A stretch of DNA of 51,682 bases. Origin: Eubacterium sp. GTDB lineage: Bacteria; Bacillota; Clostridia; Lachnospirales; Lachnospiraceae. Positions 1 to 51,682 of this stretch are shown here, piece by piece (the first letter of the stretch is position 1; the number at the start of each line of letters is the position of its first letter). Under the pieces are notes generated by a model. That model made no database searches and was not told the origin of the DNA. It saw only the letters and a program-made list of their open reading frames with translations. The DNA lies in contig JAFUVQ010000048.1 in the NCBI GenBank assembly GCA_017477505.1, positions 1 through 51,682 of the forward strand. The letters run 5' to 3'. The position numbers and the translations under genes are program-made.

Positions 1-150
1 AAATGCCTTCTGAGTCTTCTCCAGCATATTTTTTAAGCTGATGTGATGTGAACGATAAGGCGCCTCTGAACGTGCATCTATCTTACTGAATGTACCATCT
101 ATTCTTACAACATGCATGCTGTTAAGACCGAAATGTTCTTCGGCCCACAT
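1..150 (-). CDS. Partial acetolactate-decarboxylase-like protein (C-terminal part, runs off window)
   Basis: A 50-codon open frame runs from an ATG at 150 off the left edge. Its residues (HFGLNSMHVVRIDGTFSKID, then PYRSHHISLKNML) resemble the middle of alpha-acetolactate decarboxylase, around the family's IRIDG-F-KV-TR segment. That enzyme converts acetolactate to acetoin in the cytoplasm. The family is normally about 240-260 residues with roughly 130 residues before this segment, yet here an in-frame stop lies a few codons upstream and the preceding gene ends at 170. Either the protein is a shortened homologue or a 5'-truncated remnant. The match is by eye and short, so the name is tentative. 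Confidence 0.4.
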   Translation of the reverse strand, partial: MWAEEHFGLNSMHVVRIDGTFSKIDARSEAPYRSHHISLKNMLEKTQKAF

Positions 151-169
151 CGTGAAAGACTTCTGTCAT

Positions 170-1459
170 TTAAATCTTAAGATCGATCAGCACCCAGTCA
201 TCGGAAATGCCATCGTACTGATTTCCACAATACGGACAGTTTTTAAGCCTGGTCGCATCAAAACTTGCTCCACAGGATGGACATGCGATCCTGGTCATGG
301 AGAAGTTAAAATTCACCGGGATATCGGTGCGGCGTCTTAATGTTGCGCTGAAGACCTGAGGCTTTGAATAAACTTTGTTTTCATTTGCATAGAGAACATC
401 GAAGTAGGCCCTGGTCTCCACAGTAACGAAGTTCCCTTCTTCAACGAAGGTCTTACAACCAAGCGCTCCACCGTAATTTAAATCTATAATATCCTTCATT
501 TTAGGATCCAGCGCACCGCCCCCGTAAAACATAAGCTGACTCTCATCCCGGGAGAAAACCGCAGTCTTTATAAGGGACAGAACCTTGCTGGTGAAATATT
601 CATAAGAAAACTCAGGGCTGATCCGCTTCATTCTGGATTCAAATTTAGTTCTTGAACCTGCGGTTCCCATCTTGCCGGCATTAGCTATAGCTTTATAGAT
701 GAGTCTCATAAACAGAAAATAAACATAAAAAATGTAACCTACCGGAATACTTCCCAGACCAATTCCGAAAATCATACCGATCAGAGTCGGAATGTTATGA
801 ATCAGATTCCATGGAAGGTAAACCTCAGGCTTCAAAATGCAGCATAAAATGTACATAGCAGCTGCAGTAAAAGGATAAAACTTGAGAAATCCGGATAAGA
901 GCTCCTTTTTCGTCATGCCTGCATCTTCCAAAAAATAGTAAGATGTAATCTTCGGAAAAAGTTCGTCCATCTTGAATCTTGTTCCGCAATACGAACAGCC
1001 ATTCTGAAGAGCAGAAACAGTTGAGACCGAGCCGCAGTTTGGACAGCTGTAAGGATCATTGTCCGGATGTGAACCTGTAGTTACATCCGTGATCGTACCG
1101 TAGAAAACCGACCTGATGTCATCATGGTAGACCACACTGCCACCCCGCTTCACAATCCTCTTTACACCGGTTGATTTGAAGCAGACCATACTGTGATAAT
1201 GTGCATCCTCCCAGTCGCTTGCAGCTATAAACCTACTGCTTTCACCCTGATCTCTCCGGGTGTAAGTACTGTATTCCAAATCCAGACCCTTACTGCGGAT
1301 CCTGTCATTCTGAAGCTTCAGAACATAGGAAATATCGCTGTCCGCAAAAGGAATATTGCATCCCTTCGAAATCGCTGCTCCCAGCGAATCCCTAAAATCA
1401 TCCAGCTTCCTGCTAAAAACCCCCGAAACCTCTTTTATATGAAAAAAATTGTAACCCAT
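170..1459 (-). CDS. Double zinc-ribbon membrane protein, probable Tim44-like domain
   Basis: About 429 residues. Two CxxC zinc ribbons are visible: CPNCG with CSYCG about 20 residues on (near residue 145), and CPSCG with CPYCG close to the C-terminus. Between them are two or three hydrophobic segments (about residues 195-265) and a region (about 280-390) that looks like a Tim44-like/SCO-type fold. Its role is unknown; proteins of this kind are membrane-anchored with a cytosolic ribbon pair. I chose the ATG at 1459, preceded by GGGAG at good spacing; an ATG at 1525 directly after the upstream stop would add 22 residues that look unlike the family. It lies directly downstream of the HTH/AbrB regulator, so the two may be one transcript. 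Confidence 0.6.
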   Translation of the reverse strand: MGYNFFHIKEVSGVFSRKLDDFRDSLGAAISKGCNIPFADSDISYVLKLQNDRIRSKGLDLEYSTYTRRDQGESSRFIAASDWEDAHYHSMVCFKSTGVKRIVKRGGSVVYHDDIRSVFYGTITDVTTGSHPDNDPYSCPNCGSVSTVSALQNGCSYCGTRFKMDELFPKITSYYFLEDAGMTKKELLSGFLKFYPFTAAAMYILCCILKPEVYLPWNLIHNIPTLIGMIFGIGLGSIPVGYIFYVYFLFMRLIYKAIANAGKMGTAGSRTKFESRMKRISPEFSYEYFTSKVLSLIKTAVFSRDESQLMFYGGGALDPKMKDIIDLNYGGALGCKTFVEEGNFVTVETRAYFDVLYANENKVYSKPQVFSATLRRRTDIPVNFNFSMTRIACPSCGASFDATRLKNCPYCGNQYDGISDDWVLIDLKI

Positions 1460-1525
1460 GTGAACACTCCCAAACTTTATGTTCTTAAATAAAAAACAAT
1501 ATGTCAGTTTACAAGCTTTTCCCAT

Positions 1526-1954
1526 TCATTTTTTTCCTGTAATCTTTCTGACTATATTTGCCAAATTAAGAAAATCCTTAGCTTTCATAATTGCCATCCC
1601 TTGTGACTCATCACCAAGAACCACCAGCTGATCTCCAGGTGATATATCAAACAGTTTCCTTGCCTTTGCAGGTATAACTATCTGTCCCTTATCTCCAACT
1701 GTAACCATACCGAATAAATGCTTGCCCTTCGGCGGCACATCCAGCCCCATATTATCCTCCGGTTCATAGTTTGCCAGATCATCAAGAGACACACCGAAGA
1801 GCTCAGCCATCAGCTTACACTTTTCAAGATCAGGGATTGTTTCGCCACTCTCCCACTTAGCAACTGCCTGTCTGGATACGCCTACAGCTTCAGCTATATC
1901 CTCCTGAGTCATCTGATTTATCTTTCTTAAACGAACAATATTTTCATTAAACAT
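1526..1954 (-). CDS. Xre-family HTH regulator fused to AbrB/SpoVT-type domain
   Basis: About 142 residues. The N-terminal half is a Cro/CI helix-turn-helix (NIVRLRKINQMTQEDIAEAV, then SRQAVAKWESGETIPDLEK). The C-terminal half is a swapped-hairpin AbrB domain (GMVTVGDKGQIVIPAKARKL, then ISPGDQLVVLGDE). Both are DNA-binding folds, so this is probably a transcription factor using two DNA contacts. The start at 1954 has AGGAGC upstream; a longer frame to 2008 lacks a ribosome site. It lies 66 bases upstream of the zinc-ribbon gene and may control it. HTH plus AbrB fusions are common in Clostridia. Confidence 0.8.
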   Translation of the reverse strand: MFNENIVRLRKINQMTQEDIAEAVGVSRQAVAKWESGETIPDLEKCKLMAELFGVSLDDLANYEPEDNMGLDVPPKGKHLFGMVTVGDKGQIVIPAKARKLFDISPGDQLVVLGDESQGMAIMKAKDFLNLANIVRKITGKK

Positions 1955-2019
1955 TTTTGAGCTCCTATTTACTCTACTGTACTTCCAATCTGCCATATAG
2001 TATTTCATTCATTCACGGA

Positions 2020-3129
2020 TTACCCCTCATTCTTCAGAACCTTCTTCTTACTGATTCCGAGGACTGCCCATCTGAAGAACGGTATCCTGGAAATGATAGC
2101 ATATAATCCATATCCGAACACAAATCCTGCTACAAGACTAAGAAGGTAGCAAAGAGGTGCAGGCAGAATTGCATTTTTCGCAAATACAAGCGCAACCGAA
2201 GATATTCCAAGATAATGGAATACATAGAGGCCAAAGCTATGACTACTCATCCACTTTGTAAAGCTGTTACTAAAGTCTCCATATCTTGCCATACCTGCGA
2301 GCATTGCAAGGGAACCAAAATAAGCACATGCTGCGTAAAGTGGTCCTCTGTTGACCGGCTTATCAGCATAGTTAGTTCCACCACGAATGATGAAGTTTAA
2401 TACTGCAAATGTAATAGAAAGCGCTATTCCAATCACTAAAATAATCACTGCGTACTTCTTCATTTTATCCATTACTTCTTCATTTGAAAATACATAGTAG
2501 CCCAGCATGAAGAATATAAAATAAAATGCAAATCTATATACCGATATGATTGGTGTATTAAGTATCTGCGCTGCTCCCCAAACAGGGAAGAAGAAAAGAA
2601 TTATCAGCCACAGTGGAGTTCTTGAACCGACCTCCAGAAGTTTTCCCTTCTCCAGCTTTCTTACAATCACAAGTATAACGCTATATATCCAAAGAAGATG
2701 AACAAACCACAGTACTCCACTTCCTGATGCGACCATAATGAGATATATAACAAACTTAGGAACGCCCGAAGATAACAGTTCTGCTGCTCCTTCTGACAGA
2801 TGCATACTTACATATCCCTGAATAAACTGGAATACAAAAAGTCCTATAGTTGATGGAACAAGAAGCTTAGTAGTTCTGCTCTTAATAAATTCCTTATCCA
2901 GATGCTTATCCAGATACAGCCTTGAGCTTATACCCGCCACTATAAACAGCACCGGCATAAACCACGGATATACAAGATACTGGAAGATATCGTAAGGCTG
3001 AACAGTCAGATTGGTAATCTGACCAATTCCTCCTAATACTCCCTCAGCATTGTACATATAAAATACATGGTATAAAACAACGATTACAACTGTTATCCAT
3101 CTAATATTGTCCAAGTAATACTTTCTCAT
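2020..3129 (-). CDS. Acyltransferase family 3 (OafA/YrhL-like) membrane protein
   Basis: 369 residues, almost entirely hydrophobic with about ten membrane segments. The N-terminus RKYYLDNIRWITVVIVVLYH is the signature start of acyltransferase-3 proteins, including the conserved Arg and the His of the first helix. These integral membrane enzymes move acetyl or succinyl groups onto polysaccharide, peptidoglycan or lipid acceptors at the cell surface. The acceptor cannot be told from the sequence. It ends just upstream of the HTH/AbrB gene and is followed on its 5' side by about 170 bases without a gene. Confidence 0.8.
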   Translation of the reverse strand: MRKYYLDNIRWITVVIVVLYHVFYMYNAEGVLGGIGQITNLTVQPYDIFQYLVYPWFMPVLFIVAGISSRLYLDKHLDKEFIKSRTTKLLVPSTIGLFVFQFIQGYVSMHLSEGAAELLSSGVPKFVIYLIMVASGSGVLWFVHLLWIYSVILVIVRKLEKGKLLEVGSRTPLWLIILFFFPVWGAAQILNTPIISVYRFAFYFIFFMLGYYVFSNEEVMDKMKKYAVIILVIGIALSITFAVLNFIIRGGTNYADKPVNRGPLYAACAYFGSLAMLAGMARYGDFSNSFTKWMSSHSFGLYVFHYLGISSVALVFAKNAILPAPLCYLLSLVAGFVFGYGLYAIISRIPFFRWAVLGISKKKVLKNEG

Positions 3130-3300
3130 ATATAACCTACCTTTGCAACTATTATTAACATCGGGTTGATATTATTTTACAAACAAATAAGAAAATGTCC
3201 ACCAAGTAAAGCGAACATTTCCTTATATATTATGTTATATTTAGTTGCGTAAAGATTACAGACCCTAACCCCAAGTGAAAGCTCATCATAGATTGTTTAC

Positions 3301-4383
3301 TTACTTGCCGATCTGTTTATCATAGAACTCCAAAAACTGAGCAAATAAATCCTCGTCCAGTCTATGGCTCCATTTCTCATGATCAAGGTTTTCCGTGTAG
3401 TATTTTGCCTTATCCTCTTTGAATCGTTCTTTATTATCCGCAGCGTTATAATCATAATCAAGAGTTTCAAGCCACTCATCGAATTTCCCGTTAAGTTCGT
3501 CTTTGTAGGTATTGTCCGGATCATTAATTATTTCATTGTGTCCCCTGTCTTCAAACCTAATAAATGAAAAACGGGAATCGTCCTTGTACTTCTCATAATA
3601 CTTATCCAGTCCATACTCGATTCCTATAACCTTATCATCGGCGCTGTGTACGATCATCACATTTGCATCCGAAATATCAAACCCGTCCATAGCGGTATTT
3701 GCCGCATACTTACCGTATTTTATAAATTCATGAATCCTGATAAACGGTGTCATGGTATATATAACACTTCCTGCCTGTGATTTACCGCCTGACTCAAACA
3801 TATCCGGGGAGCTGTTAAATCCCGAGCATTCAATAACCGCTCTAACCTCCGGATGATAATTCAGTACGGCACTTACGCAATATCCGCCCCAACTATGGCC
3901 GAAGAGGACAATCGGAAGATCGGGAATATCATCATTAGATTCTACAAAGGAAATTGCATAATCAAGATCTATCACTCCCTGCGGAACACCACCCAGACTT
4001 TCCCCTTCACTTTTATCCATTGCCGTAGCATCATATGCAAAAACATAATATCCGTTCTTTGCAAAATAATCCGCTACATCCATATAGGAATTATGACCGC
4101 CGCCACCGAATCCATGAGAAATGATCACAATTCCGTGCTGGTTCTCTCCGTTACTGTAAAGATAACCGGCAAGCATCTGCCCCTTGTCCGAATGAAAAGA
4201 ATACTCCGTACATTTCAACCCCTCGAAATCCTCTATGCGAAGCATCAGCGGCTCATAACTGTCTGCACTTATGTTAAAATTTTCATTATACATTTTTACA
4301 CAAAATGCCCACCATCCGGCGATGATTAGAATAATCAAAACCAATAGTATTATAAGAATTATTTTCTTTTTAGATTTTTTCAT
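3301..4383 (-). CDS. Membrane-anchored alpha/beta hydrolase
   Basis: 360 residues. A Lys-rich start followed by a single hydrophobic helix (about residues 7-27) suggests an uncleaved anchor with the catalytic domain outside. The fold is alpha/beta hydrolase: oxyanion region HGFGGGGH near residue 90, nucleophile elbow GHSWGG near residue 160, an acid in the HSADDKVIG segment and a late His in DRGHNEI. It is probably an esterase, lipase or peptidase of unknown substrate. The start overlaps the upstream PadR gene by 14 bases, so the two are co-transcribed and PadR probably controls this enzyme. Confidence 0.8.
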   Translation of the reverse strand: MKKSKKKIILIILLVLIILIIAGWWAFCVKMYNENFNISADSYEPLMLRIEDFEGLKCTEYSFHSDKGQMLAGYLYSNGENQHGIVIISHGFGGGGHNSYMDVADYFAKNGYYVFAYDATAMDKSEGESLGGVPQGVIDLDYAISFVESNDDIPDLPIVLFGHSWGGYCVSAVLNYHPEVRAVIECSGFNSSPDMFESGGKSQAGSVIYTMTPFIRIHEFIKYGKYAANTAMDGFDISDANVMIVHSADDKVIGIEYGLDKYYEKYKDDSRFSFIRFEDRGHNEIINDPDNTYKDELNGKFDEWLETLDYDYNAADNKERFKEDKAKYYTENLDHEKWSHRLDEDLFAQFLEFYDKQIGK

Positions 4384-4927
4384 TATCCGTCCTCACATTC
4401 TTTAATGCATTTATACATTCCTCGCACCATTCCATGACCATTTGGGCTCTCCTTCTTCCATACGAAATAGTAAAACCCCAGAACATAGAACGATATGCAT
4501 CCTGTAACTCGTCACCATACTCTTGCGAGCTGGCATCGGCGTTGCCGAAACCTCTGTATCGGATCTGATAAGCTTCTTTCAATCTGGTAAAAAACTCTAT
4601 ATTCTCATCAATTGTCCGCTCTCCGAGAAAAAAAGTTTTCATCAACAGCGGAATTCTGGTCGATTCTTTTAATTCGTCCGAAAGCCATTCGAGAAGTTCG
4701 TTCCGTCCGTCATCGGTTATTGAATACATTTTCCTGTCGGGTTTCCCTTCCTGCTCAATCCAGGTTCCTCTAATATACCCCAGGTTTTCAAGTGAAATTA
4801 GTTCCCTATACACCTGACTTTTCTGAGCATTCCAAAAATGATTTAACGAATGCTTAAAGGTTTCAAGTATTTCATATCCGCTCATATCAGCATAATTTAA
4901 TAGTCCAAGAATACCATGTTTTAACAT
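4370..4927 (-). CDS. PadR-family transcriptional regulator
   Basis: About 185 residues. The PadR winged helix is clear at the N-terminus (MLKHGILGLLNYADMSGYEI, then WNAQKSQVYRELISLENLGY and the wing KPDRKMYSITDDGRNELLEW), followed by a helical dimerisation tail (PadR C-terminal/Vir type). PadR proteins are repressors that sense small molecules. I chose the ATG at 4927, preceded by GGAGG; the ATG at 4948 falls inside the palindrome. The gene overlaps the hydrolase gene and has a palindromic operator directly upstream, which points to autoregulation of the pair. Confidence 0.85.
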   Translation of the reverse strand: MLKHGILGLLNYADMSGYEILETFKHSLNHFWNAQKSQVYRELISLENLGYIRGTWIEQEGKPDRKMYSITDDGRNELLEWLSDELKESTRIPLLMKTFFLGERTIDENIEFFTRLKEAYQIRYRGFGNADASSQEYGDELQDAYRSMFWGFTISYGRRRAQMVMEWCEECINALKNVRTDNEKI

Positions 4928-4940
4928 AGGAACCTCCGCA

Positions 4941-4958
4941 TAGTCCACTTGTGGACTA
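4941..4958. promoter_or_regulatory. Palindromic operator of the padR-hydrolase operon
   Basis: The 18-base sequence TAGTCCACTTGTGGACTA has 8-base arms around a 2-base centre. It ends 14 bases before the padR start codon. Position and symmetry fit the binding site of the dimeric PadR protein encoded next to it. Assignment to PadR is inference. Confidence 0.65.
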
Positions 4959-5013
4959 TTATAATTTTATTTTTTTATTTTGTAAAGTAAAAAAGATTGT
5001 TGAAAGAACAGTT

Positions 5014-5039
5014 CAGGGTCTGGCATTTGCCAGACCCTG
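5014..5039 (-). terminator. Hairpin downstream of the hsp20 gene
   Basis: CAGGGTCTGG and CCAGACCCTG form a 10-base perfect stem with a 6-base loop between the hsp20 stop and the padR promoter. It lacks a clean T-run right after the stem on the minus strand, so it is a weak intrinsic terminator or a processing hairpin. Confidence 0.45.
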
Positions 5040-5077
5040 CTGAATAATTGACATATAATATATAATAAAACAATTAG

Positions 5078-5127
5078 ATAAGGGATACCACAGCCACACC
5101 ATAATGCGCGACTATGATATCCCTTAT
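5078..5127 (-). terminator. Inverted repeat just after the hsp20 stop
   Basis: ATAAGGGATA and TATCCCTTAT pair perfectly over 10 bases around a 30-base loop, beginning 9 bases after the hsp20 stop codon. It may protect the transcript 3' end or act with the hairpin at 5014 as a terminator. Confidence 0.35.
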
Positions 5128-5135
5128 ATCACATA

Positions 5136-5582
5136 CTATCCTTCAATAGCTATATACTGTTTTTCTGGAAGCTCCTCTGCTTCATTCTTTGGAACTGAAA
5201 GCTTCAGTACACCATCCTCGAATTTAGCTTTGACATCTTCCTGTTTTACTGCATCTCCTACATAGAAGCTTCTCTGCATAGCCCCTGCATAACGTTCCTG
5301 ACGAATAAGTTTACCCTTCTTATCCTTTTCTTCCTTATCAAGTCCCTTAGCAGCGCTTACTGACAAGTAACCATTTTCAAGTGATAACTTAATCTCGTCT
5401 TTCTTAAATCCAGGAAGATCAATATCAAGCTCATACTTGTCATCATGCTCATGCACATCAGTCTTCATAACCTGTGCAGCTCGTTTTCCATAGAGTTTTC
5501 GGTCTATATCTCCGAAATCCATCCTTGGAAAATCCATCCAATCATCCAATAAATTTTCTCCAAAAATACTAGGTAGTAACAT
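5136..5582 (-). CDS. Small heat-shock protein, Hsp20/alpha-crystallin family
   Basis: 148 residues, the usual length. The alpha-crystallin domain occupies about residues 38-140, with the LPGFKKDEIKLSLENGYLSV strand pair and the C-terminal GVLKLSVPK motif. It is an ATP-independent holdase that keeps unfolding proteins soluble in the cytoplasm. It has a CIRCE element about 125 bases upstream, so it is probably repressed by HrcA and induced by heat. The start ATG at 5582 follows AAGGAGGAATG. It stands alone, with its own downstream hairpins. Confidence 0.92.
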   Translation of the reverse strand: MLLPSIFGENLLDDWMDFPRMDFGDIDRKLYGKRAAQVMKTDVHEHDDKYELDIDLPGFKKDEIKLSLENGYLSVSAAKGLDKEEKDKKGKLIRQERYAGAMQRSFYVGDAVKQEDVKAKFEDGVLKLSVPKNEAEELPEKQYIAIEG

Positions 5583-5707
5583 AAGTCATTCCTCCTTCTC
5601 AAGAAAAATATAATTAAATAAGTTTCATGAGCAAGGGAAGGAGCGTTTGGATTCTATCTTGGAATCTTCTCTATTCCTTTGGTCTGACTATGTTATATCA
5701 CTAATTG

Positions 5708-5734
5708 TTAGCACTGTCAAGGGGTGAGTGCTAA
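5708..5734. promoter_or_regulatory. CIRCE operator (HrcA binding site)
   Basis: TTAGCACTG, nine bases, then GAGTGCTAA. This matches the CIRCE consensus TTAGCACTC-N9-GAGTGCTAA at 17 of 18 arm positions with the exact 9-base spacing. It lies upstream of hsp20 on the minus strand, in the expected place for heat-shock repression. Confidence 0.93.
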
Positions 5735-5776
5735 TTATTTCTGATTATTATTTATAGGAATTATCCATCCTTAGTT

Positions 5777-6409
5777 TTACTTATGATCATCCCATTGATA
5801 TATTCTGAGATTAACCCTATTATCACTAACCTCAACTCCTTCAGCTTCGAGAAGTTTTGCCTGAACTTCGGCTCCGCCAAATGCAAACCCCCCGGCCAGG
5901 AATCCTTTAGCGTCTACTACTCTGTAGCATGGTATATTGTCAGGATCTGGGTTCTTATGGAGCGCATTTCCCACCGCCCGTGACATTTTACTATTACCAG
6001 CAAGTTTCGCTATCTGCGAATATGTAGCAACCTTTCCATATGGAATCTTCTTTACCGCTTCATATATTCTTTTAGTCGGGCTGTCACTAATCAGATTGTA
6101 GCTCTGCTCTATCATCAGCTTCACATCCTCATCAGGAATAGAACCATCCAGGATCACCGTATTCCAGTGGTCCTTGTTCTGATGATAGCCAGGTATAACT
6201 GATTCATAAGCCGACCGCCAGAAATACGCCATATCAGGATCAACCTTAATATTCAGATTTATAAATCCATCTCTTTCATAAGTCCAGAGAAAGGCCTTCT
6301 TATTCCCCTTAAATCTTACAAGTTGCCAGTTATCATCATGAAATGGCGCATCTTGGTAAGTATCTGGAAATGAAAGGCCAAATTCAAGAGCTTCTTTTCT
6401 TGTATCCAT
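5777..6409 (-). CDS. YjbR (MmcQ-type) domain fused to O6-alkylguanine-DNA methyltransferase
   Basis: 210 residues in two parts. Residues 1-108 resemble the YjbR/MmcQ family (CyaY-like fold: FPDTYQDAPFHDDNWQLVRF, FINLNIKVDP). Residues 110-205 are the MGMT DNA-repair domain (RIYEAVKKIPYGKVATYSQI, MSRAVGNALHKNP). The alkyl-acceptor cysteine sits in IPCYRVV, where most family members have PCHRV, so the His that helps activate the cysteine is Tyr here. Because the Cys is kept it is not a Trp-type alkyltransferase-like protein. It should remove alkyl groups from guanine suicidally. Monocistronic. Fusions of this kind occur in Clostridia. Confidence 0.85.
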   Translation of the reverse strand: MDTRKEALEFGLSFPDTYQDAPFHDDNWQLVRFKGNKKAFLWTYERDGFINLNIKVDPDMAYFWRSAYESVIPGYHQNKDHWNTVILDGSIPDEDVKLMIEQSYNLISDSPTKRIYEAVKKIPYGKVATYSQIAKLAGNSKMSRAVGNALHKNPDPDNIPCYRVVDAKGFLAGGFAFGGAEVQAKLLEAEGVEVSDNRVNLRIYQWDDHK

Positions 6410-6550
6410 CTATATCGTCCCCTTTACACAAGCGACATATTATTAATTGTAAATCATCTCTTGAAGCATATCAAATCCTATTCTATATCGCCTCGTATAA
6501 ATAGAATAGGATTTAGTTCTTCAGAGAATGGATTATTCGGGCTTTTATTT

Positions 6551-6607
6551 GTCCTCATATGCTCATCGGGACTATGGCAAAGCCATAGTCCCGATGTATG
6601 TTGTCAC
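6551..6607. repeat. Hairpin repeat family A, copy 1 (in the 327-base gap 6410-6736)
   Basis: A perfect 15-base stem (CATCGGGACTATGGC with GCCATAGTCCCGATG) around loop AAA at 6564-6596, followed by TATGTTGTC. The same element occurs at 7780-7850 and 13223-13285. The rest of the gap 6410-6736 is AT-rich and shows no other gene; the DUF4274 start has only a weak ribosome site. Confidence 0.8.
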
Positions 6608-6736
6608 TCCATAATTCCTCATCCATCTTACATTTTTGTTTATATTTCATTAAGACCACTATATAATAGAGTATAATCCTTCAAAGGGAATACTACCTAT
6701 TGACAGAGGACCATATTAGACGATAAGGAAAGAATA

Positions 6737-7174
6737 ATGAATACAGAAATAATCCAAAACCTTCTTTACAATAAATCTCTTAAAGATGTAAAGAACATAC
6801 TATCTTCATGTACAATCCCTACAATGCTACACATTTACGCATTTAACTACAATTGGGACGATGGCTTTGATTTACCTCAAACTATTATCGATAATCCAGT
6901 ATGTACATTAAGTACAGCATTAATGATTTTTTATTTAGGTGATGGGTATCTTTATCTTTCTGAAAAAAACGAATCATCTAACGATCCAGATTGGCTGTTT
7001 TTTATTTCTAATCTATATAACCGTATTTGCAATTATACATTTCCAAATGAATCAATCGAATTTACTGTACCGCTTTCGAAGGTACAGATTTATAAACTCA
7101 AAAAACAGCTTGAAGAAAACGAAATGGTGTTTATAACTCCAATTGAAGGCGAAAATTTTGATATTACAGTGTAA
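6737..7174 (+). CDS. DUF4274-family protein
   Basis: 145 residues with the DUF4274 signature NYNWDDGFDLPQTIIDNP, followed by TLSTALMIFYLGDGYLYL. The family is small, cytosolic and uncharacterised; it often appears near toxin or immunity genes, which hints at an immunity role but does not show one. The start at 6737 follows AAGGAAAGA. It is very AT-rich, one of the few plus-strand genes, and lies between two hairpin repeats in an accessory block, all consistent with transfer. Confidence 0.75.
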   Translation: MNTEIIQNLLYNKSLKDVKNILSSCTIPTMLHIYAFNYNWDDGFDLPQTIIDNPVCTLSTALMIFYLGDGYLYLSEKNESSNDPDWLFFISNLYNRICNYTFPNESIEFTVPLSKVQIYKLKKQLEENEMVFITPIEGENFDITV

Positions 7175-7322
7175 ATAAGTTCTAATTTGCTTCCCTAATA
7201 ATGTTATATTCATATGAAATTTAGTGATTTGGAAGTATTACCATTCTTCTTGTTTCTTTAAAAAATCATAACTTCTTGGATATTTTTCTTGCATATCTTT
7301 CGTCACATCTGATTTACTTAGT

Positions 7323-7646
7323 TCATAACATTACATTCATATCATTGTAAACTGTTACACTTTTTATACTATGATTCCCAAGAACTAAAGGAGTCTTTAA
7401 CGGTGCACAATCCACTAAAGACTTCAGGTTGTCTAATTGCATAAGATCATTCATACTATAGTACTTTAAAATACAATAAATCAAAACTTTAGTTTCATCT
7501 GTCATACGACTAATATCCATGCTTTGTATTTCTTCTTTTTTCTTATCATAATGCAAAAACAATCTATGCAAATATCTATGAAGCCCATAATAATCATCTG
7601 AAGTCCATCCATTTTGATTAAGATAGTAAGGCTTTATTACACCCAT
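7323..7646 (-). CDS. Unrecognised small protein, probably frameshifted near its 3' end
   Basis: 107 residues, no family recognised. It is basic and Tyr-rich at the start (YYLNQNGWTSDDYYGLHRYL) with helices later, and looks soluble. The ATG at 7646 has AGAAAGGA upstream, so it is a genuine gene start. Just past the stop, another frame continues in coding style down to a stop at 7238 (SKSDVTKDMQEKYPRSYDFL, then KKQEEW). A single-base indel near 7325 would join the two, so the gene may have lost about 28 C-terminal residues. Its place next to a DUF4274 gene suggests a polymorphic-toxin immunity remnant, but that is only context. Confidence 0.5.
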   Translation of the reverse strand: MGVIKPYYLNQNGWTSDDYYGLHRYLHRLFLHYDKKKEEIQSMDISRMTDETKVLIYCILKYYSMNDLMQLDNLKSLVDCAPLKTPLVLGNHSIKSVTVYNDMNVML

Positions 7647-7779
7647 GTTTTTAATCCTTTCTTGGTATTATTCTTATTGACATATTTTACTACATCACTT
7701 ACACCGATTCAAATGTAATTGTTTTAACCTGATTATTAACAGATGCATATACATTCAGACTACGCTTTGCTTCGTGCTC

Positions 7780-7850
7780 ATATGCTCATCGGGACTATGG
7801 CTTTGCCATAGTCCCGATGTATGTTGTCGCCAAGCTCGAGAATAATTCAT
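7780..7850. repeat. Hairpin repeat family A, copy 2 (in the 372-base gap 7647-8018)
   Basis: Perfect 15-base stem at 7787-7819 with loop TTT, flanked on the left by GCTCATATGCT as in copy 1 and on the right by TATGTTGTCGCCAAGCTCGA, which extends into copy 3's flank. The remaining parts of 7647-8018 are AT-rich and hold no gene that I can support. Confidence 0.8.
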
Positions 7851-8018
7851 GAAACGATCTCCTATATAACGACTAATTTGTATTACTATTACAGATTAGT
7901 CATATTATATACTGTTTTTATATCATTTTCAAAATTGTATTAGTAATAAAACTCCTGAATGAAAATAATTCAGACGGATTTGTTATCAGAGCTGCATCAT
8001 TTTTTTACCTGAGTTCGA

Positions 8019-10904
8019 TCATAATTTTTTAGGAGCCTCTTTCTTCGGCTGATTCTTTAGCGGATCTTTTGTAGGAAGCATGGTTGCCATATCTACTCTC
8101 TTATCCACACCTCGTCCCTTAAGACTTGTCGCAATCTTCTTCAGATCATTATCAAGCTGATTCTTCGCAGGTTTTTTCATGTTGAAGATATTTGTATTAT
8201 TTGCAACGCCTCTAAAGGCTTTATTATTATATAATCTTTCTGCAACTACATCTATCTCGGATTTATCCTCTATCTTATTCATATCATAGTATTTGTTTAT
8301 GAGAGTCTTTGCATATTCCTTCTCATATTCCTGATGAGGATTACGCCCTTCATCAATAGCTGTAACAGCTCTACGGATTTCAGAGCATACTCTCTTTCTA
8401 CTCAACTGCCTCTTACTTGGTCCAAATACTTTATCATCAACATGTTTTTCATAAGCTTCTACCAGCTGAATCAGTGGCTGAGTCAGTTCTTTCATGTCTT
8501 CCTTATTTCTGCCTTCCGCTCCTGCAAGCTTATGTCTAAACTGCTTTAACCCCTCTACCAGATCCTTATACTGTTCAGAATCCTTAGAATACTTTGAATT
8601 AGTACTTACCAGTGCATCGTAGAGATCATTTGCCGTCTTCATATAATCTGTGAGATTATCATTACTAATAATATTTTTTTCATTTTCATCTATCTGTGCA
8701 GGGGTAATAATATCATATCCCACCATCTTCTTATGTGGTATCTGACTAAGAGCAACATCACCATTGTAATGAACCTTCTCAAAATCATGCACGAAGTCTT
8801 CTATCTCCATATCGAAGACTCCATCCTTGACATTTACCCATTTTCCTACAACTTCACCATTCTCATTTGTATATTCAGCGCCATTTGTACTGTCAAGCTT
8901 GGTATGAGGATTCTTAATTCTAAAATAGTACTTTGGCGGAATGTCATCTGATTTAAATGCGCCTATGATTGAATACGCATGCCGCTCATCAGCCATATTC
9001 ATATTTGCCGCTTCCGCATATGTAGAGCATGACACCGGAAGTCCCTTATCCAGCGCATCCTTTACATTGTTAAAGAAGCTTTCCGTCTTTTCTCTGACAG
9101 GTATATCTTCCTGCAGGCCTATATCCAGAATACCATCACGGACCTTTTCATAAACTTCTCTTGTAATTTTATCTATTGATTCAGCTGTCGCCTCATCATA
9201 TTCATTCTCTACAGCCGTACTGTCTATAGCTTTGTCCAGTGATGCTCCCAGTTTTACCTGCAGGCTTATCTTTGTTCTTTTAGAGTTTTTAGTTTCTTCC
9301 AGGAGATTGTCTACGGTCTTTTTTATGTTATTATATACCGCTTCCATCTCTTCATAATACGCTGGAAAGAGATTTTCAATCTCCCCCATAAACTTTTTTT
9401 CAGACAGATTCTGAAAATCCTTTTCTGACTTATCTCCACCATTTTTCTTGTAGTACTTATAAAATGCATGCCTTGTTATTGATTCTGAGCTATTAACATT
9501 TACATCATTTATTTCTTTAAGTTTATCTATACTGCTCTCCAGATTTTCTCTCTCAGTTTTTACATTGTAATAGGATGCTTTCTCTATATTATGACTAACC
9601 CCATCAGGACCAAGCATAGTCTCCAGAAAAGAACTTTCCGATCCTCCTTCTATAGCCTTTACACTTGGCTTCCACTGCTCATAGCCTTTCTCTGTACTAT
9701 TTATCGGAAGGTTTGTCCTTTTATCATATGTCTCGTGAAGACCACTCATAGCATAAGCCCTCTCTATAAGATTTACCCATAGACAGTCTACGCCCATTCT
9801 GTCATACTCGATACCCATGGCACCAAATTTAGATACTACCTTATCAACCCTGACATAAACAGGTTTATACTCTGTTTTAAATGTCTTTTCATTATATTTC
9901 TTCGCAAATAATCTGACTGTAGCCGTTCCATCACCATTATCCTTAATCATATCCTTAATCTTCTGAGGATACATTCTGGCCATATTCTGAAGACCTGCAT
10001 AGAGATAACACTCTCCCGACACATGCTGTGCAACATCTGTCATCATTGGCTCATGAGGAAAGATTGGTGCATCAGGAACCTTCTGTTCATAAGAAACCTT
10101 ATCAGCTACTCCTGCCAAAGCCTTTTGCGCTTTTGTAAGACCATCTCTATCGAGAGACAGATCCAGCTTTACACCGGAAGAATTGATATAAAAGCATTCC
10201 ACGCCATCTTTGTTATAAAATACACTATAGCCTCTTCCTTCCGACTGATTAGCATATTCAATCATATAATCAAAATCCACAACAGTCTTTTTCAGATTTA
10301 GTTTTCTATCTTCCTCACTCTGCGGCATAGTATATTTGAAGCCTTTTAACTCATCGAGATCCTTCATCTCACCCTTGGACATATTTTCAAAATACATGTC
10401 AAAGGAAGCAAGAGCTCTTCTTCTGTTATCAATGGTCTCCTGCTTCATATTATATTTACGGTCAAACTTTATCTTTTCCTTAGCAGACAGTTTGTTGTAT
10501 TTTTCTTCATCTATCTGTCTTATTTCTTCCTGGAACTTTTTCTCCTGCTCATCAAGCTCTTTATTAAGAGCCTCAAGCATCTTCGGAACATTTGTTACAA
10601 TTGTTTGTTCTTTAATATAATCTTCATGTTTATAAGGATCTATTTCAGAATATTCCTTCATCTGATTCAGAAAACTGTTGAACTTAGGATCTCCCTCAAA
10701 GAATACTTTATACTGCGCACAAAGATTTCCTATCATCTTCTTATCAGCAAATGAATCTTCTTCATAATCGTGAAATCCGGCATTTATTCGTGCATGTCTC
10801 TCCAGTTCCTCAAGGGACTTCTTCCCGTATTTTGCAATTACCGATACTTCTGTATCAAAATCCTTCAGCTCATTTTCTTGTATTATTTCATCTACTTCTT
10901 TCAT
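8019..10904 (-). CDS. Large calpain-like cysteine protease
   Basis: 961 residues from the ATG at 10904 (GGAGG upstream); an ATG at 10919 lacks a ribosome site. A charged helical N-terminus of about 280 residues precedes a calpain (C2-type) catalytic domain. The catalytic Cys lies in SGECYLYAGLQNMA (about residue 299), followed by the family's MIKDNGDGTATVRLF and LWVNLIERAYAM segments. The His lies in DERHAYSIIG (about 642), the Asn in YYFRIKNPH (about 665), and MEIEDFVHDFEKVHY matches the end of the core. Between the Cys and His lobes sits a helical insert of about 150 residues. No signal peptide or membrane helix is seen. It could be a cytosolic protease or a toxin or effector exported without a classical signal. 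Confidence 0.72.
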   Translation of the reverse strand: MKEVDEIIQENELKDFDTEVSVIAKYGKKSLEELERHARINAGFHDYEEDSFADKKMIGNLCAQYKVFFEGDPKFNSFLNQMKEYSEIDPYKHEDYIKEQTIVTNVPKMLEALNKELDEQEKKFQEEIRQIDEEKYNKLSAKEKIKFDRKYNMKQETIDNRRRALASFDMYFENMSKGEMKDLDELKGFKYTMPQSEEDRKLNLKKTVVDFDYMIEYANQSEGRGYSVFYNKDGVECFYINSSGVKLDLSLDRDGLTKAQKALAGVADKVSYEQKVPDAPIFPHEPMMTDVAQHVSGECYLYAGLQNMARMYPQKIKDMIKDNGDGTATVRLFAKKYNEKTFKTEYKPVYVRVDKVVSKFGAMGIEYDRMGVDCLWVNLIERAYAMSGLHETYDKRTNLPINSTEKGYEQWKPSVKAIEGGSESSFLETMLGPDGVSHNIEKASYYNVKTERENLESSIDKLKEINDVNVNSSESITRHAFYKYYKKNGGDKSEKDFQNLSEKKFMGEIENLFPAYYEEMEAVYNNIKKTVDNLLEETKNSKRTKISLQVKLGASLDKAIDSTAVENEYDEATAESIDKITREVYEKVRDGILDIGLQEDIPVREKTESFFNNVKDALDKGLPVSCSTYAEAANMNMADERHAYSIIGAFKSDDIPPKYYFRIKNPHTKLDSTNGAEYTNENGEVVGKWVNVKDGVFDMEIEDFVHDFEKVHYNGDVALSQIPHKKMVGYDIITPAQIDENEKNIISNDNLTDYMKTANDLYDALVSTNSKYSKDSEQYKDLVEGLKQFRHKLAGAEGRNKEDMKELTQPLIQLVEAYEKHVDDKVFGPSKRQLSRKRVCSEIRRAVTAIDEGRNPHQEYEKEYAKTLINKYYDMNKIEDKSEIDVVAERLYNNKAFRGVANNTNIFNMKKPAKNQLDNDLKKIATSLKGRGVDKRVDMATMLPTKDPLKNQPKKEAPKKL

Positions 10905-11008
10905 CCTTATATCCTCCATAAACTCAAAAAAGTTATTTTTTAATCATATCTGCTTACCACATTTCAAAGTATATCATCCAAAGCGCAACAAATCCGCAAC
11001 TAATTCCA

Positions 11009-11170
11009 TTAAAGCGTCCAGCCATCCTTCGGAGATCTCATTTTCAGTTGGTGACAATTTGTCACCAACTGACTGCCCTCTTCTTTAAGTCTCTGTTTTA
11101 GTTTATTCCAATATTTTCTTCCATCCGCGCTTTCTGTTAATGCCTGCACTACATATCTTATTCTCACATT
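11009..11170 (-). pseudogene. Remnant of a BRO-N-domain antirepressor gene
   Basis: A 53-codon open frame without a start contains YVVQALTESADGRKYWNKLK, then QRLKEEGSQLVTNCHQLKMR, followed by SPKDG and a stop. This is the characteristic BRO-N/antirepressor core (LTES-D-RKYW-LK-RLKEEG-Q-VTNCHQLK). The 5' part and everything after SPKDG are missing. It overlaps the 3' end of the recombinase remnant in another frame, so a deletion has joined the two. A perfect palindrome at 11045-11071 (CAGTTGGTGACAA arms) lies inside the coding text. Confidence 0.6.
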
Positions 11171-11468
11171 TCAAACGTAAATCTTCTGTTTGAATCCGCT
11201 GGACATTCTTATTAACAGCTACTACCATTGCATCAATTGTAGTTTGATAATATTTCAATGTTTTCTCTGAACAACCTTCTATCCTCTTAGCAGATATAAA
11301 CCTTTCTACAATATCGTCAGTATCATCTTTTTCTACATTCTTCTCTGTATCAATTACATCATAATAAAGAAATGATTGTTTAAGCACTTGCTCCAGATGC
11401 CTCATTTGCATATTATCGAGGCTCGATAACATATGTTGCAAAATATCATTTATCAATTCTTCTTTCAT
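11103..11468 (-). pseudogene. Truncated tyrosine recombinase (N-terminal SAM-like domain only)
   Basis: About 121 residues from an ATG at 11468 with AAGGAGA upstream. Residues about 52-95 are the core-binding domain of a Xer/phage-type integrase (DIVERFISAKRIEGCSEKTL, then KYYQTTIDAMVVAVNKNVQR). After TEDLR the text stops matching, and the whole catalytic domain with its R-H-R-Y residues is missing. The tail is translated from the neighbouring BRO-N remnant in the wrong frame. Recombinases of this type often accompany type I restriction hsdS genes and invert them, which fits the hsdS piece nearby. The protein should be inactive for recombination. Confidence 0.7.
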
Positions 11469-11562
11469 GTCTATTCTCCTTCCTTTTCCAGAGAACGACA
11501 TCAAGCAACGGCAGTTCCGTTGGTGATCCCCCCTGCCGTTGGTAGGAGTTATATTATACCTA

Positions 11563-12372
11563 TTATTTTTTTTCAATCAGTGGCGTTTTATCCTCAATAT
11601 CTTCAAGTATTTTCATTTGCTGAATAGCAATTTTATTCAGTTTTTCAATTCTTGCACTTTGAGGCATATTGTCGTTAATAAACACAGAATTTAGATTCTC
11701 CATATTTGACAGACATATTAATTGATTTATAGTTGCATAGTCTCTTATATTCCCCTTTTTATCGGGGTTTTGGCTTCTCCACTGTTTTGCAGTCATACCA
11801 AACAATGCAACATTAAGCATATCTGCCTCATCAGCATAAATGAACGACTTTTGTTCAGAGGTAAGTTCTACTGGGATAAGATTATTCTTTATAGCATCAG
11901 TGTGTATGCGATAATTGATTTTTGTCAATTCTCTTTTTGCTGACCACCCCAACAATTTCTGTTCTTCTGTTTTCAGCCTTTGAAATTCTTTAACAATATA
12001 TATCTTAAACTCCGGGCTAATCCACATTGCAAACTCAAAAGCAATATCTTTATGTGCATATGTTCCACCATATCGCCCAGCTTTAGCTTGAATACATATA
12101 GCATTAGTCTTGGCAACAAATTCTTTAACACTTATCTTAAAACTGTTAAGACCGGATTGATTTCTAATTGTGGCGAATTCGCCATAATTAAAATTCGGGT
12201 TATAAACCTTTTCCCAAATACCAATATATTCAAGTGTATTTCTATTTCTAAGCCAATCAGTAATAAAGAAATCTCCATCCTTAGCTTTTATCATATCTGT
12301 GAGACAAATATAATCCTCTTCATTTATCTGAACTACATTTATTTCCGTATCTTTTACAATGATTTTACTCAT
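11563..12372 (-). CDS. KilA-N domain DNA-binding protein
   Basis: 269 residues with a KilA-N domain over about residues 10-130: EDYICLTDMIKAKDGDFFIT, the middle NTLEYIGIWEKVYNPNFNYG, and GRYGGTYAHKDIAFEFAMWI with SPEFKIYIVKEFQRLK. The C-terminal half is helical (LTSEQKSFIYADEADMLNVA). KilA-N proteins are phage or plasmid regulators that also turn up inside type I restriction loci. The gene lies back to back with the hsdS fragment, only 21 bases apart. Its last bases form T-rich DNA before the recombinase remnant. Function is not established. Confidence 0.8.
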   Translation of the reverse strand: MSKIIVKDTEINVVQINEEDYICLTDMIKAKDGDFFITDWLRNRNTLEYIGIWEKVYNPNFNYGEFATIRNQSGLNSFKISVKEFVAKTNAICIQAKAGRYGGTYAHKDIAFEFAMWISPEFKIYIVKEFQRLKTEEQKLLGWSAKRELTKINYRIHTDAIKNNLIPVELTSEQKSFIYADEADMLNVALFGMTAKQWRSQNPDKKGNIRDYATINQLICLSNMENLNSVFINDNMPQSARIEKLNKIAIQQMKILEDIEDKTPLIEKK

Positions 12373-12393
12373 ACAAATCCTTTCCTATTTTGA

Positions 12394-13065
12394 GCATCTT
12401 TAAACGATAATTTACTTCAGCAATCTCTTTGTATTTATTCAGAAATGATAGGTAGTAGCAACAAAGATGGATGTATAGGTGACTACTGCAGTATCAAGTC
12501 TGGCTTCGCTTTCAAAAGCAAATGGTGGCAAGATTCAGGAGTTCCAGTTATAAAGATTGGATCCATAAACCAAGACTGTTTGAACTTGTCTGATTGCTCA
12601 TATGTATTAGAGGATAAAATATCACTTGCTAATGATTTCATAGTAGGTGGCGGTGATCTCCTTATTGCTATGACTGGAGCAACAATAGGTAAGTTCGCAA
12701 TGGTTCCTAAGGTGTCCGAGACAATTTTGGTAAATCAGCGTGTTGGAAAGTTTTTCCTTGGAGATAATCCAATATCTAGACTGCCTTTTATTTATTGTAC
12801 ACTTAAACAACCAGAAGTAGTATCGGAAGTGATCAATCGCGGTCAAGGAAGCGCCCAACCTAACATTAGTGCTTCTGACATCATGAGTATCCCATGTGTA
12901 ATTCCTTCTGCTGAAGTAATAGATGAGTTCAATAAATCCACATCACAGATGTTTGAACTTATCATAAATAATCAGTATGAAAACGCGCTTCTTGCAAACA
13001 CAAGAGACTCTATATTACCTAAATTGATGTCCGGAGAGCTAGATGTCTCTGAACTCAATCTTTAG
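12394..13065 (+). pseudogene. hsdS: Orphan hsdS half-gene (type I restriction specificity subunit, one target-recognition domain)
   Basis: The frame is open from 12394, just after a stop, although the first ATG is at 12445. The residues before that ATG (SLNDNLLQQSLCIYSEM) match the conserved helical linker of HsdS, and the rest is one target-recognition domain (GDYCSIKSGFAFKSKWWQDS, GDLLIAMTGATIGKF, INRGQGSAQPNISASDIMSI) plus the C-terminal helix ending in LPKLMSGELDVSEL. A complete HsdS has two such domains and about 380-450 residues. No hsdM or hsdR gene is in the window. It looks like a silent cassette or the stranded end of an inverted locus; with the adjacent recombinase remnant it suggests a decayed specificity-switching system. 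Confidence 0.7.
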
Positions 13066-13222
13066 GCCGCTAAATTATCGTTTATCTTATTGTTATTATC
13101 CTTCTTTCCTTTTTACTTATCACATAAAATACCTTTTCATCATCATATTCTACTACATTAGATACGCGGCTTCAAATGTAATTGCTTAGACTTAGTTATT
13201 GCCAATCTCTTATTCATTCGGG

Positions 13223-13285
13223 CTAGGCTCATCGGGACTATGGCTATGCCATAGTCCCGATGTATGTTGTCGCCAAACTTGAGGA
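13223..13285. repeat. Hairpin repeat family A, copy 3 (in the 356-base gap 13066-13421)
   Basis: Perfect 15-base stem at 13230-13262 with loop TAT, followed by TATGTTGTCGCCAAACTTGA. The right flank merges into the left arm of the branched palindrome at 13272. The segment 13066-13222 is AT-rich and empty of genes as far as I can see. Confidence 0.8.
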
Positions 13286-13414
13286 TAATTATACAGTACT
13301 GCTTCGCAGTACTTACACAAAAATAAGAGCACACTCTTGCAAGCAAGCTTGCGAGTATGCTCTCATTTTCGTGTAACCACTTCGTGGTTACTGTATAATT
13401 ATCCTTGAGTTTGG
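13272..13414. repeat. Branched (cloverleaf-like) palindrome next to guaA
   Basis: An outer stem joins GCCAAACTTGAGGATAATTA (13272 onward, continuing TACAGTA) to its near-complement ending at 13414; over 27 positions the only two non-Watson-Crick pairs are G-U wobbles in RNA. Inside are three hairpins: AGTACTGC/GCAGTACT (13296-13314), a long imperfect stem of about 29 pairs with A-C mismatches centred near 13345, and TAACCAC/GTGGTTA (13374-13390). It ends 7 bases before the guaA stop codon region, so it could serve as the guaA transcript end, a non-autonomous mobile element, or a structured RNA. Confidence 0.6.
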
Positions 13415-13421
13415 CTCGTTA

Positions 13422-14402
13422 TCACTCATATTCCACAGTCGCCGGGGGCTTTGGTGTGTAATCGAAGAGTACTCTGTTGATTCCCGGCACTTCGTTTATA
13501 ATTCTCTGTACAAGATGATCTATCAGTTCATCTGAAAGATGCTCTACTGTTACTTCCATAACGTCTGTTGTGTTGATGGCACGGATTATGCAAGGCCAGT
13601 CGAAGGTTCTCTTTCCGTCTTTAACTCCTGTTGACTTGAAATCAGGAACGACTGTGAAATACTGCCATACCTTGCCTTCGAGTCCATTCTTTGCGAATTC
13701 TTCTCTGAGTATTGCATCTGACTCACGAACTGCCTCGAGTCTGTCGCGTGTTATGGCGCCCGGACATCTTACTCCGAGTCCCGGTCCCGGGAATGGCTGA
13801 CGATATACCATATTGTCCGGAAGTCCAAGTTCCTTACCAACTACTCTTACTTCGTCCTTGAAGAGGATTCTTACAGGCTCTACGAGCTCAAATTTCATAT
13901 CTTCAGGAAGTCCGCCGGCATTGTGATGTGCTTTGATGCCTGCTTCGCTCTCCAGTATATCCGGCCAAATGGTTCCCTGTGCAAGGAAATCTATACCGTC
14001 AAGTTTTCGTGCTTCTTCAGCAAATACATCGATGAACTCTCCACCGATTATCATTCTCTTCTGCTCGGGATCTGTAACTCCCGCAAGCTTGTCAAGGAAG
14101 CGGTCTGTTGCATCCACGTAGATAAGATTTGCATTCATCTCATCTCTGAATACTTTTATAACCTGCTCCGGTTCGCCCTTTCTGAGAAGTCCATGATTTA
14201 CATGAACACATACAAGCTGCTGACCAACTGCCTTGATGAGCAGTGCTGCAACTACTGAACTGTCAACTCCGCCTGAAAGCGCGAGCAGAACTTTCTTATC
14301 TCCAATCTGCTTCCTGAGCATTTCAACTCTCTCATCGATGTATGCTTTAGCCAGCTCAGGTGTTGTGATACGTGCCATCGTATCCGGTCTTGATTCCAGC
14401 AT
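13422..14402 (-). CDS. guaA: GMP synthase, ATP-pyrophosphatase subunit (no glutaminase domain)
   Basis: 326 residues from an ATG at 14402 with AAGGAG upstream. The ATP-pyrophosphatase domain is complete: PP-loop VLLALSGGVDSSVVAALL, the lid and binding segments (CVHVNHGLLRKGEPE, AQGTIWPDILES), and the C-terminal dimerisation domain (RQPFPGPGLGVRC, ending in PPATVEYE). It makes GMP from XMP using ATP and ammonia. The usual bacterial enzyme is about 510-525 residues with an N-terminal glutamine amidotransferase; that domain is absent here. Upstream lies only a 73-residue unknown protein, so the amidotransferase must be encoded elsewhere or ammonia is used. The 3' end is a common island-insertion site, and accessory DNA begins right after it. 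Confidence 0.9.
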   Translation of the reverse strand: MLESRPDTMARITTPELAKAYIDERVEMLRKQIGDKKVLLALSGGVDSSVVAALLIKAVGQQLVCVHVNHGLLRKGEPEQVIKVFRDEMNANLIYVDATDRFLDKLAGVTDPEQKRMIIGGEFIDVFAEEARKLDGIDFLAQGTIWPDILESEAGIKAHHNAGGLPEDMKFELVEPVRILFKDEVRVVGKELGLPDNMVYRQPFPGPGLGVRCPGAITRDRLEAVRESDAILREEFAKNGLEGKVWQYFTVVPDFKSTGVKDGKRTFDWPCIIRAINTTDVMEVTVEHLSDELIDHLVQRIINEVPGINRVLFDYTPKPPATVEYE

Positions 14403-14439
14403 TTTTTTCTCCTTATCTATATACAAACTTTGCAATATC

Positions 14440-14661
14440 TTATGCGTCACGCATTGCCATACGCACCTGACGGATGAAATCCAGTTCATCATCCGACTGA
14501 CGGAATTCTTCCATAAGGTCGATATAAGCTCTCGCCATCTCCTTTGCAACGTCGACGCCGAAGGATGAAACCATATCCTTAAAGAAAACTTTACCGTTCT
14601 TGTACGGATAGTTCATATCTTTAGCTTCATTTAATTTCTTGTATAGTTCTATTCCTGTCAT
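14440..14661 (-). CDS. Small acidic unknown protein upstream of guaA
   Basis: 73 residues from ATG 14661 (GAGGTG at 6 bases; a GTG at 14667 is the alternative). No family is recognised. It is helical and charged (IELYKKLNEAKDMNYPYKNG, VDVAKEMARAYIDLMEEFRQ) and has no membrane segment. It is the first gene after the promoter and structured leader at 14687-14806, 37 bases before guaA, so it is probably co-transcribed with it. It is far too short to be the missing glutaminase. Confidence 0.65.
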   Translation of the reverse strand: MTGIELYKKLNEAKDMNYPYKNGKVFFKDMVSSFGVDVAKEMARAYIDLMEEFRQSDDELDFIRQVRMAMRDA

Positions 14662-14686
14662 ATTCACACCTCGTTCTCATTTCATA

Positions 14687-14757
14687 TCACCCGGCATAAA
14701 ACTTTCTCTTTAAGCGTGTATGGCGCTCATACAGAAAGTTGATTCACGCCCCGGTGA
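14687..14757 (-). promoter_or_regulatory. Structured 5' leader of the guaA operon (candidate regulatory RNA)
   Basis: Between the promoter and the 73-residue gene, the transcript can form nested stems: TCACC with GGTGA and GGC with GCC on the outside, AACTTTCT with AGAAAGTT within, and GTATG/CATAC as the inner hairpin; GCGTG can also pair with CACGC. I do not recognise a purine, PRPP, ZTP or glnA riboswitch in it. The arrangement fits a cis-acting regulator of GMP synthesis, but this is inference. Confidence 0.45.
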
Positions 14758-14777
14758 CAAAACTACAAGATGGAATA

Positions 14778-14806
14778 AATATACCATTTTAAGGAAGCTT
14801 ATACAA
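14778..14806 (-). promoter_or_regulatory. Promoter of the guaA operon
   Basis: On the minus strand, TTGTAT, a 17-base spacer, then TATATT. It lies about 20 bases upstream of the structured leader. Surrounding DNA from 14810 to 14875 is AT-rich. Confidence 0.6.
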
Positions 14807-14875
14807 TATTAAATCTATTTTTTATTAACTTTTCACAATAATAATTACTGCAAATGATCCGTCTTCATATCTTCA

Positions 14876-15850
14876 CTAAGCACGGGATTTTACGAGTTCT
14901 TCAATCTCTTCACGACCCGGCATTACCCTCAGGGCTCCCTTTCTGGTGGTGATAAGGGAAGCACCCGCATTTGCAAATGTAAGTATGCCCCTCAGCTTCT
15001 TCTCATCCAGATTATCCAGCCCGTAATTCAGTATTCCATTTATCACGCTTCCGCAGAAGGTATCACCCGCGCCGGTGGTTTCGATGGTATTCTCCTGAAG
15101 GAACGGAGGAACCGTTACTTTAATGCCGTCCATATATGCCGAACTTCCGTCACGTCCCATAGAGAGAAGTATCAGCTTAATATTCGGATACATTTCAAAG
15201 AGTTTTGCGACTCCGGCATCAAAGTCCTCTATCCCTGTAAACCAGATAATCTCATTGTCAGAAATCTTCATCACATCACAGCAGCTCATACCGTAGGCTA
15301 TAGCTTCTTTCGCGTCGTCCAGAGTCTCCCAAAGCGGTTCTCTCAGATTAGGATCAAATGTAATGATGCAGCCTGCATCCCGCGCTATTTCCAATGCCGC
15401 CTTTGTTGCCTCACAACAATCCGTATGTGTCATTGAAAGTGAGCCGAAATGAAATACTCTGGATGCTCTGATAAGCTCTTCATTTACCTCATCTTTAGTT
15501 AACATAACGTCAGCACCGGGATTCCTGTAGAAAGAAAAATCCCTGTCCCCGTCCGGGAATGTATGAACAAATGCCAGGGTTGTATGAACCTTCTTATCCT
15601 TTACAAGTCCTGCAGTACTTATACCTACTTCAACCAGCGTATCAGCCAGCTGATTACCGAACATATCATCTCCAACTTTACCTATAAAAGCTGTCTTTCG
15701 CCCAAGCCTGGTCAGTATAGCCAGTACATTGCATGGAGCTCCGCCCGGATTTGCCTCCATCAGAGGATTTCCCTGAGGGCTCATTCCATTTTCCGTAAAA
15801 TCTATGAGAAGCTCACCCAGAGCTGTCACATCAATAGTTTTCTCGACCAT
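14876..15850 (-). CDS. scrK: Fructokinase, PfkB (ribokinase-like) family
   Basis: 324 residues. It opens with the sugar-binding strand VTALGELLIDFTENGMSPQG and NPGGAPCNVLAILTRLG, and has the PfkB signature 2 with the catalytic Asp in ETTGAGDTFCGSVINGIL. It should phosphorylate fructose with ATP to fructose 6-phosphate in the cytoplasm. It is the last gene of the sucrose operon, 39 bases after the LacI-family regulator, and would handle the fructose released by sucrose cleavage. Regulation is by the operators at 21328 and 21462 if the operon is one transcript. Confidence 0.88.
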   Translation of the reverse strand: MVEKTIDVTALGELLIDFTENGMSPQGNPLMEANPGGAPCNVLAILTRLGRKTAFIGKVGDDMFGNQLADTLVEVGISTAGLVKDKKVHTTLAFVHTFPDGDRDFSFYRNPGADVMLTKDEVNEELIRASRVFHFGSLSMTHTDCCEATKAALEIARDAGCIITFDPNLREPLWETLDDAKEAIAYGMSCCDVMKISDNEIIWFTGIEDFDAGVAKLFEMYPNIKLILLSMGRDGSSAYMDGIKVTVPPFLQENTIETTGAGDTFCGSVINGILNYGLDNLDEKKLRGILTFANAGASLITTRKGALRVMPGREEIEELVKSRA

Positions 15851-15888
15851 AATATCAAAATCCTTTCTTGTTCTGCCGATTATGCCTC

Positions 15889-16908
15889 TTAGTTATTTGC
15901 AGTAGATGCACGGTCCATCAGCTCATAACCCAGCTTGATCTCACGAACAGGCATATCGGGTTCATTGCCCCCTGTCTCGCCAGCCTCCTCGGCTTCTATC
16001 ATATCGAGTATCATTTCAGCGGCGGTCCGGCCGCTTTCTTCGTAATAATATCGGATAGTGGTAAGCTCCGGGTCCAACGCCCGTGATACCATGGAATTAC
16101 CCTGACCGCATATCATCACATCCGAAGGAATCTTCTTTCCGTGTTCCTTAAGACAACGCATCGCGCCTGCTGCCAGAGTATCGGTGGCAACCACCACTCC
16201 GTCAATATCATCATATTTGTCCATGAGTTCATTCATCTTCTCATAGCCGGATTCCATGGAGAATTCTGCCACTACCGTCCTGTATATCAGATCATGGAAT
16301 CCGACTGAAGTTACGGCATCGCAGTAACCTCTGTAACGGCTTTCGCCCACAGCCTTGTCCTCTGATGTAACACCGATATAGGCAAGTCTCTTTCTGCCCT
16401 TCTCCAGCATGAGTTTCGTAATATCGTAAGATGCGTTATAATCATCATGTGACACGGAATTGAAACCCGTAAGCCTCTGTCCCACCACGATCACCGGGAC
16501 CTCCATATTGGCAAGTGCCTCTTCATGCTGAGGAGTCATCAGCGTTCCCACCAGCACAACACCGTCGACCTGCTTCTCATGGAACACGGACAGATATTCC
16601 AGTTCCTTCATATTGTCATTCATAGTATTTGCAAGAAGAATCTGATACTCACGCCTGCTGGCGGCATCCATTACTCCCGCAACCACCCTTGCTATGGATC
16701 CGGAATCCAGCCTTGGGATTATAACTCCCAGAAGCCTGGTCCGCTTGGTCCTGAGTGTCTGTGCCTGCATGGAAGGATAATATCCTGTCTTCTCCACTAC
16801 CTTCCTTATGGCTTCCCTCTTCTCATCAGATATATAACCGTTGTTAAAATACCTTGAAACTGCGGCAGTAGAAACCCCTGCCATCCCGGCAATATCTCTA
16901 ATAGTCAT
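15889..16908 (-). CDS. scrR: LacI-family sucrose operon repressor
   Basis: 339 residues. The LacI DNA-binding headpiece is at the start (MTIRDIAGMAGVSTAAVSRY, FNNGYIS), followed by the periplasmic-binding-protein fold that senses sugar or sugar phosphate (LGVIIPRLDSGSIARVVAGV, GVVVATDTLAAGAMRCL). The hinge helix is present as MQAQTLRTKRT. It sits inside the operon between the GH13 enzyme and fructokinase. LacI-type sites upstream of the PTS gene are its likely targets, giving autoregulation and induction by sucrose or its phosphate. Confidence 0.85.
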   Translation of the reverse strand: MTIRDIAGMAGVSTAAVSRYFNNGYISDEKREAIRKVVEKTGYYPSMQAQTLRTKRTRLLGVIIPRLDSGSIARVVAGVMDAASRREYQILLANTMNDNMKELEYLSVFHEKQVDGVVLVGTLMTPQHEEALANMEVPVIVVGQRLTGFNSVSHDDYNASYDITKLMLEKGRKRLAYIGVTSEDKAVGESRYRGYCDAVTSVGFHDLIYRTVVAEFSMESGYEKMNELMDKYDDIDGVVVATDTLAAGAMRCLKEHGKKIPSDVMICGQGNSMVSRALDPELTTIRYYYEESGRTAAEMILDMIEAEEAGETGGNEPDMPVREIKLGYELMDRASTANN

Positions 16909-16923
16909 ATCATACCCCTATTT

Positions 16924-18777
16924 TTAAAAAAACTTGTAAAACATTTTAAATCCGTAACCCTCCAGCTTTACATTCACGGCCTCCGCCTTTTCACCGGTCA
17001 TAAGGTCGTCGTAGATACCGTCATCCTCATTGATCCAGGCTGTATGCTCTGCCTCGCTGAAATTAAATATCCCTATTACCTTCTCGCCGTCCATGTAGCG
17101 CCCGATAGCAAGTACCGCGTCGTCACCGGTATCAAGAGTCCATGCATCTGCCAGAGAACTGAAGGCTGCGATCTTCTTTCTGAGTCCGGAAAGCTTTTTG
17201 ATTCCGTCGAATATACGTTCCTCAACAGTGCCCTCCACCTTTCTCTTCTCTGCATTTTCCCAATGAAATCTTCCGCGGTGCAGATACCTGGAATCATCTG
17301 CCTTGTCGGGATCGTCCTTGTAAGAATAATCATTTACCTGCCCGATCTCATCGCCGCTGTAAATGATAGGAATTCCGGACTGCATGAACATATAAGCATG
17401 AAGCATGACATCAAGCCTTATGGCTCTGGCCATGGCCTCATCATCCTTCTCATATCCTGCCTTCTCGATGCCGGAAAGCGATGCTGTTGTTCCGCAGAAA
17501 CGCGCATCCTTCGTAACCGGATCATAATTATACAGCTCGCCGCGGCTGCAGCTCATTCCCGTAGAACCGAGGAAGAACTTGTTGAGATAAGTCTTGTGGG
17601 GAACCTCCTCCATTCCGTACTGACGGAGCGTGTCATAATCAAGTCCCCAGCCTATATCATCGTGGCATCTCAGATAATTGAGAAATGTATATTCTTTCGG
17701 CAGTGCATTCACTATATCAAGCTGTTTCTTTAAGAGTCTCACATCTCTCGTTGCAACGGTATGCCATGTTGTGGCCATGGTGGTTACATTGTAAAGCATA
17801 TGGCATTCCGGCTTGGCAACAGTACCGAAATACGGCACTACCTTTGAAGGTTCCATTACAACTTCACCCAGAAGCAGCACGCCCGGACAAACGATCTCAC
17901 CTATGATACGCATGATCCTGACTATGGTGTGAACCTCCGGAAGGTTGCGGCAGCTGGTACCCAGAGTCTTCCAGATATAAGGAACCGCGTCGATTCTGAT
18001 GATGTCCAGCCCCTCATTTGCAAGAAAGAGAAAATTGTACATCATCTCGTTAAATACACGTGGATTTCTGTAATTGAGATCCCACTGATAAGAGTGAAAA
18101 CTGGTCATGACGTAATGATTCACTTCAGGGACAAATGTAAAGTTGCCCGGCGCTGTGGACGGAAATACTTCCGGAACAGTTTCCTCGAACTGCTGCGGAA
18201 TGTCATATCTGTCGAAGAAGAAATAACGGCTCATATATTCACCGTCGCCGGTTTTGGCCTTCACAGCCCATTCGTGATCCACAGACGTGTGATTCATAAC
18301 AAAATCACAGCATACATTCATATTCCTTGAGTGACATTCTTTGGTAAGTTCCGAAAGATCCTTCATGGTTCCGAGATCCGGACGGACCTTCCTGAAATCC
18401 TTGACAGCGTATCCACCGTCAGACCTTTCCTTGACAGTATCGAGAAATGGCATGAGATGGATATAATTTACATTTGCATCCTCAAGATAATCAAGTTTGT
18501 CCATAACTCCCCTGAGGTTGCCGGCGAAATTGTCGATATAGAGCATCATACCAAGCTGGTCGCCGCCCTTGTACCAGTCAGGCGTCTTCTCGCGTGACTC
18601 GTCCAGTTTCTTCAGACCTTTTCTGCGGTCAACATAGAACTCACGGATTCGCTGAACTAGCTCACCATACATGGATGAATTGTTATAAAGCTCCATATAG
18701 AGCCAGCGGAGTTCAGCGTCACGCTGCTCCATCCTCTCTTTAAAAATCTTTTCTTCTTTTGCTGTAAGTTTTGCCAT
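16924..18777 (-). CDS. GH13 sucrose-active enzyme, amylosucrase-like
   Basis: 617 residues from ATG 18777 (AAGGAG upstream); the longer frame to 18858 has no ribosome site. The family hallmarks of amylosucrase-type GH13 are all present: an N-terminal helical domain (about 1-65), the barrel with DFVMNHTS, nucleophile Asp in GLDIIRIDAVPYIWK, acid/base Glu in LLLGEVV, the transition-state Asp in NYLRCHDDIGWG, and IPIIYSGDEIGQ. Amylosucrases transfer glucose from sucrose to a glucan, releasing fructose. No signal peptide, so it works in the cytosol. Odd point: the operon imports sucrose by PTS, which yields sucrose 6-phosphate, yet has no GH32 hydrolase, so this enzyme may act on the phosphorylated sugar or on sucrose from another source. 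Confidence 0.8.
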   Translation of the reverse strand: MAKLTAKEEKIFKERMEQRDAELRWLYMELYNNSSMYGELVQRIREFYVDRRKGLKKLDESREKTPDWYKGGDQLGMMLYIDNFAGNLRGVMDKLDYLEDANVNYIHLMPFLDTVKERSDGGYAVKDFRKVRPDLGTMKDLSELTKECHSRNMNVCCDFVMNHTSVDHEWAVKAKTGDGEYMSRYFFFDRYDIPQQFEETVPEVFPSTAPGNFTFVPEVNHYVMTSFHSYQWDLNYRNPRVFNEMMYNFLFLANEGLDIIRIDAVPYIWKTLGTSCRNLPEVHTIVRIMRIIGEIVCPGVLLLGEVVMEPSKVVPYFGTVAKPECHMLYNVTTMATTWHTVATRDVRLLKKQLDIVNALPKEYTFLNYLRCHDDIGWGLDYDTLRQYGMEEVPHKTYLNKFFLGSTGMSCSRGELYNYDPVTKDARFCGTTASLSGIEKAGYEKDDEAMARAIRLDVMLHAYMFMQSGIPIIYSGDEIGQVNDYSYKDDPDKADDSRYLHRGRFHWENAEKRKVEGTVEERIFDGIKKLSGLRKKIAAFSSLADAWTLDTGDDAVLAIGRYMDGEKVIGIFNFSEAEHTAWINEDDGIYDDLMTGEKAEAVNVKLEGYGFKMFYKFF

Positions 18778-18875
18778 ATAAACTCCTTCAAAATCAAATG
18801 CGGCCGCCACATTTTCCATAATTGAAAACATGACAGCCGACATTGATTTAACTGTCACATTGCTGTACCTTAACT

Positions 18876-19133
18876 CTACAGATTATTCTCAAAGAAAGCC
18901 TTTACTTCAGCAACAACCGCTTCTTCATCAGCACCTTCCACTGTAACAGTAACAGTGTCGCCGCACTTAACGCCCATTCCCATAACTGCCATGAGCTTTG
19001 TAGCAACTGCTGACTTATCGCCCTTCTTGATGGTAACCGTACTCTCGTACTTCTTAACTTCCTTGGCAAGCTGTCCTGCCGGTCTTGCGTGAATACCTAC
19101 TTCATCCTTGATAACATAATCAAAACTCTGCAT
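18876..19133 (-). CDS. ptsH: HPr-like PTS phosphocarrier with Lys at position 46
   Basis: 85 residues, the usual length. His15, the residue phosphorylated by Enzyme I, lies in VGIHARPAGQLAKEV. The regulatory site of Firmicute HPr, Ser46, is Lys here (AVATKLMAVMGMGV, K46 by direct count; T45 precedes it). So it should carry phosphate to the sucrose IIA domain but cannot be phosphorylated by HPr kinase at position 46 and probably does not serve as CcpA corepressor. It is encoded inside the sucrose operon, 111 bases after the PTS gene, and may be a dedicated HPr distinct from the housekeeping one. Confidence 0.88.
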   Translation of the reverse strand: MQSFDYVIKDEVGIHARPAGQLAKEVKKYESTVTIKKGDKSAVATKLMAVMGMGVKCGDTVTVTVEGADEEAVVAEVKAFFENNL

Positions 19134-19225
19134 TTTAAACCCTCCATTTTATTATATTTTCTCCAGATCACCCCCCGCCGGGTAAATCCACAGCAGGGAG
19201 TGTCCATAAATAAACTCTATCAGCA

Positions 19226-19249
19226 TGTAAATGTCAGAAGACATTTACA
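19226..19249 (-). terminator. Hairpin between the PTS gene and ptsH
   Basis: TGTAAATGTC and GACATTTACA form a perfect 10-base stem with loop AGAA, overlapping the end of the PTS gene. There is no T-run after it on the minus strand, so it is more likely an mRNA-processing or attenuation hairpin that adjusts downstream expression than a full terminator. Confidence 0.45.
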
Positions 19250-21239
19250 CACTTATAATCTCATCGCCGACATTGACCTTGCCGGTTTTAACAACTTCAA
19301 ATGATTCATAATCATCACTGTTGGTAAGGAGCACAGCTGTTGTCGGGCTGTAGCCTGCCTTCTTTATCTTTTCGATGTCAAATGTAATGAGTTTCTGACC
19401 TTTCTTAACCTTGTCGCCTTCTGCTACGAAAAGTTCGAAGCCGTCACCCTTCATATTTACAGTATCAACACCAACGTGAATGAGAAGCTCCATGTCTCCG
19501 GCACCTGTGATACCGATAGCATGCTTTGTATCAGTTGTAGATGAAATCTCTCCGTCGTACGGTGCGTAAACAACGCCTTCTTCAGGTTCGATACCTATGC
19601 CGGCTCCAAGAACTCCGGATGCAAATGTTTCATCAGGAATATCCTCGTAACTGATCGCATTTCCATTGATAGGTGCATAGATACGCATGTCATCCTCGTC
19701 CTTCTTTGATGCAAGGCGGCTTGCCATATCAGATTTGGCAGCGTCCTTCATAGAATTCTGAGCCGGCTCTTCCTTCTTCTCGGAAGCTTCCTTCTTCTGA
19801 ATCTCTTCAGCAGTAGGCTCAGGAAGCTCTTCCTTCCATGTGATCCATGTAAGTATAAATGCAATGCCTCCCGAGATAAGAAGGAGTACTGTGTAAAGTC
19901 CGTAATTGTTGATGGTAAGATATCCAGGGATACCTGTAACACCGTATGCTGTAGCGCCGATCTTAGCGATAGCTCCGAACAGGGCACCGCAGGCACCACC
20001 GATCATACCGCATACGAAAGGCTTCATAAATCTGAAGTTAACACCGAAGATTGCAGGCTCTGTGATACCGAGAGCAGCTGACATTGAAGATGGAACTGCG
20101 ACAGTCTTGAGCTTGGCCTGCTTACATTTTAATCCGACAGCAAGGCAGGCGCCAAACTGTGCGAAGTTAGCTGCCGATGCGATCGGCATCCATGTATTGA
20201 GACCGTTTGATGAAAGCATACCTGCCTCAATAACGTTGTACATATGATGGAGACCCATAACAACGGTTGCCGGGTAGATAGCACCCATGACCATAGCTCC
20301 CGGCGGGAACTGAACCAGCCACTGAGCGCCCTTAAGAACGTAATTCTCAAGAGTTGCGAAGATAGGTCCGATAACTACAAATGTAACGAGTGCTGTACAG
20401 AAAACTGTGGTAATAGGAACAACGAAAAGATCGATCATCTCAGGAACATGCTTGTGGAGCCATTTCTCAATCTTGCACATGAACCATACTGCGATCATGA
20501 CCGGGATAACGTGTCCCTGATAACCGTGCCGCGAGATAGAACCCAGGACGTAACTTCCTATCGATACATTTCCAAAAAGATTCCAGGTAGGAATGACGCC
20601 GGTATCAATACCAAAGAAACTGTTGATGGCTTCAGTGCTTCCCACGTTCCAACCGTTCAGAAGGCCCGTATGAACCATCATAAGACCGATAACCGCAGCG
20701 AGGAAAATATTACCGCCGAAAACACGTGCCGCACTTACCGCAACGATTACGGGAAGGAAAGCAAATGCCGTGTTGGCAACCATATCCAGAAATGCATACC
20801 AGTCAGTTGATGCAAATGAAGGGATTGCCTTACCAAGTGCTTCAACAACGCCCATCATAAGACCTGATGCAACAATTGCAGGAAGGATAGGAACAAAAAC
20901 GTCACCTACTGACTTAAGTGCCCTCTTCCATACCGGCTGCTGAGCCGCAGCCGCAGCCTTAACATCGTCCTTGGTTGCTGCAGTCATGCCTGTAACAGCA
21001 AGGAACTCCTCATAAACTTTGTTAACGGTACCGGTTCCGATAATAAGCTGAACCTGTCCGTTGGATTCGAAGAGGCCTTTAACGCCCTCAACATCCTCCA
21101 GTGCTTTCTTGTCGATCTTAGAATTATCCGCAAGAACAAGCCTCAGTCTTGTGGCACAATGTGCAGCCTGCACTATATTGTCTCTGCCGCCAAGATGACT
21201 ATAGATTTCTTCCGCGCATTTACGATAATCTAACGCCAT
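19245..21239 (-). CDS. scrA: Sucrose-family PTS permease, domains IIB-IIC-IIA
   Basis: 664 residues from ATG 21239 with GGAGG upstream. IIB is at the start, with the phosphorylated Cys in VQAAHCATRLRLVL and the EDVEGVKGLFESNGQVQLII segment typical of sucrose/trehalose-type IIBs. IIC follows (about 95-450, around ten membrane helices, ITEPAIFGVNFRFMKPFVCG). A polar linker with repeated Glu/Lys leads to a C-terminal IIA of the glucose type (LLIHVGVDTVNMKGDGF with the active His). It imports and phosphorylates a disaccharide, most likely sucrose, at the membrane. It is the first gene of the operon and carries its own IIA, so only Enzyme I and HPr are needed. Confidence 0.88.
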   Translation of the reverse strand: MALDYRKCAEEIYSHLGGRDNIVQAAHCATRLRLVLADNSKIDKKALEDVEGVKGLFESNGQVQLIIGTGTVNKVYEEFLAVTGMTAATKDDVKAAAAAQQPVWKRALKSVGDVFVPILPAIVASGLMMGVVEALGKAIPSFASTDWYAFLDMVANTAFAFLPVIVAVSAARVFGGNIFLAAVIGLMMVHTGLLNGWNVGSTEAINSFFGIDTGVIPTWNLFGNVSIGSYVLGSISRHGYQGHVIPVMIAVWFMCKIEKWLHKHVPEMIDLFVVPITTVFCTALVTFVVIGPIFATLENYVLKGAQWLVQFPPGAMVMGAIYPATVVMGLHHMYNVIEAGMLSSNGLNTWMPIASAANFAQFGACLAVGLKCKQAKLKTVAVPSSMSAALGITEPAIFGVNFRFMKPFVCGMIGGACGALFGAIAKIGATAYGVTGIPGYLTINNYGLYTVLLLISGGIAFILTWITWKEELPEPTAEEIQKKEASEKKEEPAQNSMKDAAKSDMASRLASKKDEDDMRIYAPINGNAISYEDIPDETFASGVLGAGIGIEPEEGVVYAPYDGEISSTTDTKHAIGITGAGDMELLIHVGVDTVNMKGDGFELFVAEGDKVKKGQKLITFDIEKIKKAGYSPTTAVLLTNSDDYESFEVVKTGKVNVGDEIISV

Positions 21240-21327
21240 ATTCCACCTCCATTTTAATTGCTGATTCACAGCACCGCAGTACACATGGGATTATTAAGGT
21301 GCATTATCCGCATCTATGCAACGATAT

Positions 21328-21343
21328 GTGAAATCGTTTTCAC
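21328..21343. promoter_or_regulatory. cre/LacI-type operator at the PTS operon promoter
   Basis: GTGAAATCGTTTTCAC is a near-perfect palindrome and its core fits the cre consensus TGWAANCGNTNWCA. It lies just downstream of the -10 box of the PTS promoter (21353-21380), where a bound LacI-family protein would block transcription. It could serve the operon's own repressor, CcpA, or both. Confidence 0.75.
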
Positions 21344-21352
21344 TATGCCCTA

Positions 21353-21380
21353 ATTATAACAAACCATTTTTTCATGTAAA
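21353..21380 (-). promoter_or_regulatory. Promoter of the sucrose PTS operon
   Basis: On the minus strand, TTTACA, 16 bases, then TATAAT. The operator at 21328-21343 follows about 10 bases downstream, and the start codon about 115 bases downstream. Confidence 0.65.
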
Positions 21381-21421
21381 GAGGTAAAATTGCCAAAGGT
21401 TTTTATATTTTGTTGGTAAAT

Positions 21422-21451
21422 TTGCACAATTGCATTATGGTTTAGTACAAT
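21422..21451 (+). promoter_or_regulatory. Divergent promoter of the HAD phosphatase gene
   Basis: TTGCAC, 18 bases, then TACAAT, followed 10 bases later by a second operator. It drives the plus-strand gene at 21539. Confidence 0.5.
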
Positions 21452-21461
21452 GTAATATGTA

Positions 21462-21475
21462 TGAAAACGTTTACA
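21462..21475. promoter_or_regulatory. Second cre/LacI-type operator
   Basis: TGAAAACGTTTACA matches the cre consensus TGWAANCGNTNWCA at every position. It lies just downstream of the -10 box of the plus-strand promoter, 134 bases from the first operator. Together the two sites could let a tetrameric or dimeric LacI-family repressor control both directions. Confidence 0.75.
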
Positions 21476-21538
21476 AATTTGGCGACGGGCAATGGTTGGT
21501 CCAGGCGCGATGATCGGGATTAAAATGGGAGGTATCAC

Positions 21539-22369
21539 ATGATCAAGAAGATAATTTTTCTGGATATTGACGGAACACTTACTGAACCGGGGTCCAACGT
21601 ACCACCGGAGTCTGCCATGAACGTGGTAAGACGTGCCCGTGCAAAAGGCAATCTGGTATTCCTTTGCACCGGCCGTAATTATGACATGCTCCGCCCTGTT
21701 TATGAGCTGGGCTTCGACGGTGCCATCGGCTCAGGCGGTGGTTATATTGTTTATGGAAATGAAGTGCTTTATGACTGCCCCATGACTGAGGAGCAGCGTC
21801 TTCTCTCACTTAACGCACTTAAGGATAACGGTGTATTCAGAACTGTGGAATGTAAGGATGGAAGCTACACAGACGAAGGCTTCAAACAGTTTCTCGAAGA
21901 GAATGCCGGAAAAGGCGGCAACAGCGAGCTGCTCCGCTGGAGAAGACAGATAGAAGAATCCCTCAATATAAGACCAATGAGTGAATACGGCGGTGAGCCT
22001 GTATATAAAATAGTATTTATGAGTCCTTCTCCCGACCTGCTGGAAAAGCCGAAGGAACTGCTTTCCGAAGACTTTCATTTTATAATTCAGGAACCTGACA
22101 AATACGGGATTACAAATGGTGAGCTGATCAACAGAAAATTCGACAAAGGCAAGGCCGTGGAGCTTGTGTGCCGCCATTTCAATATAGACATCGATAACAG
22201 CTATGGCTTTGGCGACAGCATGAACGACCTTGAGATGATTGAAACTGTCGGCCACAGCACCGTTATGGAGAACGGCAGCGCTGCTCTCAAGGGAATTGCA
22301 GATTTCGTCTGTCCTTCGGTGAAGGACGACGGGCTTGCCACTGCATTTCTGAAGCTGGGGATTATCTGA
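21539..22369 (+). CDS. Cof-type HAD-superfamily phosphatase
   Basis: 276 residues. HAD motif I is IIFLDIDGTLTEPG (nucleophile and acid Asp), motif II Thr in LVFLCTGRNY, a Lys in the NRKFDKGKAVELV segment, and motif IV GFGDSMNDLEMIETVG. The large cap insert (C2B) places it in the Cof/YbiV-type group, which dephosphorylates sugar phosphates. Ribosome site GGGAGG is upstream. It is transcribed divergently from the sucrose operon and shares its operator region, so it may remove accumulating sugar phosphates. It ends 14 bases from the convergent ugd gene. Confidence 0.85.
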   Translation: MIKKIIFLDIDGTLTEPGSNVPPESAMNVVRRARAKGNLVFLCTGRNYDMLRPVYELGFDGAIGSGGGYIVYGNEVLYDCPMTEEQRLLSLNALKDNGVFRTVECKDGSYTDEGFKQFLEENAGKGGNSELLRWRRQIEESLNIRPMSEYGGEPVYKIVFMSPSPDLLEKPKELLSEDFHFIIQEPDKYGITNGELINRKFDKGKAVELVCRHFNIDIDNSYGFGDSMNDLEMIETVGHSTVMENGSAALKGIADFVCPSVKDDGLATAFLKLGII

Positions 22370-22383
22370 TATTTGAAATATTG

Positions 22384-24015
22384 TTAGTCCCTACGGAATA
22401 AATCTCTTGTATAAACCTTCTCTTCCACATCATCCAGCACGCTGTCATAGCGGTTGGCGATGATGCAGTTACATTGTTTCTTAAACTTATCAAGATCATT
22501 TACGATAGCCGACCCGAAGAAGGTGCTGCCATCTTCGAGTGTCGGCTCATATATTATAACCGTTGCGCCCTTGGCCTTAACTCTCTTCATTACGCCCTGA
22601 ATTGAGCTCTGACGGAAATTATCGGAATTGGACTTCATAGTGAGGCGGTAGATGCCTATCGTTACATTTTTCTCCTTGCTTCTATCGAAACTGTTGTTGC
22701 TGTAGCTGTAGGCACCGGCAATATCGAGAACACGGTCTGCTATAAAATCCTTACGGGTACGATTGCTCTCAACGATAGCGGTCATCATATTCTGAGGAAC
22801 GTCGTTATAGTTTGCGAGAAGCTGCTTCGTATCCTTCGGGAGGCAGTAACCGCCGTAACCGAATGAAGGATTGTTGTAATAATCGCCGACTCTCGGATCG
22901 AGGCACACGCCTTTGATGATGGCGGCCGTGTCAAGTCCTTTGACTTCGGCATATGTATCAAGCTCATTAAAATATGAAACACGAAGAGCGAGATAAGTAT
23001 TTACGAAAAGCTTGGTAGCCTCGGCTTCCGTATAACCCACGAAAAGGGTTTCGATATCCTCCTTGATAGCACCCTGGCGGAGCATTTCCGCAAAAATCCT
23101 TGCTTTCTTCTCAGTCTTCTCGTCGCAGCCCACGATTATACGGCTGGGATAGAGATTATCATAAAGGGCCTTGGATTCACGCAGGAATTCAGGACTGAAA
23201 ATGATATTATCAGCCTTGTAACGTGCCCTGATCTGCCTGGTGTAACCAACAGGAATGGTGGATTTGATTATGATAGTCGGCTTACTCCTTCTGGATTTTG
23301 TAGCCTTTTGAACTGTTTCGATAACAGTCTCAACTGCGGAGCAGTCGAAGAAATTCTTGCTCGGATCGTAATTTGTAGGAGCTGCGATGATTATAAAATC
23401 CGCATTCTTATATGCACTTTCACCATCCATCGTAGCCTTAAGATTAAGTACTCTTTCACCGCTCTTCGCCTCGGCAAGATACTTCTCAATATAGTCATCC
23501 TGGATCGGAGAAATGTAATTGTTCAGCTTCTCAACCTTCTCTGGAATTATGTCAACTGCTGTAACTTCGTTATGCTGCGAGAGAAGCACTGCCAGAGAAA
23601 GACCTACATAACCTGTTCCCGCAACTGCAACCTTATAACCCTCTTTTGGAAGTTTGATTCGGGAGTTGGATGCGTGGGATGCGTCAGGTGAGTTGGATTC
23701 GCTTGCTGTGTGGGATGTGCTTGCTGCGCCGGATGTGTTTGCTGCGCCGGATGTGCTTCCTATGCCGGATGCGCTTCCTGTGTCGGATGTGCTTCCTTCA
23801 TTACATGCGGCAAGCAGTTCTGCAGGCGCAATATTCAGTGCATCTGAGAGAAGCCCAAGCTGCTCGAGAGACGGAGTCTGTTCATTTGTCTCGATCTTAC
23901 TGAGAATAGACCTGTTAATGCCTGTCTTCTGTGACAGTTCAAGCTGTGTAAAACCTGCATCTTTGCGGGCTTTTTTTATAGTTTCGGACAATTTACCAAG
24001 ATTGATACTATTCAT
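22384..24015 (-). CDS. ugd: Xre DNA-binding domain fused to UDP-glucose 6-dehydrogenase
   Basis: 543 residues in three parts. Residues 6-70 form a Cro/CI helix-turn-helix ([40 protein letters not shown]). Residues 72-118 are a Ser/Thr/Gly/Ala-rich linker. Residues 125-543 are a full nucleotide-sugar dehydrogenase: NAD site [17 protein letters not shown], catalytic Cys391 in [14 protein letters not shown], and the C-terminal UDP-binding domain. It oxidises UDP-glucose to UDP-glucuronate with NAD. Dehydrogenases of this family normally start at the Rossmann fold. The single open frame has no sign of frameshift. The fusion suggests an enzyme that also binds DNA, perhaps its own promoter. Confidence 0.88.
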
Positions 24016-24165
24016 TTTAATTTACTCCCGTTATATGGATCAAAAGTTAAATGTTCGTGTTTTAAACACTCTCATTATACATGTGACTCATTTAAAGTCA
24101 ATGCAAGATTGAAAATGTTCTGAATTTCAACATTTTGATTGACTATGGAATTAAGCATGCCACTA

Positions 24166-24199
24166 TAAAAAATCTGCCACACCAATAACGGCATGGCAG
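24166..24199 (-). terminator. Intrinsic terminator after the Hsp70-GrpE gene
   Basis: On the minus strand CTGCCA and TGGCAG close a stem with further TGCC/GGTG pairs, followed directly by a run of six T. It separates the wecB/Hsp70-GrpE transcript from the ugd gene downstream. Confidence 0.75.
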
Positions 24200-24230
24200 G
24201 TATCTGTAACTATTTTTTAATATAACTGTA

Positions 24231-25778
24231 TCAGTTGGCTACAACGACTGAGGCCGTGCGAAGCACCTTGCCCTTATATACGTAACCCGACTGCATTACA
24301 TCCTTAACGGTATTAGGAGGAAGGTCTTCGTCGTCCACGTGCATTACGGCAGTCTGATAATTGTAATCATATTCCTTGCCTATGCCGGTGATGACCTGCA
24401 CATCATTTTCCTCTAATATTTTTATAGCCTTTTCATATGTCCTTATGATTCCCTGCAGATACGGATTCTGTGATGCGCCGGATGACGATGTGCCGCCTGA
24501 CGTGCCGGTTGATGAAGTACTGCCTGATGCGCCGGCTGCGCTATCTGACGCGCCGGCTGTGCTGTCTGATCCGCCGGCTGTGCTGTCTGATCCGCCGGCT
24601 GCACTACTCGAAACTGCACCATATGTGCCGCCTGCATACTTGATCGCATACTCCAGGTCATCTATTACCGGGATCAGCCTGGTGATGAAGTCGGAAATGC
24701 TCTCAGGCTTTACTTCCTCAGCCTCATGCAGTGTCATGTAGTCGATCAGTTTGAAGCGCGCTTCCCTGCCGGACATCACATTATTTATCTCAAATATAAT
24801 TCTTCTGTCTTCATCAGCCTTGAAGGTAAACTCGCAGGCCTTCTGATAGAAGAATTCCATTTCCTCTTTCGGGATCGTGATACGGCAGGACTTAACGAAA
24901 TCCACGCCTCTCTTCTCATATATGATTATCTCATCATAAGGCCTGGATGATTCCGGATAGTTCTCTACCTCCAATCGGGCCTCGCAGGGGATGAGAGTAT
25001 TCATTTCCATGATGGAATACATTTTTCCGTTGACCGAAACAAAGACATCGTAAGGTGTGAGGGTTGCCTCTTCGTGAATTCCCTGAAAAGCCTCGCGTCC
25101 CTCAATGCGTCCGCAGATATAGCCTATGCCCTCGATGACGCACTGATCGTCCAATACCTTGAGTCGAATGTCCTTCGAAGCGTAATTCTCCATGGCAAGA
25201 TTGAAATCCATACATTTGTCAGAAGCGCCCGAAACCAGCATGAAACGGGCATCCGACAGGTCGAAGAAACGCTTGCAGGAATTCGTAAGAAAGTCAGAAC
25301 GTTTAAGCGAAGAGCCGCTCCAGCGCTCAGCCACGAAGGTATCCTCGGCCACAACAGCATTTTCCCCAAGATAATACTGGGCAACCGCCAGTTTTGCAGG
25401 TGATGCAAAGGCCATCATCGCCGGCCCCGTTACATCGAAAGAAACATACGCATAATAAGCCATCGCCATGGTCTCGGTAACGGTCCGGATAATGTCGACG
25501 CCGCAGTCAGCGGCACATTTGTATAAAAGCTGAGTCTCCTTCAGGCCGGTATCGTCGGATACGGCGACCACGAGAGAATAATCGCGCAGGTTCATATGCT
25601 CTTTTACAAATGTATCGATGGTCTTCAGCGCTGTCCTTATGGACGAATCCGCTGCGACAATATTCAGCCTCTTTATATCACCGGGAAGCGGCACTTCAGC
25701 TACACTTACAGAATCAACATTCGCGATGCAGAGTCTGGCCTGCCTTTCCCAAAAATGCACTCCTATAACCGGTTTCAT
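24231..25778 (-). CDS. Hsp70-like protein fused to GrpE
   Basis: 515 residues from ATG 25778 (AGGAGAAGG upstream). Residues 1-240 look like a degenerate Hsp70 ATPase (VIGVHFWERQARLCIANVDS, then ADCGVDIIRTVTETMAMAYY in the place of DnaK's RIINEPTAAA). Residues 240-300 resemble the Hsp70 substrate-binding sandwich (YDVFVSVNGKMYSIMEMNTL, IPCEA). Residues 360-385 (FITRLIPVIDDLEYAIK) are a GrpE helix, and 438-515 are the GrpE head (LEENDVQVITGIGKEYDYNY, DEDLPPNTVKDVMQSGYVYK, LRTASVVV). A 50-residue Ser/Gly/Ala/Thr linker splits the GrpE part. Classical Hsp70 phosphate loops are not evident, so ATPase activity is doubtful. Its start overlaps the wecB stop by 4 bases (ATGA), so the two are translationally coupled. 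Confidence 0.78.
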   Translation of the reverse strand: MKPVIGVHFWERQARLCIANVDSVSVAEVPLPGDIKRLNIVAADSSIRTALKTIDTFVKEHMNLRDYSLVVAVSDDTGLKETQLLYKCAADCGVDIIRTVTETMAMAYYAYVSFDVTGPAMMAFASPAKLAVAQYYLGENAVVAEDTFVAERWSGSSLKRSDFLTNSCKRFFDLSDARFMLVSGASDKCMDFNLAMENYASKDIRLKVLDDQCVIEGIGYICGRIEGREAFQGIHEEATLTPYDVFVSVNGKMYSIMEMNTLIPCEARLEVENYPESSRPYDEIIIYEKRGVDFVKSCRITIPKEEMEFFYQKACEFTFKADEDRRIIFEINNVMSGREARFKLIDYMTLHEAEEVKPESISDFITRLIPVIDDLEYAIKYAGGTYGAVSSSAAGGSDSTAGGSDSTAGASDSAAGASGSTSSTGTSGGTSSSGASQNPYLQGIIRTYEKAIKILEENDVQVITGIGKEYDYNYQTAVMHVDDEDLPPNTVKDVMQSGYVYKGKVLRTASVVVAN

Positions 25779-26923
25779 AATCCTTCTCCTCTCATTTTGG
25801 GATATTGGGGAGTGTCCCCGTTGTCCCATTTTCCTTCAAGTATGTCGGCTATTCGCTCACATGCGTGGCCGTCTCCGTATGGATTGCAGGCGTGTGACAT
25901 TTTCTCATATTCGCCGCTGTCCTCTAAGAGCAGCTTGAAGGTTTTATAGATTGTTTCTTCGTTTGTTCCGACCAGTTTCAGGGTTCCGGCTTCTACGCCT
26001 TCGGGGCGTTCAGTGGTATCCCGCATGACCAGTACCGGGACGCCGTAGGACGGGCATTCTTCCTGTATTCCGCCGGAATCTGTGAGGCAGAGGTAGGACC
26101 TGGCCTCGAAATTGTGGCAGTCGAAGACTTCTATCGGTTCGATGATGTGAATCCTGTCACAGCCACCGAGCTCCTGCTCTGCAGCCTCACGGACCACCGG
26201 GTTCATATGGATGGGATAGACCGCCTTGCAGTCCGGATGCTCATCCAGCACGCGGCGGATGGCACGGAACATTTGATGCATAGGTTCCCCAAGATTCTCG
26301 CGGCGATGCGCGGTTATGAATATCAGCTTATCATCCCCGACCCATTCAAGTTCGGGATGTGTATAATCCTCGCGTACTGTGTGCTGCATGGCATCGATCA
26401 CGGTATTTCCCGTCACATAAATGGTCGAAGGGTCCTTGCCTTCTCTCAGAAGATTATCTCTGCTCCATGCTGTAGGCGCAAAATTATATCTGGAAATGAG
26501 CCCTACAGCCTCTCTGTTAAACTCTTCCGGATAAGGACTGTAAATATTGTAGGTTCTGAGTCCCGCTTCAACATGCCCAACAGGAATCTGCATATAGAAA
26601 CACGCCAGAGCAGTTACAAATGTAGTGCTGGTGTCTCCGTGCACCAGAACCACATCCGGCTTTTCCTTCTCCAGAATCTCCCTGATCCCGTTCAGAATAT
26701 TTGTCGTAATATCAAACAGCGTCTGCCTGTCCTTCATGATATTCAGATCATAATCCGGCACCACGCCAAAGGTTTCCAGAACCTGATCAAGCATCTGCCT
26801 GTGCTGGGCCGTCACGCAGACTTTGACCTGAAGTCCGGGTCTCTTCTTCATTTCATTTACAAGAGGACACATTTTAATCGCTTCCGGCCTTGTGCCGAAA
26901 ACCGTCATTATCTTTTTACTCAT
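25775..26923 (-). CDS. wecB: UDP-N-acetylglucosamine 2-epimerase (non-hydrolysing)
   Basis: 382 residues, the normal length. The family start MTVFGTRPEAIKMCPLVNEM is followed by VLVHGDTSTTFVTALACFY, PVGHVEAGLRT, PYPEEFNREAVGLIS, and the UDP-binding end LTDSGGIQEECPSYGVPVLV. It interconverts UDP-GlcNAc and UDP-ManNAc in the cytoplasm for surface polysaccharide. Its stop codon overlaps the start of the Hsp70-GrpE gene. Upstream lie a hairpin repeat and the two glycosylphosphotransferase genes of the same strand. Confidence 0.93.
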   Translation of the reverse strand: MSKKIMTVFGTRPEAIKMCPLVNEMKKRPGLQVKVCVTAQHRQMLDQVLETFGVVPDYDLNIMKDRQTLFDITTNILNGIREILEKEKPDVVLVHGDTSTTFVTALACFYMQIPVGHVEAGLRTYNIYSPYPEEFNREAVGLISRYNFAPTAWSRDNLLREGKDPSTIYVTGNTVIDAMQHTVREDYTHPELEWVGDDKLIFITAHRRENLGEPMHQMFRAIRRVLDEHPDCKAVYPIHMNPVVREAAEQELGGCDRIHIIEPIEVFDCHNFEARSYLCLTDSGGIQEECPSYGVPVLVMRDTTERPEGVEAGTLKLVGTNEETIYKTFKLLLEDSGEYEKMSHACNPYGDGHACERIADILEGKWDNGDTPQYPKMRGEGL

Positions 26924-26981
26924 TTGTCATAAACCCATAAATCATAAAACGTTGTCTGAACCATATTCGTATTTAGCCACA

Positions 26982-27019
26982 AAAATGCCGGTAAATCAAG
27001 CTGATCTTACCGACATTTT
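26982..27019. repeat. Hairpin repeat family B, copy 1
   Basis: AAAATGCCGGTAA pairs with TTACCGACATTTT (one mismatch) around a 12-base loop, followed by GTCG. The same element with CCACA on the left and TTTTGTCG on the right recurs at 48933-48970. Here it lies between wecB and the upstream glycosylphosphotransferase gene, and may terminate or attenuate transcription. Confidence 0.7.
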
Positions 27020-27055
27020 GTCGTTTAGCGGGACGATATATCCTGCTTCATTCCT

Positions 27056-28453
27056 TTACTTTGCGCCGGAGTGTTTAAAAACGACTGCAAATGTTTTAAG
27101 GATTATTTTTATATCAAGTGTTAATGAGAAGTTACGTATGTATTCATTGTCAAGACGTACAACCTCTTCGAAATCCGTAATATTGGATCGACCGGATACC
27201 TGCCACATTCCGGTAAGACCGGGCTTCATGGCGAGACGGCTGAGGTGGTGCATGTTGTACTGATCATACTCATCTTCTGTTGGCGGGCGTGTGCCGACGA
27301 GGCTCATATCGCCAAAGAAGATATTGATAAACTGCGGGAACTCATCAAGACTTGTCTTCCGGATGAAGTTGCCTGCAGGGAAGATACGCGGGTCATTTTC
27401 CATTTTAAACATAAAGCCCTGCATCTGATTCTTGGCCATAAGTTCCTTCTTACGTTCTTCCGCGTCCGTATACATCGAGCGGAATTTGTATATCTTGAAA
27501 CGGCGGCCGTTCCTGCCGACTCTGGTCTGTGAGAAGAATACCGGACCCGGCGCCTGTATCTTGATGATAGGTCCGAGTATCAGGAAAAGTATACCGGTAA
27601 TGATGATTCCAACTATTCCTGCGAGGATATCGATAGCCCTCTTAATGATTCTCTGTCCTATAGTGATACGGTCGATCTTGGCAGATACAAATGAATGCTC
27701 GCCCACATTTGTAAAACGTGGATTCGGAAGGTCATCAACAACTGAATTTATATTAAAATGAATCGTTACACCCATGGAAAGAAATTCATTTGCAAGCTCT
27801 CCGACTTCCTTCTTCTTTGCCCTGATGAAAACGTCGTCGACCGCATTCTGCCTGAAGAATTCAAGCATATTGTCTTTGTAAATGATATCCACTTCCGCGG
27901 AACTGTCACCCGGGTCCTTGTCTTCATCCAGAAGAAGCGCGGCTATTATGTGGTAATAACCCTTCTCCATTGAGTTCATGGCTTCCATCAGATGAGGCAG
28001 GTAACGTCTGTAGGTAACTAATACAGTCTTGTCCTGATTATCCGCTTTCGAAAGCTTATGGTTAAGGAATGCCTTAAGTCCAAGCCTTGCCAGGTACATT
28101 ATAACTATGCTGAGCCCGTAGCCAAGGACAATTATAATTCTGGAATAATGAGATGACTGTTTAACTGTGAACAGGAAGACAGTCTCTATGGCCAGAAGAA
28201 GTGAATTGATTTCGATAACCGACCGCAGTTCTTTCAGGATTCCTCTCCTCAGGATACCGCTGTGGTAGGGTTTCAAAAGTATCAATACCAGGTAACCCAA
28301 CAGAACAAAAAACAGAAGTTCCACATAGATGGCATTAGAGAGAAATCTTATTCCTCCTGACATCCTGAGCTCATAAGCAAGCCAGCTTGCCAGAACTATG
28401 CTGAGCATATCAGCTATAATAAAATCTATATGTTTAGATCTATTAGTTTTCAT
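27056..28453 (-). CDS. Polyprenyl glycosylphosphotransferase (second priming enzyme)
   Basis: 465 residues: four N-terminal membrane helices, a nucleotide-binding-like middle domain, a fifth membrane helix near residue 275, and a bacterial sugar-transferase domain (FFSQTRVGRNGRRFKIYKFR, FIRKTSLDEFPQFINIFFGD, MSLVGTRPP, MKPGLTGMWQVSGRSN). It attaches a sugar-1-phosphate to undecaprenyl phosphate, the first step of an exopolysaccharide or capsule repeat unit. The sugar is unknown. It lies 18 bases downstream of a paralogue with the same layout, so one transcript encodes two different priming enzymes. Confidence 0.88.
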   Translation of the reverse strand: MKTNRSKHIDFIIADMLSIVLASWLAYELRMSGGIRFLSNAIYVELLFFVLLGYLVLILLKPYHSGILRRGILKELRSVIEINSLLLAIETVFLFTVKQSSHYSRIIIVLGYGLSIVIMYLARLGLKAFLNHKLSKADNQDKTVLVTYRRYLPHLMEAMNSMEKGYYHIIAALLLDEDKDPGDSSAEVDIIYKDNMLEFFRQNAVDDVFIRAKKKEVGELANEFLSMGVTIHFNINSVVDDLPNPRFTNVGEHSFVSAKIDRITIGQRIIKRAIDILAGIVGIIITGILFLILGPIIKIQAPGPVFFSQTRVGRNGRRFKIYKFRSMYTDAEERKKELMAKNQMQGFMFKMENDPRIFPAGNFIRKTSLDEFPQFINIFFGDMSLVGTRPPTEDEYDQYNMHHLSRLAMKPGLTGMWQVSGRSNITDFEEVVRLDNEYIRNFSLTLDIKIILKTFAVVFKHSGAK

Positions 28454-28471
28454 CTACCGATTCCTATCATT

Positions 28472-29875
28472 TTAATAAGCGTTTTTATTAACAAAACCTT
28501 TAAATACAGTAAGAAACATGATTCTTATATCAAACCACACCGACCAGTTCTCAATGTAGAAAAGATCGTACTTGATTCTCTCGGGTATGCTCGTGTCACC
28601 ACGGAGTCCGTTGACCTGAGCCCATCCGGTGATGCCGGGACGGACCTGATGCTTTACATTGTATCGCGGAATCTCTTCCATGAACTCATCAACAAACTGT
28701 TTACGTTCCGGACGCGGTCCGACTATACTCATCGTACCGAAAAGCACATTGAAGAACTGCGGGAGTTCGTCGACACTGGTCTTACGGATGAACTTTCCGA
28801 CAGGAGTAACCCTGGGATCGGACTTTGTAGTCCAGCCCTTCTTCTCCTCTTTCGGATCCTGAACCACCATGGAACGGAATTTATACATATTGAATTCTTT
28901 GTTATGGAATCCTACTCTCTTCTGCTTAAATATTATAGGACCGGGCGATGTAAGCTTGACCGCAAGGGCCGCTATGATCATAACCGGCGAGAAAAGGATG
29001 ATGAAGAAAAGTGAGAAGAAAATATCCATCAGCCTCTTTACAAAACGATTGACGGGGTCCGTAAGCGGTACATTTCTAATATTAATTGCAGCAACGCCGT
29101 CCATATCCTCCGTAACAGGGCTGGAACTTATGACCTCCGAATAATCAGGAACGAACTTCGTATGAATTCCGTATTTCTCGCAGATGCCGACTATCTCGCC
29201 AAGCTTTCCGTATGCGGCAAGAGGCAGAGTTATAACGACCTCATCGGTATTCTGTTCATTTAAAATACCGGGCAGTTCAGAAAGCTTTCCTATAACCTTG
29301 GCCTGCTTATAGCCGGTTCCGACCTCGGCAATGTCGTCAAGCACGCCGTCTATAGCATAACCCCAACCGGGATTCCTGCCTATGGCATCTACCAGCCTGT
29401 TGGATGCAGGTGACAAGCCGACCATCAGAAGATGACGCTTGTGAGCTTCCTGCTTCCTCATGGAATTGAGAACCATCCTGATGATGAGCCTCTCCACAAT
29501 CTGGAGGATGCAGTTAAAAATGAAGAAACATACGACAACCTTAATGGAAAAGTGCATAAGAGTACTTCTCTTCCTGAAAAGATAGAGGAAGAGCGTAAGA
29601 ATCAGAATGCCCGTTACATTTGCAGCAATCGTATTGCGAATATTTCTGAAAAGCCTGGTGTATTTCCTTGAGTTATAGAGCCTGAAGCCTCTATATATGA
29701 AAAGATAAACCGGGATAATACCGGCAAGAATGTACATGTACACCCGGAACGGCAGGAGATTCTCCATCCTGCTGCCAAAGGCGACATACATAGATAAAAG
29801 ATATGATACTATCATAATGACAATATCAAAAAAAATACTGATTATACTTATATATCTCTGATTATCCCTAACCAT
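28472..29875 (-). CDS. Polyprenyl glycosylphosphotransferase (undecaprenyl-phosphate glucose-phosphotransferase type)
   Basis: About 467 residues from ATG 29875; the longer frame upstream runs into repeat DNA. Four N-terminal membrane helices, then a Rossmann-like domain (HLLMVGLSPASNRLVDAIGR), a further helix (about 275-300), and the catalytic domain (IIFKQKRVGFHNKEFNMYKF, PVGKFIRKTSVDELPQFFNV, MSIVGPRPERKQFVDEF, VRPGITGWAQVNGLRGDTS). It resembles WcaJ/PssY-type enzymes that start repeat-unit assembly with glucose or galactose phosphate. It is the first gene of the polysaccharide operon. Its ribosome site lies in a palindrome (29882-29922) that also spans the promoter spacer. Confidence 0.88.
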   Translation of the reverse strand: MVRDNQRYISIISIFFDIVIMIVSYLLSMYVAFGSRMENLLPFRVYMYILAGIIPVYLFIYRGFRLYNSRKYTRLFRNIRNTIAANVTGILILTLFLYLFRKRSTLMHFSIKVVVCFFIFNCILQIVERLIIRMVLNSMRKQEAHKRHLLMVGLSPASNRLVDAIGRNPGWGYAIDGVLDDIAEVGTGYKQAKVIGKLSELPGILNEQNTDEVVITLPLAAYGKLGEIVGICEKYGIHTKFVPDYSEVISSSPVTEDMDGVAAINIRNVPLTDPVNRFVKRLMDIFFSLFFIILFSPVMIIAALAVKLTSPGPIIFKQKRVGFHNKEFNMYKFRSMVVQDPKEEKKGWTTKSDPRVTPVGKFIRKTSVDELPQFFNVLFGTMSIVGPRPERKQFVDEFMEEIPRYNVKHQVRPGITGWAQVNGLRGDTSIPERIKYDLFYIENWSVWFDIRIMFLTVFKGFVNKNAY

Positions 29876-29902
29876 TGTAAAACCCCTCTTAAAGCTCATA
29901 AT

Positions 29903-29932
29903 ATAGTAACTTAAAGAGGGGTATATTGTCAA
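29903..29932 (-). promoter_or_regulatory. Promoter of the polysaccharide operon with overlapping palindrome
   Basis: On the minus strand TTGACA, 18 bases, TACTAT. The palindrome ACCCCTCTTTAAG/CTTTAAGAGGGGT (29882-29922, one mismatch) has one arm in the promoter spacer and the other over the ribosome site AAGAGGGG. It could be an operator, or a ribosome-site-masking hairpin in read-through transcripts only. Confidence 0.5.
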
Positions 29933-30010
29933 GAATGTATGCAGATTCTGTGCGAAAGCATGTTCAATTGAGTGGGAGCGTGCCATATGGTGCCTGCCAC
30001 TTTGCCATCC

Positions 30011-30108
30011 GGTGCCTGTCACTTAACAGTTTGTTCATATTTGGCGCCTAGTGTCTGCGCGGTTCCTGCCCGCCCCGGTGCCTGTCACTTAACAGTTTGT
30101 TCATATTT
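30011..30108 (+). repeat. REP-like element, copies 1 and 2 (head GTGCCTGTCAC)
   Basis: Two units of head GTGCCTGTCAC plus tail TTAACAGTTTGTTCATATTT at 30011-30042 and 30077-30108, 66 bases apart, with a third degenerate head (GTGCCTGCCAC) near 29989. Copy 2's tail overlaps the stop codon of the diguanylate cyclase gene. Confidence 0.85.
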
Positions 30109-31186
30109 ACTCGCGGTATTTTTTATTGCCAGGTTTCTGGTAATACTCTTTTTTATTTGCATACATCATTGCATCTGATTCTTTAAGCATGTCGTCTATG
30201 TTTTTGGGTCCATTAGGCCTGAAGCTGTATCCAATAGCACAGCTATACGAGGTCTTGGAAACTCTGTTCTGTATTCGGTCGATGAGCTGCGTAACGTCTT
30301 CCATTGTTTTACGTCTGCAGACAATGACAAATTCATCGCCGCCCAGCCTGTAAACCATTTCATTTGTTTCTGAAGCCTGTGTAAAGCAAAACGCAAGTGT
30401 CTCCAGCGCCGTATCCCCGGCGGCATGCCCCTCCGAATCATTTATAGCTTTTAACCCATTCATATCTATGGTCACTACGGCGTTTATTTCCTTTGGATCT
30501 TTGCTGACCGATGCGTAAAATGACTGCCTGTTCAAAAGCCCGGTGAGTGCGTCCTTTTCTGTCATTTGCAAAATTGAGAAAACGTAATAGACGAAGACAG
30601 CTATGGTGATGGTCACGCAGAAAATCTGCGAATAATCTTTTCCAAGTATAAACGGCAGAATCAACCCCGATAAAAATGCAAAGCAGAGGAAAACAATCGG
30701 GAATATCTCTGTATATTGTTTGTTGCTCCGCTTGAACAGCATGTAAACCAGCAGCGCCGAGTATCCGCCCACTGTTATATACGGCAGATAGCCCAGCAGC
30801 CCGCGCTGAAGCGTGCCATTACTGTCAAGTGCGAAAATGATTCCGGTAAAAATAGAAATGATATCCAGGGCCGCCAGCGTAATGGCCGGTATAAAAATAA
30901 ACCAGCGCACATTTTTGGCAAGTGTATAAATGATAAATGCAATGATAAATGGCGTCGTGCTATATCGGATAGCCATGAGAACAAACCTGACATCGACAGC
31001 ATCACCCGTATCAGCCAGATAAAACTCCGAAAACACAACCATAGAAAAAACAAACATTCCAATAATCAGAACATACATGCGGAGAATCGTCTTATTATCC
31101 AAAAATACAGTTGTTTTAAGCAGGACTGCAAAAGCAAGCAAGACCAAAACATTTGCCCAGTTTTGCACGATCAATTCCTTAATCAT
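30107..31186 (-). CDS. Membrane diguanylate cyclase (GGDEF)
   Basis: About 359 residues from ATG 31186 with AAGGA upstream. Six or seven membrane helices cover residues 8-210, followed directly by a GGDEF domain (DALTGLLNRQSFYA, ITIDMNGLKAINDSEGHAAG, YRLGGDEFVIVCRR). The active motif GGDEF is intact, so it should make cyclic di-GMP from GTP. The membrane part resembles a 7TM sensor. I do not see an allosteric RxxD just before the motif. Its TAA stop is formed where the tail of a REP copy begins, so the repeat abuts the coding end. It may control the neighbouring polysaccharide genes. Confidence 0.88.
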   Translation of the reverse strand: MIKELIVQNWANVLVLLAFAVLLKTTVFLDNKTILRMYVLIIGMFVFSMVVFSEFYLADTGDAVDVRFVLMAIRYSTTPFIIAFIIYTLAKNVRWFIFIPAITLAALDIISIFTGIIFALDSNGTLQRGLLGYLPYITVGGYSALLVYMLFKRSNKQYTEIFPIVFLCFAFLSGLILPFILGKDYSQIFCVTITIAVFVYYVFSILQMTEKDALTGLLNRQSFYASVSKDPKEINAVVTIDMNGLKAINDSEGHAAGDTALETLAFCFTQASETNEMVYRLGGDEFVIVCRRKTMEDVTQLIDRIQNRVSKTSYSCAIGYSFRPNGPKNIDDMLKESDAMMYANKKEYYQKPGNKKYRE

Positions 31187-31250
31187 TATCAATAATCCTT
31201 TCCTGATGCCTACCCTTGTTAATGTCTTTTTATGCCCGGTGCCCTATGCC

Positions 31251-31304
31251 CGGTGCCTGTCACTTTATGTCCGGTGCCTGTCACTTAACGGTTTGTTCAT
31301 ATTT
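31251..31304 (+). repeat. REP-like element, copy 3 with a partial tandem head
   Basis: A head CGGTGCCTGTCAC followed by TTTA (31251-31267), then a full unit at 31273-31304 with tail TTAACGGTTTGTTCATATTT. The full unit forms the 3' end of the VanZ-like gene. Confidence 0.8.
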
Positions 31305-31828
31305 ATCAGTTTGACAACTCCGAAATATATGAGTGCTCCGATAAATGCACCTAATGTATTTGTAATAAGATCGTCAATATCTGAACTGCGTCCAAATACG
31401 AAAAGTTGGGAAATTTCTATAAATAATGAAAGACCAAATCCTGCAAGTGTTGCCTTCCAGATACGGTCAATTTTCTTGAAGCAAAACGGCCAGGAAAAGC
31501 CGACGGGAATAAACATCGCAACATTTCCAAATACATTTCTCTGCCATCCGTCGTATATATCTGTGAGATGGACGAATGGGACCGGATTAACAGTATTTAC
31601 TATGTCTTTTGAATTATAAATGAACATTTTTTCAATATGTCCATCAACCAGATTCCACGGAAAATAAACCAGTCGGGCTATAACCACCAAACACACATAA
31701 ACCGTAATCAGCTTGCATTCATGTTTCCAATCAATCTTTTTACGGACAGCTGCGCATGTCACTCGAACAAGGACAAAACATATTGTGATAAATATCACAA
31801 GCATACAATAAGAAATAAAAAAACCCAT
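31265..31828 (-). CDS. VanZ-like membrane protein with a repeat-derived C-terminus
   Basis: 187 residues. It has four or five membrane helices and the VanZ core GNVAMFIPVGFSWPFCFKKI, then GFGLSLFIEISQLFVFGRSS and DIDDLITNTLGAFIGALIYF. VanZ proteins give low-level teicoplanin resistance in one case; most are of unknown role. The last residues (MNKPLSDRHRT) are translated from the REP element at 31273-31304, so the native stop has been replaced. Starts at ATG 31828. Alone on its transcript as far as seen. Confidence 0.8.
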   Translation of the reverse strand: MGFFISYCMLVIFITICFVLVRVTCAAVRKKIDWKHECKLITVYVCLVVIARLVYFPWNLVDGHIEKMFIYNSKDIVNTVNPVPFVHLTDIYDGWQRNVFGNVAMFIPVGFSWPFCFKKIDRIWKATLAGFGLSLFIEISQLFVFGRSSDIDDLITNTLGAFIGALIYFGVVKLINMNKPLSDRHRT

Positions 31829-31867
31829 TTGAAATAACTCCTAGATCCAACCGGTGACTATCCAATC

Positions 31868-31899
31868 GGTGACAGGCACTTAATAGTTTGTTCATATTT
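31868..31899 (+). repeat. REP-like element, copy 4 (head GTGACAGGCAC)
   Basis: Head GTGACAGGCAC plus tail TTAATAGTTTGTTCATATTT. It lies just after the RAYT transposase gene, before its terminator is reached from the other side, and with copy 5 flanks that gene. Confidence 0.85.
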
Positions 31900-31948
31900 G
31901 ATTATACTACCCTAGATAAGTTATGCACAAGCAAATACTATGCTCTGC

Positions 31949-31983
31949 AAAAAAAAGCGAAGATCTTATCTTCAGACCTTCGC
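31949..31983 (-). terminator. Intrinsic terminator of the RAYT gene
   Basis: On the minus strand GCGAAG and CTTCGC with inner TCT/AGA pairs form the stem, followed by eight T. It lies 24 bases after the transposase stop codon. Confidence 0.85.
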
Positions 31984-32006
31984 CTCTTTTCATTTTATTT
32001 AATTAT

Positions 32007-32654
32007 TTAATTTCCGGGCAACCACATGCTATCCTCTTTCATGTCTTTTTGTATTCGAAGTTCTTTTTCCGCATGTAGTATTCTGTCCTCCACAAACTCT
32101 TTGTACTTCTCTCGTGGATTTCCTTTGAAATATGACAATGTACGTGATGTATCTACAAGCCCCGATATGAGTTGACGGGCAGACGAACGAAATTCATTTA
32201 TACTTGCCCCCATTTTTTTAACGAACTCCTGATAACTTGAATACTCATACTCAAGGGCATCACTCACCATATGCGCTCTGACCGGATTGAGATGTATGTA
32301 CCTTGTAACTTCCAAAAAATAGCTGTCATCCTCGATCAGACATGATGTATATCTGTCTTCAAACAAATGACCGGAATAATTATATTTTCGATTGAATCTT
32401 ACAGCATACCTGTGAAGTATCCACTGCATTATCTTCCACAATTCCCTGTCACCGGTCTCGATTGCCATATGAAAATGATTTGTCATTAGACAAAGTGCAT
32501 GTATTTTGAAATGAAATATTCTGCTTGCCTTTTTGACGATTTCCAAAAATGTCAGGAAGTCATCTCTGTCCTTATAAAGTGTCAATTTTCTGTTTCCACG
32601 GCTCATAACATGATAGATAGCACCCGGATACCATTTCCTGCTTGGCCTCGACAA
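32007..32654 (-). mobile_element. REP-associated tyrosine transposase (RAYT, Y1/IS200-like)
   Basis: 215 residues; start TTG at 32654 with AAGGTG upstream. It has the TnpA-REP layout: N-terminal YPGAIYHVMSRGNRKLTLYK, the metal-binding HUH motif in LMTNHFHMAIET, and the presumed nucleophile Tyr in EVTRYIHLNPVRAHM. These enzymes cut and move single-stranded REP hairpins rather than ordinary insertion sequences. The gene has its own terminator, has no IS-type ends, and lies between copies 4 and 5 of the repeat, which is scattered only over 29.9-45.7 kb here. It appears intact. Confidence 0.88.
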
Positions 32655-32852
32655 TAAATCACCTTCCTATTCTTTTTTACTAATGAAGGCGCTGAAGTTG
32701 TAGCGGCGACCATTTCACGTTTCAACACAGTAATTACTGTCACAATAACCACCACCGCGGTAATGAACATGGTAGAAGATACGATGGTGGCACATAGGTT
32801 CGCTGGGACGGACATCACTGGGCTTGGTGACCTTGCTTGGTGACCTCGGCTT

Positions 32853-32882
32853 GGTGACAGGCACTTTACAGTTTGTTCATAA
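32853..32882 (+). repeat. REP-like element, copy 5 (head GTGACAGGCAC)
   Basis: Head GTGACAGGCAC plus TTTACAGTTTGTTCATAA, preceded by two short TTGGTGACC pieces at 32824-32846. It lies about 200 bases upstream of the RAYT start. Confidence 0.8.
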
Positions 32883-33005
32883 TAAATGGTCTCAACAACC
32901 GCTTATTCCTCAGATAAACTCCTCCTTCTTTTGATTCAGATAATTTACTAACGCGGCCGACGTTGTAGAAAGCATAGCACCACTGTCATTTCTTTGTAAA
33001 CAACA

Positions 33006-33045
33006 AAAATGCTAGTAGTTGTTGCGCTACAACTACTAGCATTTT
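33006..33045. terminator. Perfect 17-base palindrome, bidirectional terminator-like
   Basis: AAAATGCTAGTAGTTGT pairs perfectly with ACAACTACTAGCATTTT around a 6-base loop. T-runs at both ends allow termination in both directions. It separates the RAYT promoter side from the aldo/keto reductase gene. Confidence 0.65.
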
Positions 33046-33258
33046 ATTAAAAAGCGACGTATTTAAGCCATTTTTTAGACTTTTCCAGGTAGGTGACATA
33101 ATTCTGATTTACATAACACTGTAGTTTTGGTTTACATAAGTTTAACTTTTGTGCATCTTGTATATTTATTTTTGTTAAAAAGTACCAAGCTAGTAGTTGT
33201 AGCACTCATTGTCTCAGCGGTTATTTGCAAACATGCTGTGGCGACTGCTGACTTCCGC

Positions 33259-33286
33259 GGTGACAGGCACTTAACAGTTTGTTCAT
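33259..33286 (+). repeat. REP-like element, copy 6 (head GTGACAGGCAC)
   Basis: Head GTGACAGGCAC plus TTAACAGTTTGTTCATAG. It begins 7 bases beyond the aldo/keto reductase stop codon. Confidence 0.85.
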
Positions 33287-33292
33287 AGCTGG

Positions 33293-34222
33293 CTATGGAA
33301 GGAATTTGCCGGATGCAAGATAGAGTCTGTACCAATCTTTATGTGTAAGAGTGACTTCGGCAGCTGCGCAGGCATCCTTGATGTGTTCCGGATTCATTGT
33401 TCCGATTATTGCCTGCATTTTTGCGGGATGACGCAATATCCATGCGATCGCTATTGCCGCTTTGGATACATTTTCACGTTCTGCAAGTTCGCCGAGCACT
33501 TTATTCAGCTCAGGGAAATCGGGATTATCTATAAATGTTCCGCCGAACATTCCCACCTGCAACGGTGACCATGTCTGTATGGTAATATCATTCAGGCGAC
33601 AGTAATCGAGCGCGCTTCCATCCCGATTTATGGAAAAATCCGTCGTTTTATTGTTCATATAAAGTGCCTGATCGATAAGCTGCGATTGTTCAAGCGACAG
33701 CTGCAATTGGTTGAATACCAAAGGCTGTTTCACGTACTTTTTCAGCAATTCAAGCTGCATAGGCATGAGGTTGCTGACGCCAAAGTAGCGGACCTTCCCC
33801 TCATTTTCCATTTTATCAAACGCCTCGGCCACTTCCTCAGGATCAAACAGAAGGTCCGGCCTATGCAAAAGCAGCACATCAAGGTAATCGACGTTCAGCC
33901 TTCTGAGGCTGTCGTCAACGCTTGAAATGATATTTTCCTTCGTCCAGTCAAACTCACCCCTCTCAGGGCAGATTCCGCATTTACTTTGTATATAAATGTC
34001 TTCTCTCTTGATTCCGGTGAGCGGAAAACTCTCGCCGAAACGTGTCTCCGCAGCGCCATTTGCCCCATAGCAGGTAGCGTGGTCAAAGAAATTAATGCCA
34101 CAATCAAATGCAGTTCTTATTGCCGTAGCCGCCGACTCCTTTGACAGATCAGGCATTCTCATACAGCCCTGGATCATGACAGAAACATTCGCCGGACCAT
34201 TTACAACATTGATATTTTTCAT
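33293..34222 (-). CDS. Aldo/keto reductase (YdhF-like)
   Basis: About 309 residues from the Met of MKNINVVNGPANVSV; the frame is open further upstream to 34300 only because it reads through a REP element (MNKPLSACH). Catalytic residues are in place: Asp and Tyr in NFFDHATCYG, Lys in IYIQSKCG, His in VLLLHRPD, and the NADPH-binding RHPAKMQAIIGTMNPEHI near the end. It reduces aldehydes or ketones with NADPH in the cytosol; the natural substrate is unknown. REP copies lie directly at both ends of the gene. Confidence 0.87.
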   Translation of the reverse strand: MKNINVVNGPANVSVMIQGCMRMPDLSKESAATAIRTAFDCGINFFDHATCYGANGAAETRFGESFPLTGIKREDIYIQSKCGICPERGEFDWTKENIISSVDDSLRRLNVDYLDVLLLHRPDLLFDPEEVAEAFDKMENEGKVRYFGVSNLMPMQLELLKKYVKQPLVFNQLQLSLEQSQLIDQALYMNNKTTDFSINRDGSALDYCRLNDITIQTWSPLQVGMFGGTFIDNPDFPELNKVLGELAERENVSKAAIAIAWILRHPAKMQAIIGTMNPEHIKDACAAAEVTLTHKDWYRLYLASGKFLP

Positions 34223-34272
34223 GATAACCCTCTTATCATCAATTAAAAGCATTCGCCGGGTGACAACTGCCA

Positions 34273-34366
34273 GGTGACAGGCACTTAATGGTTTGTTCAT
34301 ATTTTTTGTGCGATTTCCTGCGGCTTGCGAGGCGAGTGGTGACAGGCACTTAACAGTTTGTTCATT
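34273..34366 (+). repeat. REP-like element, copies 7 and 8 (both head GTGACAGGCAC)
   Basis: Units at 34273-34304 (tail TTAATGGTTTGTTCATATTT) and 34338-34366 (tail TTAACAGTTTGTTCAT), 65 bases apart. Copy 8 touches the stop codon of the zinc-ribbon gene at 34365. Confidence 0.85.
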
Positions 34367-36596
34367 ATTCGCCGAATTCTTTCAGGCCTTCGGAGACTTC
34401 GTATTTGTAGGTTTCGCGGTTGGCTGTGACGACTTCGTCGTACATTTTCTTTCCGTCGACATAACCTCTTGTTGAATACCAGCTGTCGTCGATGTCGGAG
34501 TTTCCGACGATTCCTTTTGATGCTGAAATCATGTATTCATCTCCGGGCAGCTGTACTATTCCGTCGTATTTCACCGGATAGTATACCGGTGTCGGATCGA
34601 AATCGCCGTCCTCATGGGTGATCACTGCCGTGAATACGAGTATGTACGAATTATTTGCTTCGAAATCTGTTCCGAGGTTTTTGGCTACAAGCAGGTAATC
34701 GCCCTTAAATGTAAGCTCTCCTACCGATACTTCGTCATCGTAGTTTGAAGCTGTGTAGCTCTTTATTCTGTCTATCGCGTCCGCCTTCAGAGTCTCTTTG
34801 TATGTATCGGAAATGTCGGCCAGCGATGTAATATCTGTGTACTCAGAATACAACTCGAATCCATCGCCACATTCTATATCATAATTCTCTCTGTTTGCCT
34901 CGGCTATATCTATATAGCAGTTAAATGGATTTGTGTAGCCTTTGGTACCATAGCTTCCGTCCACATGTGAACTGCCGATTATGCCGACGGCCTCGTCGTA
35001 ATTCACCCCATTTTCATTTTTAAGAATATCATTAAACTGTACAGGGAAATAAACCGTTCCGGCGGCAAATCTGCCTTCGGTACTTGAAACTGTTCCCTTG
35101 TAAATGACAGACAGTGCATTGTAAATGTACCCATTTCCATCATCTTTACGCATTATGTAAACATAACCGGCGTACTCAAGATTGCTCACAGAGGCCCCAT
35201 CATCATTTGCAAAATTTGCATAAATGGTATCTTCGGCGTCGCTCTTGGCGGTGGATATAAATGAATCGGGGAGATCCGCGAAGCTTGTGACATATTCGTC
35301 AAGGCCGCTTACTTCGTAATCCTTCTCAGTTTCTGCTGGAATCTTGCCGATTCTGTCAGCGTAAACAGACATGTCATCGCTCGGAATGGTAACCGTGATC
35401 GTGTCGCCGTTGGAAAGCCCGTTCATCGTATCACATTTGAAATCATAGGAACTCATTTCTGTTCCGTTGTAGTTGAAACTCACGTATCCGTCAGGCGAAG
35501 TTCCTTCAAATTTAACTTCAAGATCTGCAAATGCATCGAAGGTACTCACCTGTGCAAGGCCATCAACCTTATAATCCTTATCTTTGTATTTTAATCTTGC
35601 TTTTACGTACTTTTTATAACTATCATCGTCAACAGTCCAGACATATTTTATCTTGTCACCATTTGAAAGATTCTCGGATTTCTCAAGCTCTACGGACACA
35701 GCGTCGCGGATGAGCAAAAGCGGCGGAGTGATTTTGTACATAAGCCCCATCTGCTTCTTGCCCAAACGGGTATATTTGAGCTTCTTTCCGTACTTTTTGT
35801 CAACGGCATCCCAATCCACATAAACCTTGGCTTTGCCGTATCCCTCGTATCCCTCAACCTCGACAACGACAAATTTATTGAGATTGATGGTCCTGCTGGC
35901 ATTGAACGCGGCAATGCATCCGATACAGAGTAAAATGAACAGCACGGCTGCGCCGACGATTCCACCGATAAGATACTTCTTCGGAATAGGTTGATTTGCA
36001 TTCGGCTGGGTTGCGGCCGGTCGGGGTGCGTTAGGCTGGGTTGCGTTCGGTCGGGGCGCGTTAGGCTGGGTTGCGTTCGGCACGGATGATTGCTGTGGTT
36101 GCCTGTTGGCCCCGGTTTCCAGATTTTGTGCCGGATGAAATGCATTTGATTGTGACTGATTTGTAGCTGGCTGGGTTGCAGCTGGCTGGGTTGCAGCTGG
36201 CTGGGTTGAAGTTGATTGATTTGCATCTGATTGATCTCTGCCCGGCTGAGTTGCGGCTGACTGTGCAGGTGTTGTCTGCTCCGCTGCAGATTGCTGGTAA
36301 TACCCGTCAGTTGACTGATTATCATAACTCTGCTGGTAGTAACCGTCATATGACTGATCATAATACTGCTGATAATAACCATCAGCCGCCTGGTTATCAT
36401 AACCCTGCTGATAGTATCCATCACCTGCCTGATTATCATAGCCCTGCTGATAGTATCCATCAGTTGACTGACCCGCGTCCGCCTGAGAATTATCATTTAC
36501 AGAATCAGAACTACCGGTAGATATCAATTTAAAACCACAAAACCTGCAAAACTTAGCACCATCCGCATTTTGTTTACCACAACTAGCGCAAAACAT
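34365..36596 (-). CDS. Zinc-ribbon membrane protein with YYQQ repeats
   Basis: About 743 residues from ATG 36596 with AAGGAGG upstream. Order: a zinc ribbon (MFCASCGKQNADGAKFCRFC), five tandem repeats of about 15 residues with the core DGYYQQGYDNQ (residues 33-105), a long Ala/Thr/Gln/Pro/Asn-rich stretch (to about 195), one membrane helix (YLIGGIVGAAVLFILLCIGC), then about 500 residues outside. The outer part has two related beta domains (NLSNGDKIKYVW, GLSNGDTITVTI) and two alpha/beta repeats near the end (ASVSNLEYAGYVYI, DEVSVGELTFKGDYLLV). The Gln/Tyr-rich cytosolic repeats are prion-like in composition. Function unknown; possibly a sensor or envelope protein. A REP copy begins at its stop codon. 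Confidence 0.75.
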   Translation of the reverse strand: MFCASCGKQNADGAKFCRFCGFKLISTGSSDSVNDNSQADAGQSTDGYYQQGYDNQAGDGYYQQGYDNQAADGYYQQYYDQSYDGYYQQSYDNQSTDGYYQQSAAEQTTPAQSAATQPGRDQSDANQSTSTQPAATQPAATQPATNQSQSNAFHPAQNLETGANRQPQQSSVPNATQPNAPRPNATQPNAPRPAATQPNANQPIPKKYLIGGIVGAAVLFILLCIGCIAAFNASRTINLNKFVVVEVEGYEGYGKAKVYVDWDAVDKKYGKKLKYTRLGKKQMGLMYKITPPLLLIRDAVSVELEKSENLSNGDKIKYVWTVDDDSYKKYVKARLKYKDKDYKVDGLAQVSTFDAFADLEVKFEGTSPDGYVSFNYNGTEMSSYDFKCDTMNGLSNGDTITVTIPSDDMSVYADRIGKIPAETEKDYEVSGLDEYVTSFADLPDSFISTAKSDAEDTIYANFANDDGASVSNLEYAGYVYIMRKDDGNGYIYNALSVIYKGTVSSTEGRFAAGTVYFPVQFNDILKNENGVNYDEAVGIIGSSHVDGSYGTKGYTNPFNCYIDIAEANRENYDIECGDGFELYSEYTDITSLADISDTYKETLKADAIDRIKSYTASNYDDEVSVGELTFKGDYLLVAKNLGTDFEANNSYILVFTAVITHEDGDFDPTPVYYPVKYDGIVQLPGDEYMISASKGIVGNSDIDDSWYSTRGYVDGKKMYDEVVTANRETYKYEVSEGLKEFGE

Positions 36597-36648
36597 ATTC
36601 GCATCCTCCTTATGCCACAATTCATGAAGTAATTATATCTCTGATTTC

Positions 36649-36744
36649 GGTGCCTGTCACTTAATAATTTGTTCATAGTTAGGGTAAGGTTTTGGGCGGG
36701 GTTTTGACGAAATGGTGACAGGCACTTAACAGTTTGTTCATTTT
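36649..36744 (+). repeat. REP-like element, copies 9 and 10 as an inverted-head pair
   Basis: 36649-36678 has head GTGCCTGTCAC, and 36714-36744 has head GTGACAGGCAC; the tails keep the same direction. The heads are reverse complements, so the pair can fold into a hairpin of about 11 base pairs. Copy 10 supplies the TGA stop of the dihydrouridine synthase gene. Confidence 0.88.
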
Positions 36745-37859
36745 TGGAGGGCAAGTTGGGCGGCGGTTTTGTAGTCTGCGAGGCGGGTTGCTTTATGTAT
36801 GGCTTTCAGTTTCTTTTTGTCAAGGTGGAGGCCTTGTGACAGATATGTCCAGTGTTCTTTCATTTTCATGACTACTTGTCTTTCGTTGGCCATCTCTTCT
36901 TCGTAGGCCTCGGTCAGTTCTTTGAGGAAGGCTTTGAGCCTGATTCTGTCGGGGTCGGGGTCCGGGCCGGGCATGTGCGCAAGGTTGAGTGGGTGTTCGG
37001 GGTCCGGGCCGGGCATGTGTGCAAGGCTGCCGGGACTATCTGAATCCAGGTTCGGCGCTGGCTTTCGGGTGCCTGTATTTTCGTGTGTTGGGGTTGATGT
37101 GAGATTGTGTTTCAGGTTGCCGGGGAGCTCGGGATTCATGATGACTCCGCGGCCCAGCATGACGGCGGTGCATTTTTCGTTTGATGTCAAGGTTTCGTTT
37201 CCGATTCCGATCATTTTTTTGTAAAATGTATCGCAATCGGTAATGTCTCCGTTATAACAGAGTTTTATCTTTTTGCCGAGTACTTCGGCGGCTCTTCTGT
37301 ATGCATCCAGCCTTACTTCTCCGGCATAAAAATCGCTGCGAAGTCTGGGATGGATGATCAGTTCTGATATCGGGAACTTCCTGTAGATTTCAAGTATGTC
37401 GTCCCATTCGGATTCGAACTCCATGCCTATTCTCGTTTTGATGGATATCTTTATTCCGTCGGTTCTGTCCCCGGGTCTTTTGTAACCGCTGATTCTGTTA
37501 TAGATATCGTACAGAAATCGCTCGAGTTCGTCCGGTCTGTCGAGGAAGCCTGCTCCGCGGCCTTTTGAGACTACTGTTCCGGAAGGACAGCCGAGATTGA
37601 GGTTCACTTCGTCATATCCGAGATCTACCAGCTGGCGGGTTATGGTCAGGAACAGATCTGAGTCGTTTGTCAGTATCTGCGGCACCAGGTTCAGCCCGAC
37701 ATTATTCTCGGGGTTTACATCTCTAAGCTCACGCCCTTTGAGATGGCTTGCTGTTAGAAATGGTGTGAAGTATTTGTCTATCCCGCCGTAATGTTTATCC
37801 AAGATTGTTCTATATACATATGTAGTTATTCCCTCCAGGGGTGCCAAATATAATTCCAC
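36738..37859 (-). CDS. dus: tRNA-dihydrouridine synthase with a low-complexity insert
   Basis: 373 residues. The FMN-barrel start is clear (LYLAPLEGITTYVYRTILDK) and the catalytic Cys lies in VNLNLGCPSGTVVSKGRGAG; the FMN phosphate site includes ELIIHPRLRSDFYAG and AVMLGRGVIMNPELPG. It reduces uridines in tRNA D-loops using NADPH. Between the barrel and the C-terminal helical RNA-binding domain is a Pro/Asp-rich insert of about 58 residues (about 252-309) with two copies of LAHMPGPDP, not usual for the family. The stop TGA is made by the first bases of REP copy 10. The upstream region has a 45-base tandem repeat. Confidence 0.88.
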   Translation of the reverse strand: MELYLAPLEGITTYVYRTILDKHYGGIDKYFTPFLTASHLKGRELRDVNPENNVGLNLVPQILTNDSDLFLTITRQLVDLGYDEVNLNLGCPSGTVVSKGRGAGFLDRPDELERFLYDIYNRISGYKRPGDRTDGIKISIKTRIGMEFESEWDDILEIYRKFPISELIIHPRLRSDFYAGEVRLDAYRRAAEVLGKKIKLCYNGDITDCDTFYKKMIGIGNETLTSNEKCTAVMLGRGVIMNPELPGNLKHNLTSTPTHENTGTRKPAPNLDSDSPGSLAHMPGPDPEHPLNLAHMPGPDPDPDRIRLKAFLKELTEAYEEEMANERQVVMKMKEHWTYLSQGLHLDKKKLKAIHKATRLADYKTAAQLALQK

Positions 37860-37914
37860 TCTTGTTCTCCCTACTTTACACTTGATTTATTTCTTGATGG
37901 TACCTACTGTAGAC

Positions 37915-38190
37915 CTCTCTTTTTCTATCTTTCAAATGCAGGGCTCCTTGCTGCGAGCCCTCTCTTTTTCCATCTTCCAATGCAGAGTTTCCTGCCGTGG
38001 CTCCTCTCTTTTTCTATCTTTCCAATGCGGGGCTTCCTGCCGTGAGCCCTCTCTTTTTCTATCTTTCAAATGTGGGGCTTCCTGCCGTGGCCCCTCTCTT
38101 TTTCTATCTTTCCAATGCAGCGCTTCCTACTGTGGTTCTTCTCTTTTTCTATCTTTCCAATGCAGAGCTTCCTGCTGTGGCCCCTCTCAC
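37915..38190. repeat. 45-base tandem repeat (about six copies) in the 446-base gap 37860-38305
   Basis: Units of 44-45 bases begin at 37915, 37960, 38004, 38049, 38094, about 38139 and 38184, each with CTCTCTTTTTCTATCTTTC then an AATGCAG and CTTCCTGCCGTGG part. Because 45 is a multiple of three, plus-strand frames stay open, but they lack a ribosome site and encode only a Ser/Phe/Cys repeat. On the minus strand it would form the untranslated leader of the dihydrouridine synthase gene. The rest of the gap holds the terminator at 38264. Confidence 0.75.
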
Positions 38191-38263
38191 TCTAATCTCT
38201 ATTCATTCCAGTCTGACGCCCCAGCTGCGCCGCTCCTCATTTATCTAACCAAGTCCCAGTATA

Positions 38264-38295
38264 AAGGGCACCCCGCTAAGGGCGCCCTTCATTTT
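38264..38295. terminator. Terminator after the peroxiredoxin gene
   Basis: AAAGGGCACCCC pairs with GGGCGCCCTT (one wobble) around a short loop. On the plus strand it is followed by CATTTTT, and on the minus strand by TTTAT. It lies 11 bases beyond the peroxiredoxin stop. Confidence 0.6.
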
Positions 38296-38305
38296 TAATA
38301 ATCTT

Positions 38306-38980
38306 TCAGCTGTCTTTTTTTGCTGTGAGGTACCACTCGTAAGGAATGATTTCCTCGCCTTTATCTCTTATCCTCTCAGCAGCGTCTTCGAGGGTAAGGG
38401 GCGAGCCCATGAGCACATCGTCTCCAGGCTGCCAGTCTGCCGGCGTGTTGACGTTCTCGGCATCATGCTTCTGAAGCGAAAGCACCACTCTCTTTATCTC
38501 ATCGATATTTCTGCCTGTGGACATAGGATAATATAATATCGCCCTCACTATAGATTCGGGATCGATAATGAACACGGCTCTTACGGTCTGGGTTGATGCG
38601 ACCGCCTGGAGCATGCCGTACATTTTCGCAACATTCATGCTGATATCAGCAACAATTGGAAATGGAACGATTACTTTTCCCTCTCCCTTCCAGTCTATCT
38701 GCTCTATATTTTTTGCCCATGCAAGATGCGAATGTAATGAGTCGATGGAAAGACCGAGCAGGTCTGTATTCATTTCCTTAAATTCTTCATATCTTTTGGA
38801 CAATGCTATGAACTCAGTTGTACATACAGGGGTAAAATCGGCCGGGTGTGAGAAAAATACTACCCAGCGCCCTTTGTAGTCTTCAGGAAAATTGATCTTT
38901 CCTTTTGTCGTGATACTTCTGAATGAAGGAGCTTTCTCTCCTATGGTAGGCATTACTGTCACTGCTTCAACATTTTCCAT
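38306..38980 (-). CDS. Peroxiredoxin (Prx6-like, AhpC/TSA superfamily)
   Basis: 224 residues. The peroxidatic Cys lies in HPADFTPVCTTEFIALSKRY, with the Arg-containing FIIDPESIVRAILYYPMSTG segment and the long C-terminal extension (ADWQPGDDVLMGSPLTLEDA) of Prx6-type enzymes. It reduces peroxides using a thiol donor. It lies 12 bases downstream of the superoxide reductase gene, so the pair would turn superoxide into peroxide and then water. Start at 38980 has AAGGAGAAGG upstream. Confidence 0.92.
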   Translation of the reverse strand: MENVEAVTVMPTIGEKAPSFRSITTKGKINFPEDYKGRWVVFFSHPADFTPVCTTEFIALSKRYEEFKEMNTDLLGLSIDSLHSHLAWAKNIEQIDWKGEGKVIVPFPIVADISMNVAKMYGMLQAVASTQTVRAVFIIDPESIVRAILYYPMSTGRNIDEIKRVVLSLQKHDAENVNTPADWQPGDDVLMGSPLTLEDAAERIRDKGEEIIPYEWYLTAKKDS

Positions 38981-38992
38981 TTGCCTTCTCCT

Positions 38993-39361
38993 TTAAGCTT
39001 TCCAAAGACCGTGAAGATTGCAATATGCATATACAGCAACAACCGAATCATCATCTGTTAATTCGAATTCAGCAACAGGCTTGTCACCAGGATTGAGGTT
39101 CTTCCTCTGAGCGCCCTTAGCTGTCTCAACAACGATCCATTCGATATAATGAGCCTCTAACATTGGATGCTCAACAGATCCGACTGTAACTGTAACCTTG
39201 TTTCCATCAACAGTATATACAGGTACATGCTTCTCAGCAGCGCCATCGGATGTACCCGGAATAAGCTCTGTCATATTCTGTCCGCAGCAGGACATAGGAG
39301 CACCTGATTCTTTGATCATTTCCACAAGATTGCCACACTTCTCACATACAAAAAATTTCAT
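38993..39361 (-). CDS. Superoxide reductase (desulfoferrodoxin type)
   Basis: 122 residues. The N-terminal desulforedoxin-like iron site is present (FFVCEKCGNLVEMI, MSCCGQNM), and so is the catalytic Fe(His4Cys) centre (EKHVPVY, SVEHPMLEAHYIEWIVVE, AYCNLHGLWKA). It reduces superoxide to peroxide without making oxygen, as strict anaerobes do. Good ribosome site GGAGGTGG before ATG 39361. First gene of a two-gene oxidative-stress unit with the peroxiredoxin; the CoA-disulfide reductase lies just upstream on the same strand. Confidence 0.94.
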   Translation of the reverse strand: MKFFVCEKCGNLVEMIKESGAPMSCCGQNMTELIPGTSDGAAEKHVPVYTVDGNKVTVTVGSVEHPMLEAHYIEWIVVETAKGAQRKNLNPGDKPVAEFELTDDDSVVAVYAYCNLHGLWKA

Positions 39362-39445
39362 ACTATGCCACCTCCAATTTTATTTTTTTATACTTTGCGT
39401 ACAACTCCATTTAACCATAGATGTGTCCACATTTCTATCATTTTT

Positions 39446-41140
39446 TTAATTCTTTTCAATACCGCATGGATAGGTCTCAATTGCAAGGCTCTTTTCGCGC
39501 ATCACTCCTGAGTAGAACATGTATCCACCGGACATATTACAGCAGTCAAATGAATGCTGAGCCAATATCCTGCAGGCTATATATCCCCGCATTCCGCTCT
39601 GGCAGGTCACATATACTTTTTTATCCTTATCCAGCTCATCGATTCTGTCCCTAAGCTCGTCAAGCGGTACATTTATATAACCTTCTATGTGCCCTTTCGC
39701 GTATTCATGAGCCGTCCGCACATCCAGCAATATGACGCTTCCGTCGCGCGGAAGAGCGGCGTCATCGTACCAATGATACTGCTTGAAAATGTTTTTTCTT
39801 ATGTTGTCTATCATAAATCCGGCCATATTCACAGGATCTTTCGCCGAAGAATACGGCGGGGCATACGCGAGATCCAGGCTTTGCAGTTTGTCTGCACTGA
39901 GGCCCGCATTTATGGCGACTGACAGAATATCCAGCCTCTTGTCCACGCCTTCGGAACCTATGATCTGGGCGCCAAGGAGTTTAAATGTATTTCTTTCGAA
40001 AACAACCTTCATTATCATGGTCTTCGAGCCCGGATAATAATCAGCATGGGAATGAGGGAACAGGGCCACGCTTTCATAATCCATTTTCAAGTCCCGCGCA
40101 GCCTTCTCCGTGAGTCCCGTTGCGGCAACTGTCATGTCAAATATCTTGATTATGGATGTCCCGAGGGAGCCCTGATAACGGCTGTCGCCGCCGCAAATGT
40201 TGTCCGCCGCTATGCGCCCTTGCTTGTTGGCGGGTCCGGCCAGGGCTATGGATGCATCCTGCTCCGACACGAAATGCTTAACCTGCACGGCATCGCCGAC
40301 CGCGTAGATATCGGGGACGGACGTCTCCATCCTGTCATTTACAACTATGCTGCCCCTGACACCGGTCGCGAGTCCGATCTTCGTGGCGAGAGAATTTTCG
40401 GGAATCACGCCTGCGGCCAGAATCACCATGTCAGAAGCAAGGGATGTAACGTCATCGAGCAGTGTGGCTATCGATTCATTTTCATTTTTAAAACCTACCA
40501 CGTTGCTGCTAAGTTTAAGTTCGATGCCCTTCGACCTCAACTTGCTGTGAACGAAAGTCGCCATGTCATAGTCAATGGTATTCATGAGCTGGTCGGGCTT
40601 CTGCACGATGGTCACCGCGAGGCCTCGCTCTTTAAGATTTTCGGCAACCTCGATTCCTATGTAACCGCCGCCGACTATGACCGCACTTTGCGGCGCATTT
40701 TTTTCAATAAAATCATGAATCTTAAATGTGTCCTCGACCGTCCTGAGTGTAAAAATCTTCTCGCTGTCAACGCCGGGAAGATCAGGTATAAATGGCTTTG
40801 CGCCCGGAGAAAGCAGGAGTTTGTCATATGACTCTTCAAAAACTTCGCCGGATGTAAGGTCGCGGACCTTAACGCGCTTCTCATTTGCATCAACATCAAT
40901 CACCTCGTGGCTGACCCTGACTTTGATCCTGAAGCGGGACCAGAGGCTCTCGGGCGTCTGCACCGTGAGGCGGGCCGGGTCGCCGATCACGTCGCCGATA
41001 TAATAAGGAAGCCCGCAGTTCGCGTAAGAAACATACTTCGATTTCTCGAAAATGACAATCTCCGCCGCCTCATTTAGTCTCCTGATGCGTGCCGCCGCCG
41101 ATGCGCCGCCGGCCACCCCGCCTACAATGATAACTTTCAT
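39446..41140 (-). CDS. CoA-disulfide reductase/NADH oxidase-like flavoprotein with C-terminal rhodanese domain
   Basis: 564 residues. The FAD site opens the protein (VIIVGGVAGGASAAARIRRL), with active Cys in YVSYANCGLPYYIGDVIG, a second NAD-binding motif (AVIVGGGYIGIEVAENLKER), and the dimerisation domain (NMAGFMIDNI). Residues about 465-555 are a rhodanese (ILLDVRTAHEYAKGHIEGYI, active loop VTCQSGMRGY with Cys). CoADR-RHD proteins reduce CoA disulfide or persulfides and polysulfides with NAD(P)H. In this context it supports thiol redox balance under oxygen or sulfur stress. It starts 17 bases after an unrecognised gene end. Confidence 0.92.
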   Translation of the reverse strand: MKVIIVGGVAGGASAAARIRRLNEAAEIVIFEKSKYVSYANCGLPYYIGDVIGDPARLTVQTPESLWSRFRIKVRVSHEVIDVDANEKRVKVRDLTSGEVFEESYDKLLLSPGAKPFIPDLPGVDSEKIFTLRTVEDTFKIHDFIEKNAPQSAVIVGGGYIGIEVAENLKERGLAVTIVQKPDQLMNTIDYDMATFVHSKLRSKGIELKLSSNVVGFKNENESIATLLDDVTSLASDMVILAAGVIPENSLATKIGLATGVRGSIVVNDRMETSVPDIYAVGDAVQVKHFVSEQDASIALAGPANKQGRIAADNICGGDSRYQGSLGTSIIKIFDMTVAATGLTEKAARDLKMDYESVALFPHSHADYYPGSKTMIMKVVFERNTFKLLGAQIIGSEGVDKRLDILSVAINAGLSADKLQSLDLAYAPPYSSAKDPVNMAGFMIDNIRKNIFKQYHWYDDAALPRDGSVILLDVRTAHEYAKGHIEGYINVPLDELRDRIDELDKDKKVYVTCQSGMRGYIACRILAQHSFDCCNMSGGYMFYSGVMREKSLAIETYPCGIEKN

Positions 41141-41157
41141 AATCTGTAACCTTTCTA

Positions 41158-41294
41158 CTACTTATTGAAATAGGAATCGATCAGCTCTCTCACCTTGAGA
41201 ATAATTTCCGAATAGTCGTCAAATGTACCGTTTTCGTAAGCCTTCTTTATTTTATAACATAAATACCCGGGGGACAAAGGAAAAGTTTCAGGAG
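41158..41294 (-). pseudogene. 3' remnant of an unrecognised gene cut off by a REP element
   Basis: A frame that stays open from the REP at 41299 to a TAG at 41158 reads in coding style: LSPGYLCYKIKKAYENGTFD, then DYSEIILKVRELIDSYFNK. No start with a ribosome site is seen; the upstream part of the frame is repeat DNA. It looks like the last 45 residues of a gene whose front was lost when the repeat pair settled here, although a short TTG-started peptide is possible. Confidence 0.4.
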
Positions 41295-41298
41295 AGCC

Positions 41299-41394
41299 GG
41301 TGCCTGTCACTTAATAGTTTGTTCATATTTAGTGTAGGCGGTAGGCGGGGTTACGCGGCAGCGGTGACAGGCACTTAATAGTTTGTTCATATTT
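41299..41394 (+). repeat. REP-like element, copies 11 and 12 as an inverted-head pair
   Basis: 41299-41330 (head GTGCCTGTCAC) and 41363-41394 (head GTGACAGGCAC), both with tail TTAATAGTTTGTTCATATTT. Both lie inside the 3' end of the large repeat-protein frame and encode its last residues. Confidence 0.88.
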
Positions 41395-44300
41395 AAAATG
41401 CCTGCTGGCAAGCAGCAGGCATTGTGGTTAGTTCTTTGATGGATTTTTATGGTTTGTTCTTTTTGGGTGGTTGTTCTTTTTGGGTGGTCCGGGATGATGT
41501 TGCTGTTGATGCTTGTTCTTTCTTTTTTGATGGCGGCGGCCATTTCCCGCATTCGTTTTTTGTTTTCTGCTTTTTTTGCTACGTCTTTCGGTGATATGTA
41601 GCCGTGCGGATTTTTCTTTGATTTCAGGTTTTTCTCAAATTCTCCCGATGCTATCTTCTCCTGCATTACTTCCTGGAGGTTTATCGGTTCGCCGCTGTCT
41701 TTGTTGACACGATACATCTGTCCGAACATGGCATATGCCGAGTCTTCTATGTATTGTCTCTTGCTTGTGTAGGTGTCTTTTTTCAGTCGTGCCAGTGCCC
41801 GCTCTGACTTTATCAGGAATTCTTCGTTGGTAAGTTTTGGCGCGTCTACATTGAAATAGCGATTGTTGTGTAAGACATTTTTCATTATCTTCAGTTTTCT
41901 CTTATCATCGCTGTTGAGCGCCTTCTTTTCAGGCTCTTTGGTTTTGTCGGTGGTATGATCTGACATTTTGTAGTTTTCGTAATCTTCGGCAAAATCTTTG
42001 AGCCTGTCTACTGCTCTCTTATAATTCTGCAGTCTGTCGTGGTCCTCATTTATTATATTTGTGTTTTTGTTTTTCTTCAGATCCCGCGCAGCTTTCGTAA
42101 CATCATCTATGGCCATGTAGAAATTTATGTATTCCGGTGAATCATAGAATAATCCCCTTGCCTCTCCCGCGGTCTGCTTTAGTGCCTGGAGATATCTGAG
42201 CACTTCATTCACCGGAATATCTTCGCCATGTCTGGTCGCGATGGTTGGACCCGTCTTCTTCGATGCTGCCTTGGCAGCCGTCTTGACGCTCTTACCGACC
42301 GGCTCTTTGATGTGGTTTTCTTCTATTATCTCCTCAACCGGTTCTTCGATGAGCTTTTCTTTTATTCCGATTTCTGATTTTTTATTTATTATGATCTCGT
42401 TGTTTATTATGCTCTTCTTTGAGGTTGCTATGTCGGACGTCTTTCCGCTCTTTCTGACCGGTTCTTTGATGTCTATCTCATCGAGCTTTATAGAGTTGTC
42501 CTGTATTATATTCTCGGTATCGTCTATGATTGTATTCTTGCCAGTTTTCCCGGCCTTTTTCGATGCCGCTATGCCAGTGGTCTTTCCGCTTTTACCGACC
42601 GGCTCTTTGATGTCTATCTCATCGAGCTTTATAGAGTTGTCTTGTATTATATTCTCGGTATCGTCTATGATTGTATTCTTGCCAGTCTTTCCGGCCTTTT
42701 TCGATGCCGCTATGTCGGACGTCTTTTCGCTCTTTCTGACCGGTTCTTTGATGTCTATCTCATTGAGCTTTATAGAGTTGTCCTGTATTATATTCTCATT
42801 ATCATCTATGATTATATTCTTGCCAGTCTTTCCGGCCTTTTTCGATGCCGCTATGTCGGTGGTCTTTCCGCTCTTTCTGACCGGTTCTTTGATGAGGTTT
42901 TCTTCGATTATCTTCCCGGCCTTCTTCGATGCCTTAGCTTTCTTCCCGGCCTTCTTCGCAGCTTTCTTGTCAATCTTTATCTCCGGGAACACAACCTGTT
43001 CTTTCTTTATATCATAGGTAGGAACATTATGGAATACTCCCTCTTTCTTTCCCTTGCCCGGGATATAGGTGACATTTTTGAACAATTCACCTGTCATGAA
43101 AAGATTATCCAGTTTCTTTTCACGATGATGATTTTCGTAACAGCTATCCACCATAGGTTCTATAGCCGTATTTGCAGCGAAGTTCATGAGGTGATACTTT
43201 GCACCGAATTTATTATCCCTGAAATACTGCGTAAGGGTTTTCCCTTTACCCTTTTCATGCCACTCCTTAAACATTTCAGCGGCCGGCTTCTGCTTTATTG
43301 CGGAATACAAGTATTTTGAAATGTCCATATATGCGCCGGCTTTATGGTTTTTGAGCTTATTATGCTCGTCAGCCAGCATAATCATTTCATTTCCAATACT
43401 GGTAATAGGGCCTATAATATCCTGAAATGCATCGTATCTCTGATCTTTATTCAGCTTCGGATAATCTGCTTTCAGTTTTTCATCCATAAGGTCTGGAAAT
43501 GTACAAATCTCCTGCCATGCGTCAAAGACTATATTTCCCAACAGACTTATCTGCAGATATTCCTCAGATTTATCAAAATTTTCATCGTCAAAATCTATAT
43601 TTTCGGCCAGTTCATCGATTATTTTGACAGCTTCTTTGATTGAATTATAAATGTTATCCACCAGCCATCTTGAACTCTTGTTCTTTCTGTTCAATTTCCT
43701 TGCACCCGCTTTGATGGAGTGCTCCACAACCTTATCAAACTCTTCCTGCTTCACCTTCTGAAACTTTTTAGGGTTGAATACATCGTCAAATGAATAGATT
43801 CGGTTTCCCTCCTCATCTTTCATTGCGAGAAGATTTAGAGCGGCTATTGAATGGCCGCCTGTTCTGTCAAGCGAAATGGAACCATTGTGGTATTTTGGCT
43901 TTTCGCGAAGCATTTCCATGGTATATTTATTCCCAAGGAAGCTTTTCTTAAGTTTCTGATTATTGGAGAAAGCATATTTGAAGACTCTCTTTGCATACTC
44001 ATCGCCCGGCTTGAAGGACTCTTCTTCCGCCTTTTTAAATGCTTCGTAGGCAGACTTATCTTTAGGACTGAGCTTGCCTATGCTATCCATATCGAGAACG
44101 CCGCCAAACGCCTTATCTATATCATCAAGAAGTCCGTAAAGCTCTCCGGGTTTCATTCCTTCTGCAAATGTTTCGTATAAAGTCTTATCTCCCTCTTTCT
44201 TATGTAAGAAATCGGCCAGTTTCTTTATCGTTTCGATACCCTTCGACGGATTCGATTTAAGCTGAACAAGTTCAATAACCAGATCAGTAGCATCACTGTA

Positions 44301-45479
44301 ATAATCCGCAATCGGACTTAGGGACGCATGAACTTTGGAAAAACGCTCTCTGATCTTCTCAACCCATGGATACCATGTATCCTTTGAAGCCACTATCTCC
44401 TTAACAGACTTCGGACCCTTTTGGGCGGAAGCCTCATCTAATTCCATTTCCTCAATATCAAAATCAGATTCATCCTCATTCAACTGCGGAAAATTAATAA
44501 ACGTTGCATTTTTCTCATCATATTCAATATTTTTAATCAGACTTCCGTCCTGTATACGTTTATCTACGACCACCTGAAGCTTTTGGCCCGTGGCAAATGC
44601 TATCTCCATATCACGCATCGCTTTATCAGCAGCATCAGTGTGATAGGTAAACTTAGCGTTGGCATCGGTATCGATCAAATACTGAGAAAGCTTCTTTCCG
44701 CTCTTTTTCCAGTCACGCATCATATCTTTGACGTAGTTTAAATGCAATGAACTGGAAATGTATGTTGATACGGTAATGTCATTTCCATCCTTAACTTTGT
44801 TATGAGACTCGAACACCTTTCTCATCTTCTGATAAGTTGATGACAAAGGATTCGACAGGTTATCAATATGATTACGTCGGGATGCTTCTGTAGTAAACTC
44901 CGGTTTGTCCGCCAGAACCACTTCATGCCTCATTTTATCGAAACGGTTTATCTCCTGCCAGGCATCAAAAGTAATCCCCGAAAGGCCTATTATCTTAGCA
45001 AACTCCTCAGAATAAATAAAATCATCATTTGTGAAATCTATCTTCTCAGCCGTCTCGTCAATTATATCATTGAGGCGTTTCATACCTTTGTACAGAGTCT
45101 CAACGATCCATTTGCCATCAGGCGACTCAGCCATAGTTTTATCACCGCTGTCTGACGCATTACGAGAACGCTTTACGACCTCATCAAATTTCACCTGCTT
45201 CTCCTTCTGAAACTGATTCGGATCGAACAGCTGATCAATCGTATACTTCGGCTTACCATTTTCCTCCTCGAGCAGCATCGACAAAATGGCAGTAGTAAAA
45301 CCGCCCTGCCTATCTACGGTAATAATGCCACTACTGGCAGTAAGATCCTGAATTTTATAGTTATTCCCATAAAAACAATTATTACTGCTTGAAGGCGTAA
45401 TAGTATACCTCAGAAAACGATCCTGAACCTCAGGGCCAAAATTATCATTAACAACATCAACTTCATCAATCTCTTTCAT
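41307..45479 (-). CDS. Large repeat protein with duplicated N-terminal domain and 47-residue tandem repeats
   Basis: About 1390 residues from ATG 45479 (AAGGAG upstream); no signal peptide or membrane helix. Two related domains of about 350 residues form the first 850 residues: each has a GG-containing start (VDRQGGFTTAILSMLL; LDRTGGHSIAALNLLA), then DQLFDPNQFQK or DDVFNPKKFQK, and ITFDAWQEI or IVFDAWQEI. Residues about 860-1080 hold Lys-rich tandem repeats of 47 residues with the cores IKEPVRKSGKT and SKKAGKTGKN. A helical C-terminal domain follows. The last 30 or so residues are read through a hairpin (41397-41423) and two REP copies. Function unknown; its opening (MKEIDEVDVV) resembles that of the calpain-like protein (MKEVDEIIQ). 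Confidence 0.7.
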   Translation of the reverse strand: MKEIDEVDVVNDNFGPEVQDRFLRYTITPSSSNNCFYGNNYKIQDLTASSGIITVDRQGGFTTAILSMLLEEENGKPKYTIDQLFDPNQFQKEKQVKFDEVVKRSRNASDSGDKTMAESPDGKWIVETLYKGMKRLNDIIDETAEKIDFTNDDFIYSEEFAKIIGLSGITFDAWQEINRFDKMRHEVVLADKPEFTTEASRRNHIDNLSNPLSSTYQKMRKVFESHNKVKDGNDITVSTYISSSLHLNYVKDMMRDWKKSGKKLSQYLIDTDANAKFTYHTDAADKAMRDMEIAFATGQKLQVVVDKRIQDGSLIKNIEYDEKNATFINFPQLNEDESDFDIEEMELDEASAQKGPKSVKEIVASKDTWYPWVEKIRERFSKVHASLSPIADYYSDATDLVIELVQLKSNPSKGIETIKKLADFLHKKEGDKTLYETFAEGMKPGELYGLLDDIDKAFGGVLDMDSIGKLSPKDKSAYEAFKKAEEESFKPGDEYAKRVFKYAFSNNQKLKKSFLGNKYTMEMLREKPKYHNGSISLDRTGGHSIAALNLLAMKDEEGNRIYSFDDVFNPKKFQKVKQEEFDKVVEHSIKAGARKLNRKNKSSRWLVDNIYNSIKEAVKIIDELAENIDFDDENFDKSEEYLQISLLGNIVFDAWQEICTFPDLMDEKLKADYPKLNKDQRYDAFQDIIGPITSIGNEMIMLADEHNKLKNHKAGAYMDISKYLYSAIKQKPAAEMFKEWHEKGKGKTLTQYFRDNKFGAKYHLMNFAANTAIEPMVDSCYENHHREKKLDNLFMTGELFKNVTYIPGKGKKEGVFHNVPTYDIKKEQVVFPEIKIDKKAAKKAGKKAKASKKAGKIIEENLIKEPVRKSGKTTDIAASKKAGKTGKNIIIDDNENIIQDNSIKLNEIDIKEPVRKSEKTSDIAASKKAGKTGKNTIIDDTENIIQDNSIKLDEIDIKEPVGKSGKTTGIAASKKAGKTGKNTIIDDTENIIQDNSIKLDEIDIKEPVRKSGKTSDIATSKKSIINNEIIINKKSEIGIKEKLIEEPVEEIIEENHIKEPVGKSVKTAAKAASKKTGPTIATRHGEDIPVNEVLRYLQALKQTAGEARGLFYDSPEYINFYMAIDDVTKAARDLKKNKNTNIINEDHDRLQNYKRAVDRLKDFAEDYENYKMSDHTTDKTKEPEKKALNSDDKRKLKIMKNVLHNNRYFNVDAPKLTNEEFLIKSERALARLKKDTYTSKRQYIEDSAYAMFGQMYRVNKDSGEPINLQEVMQEKIASGEFEKNLKSKKNPHGYISPKDVAKKAENKKRMREMAAAIKKERTSINSNIIPDHPKRTTTQKEQTIKIHQRTNHNACCLPAGILNMNKLLSACHRCRVTPPTAYTKYEQTIK
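41397..41423 (-). terminator. Hairpin inside the 3' end of the large repeat-protein frame
   Basis: AATGCCTGCTG pairs perfectly with CAGCAGGCATT around GCAAG. It looks like the gene's original terminator, but the reading frame now continues through it. A TAA in the +1 frame lies a few codons upstream, so a small indel may have removed the original stop. Confidence 0.45.
42457..42879 (-). repeat. 141-base coding tandem repeat, three full units plus partial ends
   Basis: The units begin at 42457, 42598 and 42739 with the next partial at 42880, exactly 141 bases (47 codons) apart, and are nearly identical at DNA level. Another degenerate unit lies at about 42280-42456. They encode the Lys-rich repeats of the large protein. 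Such precise copies usually vary in number between strains. Confidence 0.85.
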
Positions 45480-45566
45480 AGCGGTACTCCTTTTCCAATA
45501 AAACACATAGGATTACAGCTACAATACTAACACGGAAACAGCAACAAAAGTGCAACACGGGGGACC

Positions 45567-45723
45567 GGTGCCTGTCACTTAATAGTTTGTTCATATTTGA
45601 TTCTGCGGTTTTAGGGGGATATTGCTGCAGCGGTGACGGCAGCTGTGACAGGCACTTAACCGGCAACGGTGACAGGCACTTAACCGGCAACGGTGACAGG
45701 CACTTAACAGTTTGTTAATATTT
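45567..45723 (+). repeat. REP-like element, copies 13 to 16 with a 24-base tandem array
   Basis: 45567-45598 has head GTGCCTGTCAC with full tail. Then heads GTGACAGGCAC at 45645, 45669 and 45693, 24 bases apart with CGGCAACG between, the last carrying tail TTAACAGTTTGTTAATATTT. The last tail has TTAATA in place of TTCATA, which gives a TAA stop to the gene remnant beside it. Confidence 0.85.
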
Positions 45724-45840
45724 GACGCGGCCTTCGGCGACGGCCTTCAGGTGGGCGCCGTAAGGGCTTTTGCCATAGGCTTCGGCGGACTCCATCGGAT
45801 ACGCCATCGGACGCAATAGTATTAACACACGAAAATAGCC
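45717..45840 (-). pseudogene. 3' remnant of an unrecognised gene
   Basis: A minus-strand frame without a start ends in the last REP tail and reads MAYPMESAEAYGKSPYGAHL, then KAVAEGRVKY. The style is coding and of higher GC than its surroundings, but the family is not recognised and the 5' part is missing. The stop is supplied by the variant repeat tail. The remainder of the gap up to 45931 shows no gene. Confidence 0.35.
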
Positions 45841-45931
45841 ACCTCGGTCTTAGCTCATCTCCTCAACCCTGTCTCTGTCGATCCCCATCTATGCTGTCCC
45901 GTTCATTCTATATTATTGTGCCATACCGAGA

Positions 45932-46768
45932 TTAAATTCTTTCTATTAGTGCCGTAACCTGCTCATAGGCATCTCTTTTGATCAGGGCTATTTCCTCTTC
46001 ATCTGCCAAATCCATGAAATCAGATACATCTTGGGGGCCGGCATGATTCTCTGACGCAAATTTGTCTGAAAGCTTTTCTTTCATGTCTATTACGATCTGC
46101 TTATCTCTTACTGTCCTGAATTCCTCCGCTAACGAATCTACACCACCTGCATAATGCTTTATTACAAAATAGATGTCATATGCGTCTTTTGCTTTTCCTC
46201 TTCCCATAGCCGCCGCTTTCATGATTAAAAATGGAACAACAGCCACCACGTTTACTACAGCGCAATCAATGGCTCCGTCAACTCTCTCTGCTTCAACCTT
46301 TACTTCTTGTGGTGGAAACTCAAAAGCAAAATTCCCGCCGGTAGCTTTTAACGCTTTAATTCCCTGAACATGCTGGCTTCTCTTTTTCTTTGTCGTCCCG
46401 CCATAGATTCCCGCAAGAATATCAACATCAACTGTGTATCCTTCTCCATCAATCTCTACTGTTTTGACAAAGGAAAAATACTTCTCAGGATGTTCTTCAT
46501 ATCCGTTACGCAACAAAATCTTTGCCATGGTCTGATAACCAGAATCATTCAACGTCAGGTGATTGATCAAAACATCCACATCAACGCTTCCAACATGATC
46601 TTGTCCTGGAAACATCAAATCCGGAACCCATCCTCCTACAATCCGTATATCATCACGATATTCATTGAACAAATTTACCAGTTCCACCAAAACCCTATGC
46701 GCTGCCTGTTTCTGTCCTTCGGAATAATCAATGCTGCTTCTTAAGTCTTCATCATGTATCATCTGCAA
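45932..46768 (-). CDS. AbiEii-like nucleotidyltransferase (probable toxin)
   Basis: 278 residues with a nucleotidyltransferase core: RIVGGWVPDLMFPGQDHVGS followed by VDVDVLINHL, which holds the GS-x-D-x-D metal site, and later FLIMKAAAMGRGKAKDAYDI with the conserved Lys and Asp of AbiEii/type IV toxins. Such toxins pass nucleotides to tRNA or proteins and stop growth. Its start overlaps the stop of the upstream regulator by 10 bases, the normal arrangement of an antitoxin-toxin pair. Classification by eye; it could also be a housekeeping-like nucleotidyltransferase. Confidence 0.7.
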   Translation of the reverse strand: MQMIHDEDLRSSIDYSEGQKQAAHRVLVELVNLFNEYRDDIRIVGGWVPDLMFPGQDHVGSVDVDVLINHLTLNDSGYQTMAKILLRNGYEEHPEKYFSFVKTVEIDGEGYTVDVDILAGIYGGTTKKKRSQHVQGIKALKATGGNFAFEFPPQEVKVEAERVDGAIDCAVVNVVAVVPFLIMKAAAMGRGKAKDAYDIYFVIKHYAGGVDSLAEEFRTVRDKQIVIDMKEKLSDKFASENHAGPQDVSDFMDLADEEEIALIKRDAYEQVTALIERI

Positions 46769-47763
46769 ATCTCCTTACTAAGTATTTCTTCCGCCATCTC
46801 TTCTCCTCGGCCCTTCAGGCTCATACAATCAAGGAATATCTGTACCGGAGATGCAACCATGCTGTTCTTGACCATTCGAGAATACACTCCTACGCATGGG
46901 TCATACTTTATTATAAATATAACATTCGCTCCTGAATCCACTCTTTTAAGGCCTAAGTATTCAACAGCATTGTCTATGTCCTTAGCATCTAACAGTGCGT
47001 GGACTTTCTGATACCTCACAACAGGCTGATATCGAACCCCTCCTGAAAAGCCTGTCAGTAAACAATCTATCCCAGTCTCTTTTTTCATTTTTGTAATCTT
47101 TGCTTCAATATCTGTGATACTGGATAATGAATAACATTGCACTTTTTCTTCTGAATAATCAGAGTATACTCTTGCCCAATCCCTCATGATTGCCTTTGGA
47201 TCAGTAACAACAATACCGTCCTTTCCCTGCTCAATATATGTCAGTTTCAGTAAGAAATCTTTTACCTTTGAAACCTGACCTATGCTGCATCCAGCGGCAC
47301 TTGCTAGATCCTGCAATCTCCATTTTCGGCTTGTATCTTCGAGAATATTACGGAGTATAACAGAGGAAACCACTGAGGATCTCTCATATATAGATTTTAT
47401 GGCTCTCTTAGGCTTATTGTTATTTTTATTCCCTTTTATCTCTACAAACAGTGATTTGTACGCAATATAGCAGTTTCCTGCCAGATCCAGAAAACCAAAA
47501 TCCGCACTTTTGCACAAGTCCGCAGTCTGATCAGTAATGTATGGTGCTAATATTACGCAATACATATCAGACTTCATTTCGGTAATAATATTTTTAATCA
47601 GCTTGGGATAACCATCCCTTGAAATAACAAGCTTCATGATAATTTCATCGTTACTTGATAGTTTTAGTGTAGCTACTTCGTTGGCATCCACAGTACAGTT
47701 ATCTATGATAGGCAGGTTATTTGCAAATGATTTGAACATATCTACTGATAGTAACTGTTTCAT
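46759..47763 (-). CDS. AbiEi-like transcriptional regulator (probable antitoxin)
   Basis: About 334 residues from ATG 47763 (AAGGATGG upstream); the longer frame to 47838 runs into operator DNA. A winged-helix part lies near the middle (RNILEDTSRKWRLQDLASAA, GCSIGQVSKVKDFLLKLTYI) and a C-terminal part (CLLTGFSGGVRYQPVVRYQK, VHALLDAKDIDNAVEYLGLK) resembles AbiEi-type antitoxin ends. It should repress its own operon by binding the paired TTTCACC palindromes just upstream. Overlaps the nucleotidyltransferase gene. Confidence 0.65.
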   Translation of the reverse strand: MKQLLSVDMFKSFANNLPIIDNCTVDANEVATLKLSSNDEIIMKLVISRDGYPKLIKNIITEMKSDMYCVILAPYITDQTADLCKSADFGFLDLAGNCYIAYKSLFVEIKGNKNNNKPKRAIKSIYERSSVVSSVILRNILEDTSRKWRLQDLASAAGCSIGQVSKVKDFLLKLTYIEQGKDGIVVTDPKAIMRDWARVYSDYSEEKVQCYSLSSITDIEAKITKMKKETGIDCLLTGFSGGVRYQPVVRYQKVHALLDAKDIDNAVEYLGLKRVDSGANVIFIIKYDPCVGVYSRMVKNSMVASPVQIFLDCMSLKGRGEEMAEEILSKEICR

Positions 47764-47775
47764 ATTTAACCATCC

Positions 47776-47869
47776 TTTCACCATCTTAGTGAAACCTATT
47801 ATATCAGTGAAAAAGAATCGACGCAATACATTTTTCACTTTTAATCGTTATTTCACCGAATTGGTGAAA
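47776..47869. promoter_or_regulatory. Paired palindromic operators of the nucleotidyltransferase operon
   Basis: Two 19-base palindromes: TTTCACCATCTTAGTGAAA at 47776-47794 and TTTCACCGAATTGGTGAAA at 47851-47869, exactly 75 bases apart from start to start. Additional half sites (TGTGAAA, GTGAAAAAG, TTTTCAC) lie between and around them. They straddle the likely promoter, as expected for cooperative autorepression by an antitoxin. Confidence 0.7.
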
Positions 47870-47931
47870 CGGTATTTATATGTGAAATATTACGTATTTA
47901 CCACCGTTGTGAACTTCCTTCTATTTTACGC

Positions 47932-48333
47932 CTAAAACTCCCTGTTTTGTGCAACATTCACAAAACAGGGAGTTTTTGTTATTCGTTCACATCCTTGTCC
48001 ACGTCGATGCCTTACCCTGCTTAAACCGTATCCATACAAAGATTTAAACAATCTTTCCAGAGTTATCAGCTGCCAACCCTCTGTGAAATCATTGCTTTTG
48101 CAAGCATTAAAATGAGCGTCATTGTACTCTATAGTTTCCAGCTCATAATCTACATACTCGTCCGCATTCAGTGTTGATTTGGCCAACAGCTTGGAAATGG
48201 CATATTCCGCCAAACCCTCATAACCGGCATAGTCAGCTTTATACCAGACTCCATCTCTCTCAAATTTAAGCTGATTCCCCTTGGAAGACTGGCGATTCTC
48301 CATCTTTATGTCTTCATCAAACAGTTTAACCAT
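47932..48333 (-). pseudogene. Truncated HipA-like kinase
   Basis: 133 residues. The start MVKLFDEDIKMENRQSSKGN, then WYKADYAGYEGLAEYAISKL and WQLITLERLFKSLYGYGL, is the N-terminal part of HipA/CtkA-type Ser/Thr kinases encoded next to Xre genes. After GYGLSRV the text turns random (RHRRGQGCERITK) and runs through a hairpin; the kinase catalytic core is absent, while complete proteins are about 300 residues. So the toxin is dead or the gene was cut by a deletion. It starts just after the Xre gene stop. Confidence 0.6.
47934..47976. terminator. Strong hairpin after the Xre/HipA-like remnant
   Basis: AAAACTCCCTGTTTTGTG pairs over all 18 bases with CACAAAACAGGGAGTTTT around a 7-base loop, with T-runs on both sides. 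It now lies inside the reading frame of the truncated kinase. Confidence 0.75.
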
Positions 48334-48336
48334 CCG

Positions 48337-48882
48337 TCACCTCTCAATCCGTATCCAGAACCTGTCCTCAGCCATCCTGCCTTCCGTCTTCTCGATAATA
48401 AGAATAGGATCATAAAACGGAACATCTAACCTTTTTAGTTCAAGCTTCAGCTTATCCCTGGTTTTCGGGAAACATCTGGATTCCAGAAACTCTTCATAGT
48501 CCTCAAATGTAGGTTCAGTATTTACCCCAAACGCACGCATCAAAGGATTCTTTGTATAATTCCTGATCTCCACAACCCGCTCCAGCTCGTCAACATCAAT
48601 AATAGTGCAAACCATAGAATCATACATATAAATGAGGCGAAGCTTCAGCTTCTTCCCAGGAAGCCTGAAGTTTTTCTCTAGCTCAGGCTCTCTTTGAAGG
48701 ATTTCAAACAAGGTCACAATAGCACCGGTTATAGGTTTTTTCGAGGTCTCCCATCGCTCAACAGTTCTTTTGGACACAGAAAGAAAACGTGAAAACTCAT
48801 TCTGAGACAGCCCCATCCTCTCACGCAATACCTTAATATCCTCCGCAGAGAGCGATTCCCTTATCGCATACTGATTCTTCAA
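48337..48882 (-). CDS. Xre-family regulator paired with a HipA-like kinase
   Basis: About 181 residues from a TTG at 48882 preceded by GAGGTG; a longer frame to 48933 runs into the hairpin repeat. The helix-turn-helix is IKVLRERMGLSQNEFSRFLS, then SKRTVERWETSKKPITG. The rest is a helical and mixed domain without a recognised family. In this family the regulator acts as antitoxin to the downstream HipA/CtkA kinase; here the partner is truncated, so the regulator is probably an orphan. Confidence 0.65.
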   Translation of the reverse strand: MKNQYAIRESLSAEDIKVLRERMGLSQNEFSRFLSVSKRTVERWETSKKPITGAIVTLFEILQREPELEKNFRLPGKKLKLRLIYMYDSMVCTIIDVDELERVVEIRNYTKNPLMRAFGVNTEPTFEDYEEFLESRCFPKTRDKLKLELKRLDVPFYDPILIIEKTEGRMAEDRFWIRIER

Positions 48883-48932
48883 AACAATCACCTCACAAAA
48901 ACTTAGCATTCCCTTATATGCATTAAACCACA

Positions 48933-48970
48933 AAAATGTCGGTAAAACAAGTTTATTTTACCGACATTTT
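48933..48970. repeat. Hairpin repeat family B, copy 2
   Basis: AAAATGTCGGTAAAA pairs over all 15 bases with TTTTACCGACATTTT around an 8-base loop, with ACCACA before and GTCG after, as in the copy at 26982. On the minus strand it supplies the last codons (MSVK and stop) of the remnant at 48957-49040. Confidence 0.75.
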
Positions 48971-49060
48971 GTCGCGAAGTTCTTTTCTCACCTCATCCAG
49001 AATCTCCGGGTCTGTAAAGATTCCGGAATCCGATTTATGCAGATTATCTACTGTTGTTCC
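48957..49060 (-). pseudogene. 3' remnant of an unrecognised gene after the Fic gene
   Basis: A start-less frame reads TTVDNLHKSDSGIFTDPEIL, then DEVRKELRDKMSVK and stop. The coding style is clear, but it is only about 34 codons and the family is unknown. It lies directly downstream of the Fic gene and ends within hairpin repeat B. Confidence 0.35.
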
Positions 49061-49093
49061 AATACTTCATATGTACTTAAAACACGCATCAGT

Positions 49094-50140
49094 TCAGTTT
49101 CTTACATACTTTGTTCTTCTCCCCGTTCCGACTTTCCTAATGGATCCAATTCTTACCATTTGTCCCAGAACTGCTTCTATCGTAGTAGCACTAACGTCCG
49201 GAAGTATTTTCCCAATATCAGCTTTCGATATTGGGGTCAGGCTATTAAGCACAGTAGCTTCGACCCTTGCCTGCTTGGTTACTTTCTTACTCCCAATTAC
49301 CGCAAATCTCTTGTCCAATTCTTTGTAGCAAGCATATACTGTTGTAATAAATTCCATTATGAATGCCGAATAATCCTGATTGTTTTCATGCCATCCCTCA
49401 GATGACTTTTGCAGTGCCTCGTAATAATTTCCCTTCCTATTATTAATCTGCTCTTCAAAAGAAATATACTTACCTGCATCGAAACCATTCCTATAAAGAA
49501 GCAGCAATGACAACAACCTTGATATTCTGCCATTACCATCTCTAAATGGATGGATGCAAAGGAAATCAAGAATCACGCACGGAATTAGAAGCAGCTGATT
49601 TATGTTGGGATTATCCCTTGCTTCCAAGTATGCCAATTCCAACTGCTCCATTTCATCCGGTGTATCTGCCGCCGACGTAGGATGAAATCTTACACGTCTT
49701 CTTCCATTTTTATCTTCTTCAATGATATCGTTGTCATATTCTTTATATTTACCTGCATATGAGTATCCCGCAATATTCATCATAATAGAATGCAGTCTCA
49801 AAATATCAGACTGACGGAAATCCATATCTCCATATCCCGTATGAACCTCTGCAAGAGCATCTCTATACCCGGCTATCTCCTGCTCACTATGATTCAATGG
49901 CGCACTGTTGCCGTTTACAATTTCATGAATTCGCTCATCTGTAGTAACAATACCTTCAATCTCATTCGAATTCTTTACTGACTGCACTATTGCTATTGCT
50001 TCCAACTCCGTGAACGCATCTACAAACTGTTCTTTTCTATCCAACGCCATGACACGCAGTGTATATATATCTGCTGTAATATTCAAAAGTCCTGCCGGAA
50101 GAAGTCCGTTTTGTAGAAATGAATAATCAAATATATGCAT
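49094..50140 (-). CDS. Fic-family protein (AMP-transferase type)
   Basis: About 348 residues from ATG 50140 with GGGAG upstream. The inhibitory helix motif is SVKNSNEIEGI, the Fic-N type placed before the core (class II). The Fic core has HPFRDGNGRISR with the catalytic His, and the flap region precedes it. A C-terminal winged helix (LTPISKADIGKILPDVSATT) follows. Fic enzymes move AMP or another nucleotide part to a hydroxyl of a protein target; self-inhibited forms act in stress or toxin systems. The promoter and repeated ATATGCATAAAA sites lie upstream. Confidence 0.9.
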   Translation of the reverse strand: MHIFDYSFLQNGLLPAGLLNITADIYTLRVMALDRKEQFVDAFTELEAIAIVQSVKNSNEIEGIVTTDERIHEIVNGNSAPLNHSEQEIAGYRDALAEVHTGYGDMDFRQSDILRLHSIMMNIAGYSYAGKYKEYDNDIIEEDKNGRRRVRFHPTSAADTPDEMEQLELAYLEARDNPNINQLLLIPCVILDFLCIHPFRDGNGRISRLLSLLLLYRNGFDAGKYISFEEQINNRKGNYYEALQKSSEGWHENNQDYSAFIMEFITTVYACYKELDKRFAVIGSKKVTKQARVEATVLNSLTPISKADIGKILPDVSATTIEAVLGQMVRIGSIRKVGTGRRTKYVRN

Positions 50141-50197
50141 TGTCGAGTCTCCCTTCTGCATTAAAACATGCCAATGTTCATTCAGAAAAACAAGTAT

Positions 50198-50253
50198 ATA
50201 TGCATAAAAATATATCGTTTTTTATGCAGAAAGTCAATCCCATATGCATAAAA
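50198..50253 (-). promoter_or_regulatory. Promoter of the fic gene with flanking operator-like repeats
   Basis: On the minus strand TTGACT, 17 bases, TATATT (50209-50237). The 12-mer ATATGCATAAAA occurs at 50198-50209 and 50242-50253, on both sides of the promoter, and TTATGCA lies in the spacer. This looks like a repressor-controlled promoter, perhaps bound by the winged helix of the Fic protein. Confidence 0.55.
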
Positions 50254-50301
50254 CCCCTGATTGCAACCAGCACTTGTTTGTGCCCTGCAATGACTTTCTT
50301 C

Positions 50302-50511
50302 TCACTCATTATGTAAGCTCCTTCCCGCTTTACGGAAAGCTCGTGCAATCTTTAAACTATCCGTCTCCTCGTAAATAACCTCGTCCTGTCCTCCCAAAGT
50401 AATGCTTCTAATATACATACTACGAAGATTATTCTTCTCCTTAACGCTCTTCATATGAATATATCTATTTTGGGGATTGACTGTCGAAAACATAATACTT
50501 CTCTTATCCAA
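50302..50511 (-). CDS. Small unrecognised protein downstream of the 170-residue unknown gene
   Basis: Up to 69 residues; the start is a TTG at 50511 or an ATG at 50493. It is basic at the start, with the segment SMYIRSITLGGQDEVIYEET. No family recognised. It begins 8 bases after the neighbouring gene stop and shares its strand, so the two look like one operon. No strong ribosome site is seen. Confidence 0.4.
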   Translation of the reverse strand: MDKRSIMFSTVNPQNRYIHMKSVKEKNNLRSMYIRSITLGGQDEVIYEETDSLKIARAFRKAGRSLHNE

Positions 50512-50519
50512 GTGTGCAC

Positions 50520-51005
50520 TCAGGGCTGTCCCCGCCGCCCTACTTCATACTCTTCCTTCAATTCTTCTATTATTGCAAATGGAAAGCTTTCCGCACAGCC
50601 ATCCGGAATTTCCTCGAGAATAGAAATGAACTCTTTCACGAGTTCCATTCCCTTAACACTATGCTGTCTGGTACTGACATTATCACTTTCACCCATAGTG
50701 CGTACATACCATATCTGATCAAAGATTTCTATCTGCCGTATCAGCATCTCCACATCAGAGGAAAACTCAAGTTCATTCGCTTCATTTGCTTCACCATAAT
50801 GATTGACTGTGTATCTCAGCCGCCTCAAGATTGCCTTCTTGTTCAGATCCAACGGCACGAATACACGGATATTATCTTCTTCGGCCATATCCGTTACTTC
50901 TTCGGGCACATCAAGAAGCGTTTTATCTATCAAATGAGTTTCGTTGATAAACCTTGGAGTTTCCTCACGTGGCACCGGCCACACATCTATCTTGTGATTA
51001 ATCAT
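50520..51005 (-). CDS. Unrecognised acidic protein
   Basis: About 161 residues from ATG 51005 with AGGATGG upstream (an ATG at 51014 is possible). It is soluble and acidic, starts INHKIDVWPVPREETPRFIN, and has helices later (GMELVKEFISILEEIPDG, AIIEELKEEYEVG). No family, signal peptide or membrane helix recognised. Together with the next small gene it may form a two-gene unit in the toxin-antitoxin strip, but nothing in the sequence shows its role. Confidence 0.55.
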   Translation of the reverse strand: MINHKIDVWPVPREETPRFINETHLIDKTLLDVPEEVTDMAEEDNIRVFVPLDLNKKAILRRLRYTVNHYGEANEANELEFSSDVEMLIRQIEIFDQIWYVRTMGESDNVSTRQHSVKGMELVKEFISILEEIPDGCAESFPFAIIEELKEEYEVGRRGQP

Positions 51006-51196
51006 ATTGCCCATCCTTTCTACCTGATCAGCATATACCACTGCAGTTCAATCTTCTCACATAATACCACCAACTTCACCTAATATTCAATCAACTATAA
51101 GTAAAAGAATTCTTGCCCTAGAGTTCTTCCAAATCCGCCATTTCTTTGCAAAAAGGACAGCAGGTGGAGCATTTTGCTACAATTACGAGCATATTT

Positions 51197-51225
51197 TTGC
51201 AATCGCATTTTGAATGTGATAGAAT
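51197..51225 (+). promoter_or_regulatory. Promoter of the gene at 51262
   Basis: TTGCAA, 17 bases, TAGAAT. It lies 36 bases before the ATG at 51262, which follows AGAAGGTGG. Confidence 0.65.
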
Positions 51226-51261
51226 CCTCATCCACAAGAATAAAAAAAAGAAGGTGGATGA

Positions 51262-51564
51262 ATGGAGGTACTAACAGGACTTGGCAAAACAATTCTGTCT
51301 ACAGAGAATGAAAAGCAGTTACTGGATCAATCTGTGAAAACAATTCTGGCCTACAAACCGATACTTGCCCGTATTCTCAAAGAGACTGCCGTCGAATGCA
51401 AGGATATGTCTCCGGACGACATCGAAGTCTGTATAGAAGGCGAGGTTCAGATCAGCAGTATTTACGTTGACAGCGGTCTCTCAAATACGGAAAAAAACAA
51501 TATCAGCGAAAAGATTGACGGACTTAACACTGAGGCGTATATTAAGTTTGAAACAAAGAGGTAG
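51262..51564 (+). pseudogene. N-terminal part of a PD-(D/E)XK nuclease family transposase
   Basis: 100 residues with the typical opening of the Lachnospiraceae transposase/Rpn-like family: LGKTILSTENEKQLLDQSVK, then TILAYKPILARILKE, IEVCIEGEVQISSIYVDSGL and GLNTEAYIKFE. Full members are about 280-320 residues with the nuclease core after this point; here a stop follows at once. So it is a truncated, probably inactive copy. It has its own promoter and a good ribosome site. The following 118 bases to the window end show no gene. Confidence 0.6.
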
Positions 51565-51682
51565 CGGTTAGAGAAGAAAAAAAGGCATTACAAATAAGCC
51601 ATCAATTGGTGGCTTCATAGAGGAAATATAGACACGACACTTAATTAGGATGTGACAACAGACTCATCTGTTATGATATATC

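Follow-up and report, generated by a model that had tools for sequence, protein, structure and literature searches.

The gene at positions 24231–25778 of the minus strand of the window (the whole stretch of 51,682 nucleotides analysed here) encodes a single-chain, lineage-specific protein, in which a reduced Hsp70 body is followed by a GrpE module that takes the place of the SBD-α lid; both this architecture and the existence of a family sharing it can be regarded as close to certain. The open frame (P0001, 515 residues) starts with an ATG at 25778, and its range includes the stop codon. The chain begins with a reduced Hsp70 nucleotide-binding domain (NBD; residues 1–235, 25074–25778, this and the following parts all lying on the minus strand), delineated with the structural model, its alignment to DnaK by VIA-align and a combined alignment. 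It continues with an SBD-β sandwich (residues 236–350, 24729–25073), delineated by a DnaK match that extends to residue 507 and by conservation; both boundaries are approximate. The first helix of the GrpE helix pair (residues 361–382, 24633–24698) is seen in the model and lies within a stretch matching the GrpE profile, and a Ser/Gly/Ala/Thr linker (residues 383–436, 24471–24632), marked by tandem repeats, composition and pLDDT, separates it from the second GrpE helix and the β-wing head (residues 437–515, 24234–24470), assigned by Pfam GrpE. A preliminary description, made from the DNA letters, had proposed that one chain combines an N-terminal part resembling Hsp70 with an Hsp70 β segment and a head of the GrpE type, and the fold match to DnaK, as well as the Pfam match to GrpE, bear this out.

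The reduced Hsp70 body

Residues 2–350 of the fusion match the Hsp70 fold, as found by a fold search with the model and by the VIA-align match to DnaK. Such a search of the N-terminal part had been put forward beforehand as a check, and its outcome left the Hsp70 reading standing. Fold comparison identifies both the NBD core and the SBD-β fold of Hsp70, so that the body consists of an SBD-β sandwich and an actin-like core from which subdomains IB and IIB are largely missing. None of the 26 aligned fusions, P0001 included, has a Pfam HSP70 (PF00012) match, and the N-terminal part of P0001 has no HSP70 match in either Pfam or NCBIfam. The Hsp70 identity of this part is nevertheless accepted, because the fold, the profile–profile comparison and the intermediates agree. 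In hhalign, the N-terminal part of the fusion aligns with the stand-alone mini-Hsp70s of the genus with a probability of 95.1, E of 3e-8 and a score of 65.9 (at most 20.6 in 20 shuffled controls), and the mini-Hsp70s align with DnaK and HscC-like proteins with a probability of 97.8 and E of 7.7e-13, the latter pair carrying no shuffle control. Five of seven mini-Hsp70s score above the Pfam HSP70 cut-off, one falls just below it (20.2 versus 20.6 bits) and one has no match, while a divergent second copy of the fusion (P0002) has a Pfam HSP70 match (8.2e-6) in its β segment.

The ATP site of Hsp70 comprises D8, the DLGTT motif, K70, the DLGGGT motif and E171. Both motifs are gone from the fusion and the glycine-rich motif is missing, the position of DnaK D8 is occupied by histidine in 26/26 fusions, and no lysine is found at the position of K70 in any of them. 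E102, the equivalent of E171, is kept in all 26. The mini-Hsp70s show the opposite pattern, with D8 kept in 7/7 and glycine replacing the equivalent of E171 in 7/7. Stretches 23–62, 198–233, 248–294 and 478–614 (numbering of L087, a DnaK of the genus) are among those missing from at least 24 of the 26 aligned fusions; on the subdomain map of Hsp70, they cover the lid and the larger part of both IB and IIB. According to the alignment and the model, the SBD-α lid is missing, and GrpE comes after SBD-β instead. The Hsp70 part had initially been called degenerate, in agreement with the loss of ATP-site motifs and large DnaK stretches from the combined alignment. Because it lacks the phosphate-binding motifs, the equivalent of K70 and the greater part of the IIB lobe, the fusion would be unable to run a DnaK-like ATP cycle, and a DnaK-like ATPase activity has very probably been lost. 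A nucleotide-independent role would fit the lost motifs, and it is conceivable that the invariant H8 and E102, which occupy the positions of DnaK D8 and E171 in what was once the nucleotide cleft, mark a repurposed ligand site.

The GrpE module and its linker

The sequence profile upholds the GrpE assignment of the C-terminal part, with Pfam GrpE (PF01025) matching residues 435–514 at E of 2.5e-26 (92.8 bits, against a cut-off of 25.8). All 26 aligned fusions match this profile over the helix pair and the β-wing. A second, weak stretch (E of 2.6e-4) places profile positions 29–84 over residues 330–386, before the linker. The model and the DnaK match put the module directly next to SBD-β, at the position of the lid. 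Canonical GrpE has an N-terminal stalk helix of about 70 residues, as stated in a passage of PMC12987570, and this long helix is reported as essential in an excerpt of PMC10803776. No long stalk is seen in the model, which has a single 22-residue helix (361–382) preceded by strands up to residue 343, yet the weak GrpE stretch reaches residue 330.

In the published complexes, as far as the same excerpt describes them, the GrpE head touches IB and IIB (contact region I), whereas the stalk touches IA and the SBD (PMC10803776). The wing of the second protomer is described in part of PMC11685456 as touching the Hsp70 lid through D171 and Y173 of GrpEL1, and passages of both sources describe a main-chain contact with Hsp70 made by P144/P172, which align with position 472 of the fusion. 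D471 and N473, aligned with D171 and Y173 of GrpEL1, are invariant in 26/26 fusions, despite the absence of a lid from the fusion itself. Canonical GrpEs retain D471 as well (36/38), and the retention of both residues may serve structure alone. A477, aligned with an IB-contacting residue, is kept in 26/26 fusions, and position 480 is histidine in 22/26. Position 472, a proline in 37/38 canonical GrpEs, is proline in 0/26 fusions, and the near-invariant canonical arginine at 377 and lysine or arginine at 497 are lost in 26/26. Among the 45 GrpE positions from residue 361 onwards at which no less than 90% of 38 canonical sequences agree, the fusion keeps 23, switches 7 and relaxes 15, and a further 17 positions are conserved in the fusion GrpE only. 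Judged by these alignments, the head has diverged from canonical GrpE.

The linker of 54 residues, placed in the loop between the two GrpE helices, is a minisatellite with a 21-bp unit repeated 4.0 times; its GC content is 0.64, compared to 0.49 for the fusion gene, and pLDDT is below 50 across residues 384–435 of the model. It was pointed out at the outset that a Ser/Gly/Ala/Thr linker interrupts the GrpE helix region; the linker is indeed present, but it is not a feature of this type of protein, being absent from the other 25 aligned relatives and seen in the genome of the window only. Linker minisatellites recur in the window, because a UDP-glucose/GDP-mannose dehydrogenase (22384–24015, minus strand) carries another one, a Ser/Gly/Ala-rich tandem-repeat linker with an 18-bp unit (23701–23794) that joins its N-terminal HTH_3 domain. 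Elsewhere in the window, strong tandem repeats are found at 42427–42894 (period 141, 3.3 copies) and 37914–38188 (period 45/90/135), and the region 29989–45704 contains 18 copies of GGTGCCTGTCAC with at most one mismatch (0.04 expected) around a gene at 32007–32654 that we take to resemble a REP-associated tyrosine transposase, with which these copies perhaps form a REP/RAYT set.

Distribution and constraint of the family

The profile of the N-terminal part finds the fusion at E below 1e-100 in 37 of 61 genomes of the same genus, including that of the window, the frames being uninterrupted by stops and 468 to 534 residues long. GrpE is present in the same frame in 37/37, detected in 26 by Pfam and in 11 by a profile built from the GrpE part; three more genomes, of 40 tallied, gave weak matches only, to mini-Hsp70s. 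Outside the genus this profile matched no genome, the single hits among 397 genomes of the family and 392 of the order being each time the window's own, in sets that are samples, with at most five candidates scored per genome, so that very distant relatives could escape. No match was found in the viral contigs searched, and the plasmids searched yielded one ordinary GrpE and no fusion. Six named public records hold relatives, assigned to Lachnospiraceae bacterium or Eubacterium sp. (including the YSB2008 lineage), one of them from sheep omasum. An Hsp70–GrpE fusion was not found in the literature by title or abstract, within a coverage that excludes most subscription journals.

The genome of the window also has an ordinary grpE–dnaK pair and a 564-residue Hsp70, labelled HscC-like from its length and similarity. 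Stand-alone mini-Hsp70s occur in 13 of the 61 genus genomes (profile E below 1e-100), six of which also have the fusion, and the union comprises 46/61; in the family, the mini-Hsp70 profile, the one that gives the 13 hits in the genus, found 0/397 at 1e-10, an empty result that would carry weight only if paired with a positive control. In two genomes, G003 and G030, a long acidic linker joins GrpE to an N-terminal half that is weakly related; such proteins are encoded at L039:212–2272 (686 residues) and L040:937–2961 (674 residues). The N-terminal halves of these variants (P0003 and P0004) match no Pfam family at E of 1e-5, and hhalign of the fusion family alignment against P0003 aligned GrpE alone. 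Their joint profile gives weak matches to mini-Hsp70s (7.4e-6 and 5.9e-4), which suggests that these halves are likely to be Hsp70-like. The divergent P0002 is encoded in G002, which has the ordinary copy as well (L038:2190–3761, minus strand). Two odd Hsp70 relatives of the genus, of 825 (L153:2509–4986) and 490 residues (L152:1804–3276, minus strand), align with the Hsp70 profile in its NBD part alone. Mini-Hsp70s, short-linker fusions and long-linker fusions are possible evolutionary steps, and because the genus holds them, it allows one to trace how a chaperone fusion arose.

In the GrpE tree, whose bootstrap is not settled, a long branch carries all 26 fusion heads as a single clade (97/86), separate from the 38 canonical GrpEs; P0002 is also on a long branch, and P0003 and P0004 lie beside the canonical set. 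As the heads are set apart in this way, no donor of the module is identified. Mean pairwise identity within the fusions is 0.734 for the wing, 0.601 for the helices, 0.420 for the NBD and 0.288 for SBD-β, making GrpE the best-kept part and SBD-β the least conserved one. The canonical wing of the genus is kept more tightly (0.849, n=7), and fusion and canonical wings share a mean identity of 0.472. Purifying selection acts on the fusion, with dN/dS of 0 to 0.11 in the 12 values, of 15 (five close pairs, three modules), that could be computed, several dS values being near saturation.

Possible mode of action and comparison with known systems

Canonical exchange in cis looks impossible, because contact region I consists of IB and IIB, and the fusion body has neither most of these subdomains nor a lid. 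We can propose instead that the fusion would dimerise through its GrpE helices and present two SBD-β modules. In the two least certain steps, SBD-β would hold client segments, and the head would engage a separate complete Hsp70 in trans, either DnaK or, less likely, the HscC-like protein. This engagement would promote release or hand-over of the client, with the fusion serving as a targeted exchange factor or adaptor that is itself bound to the client. A separate Hsp70, contacted via an altered interface, is preferred because the lid-contact positions and A477 are kept, but positions 472, 377 and 497 are changed. The whole explanation, from the architecture through the loss of ATPase to the dimer and the action in trans, is given a probability of roughly 0.4, and the trans mechanism taken by itself is held tentatively, at somewhat less than even odds. 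The departure of the head from canonical GrpE, which includes loss of the proline at 472, a documented DnaK contact, counts against it, as do the stalk missing from the model, a wing looser than that of canonical GrpE, and gene neighbours that hint at no partner; the low conservation of SBD-β does not appear to favour a tightly constrained client site.

The main rival to trans engagement is a self-contained scaffold, in which the GrpE module would only dimerise and cap or brace its own SBD-β as a lid, with no action on another Hsp70. The location of GrpE at the lid position and the missing stalk helix agree with this, and the 17 positions conserved in the fusion only, together with the 22 of 45 canonical positions that are switched or relaxed, suggest a new interface; still, invariant lid-contact residues in a protein with no lid, and a head that is the most conserved part, beyond what a mere dimeriser seems to need, leave such a role unlikely on balance. 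It is less probable again that the fusion is dedicated to the HscC-like Hsp70 rather than to DnaK. The presence of that protein beside DnaK in the window's genome, and the altered conserved set of the head, which could suit a different Hsp70, would be consistent with this, but an excerpt of PMC8215388 suggests that E. coli HscC does not interact with GrpE, and Hsp70s of similar size are found in same-genus genomes with no fusion (for example, G019 and G022).

Returning to trans engagement by the fusion, the gene neighbourhood points to no partner. In the window, the start codon overlaps in an ATGA the stop codon of wecB (UDP-GlcNAc 2-epimerase, 25775–26923, minus strand; Pfam PF02350, E of 5.4e-120), AGGAG, resembling a ribosome-binding site, lies 7 nt before the ATG (25786–25790, minus strand), and two sugar transferases are encoded upstream. 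A terminator-like hairpin of 11 pairs, six of them GC, is placed just 3' of the gene (24174–24199, minus strand) by a consensus scan, which is not evidence of function. The preliminary description had seen here translational coupling within a polysaccharide operon, and had considered that the protein may be a dedicated assembly or quality-control factor for sugar-transfer enzymes, or else a nucleotide-independent scaffold. The overlap itself is real, but context scored in 35 of the 37 loci (L043 and L217 left out) places wecB immediately upstream only in the window, one of 33 loci with an upstream gene, and the dedicated role is not supported, since upstream genes differ and the neighbourhoods of 10 relatives yielded, apart from the fusion itself, none of the window's genes. 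The most shared clusters within five genes are other than wecB, namely one in 18/35 loci (mixed positions, single linkage), three linked genes in 11 each, and another in 9; we presume the first to be ABC-transporter-like and the last TrmL-like. Hsp33 lies near the fusion in three loci (by Pfam for L037). These shared neighbours track subgroups of the genus. Operon logic was thus rejected as a functional clue, and quality control of the enzymes that transfer sugars in the wecB operon, for which the overlap and the two transferases would speak, is very improbable. A decaying or misassembled gene with no function, as lost motifs and a minisatellite grown within the gene might suggest, is scarcely credible given the stop-free frames in 37/61 genomes, the low computable dN/dS and the six public records.

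A conserved extra GrpE within an Hsp70 that is ATP-dead would give the exchange-factor system a new layout, and would offer a natural way of testing which parts of Hsp70 are required for holding clients without ATP; the fusion hints at an unrecognised kind of bacterial Hsp70 helper. One type of Hsp70 exchange factor, GrpE, is known in bacteria according to part of a 2015 review (PMC4753570), and two separate GrpE proteins in one bacterium, Myxococcus, are described in a passage of PMC10313047. We can speculate, although it is doubtful, that the fusion is an independently reached bacterial counterpart of Hsp110, with an ATP-dead client-binding Hsp70 body, GrpE for a lid, and the role of a second, client-targeted exchange factor for DnaK.

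Canonical DnaK and GrpE share with the fusion the fold of the NBD core and SBD-β, as well as the GrpE helix pair and β-wing, but they are two chains rather than one, and the fusion has lost most of IB and IIB, the ATP motifs and the lid, and shows no long GrpE stalk in the model. Ssz1 of the ribosome-associated complex pairs with a J-protein and, unlike the fusion, has no GrpE module, and the stand-alone mini-Hsp70s of the genus likewise differ in having no GrpE. Hsp110/Grp170 proteins are exchange factors for Hsp70 with an Hsp70 architecture themselves, made of an ATP-binding NBD, SBD-β and a helix bundle. Hsp110 (Sse1) works through its NBD together with the helix bundle and depends on the binding of ATP, as stated in part of PMC4753570, whereas the factor part of the fusion is GrpE and its NBD looks ATP-dead, with ATP motifs and lid absent. 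HscC-type Hsp70s resemble the fusion in that they, too, have deletions in NBD lobe I relative to DnaK, as described in an excerpt of PMC8215388. Unlike the fusion, the HscC type keeps the ATP motifs and a lid, the protein of the genus having about 564 residues.
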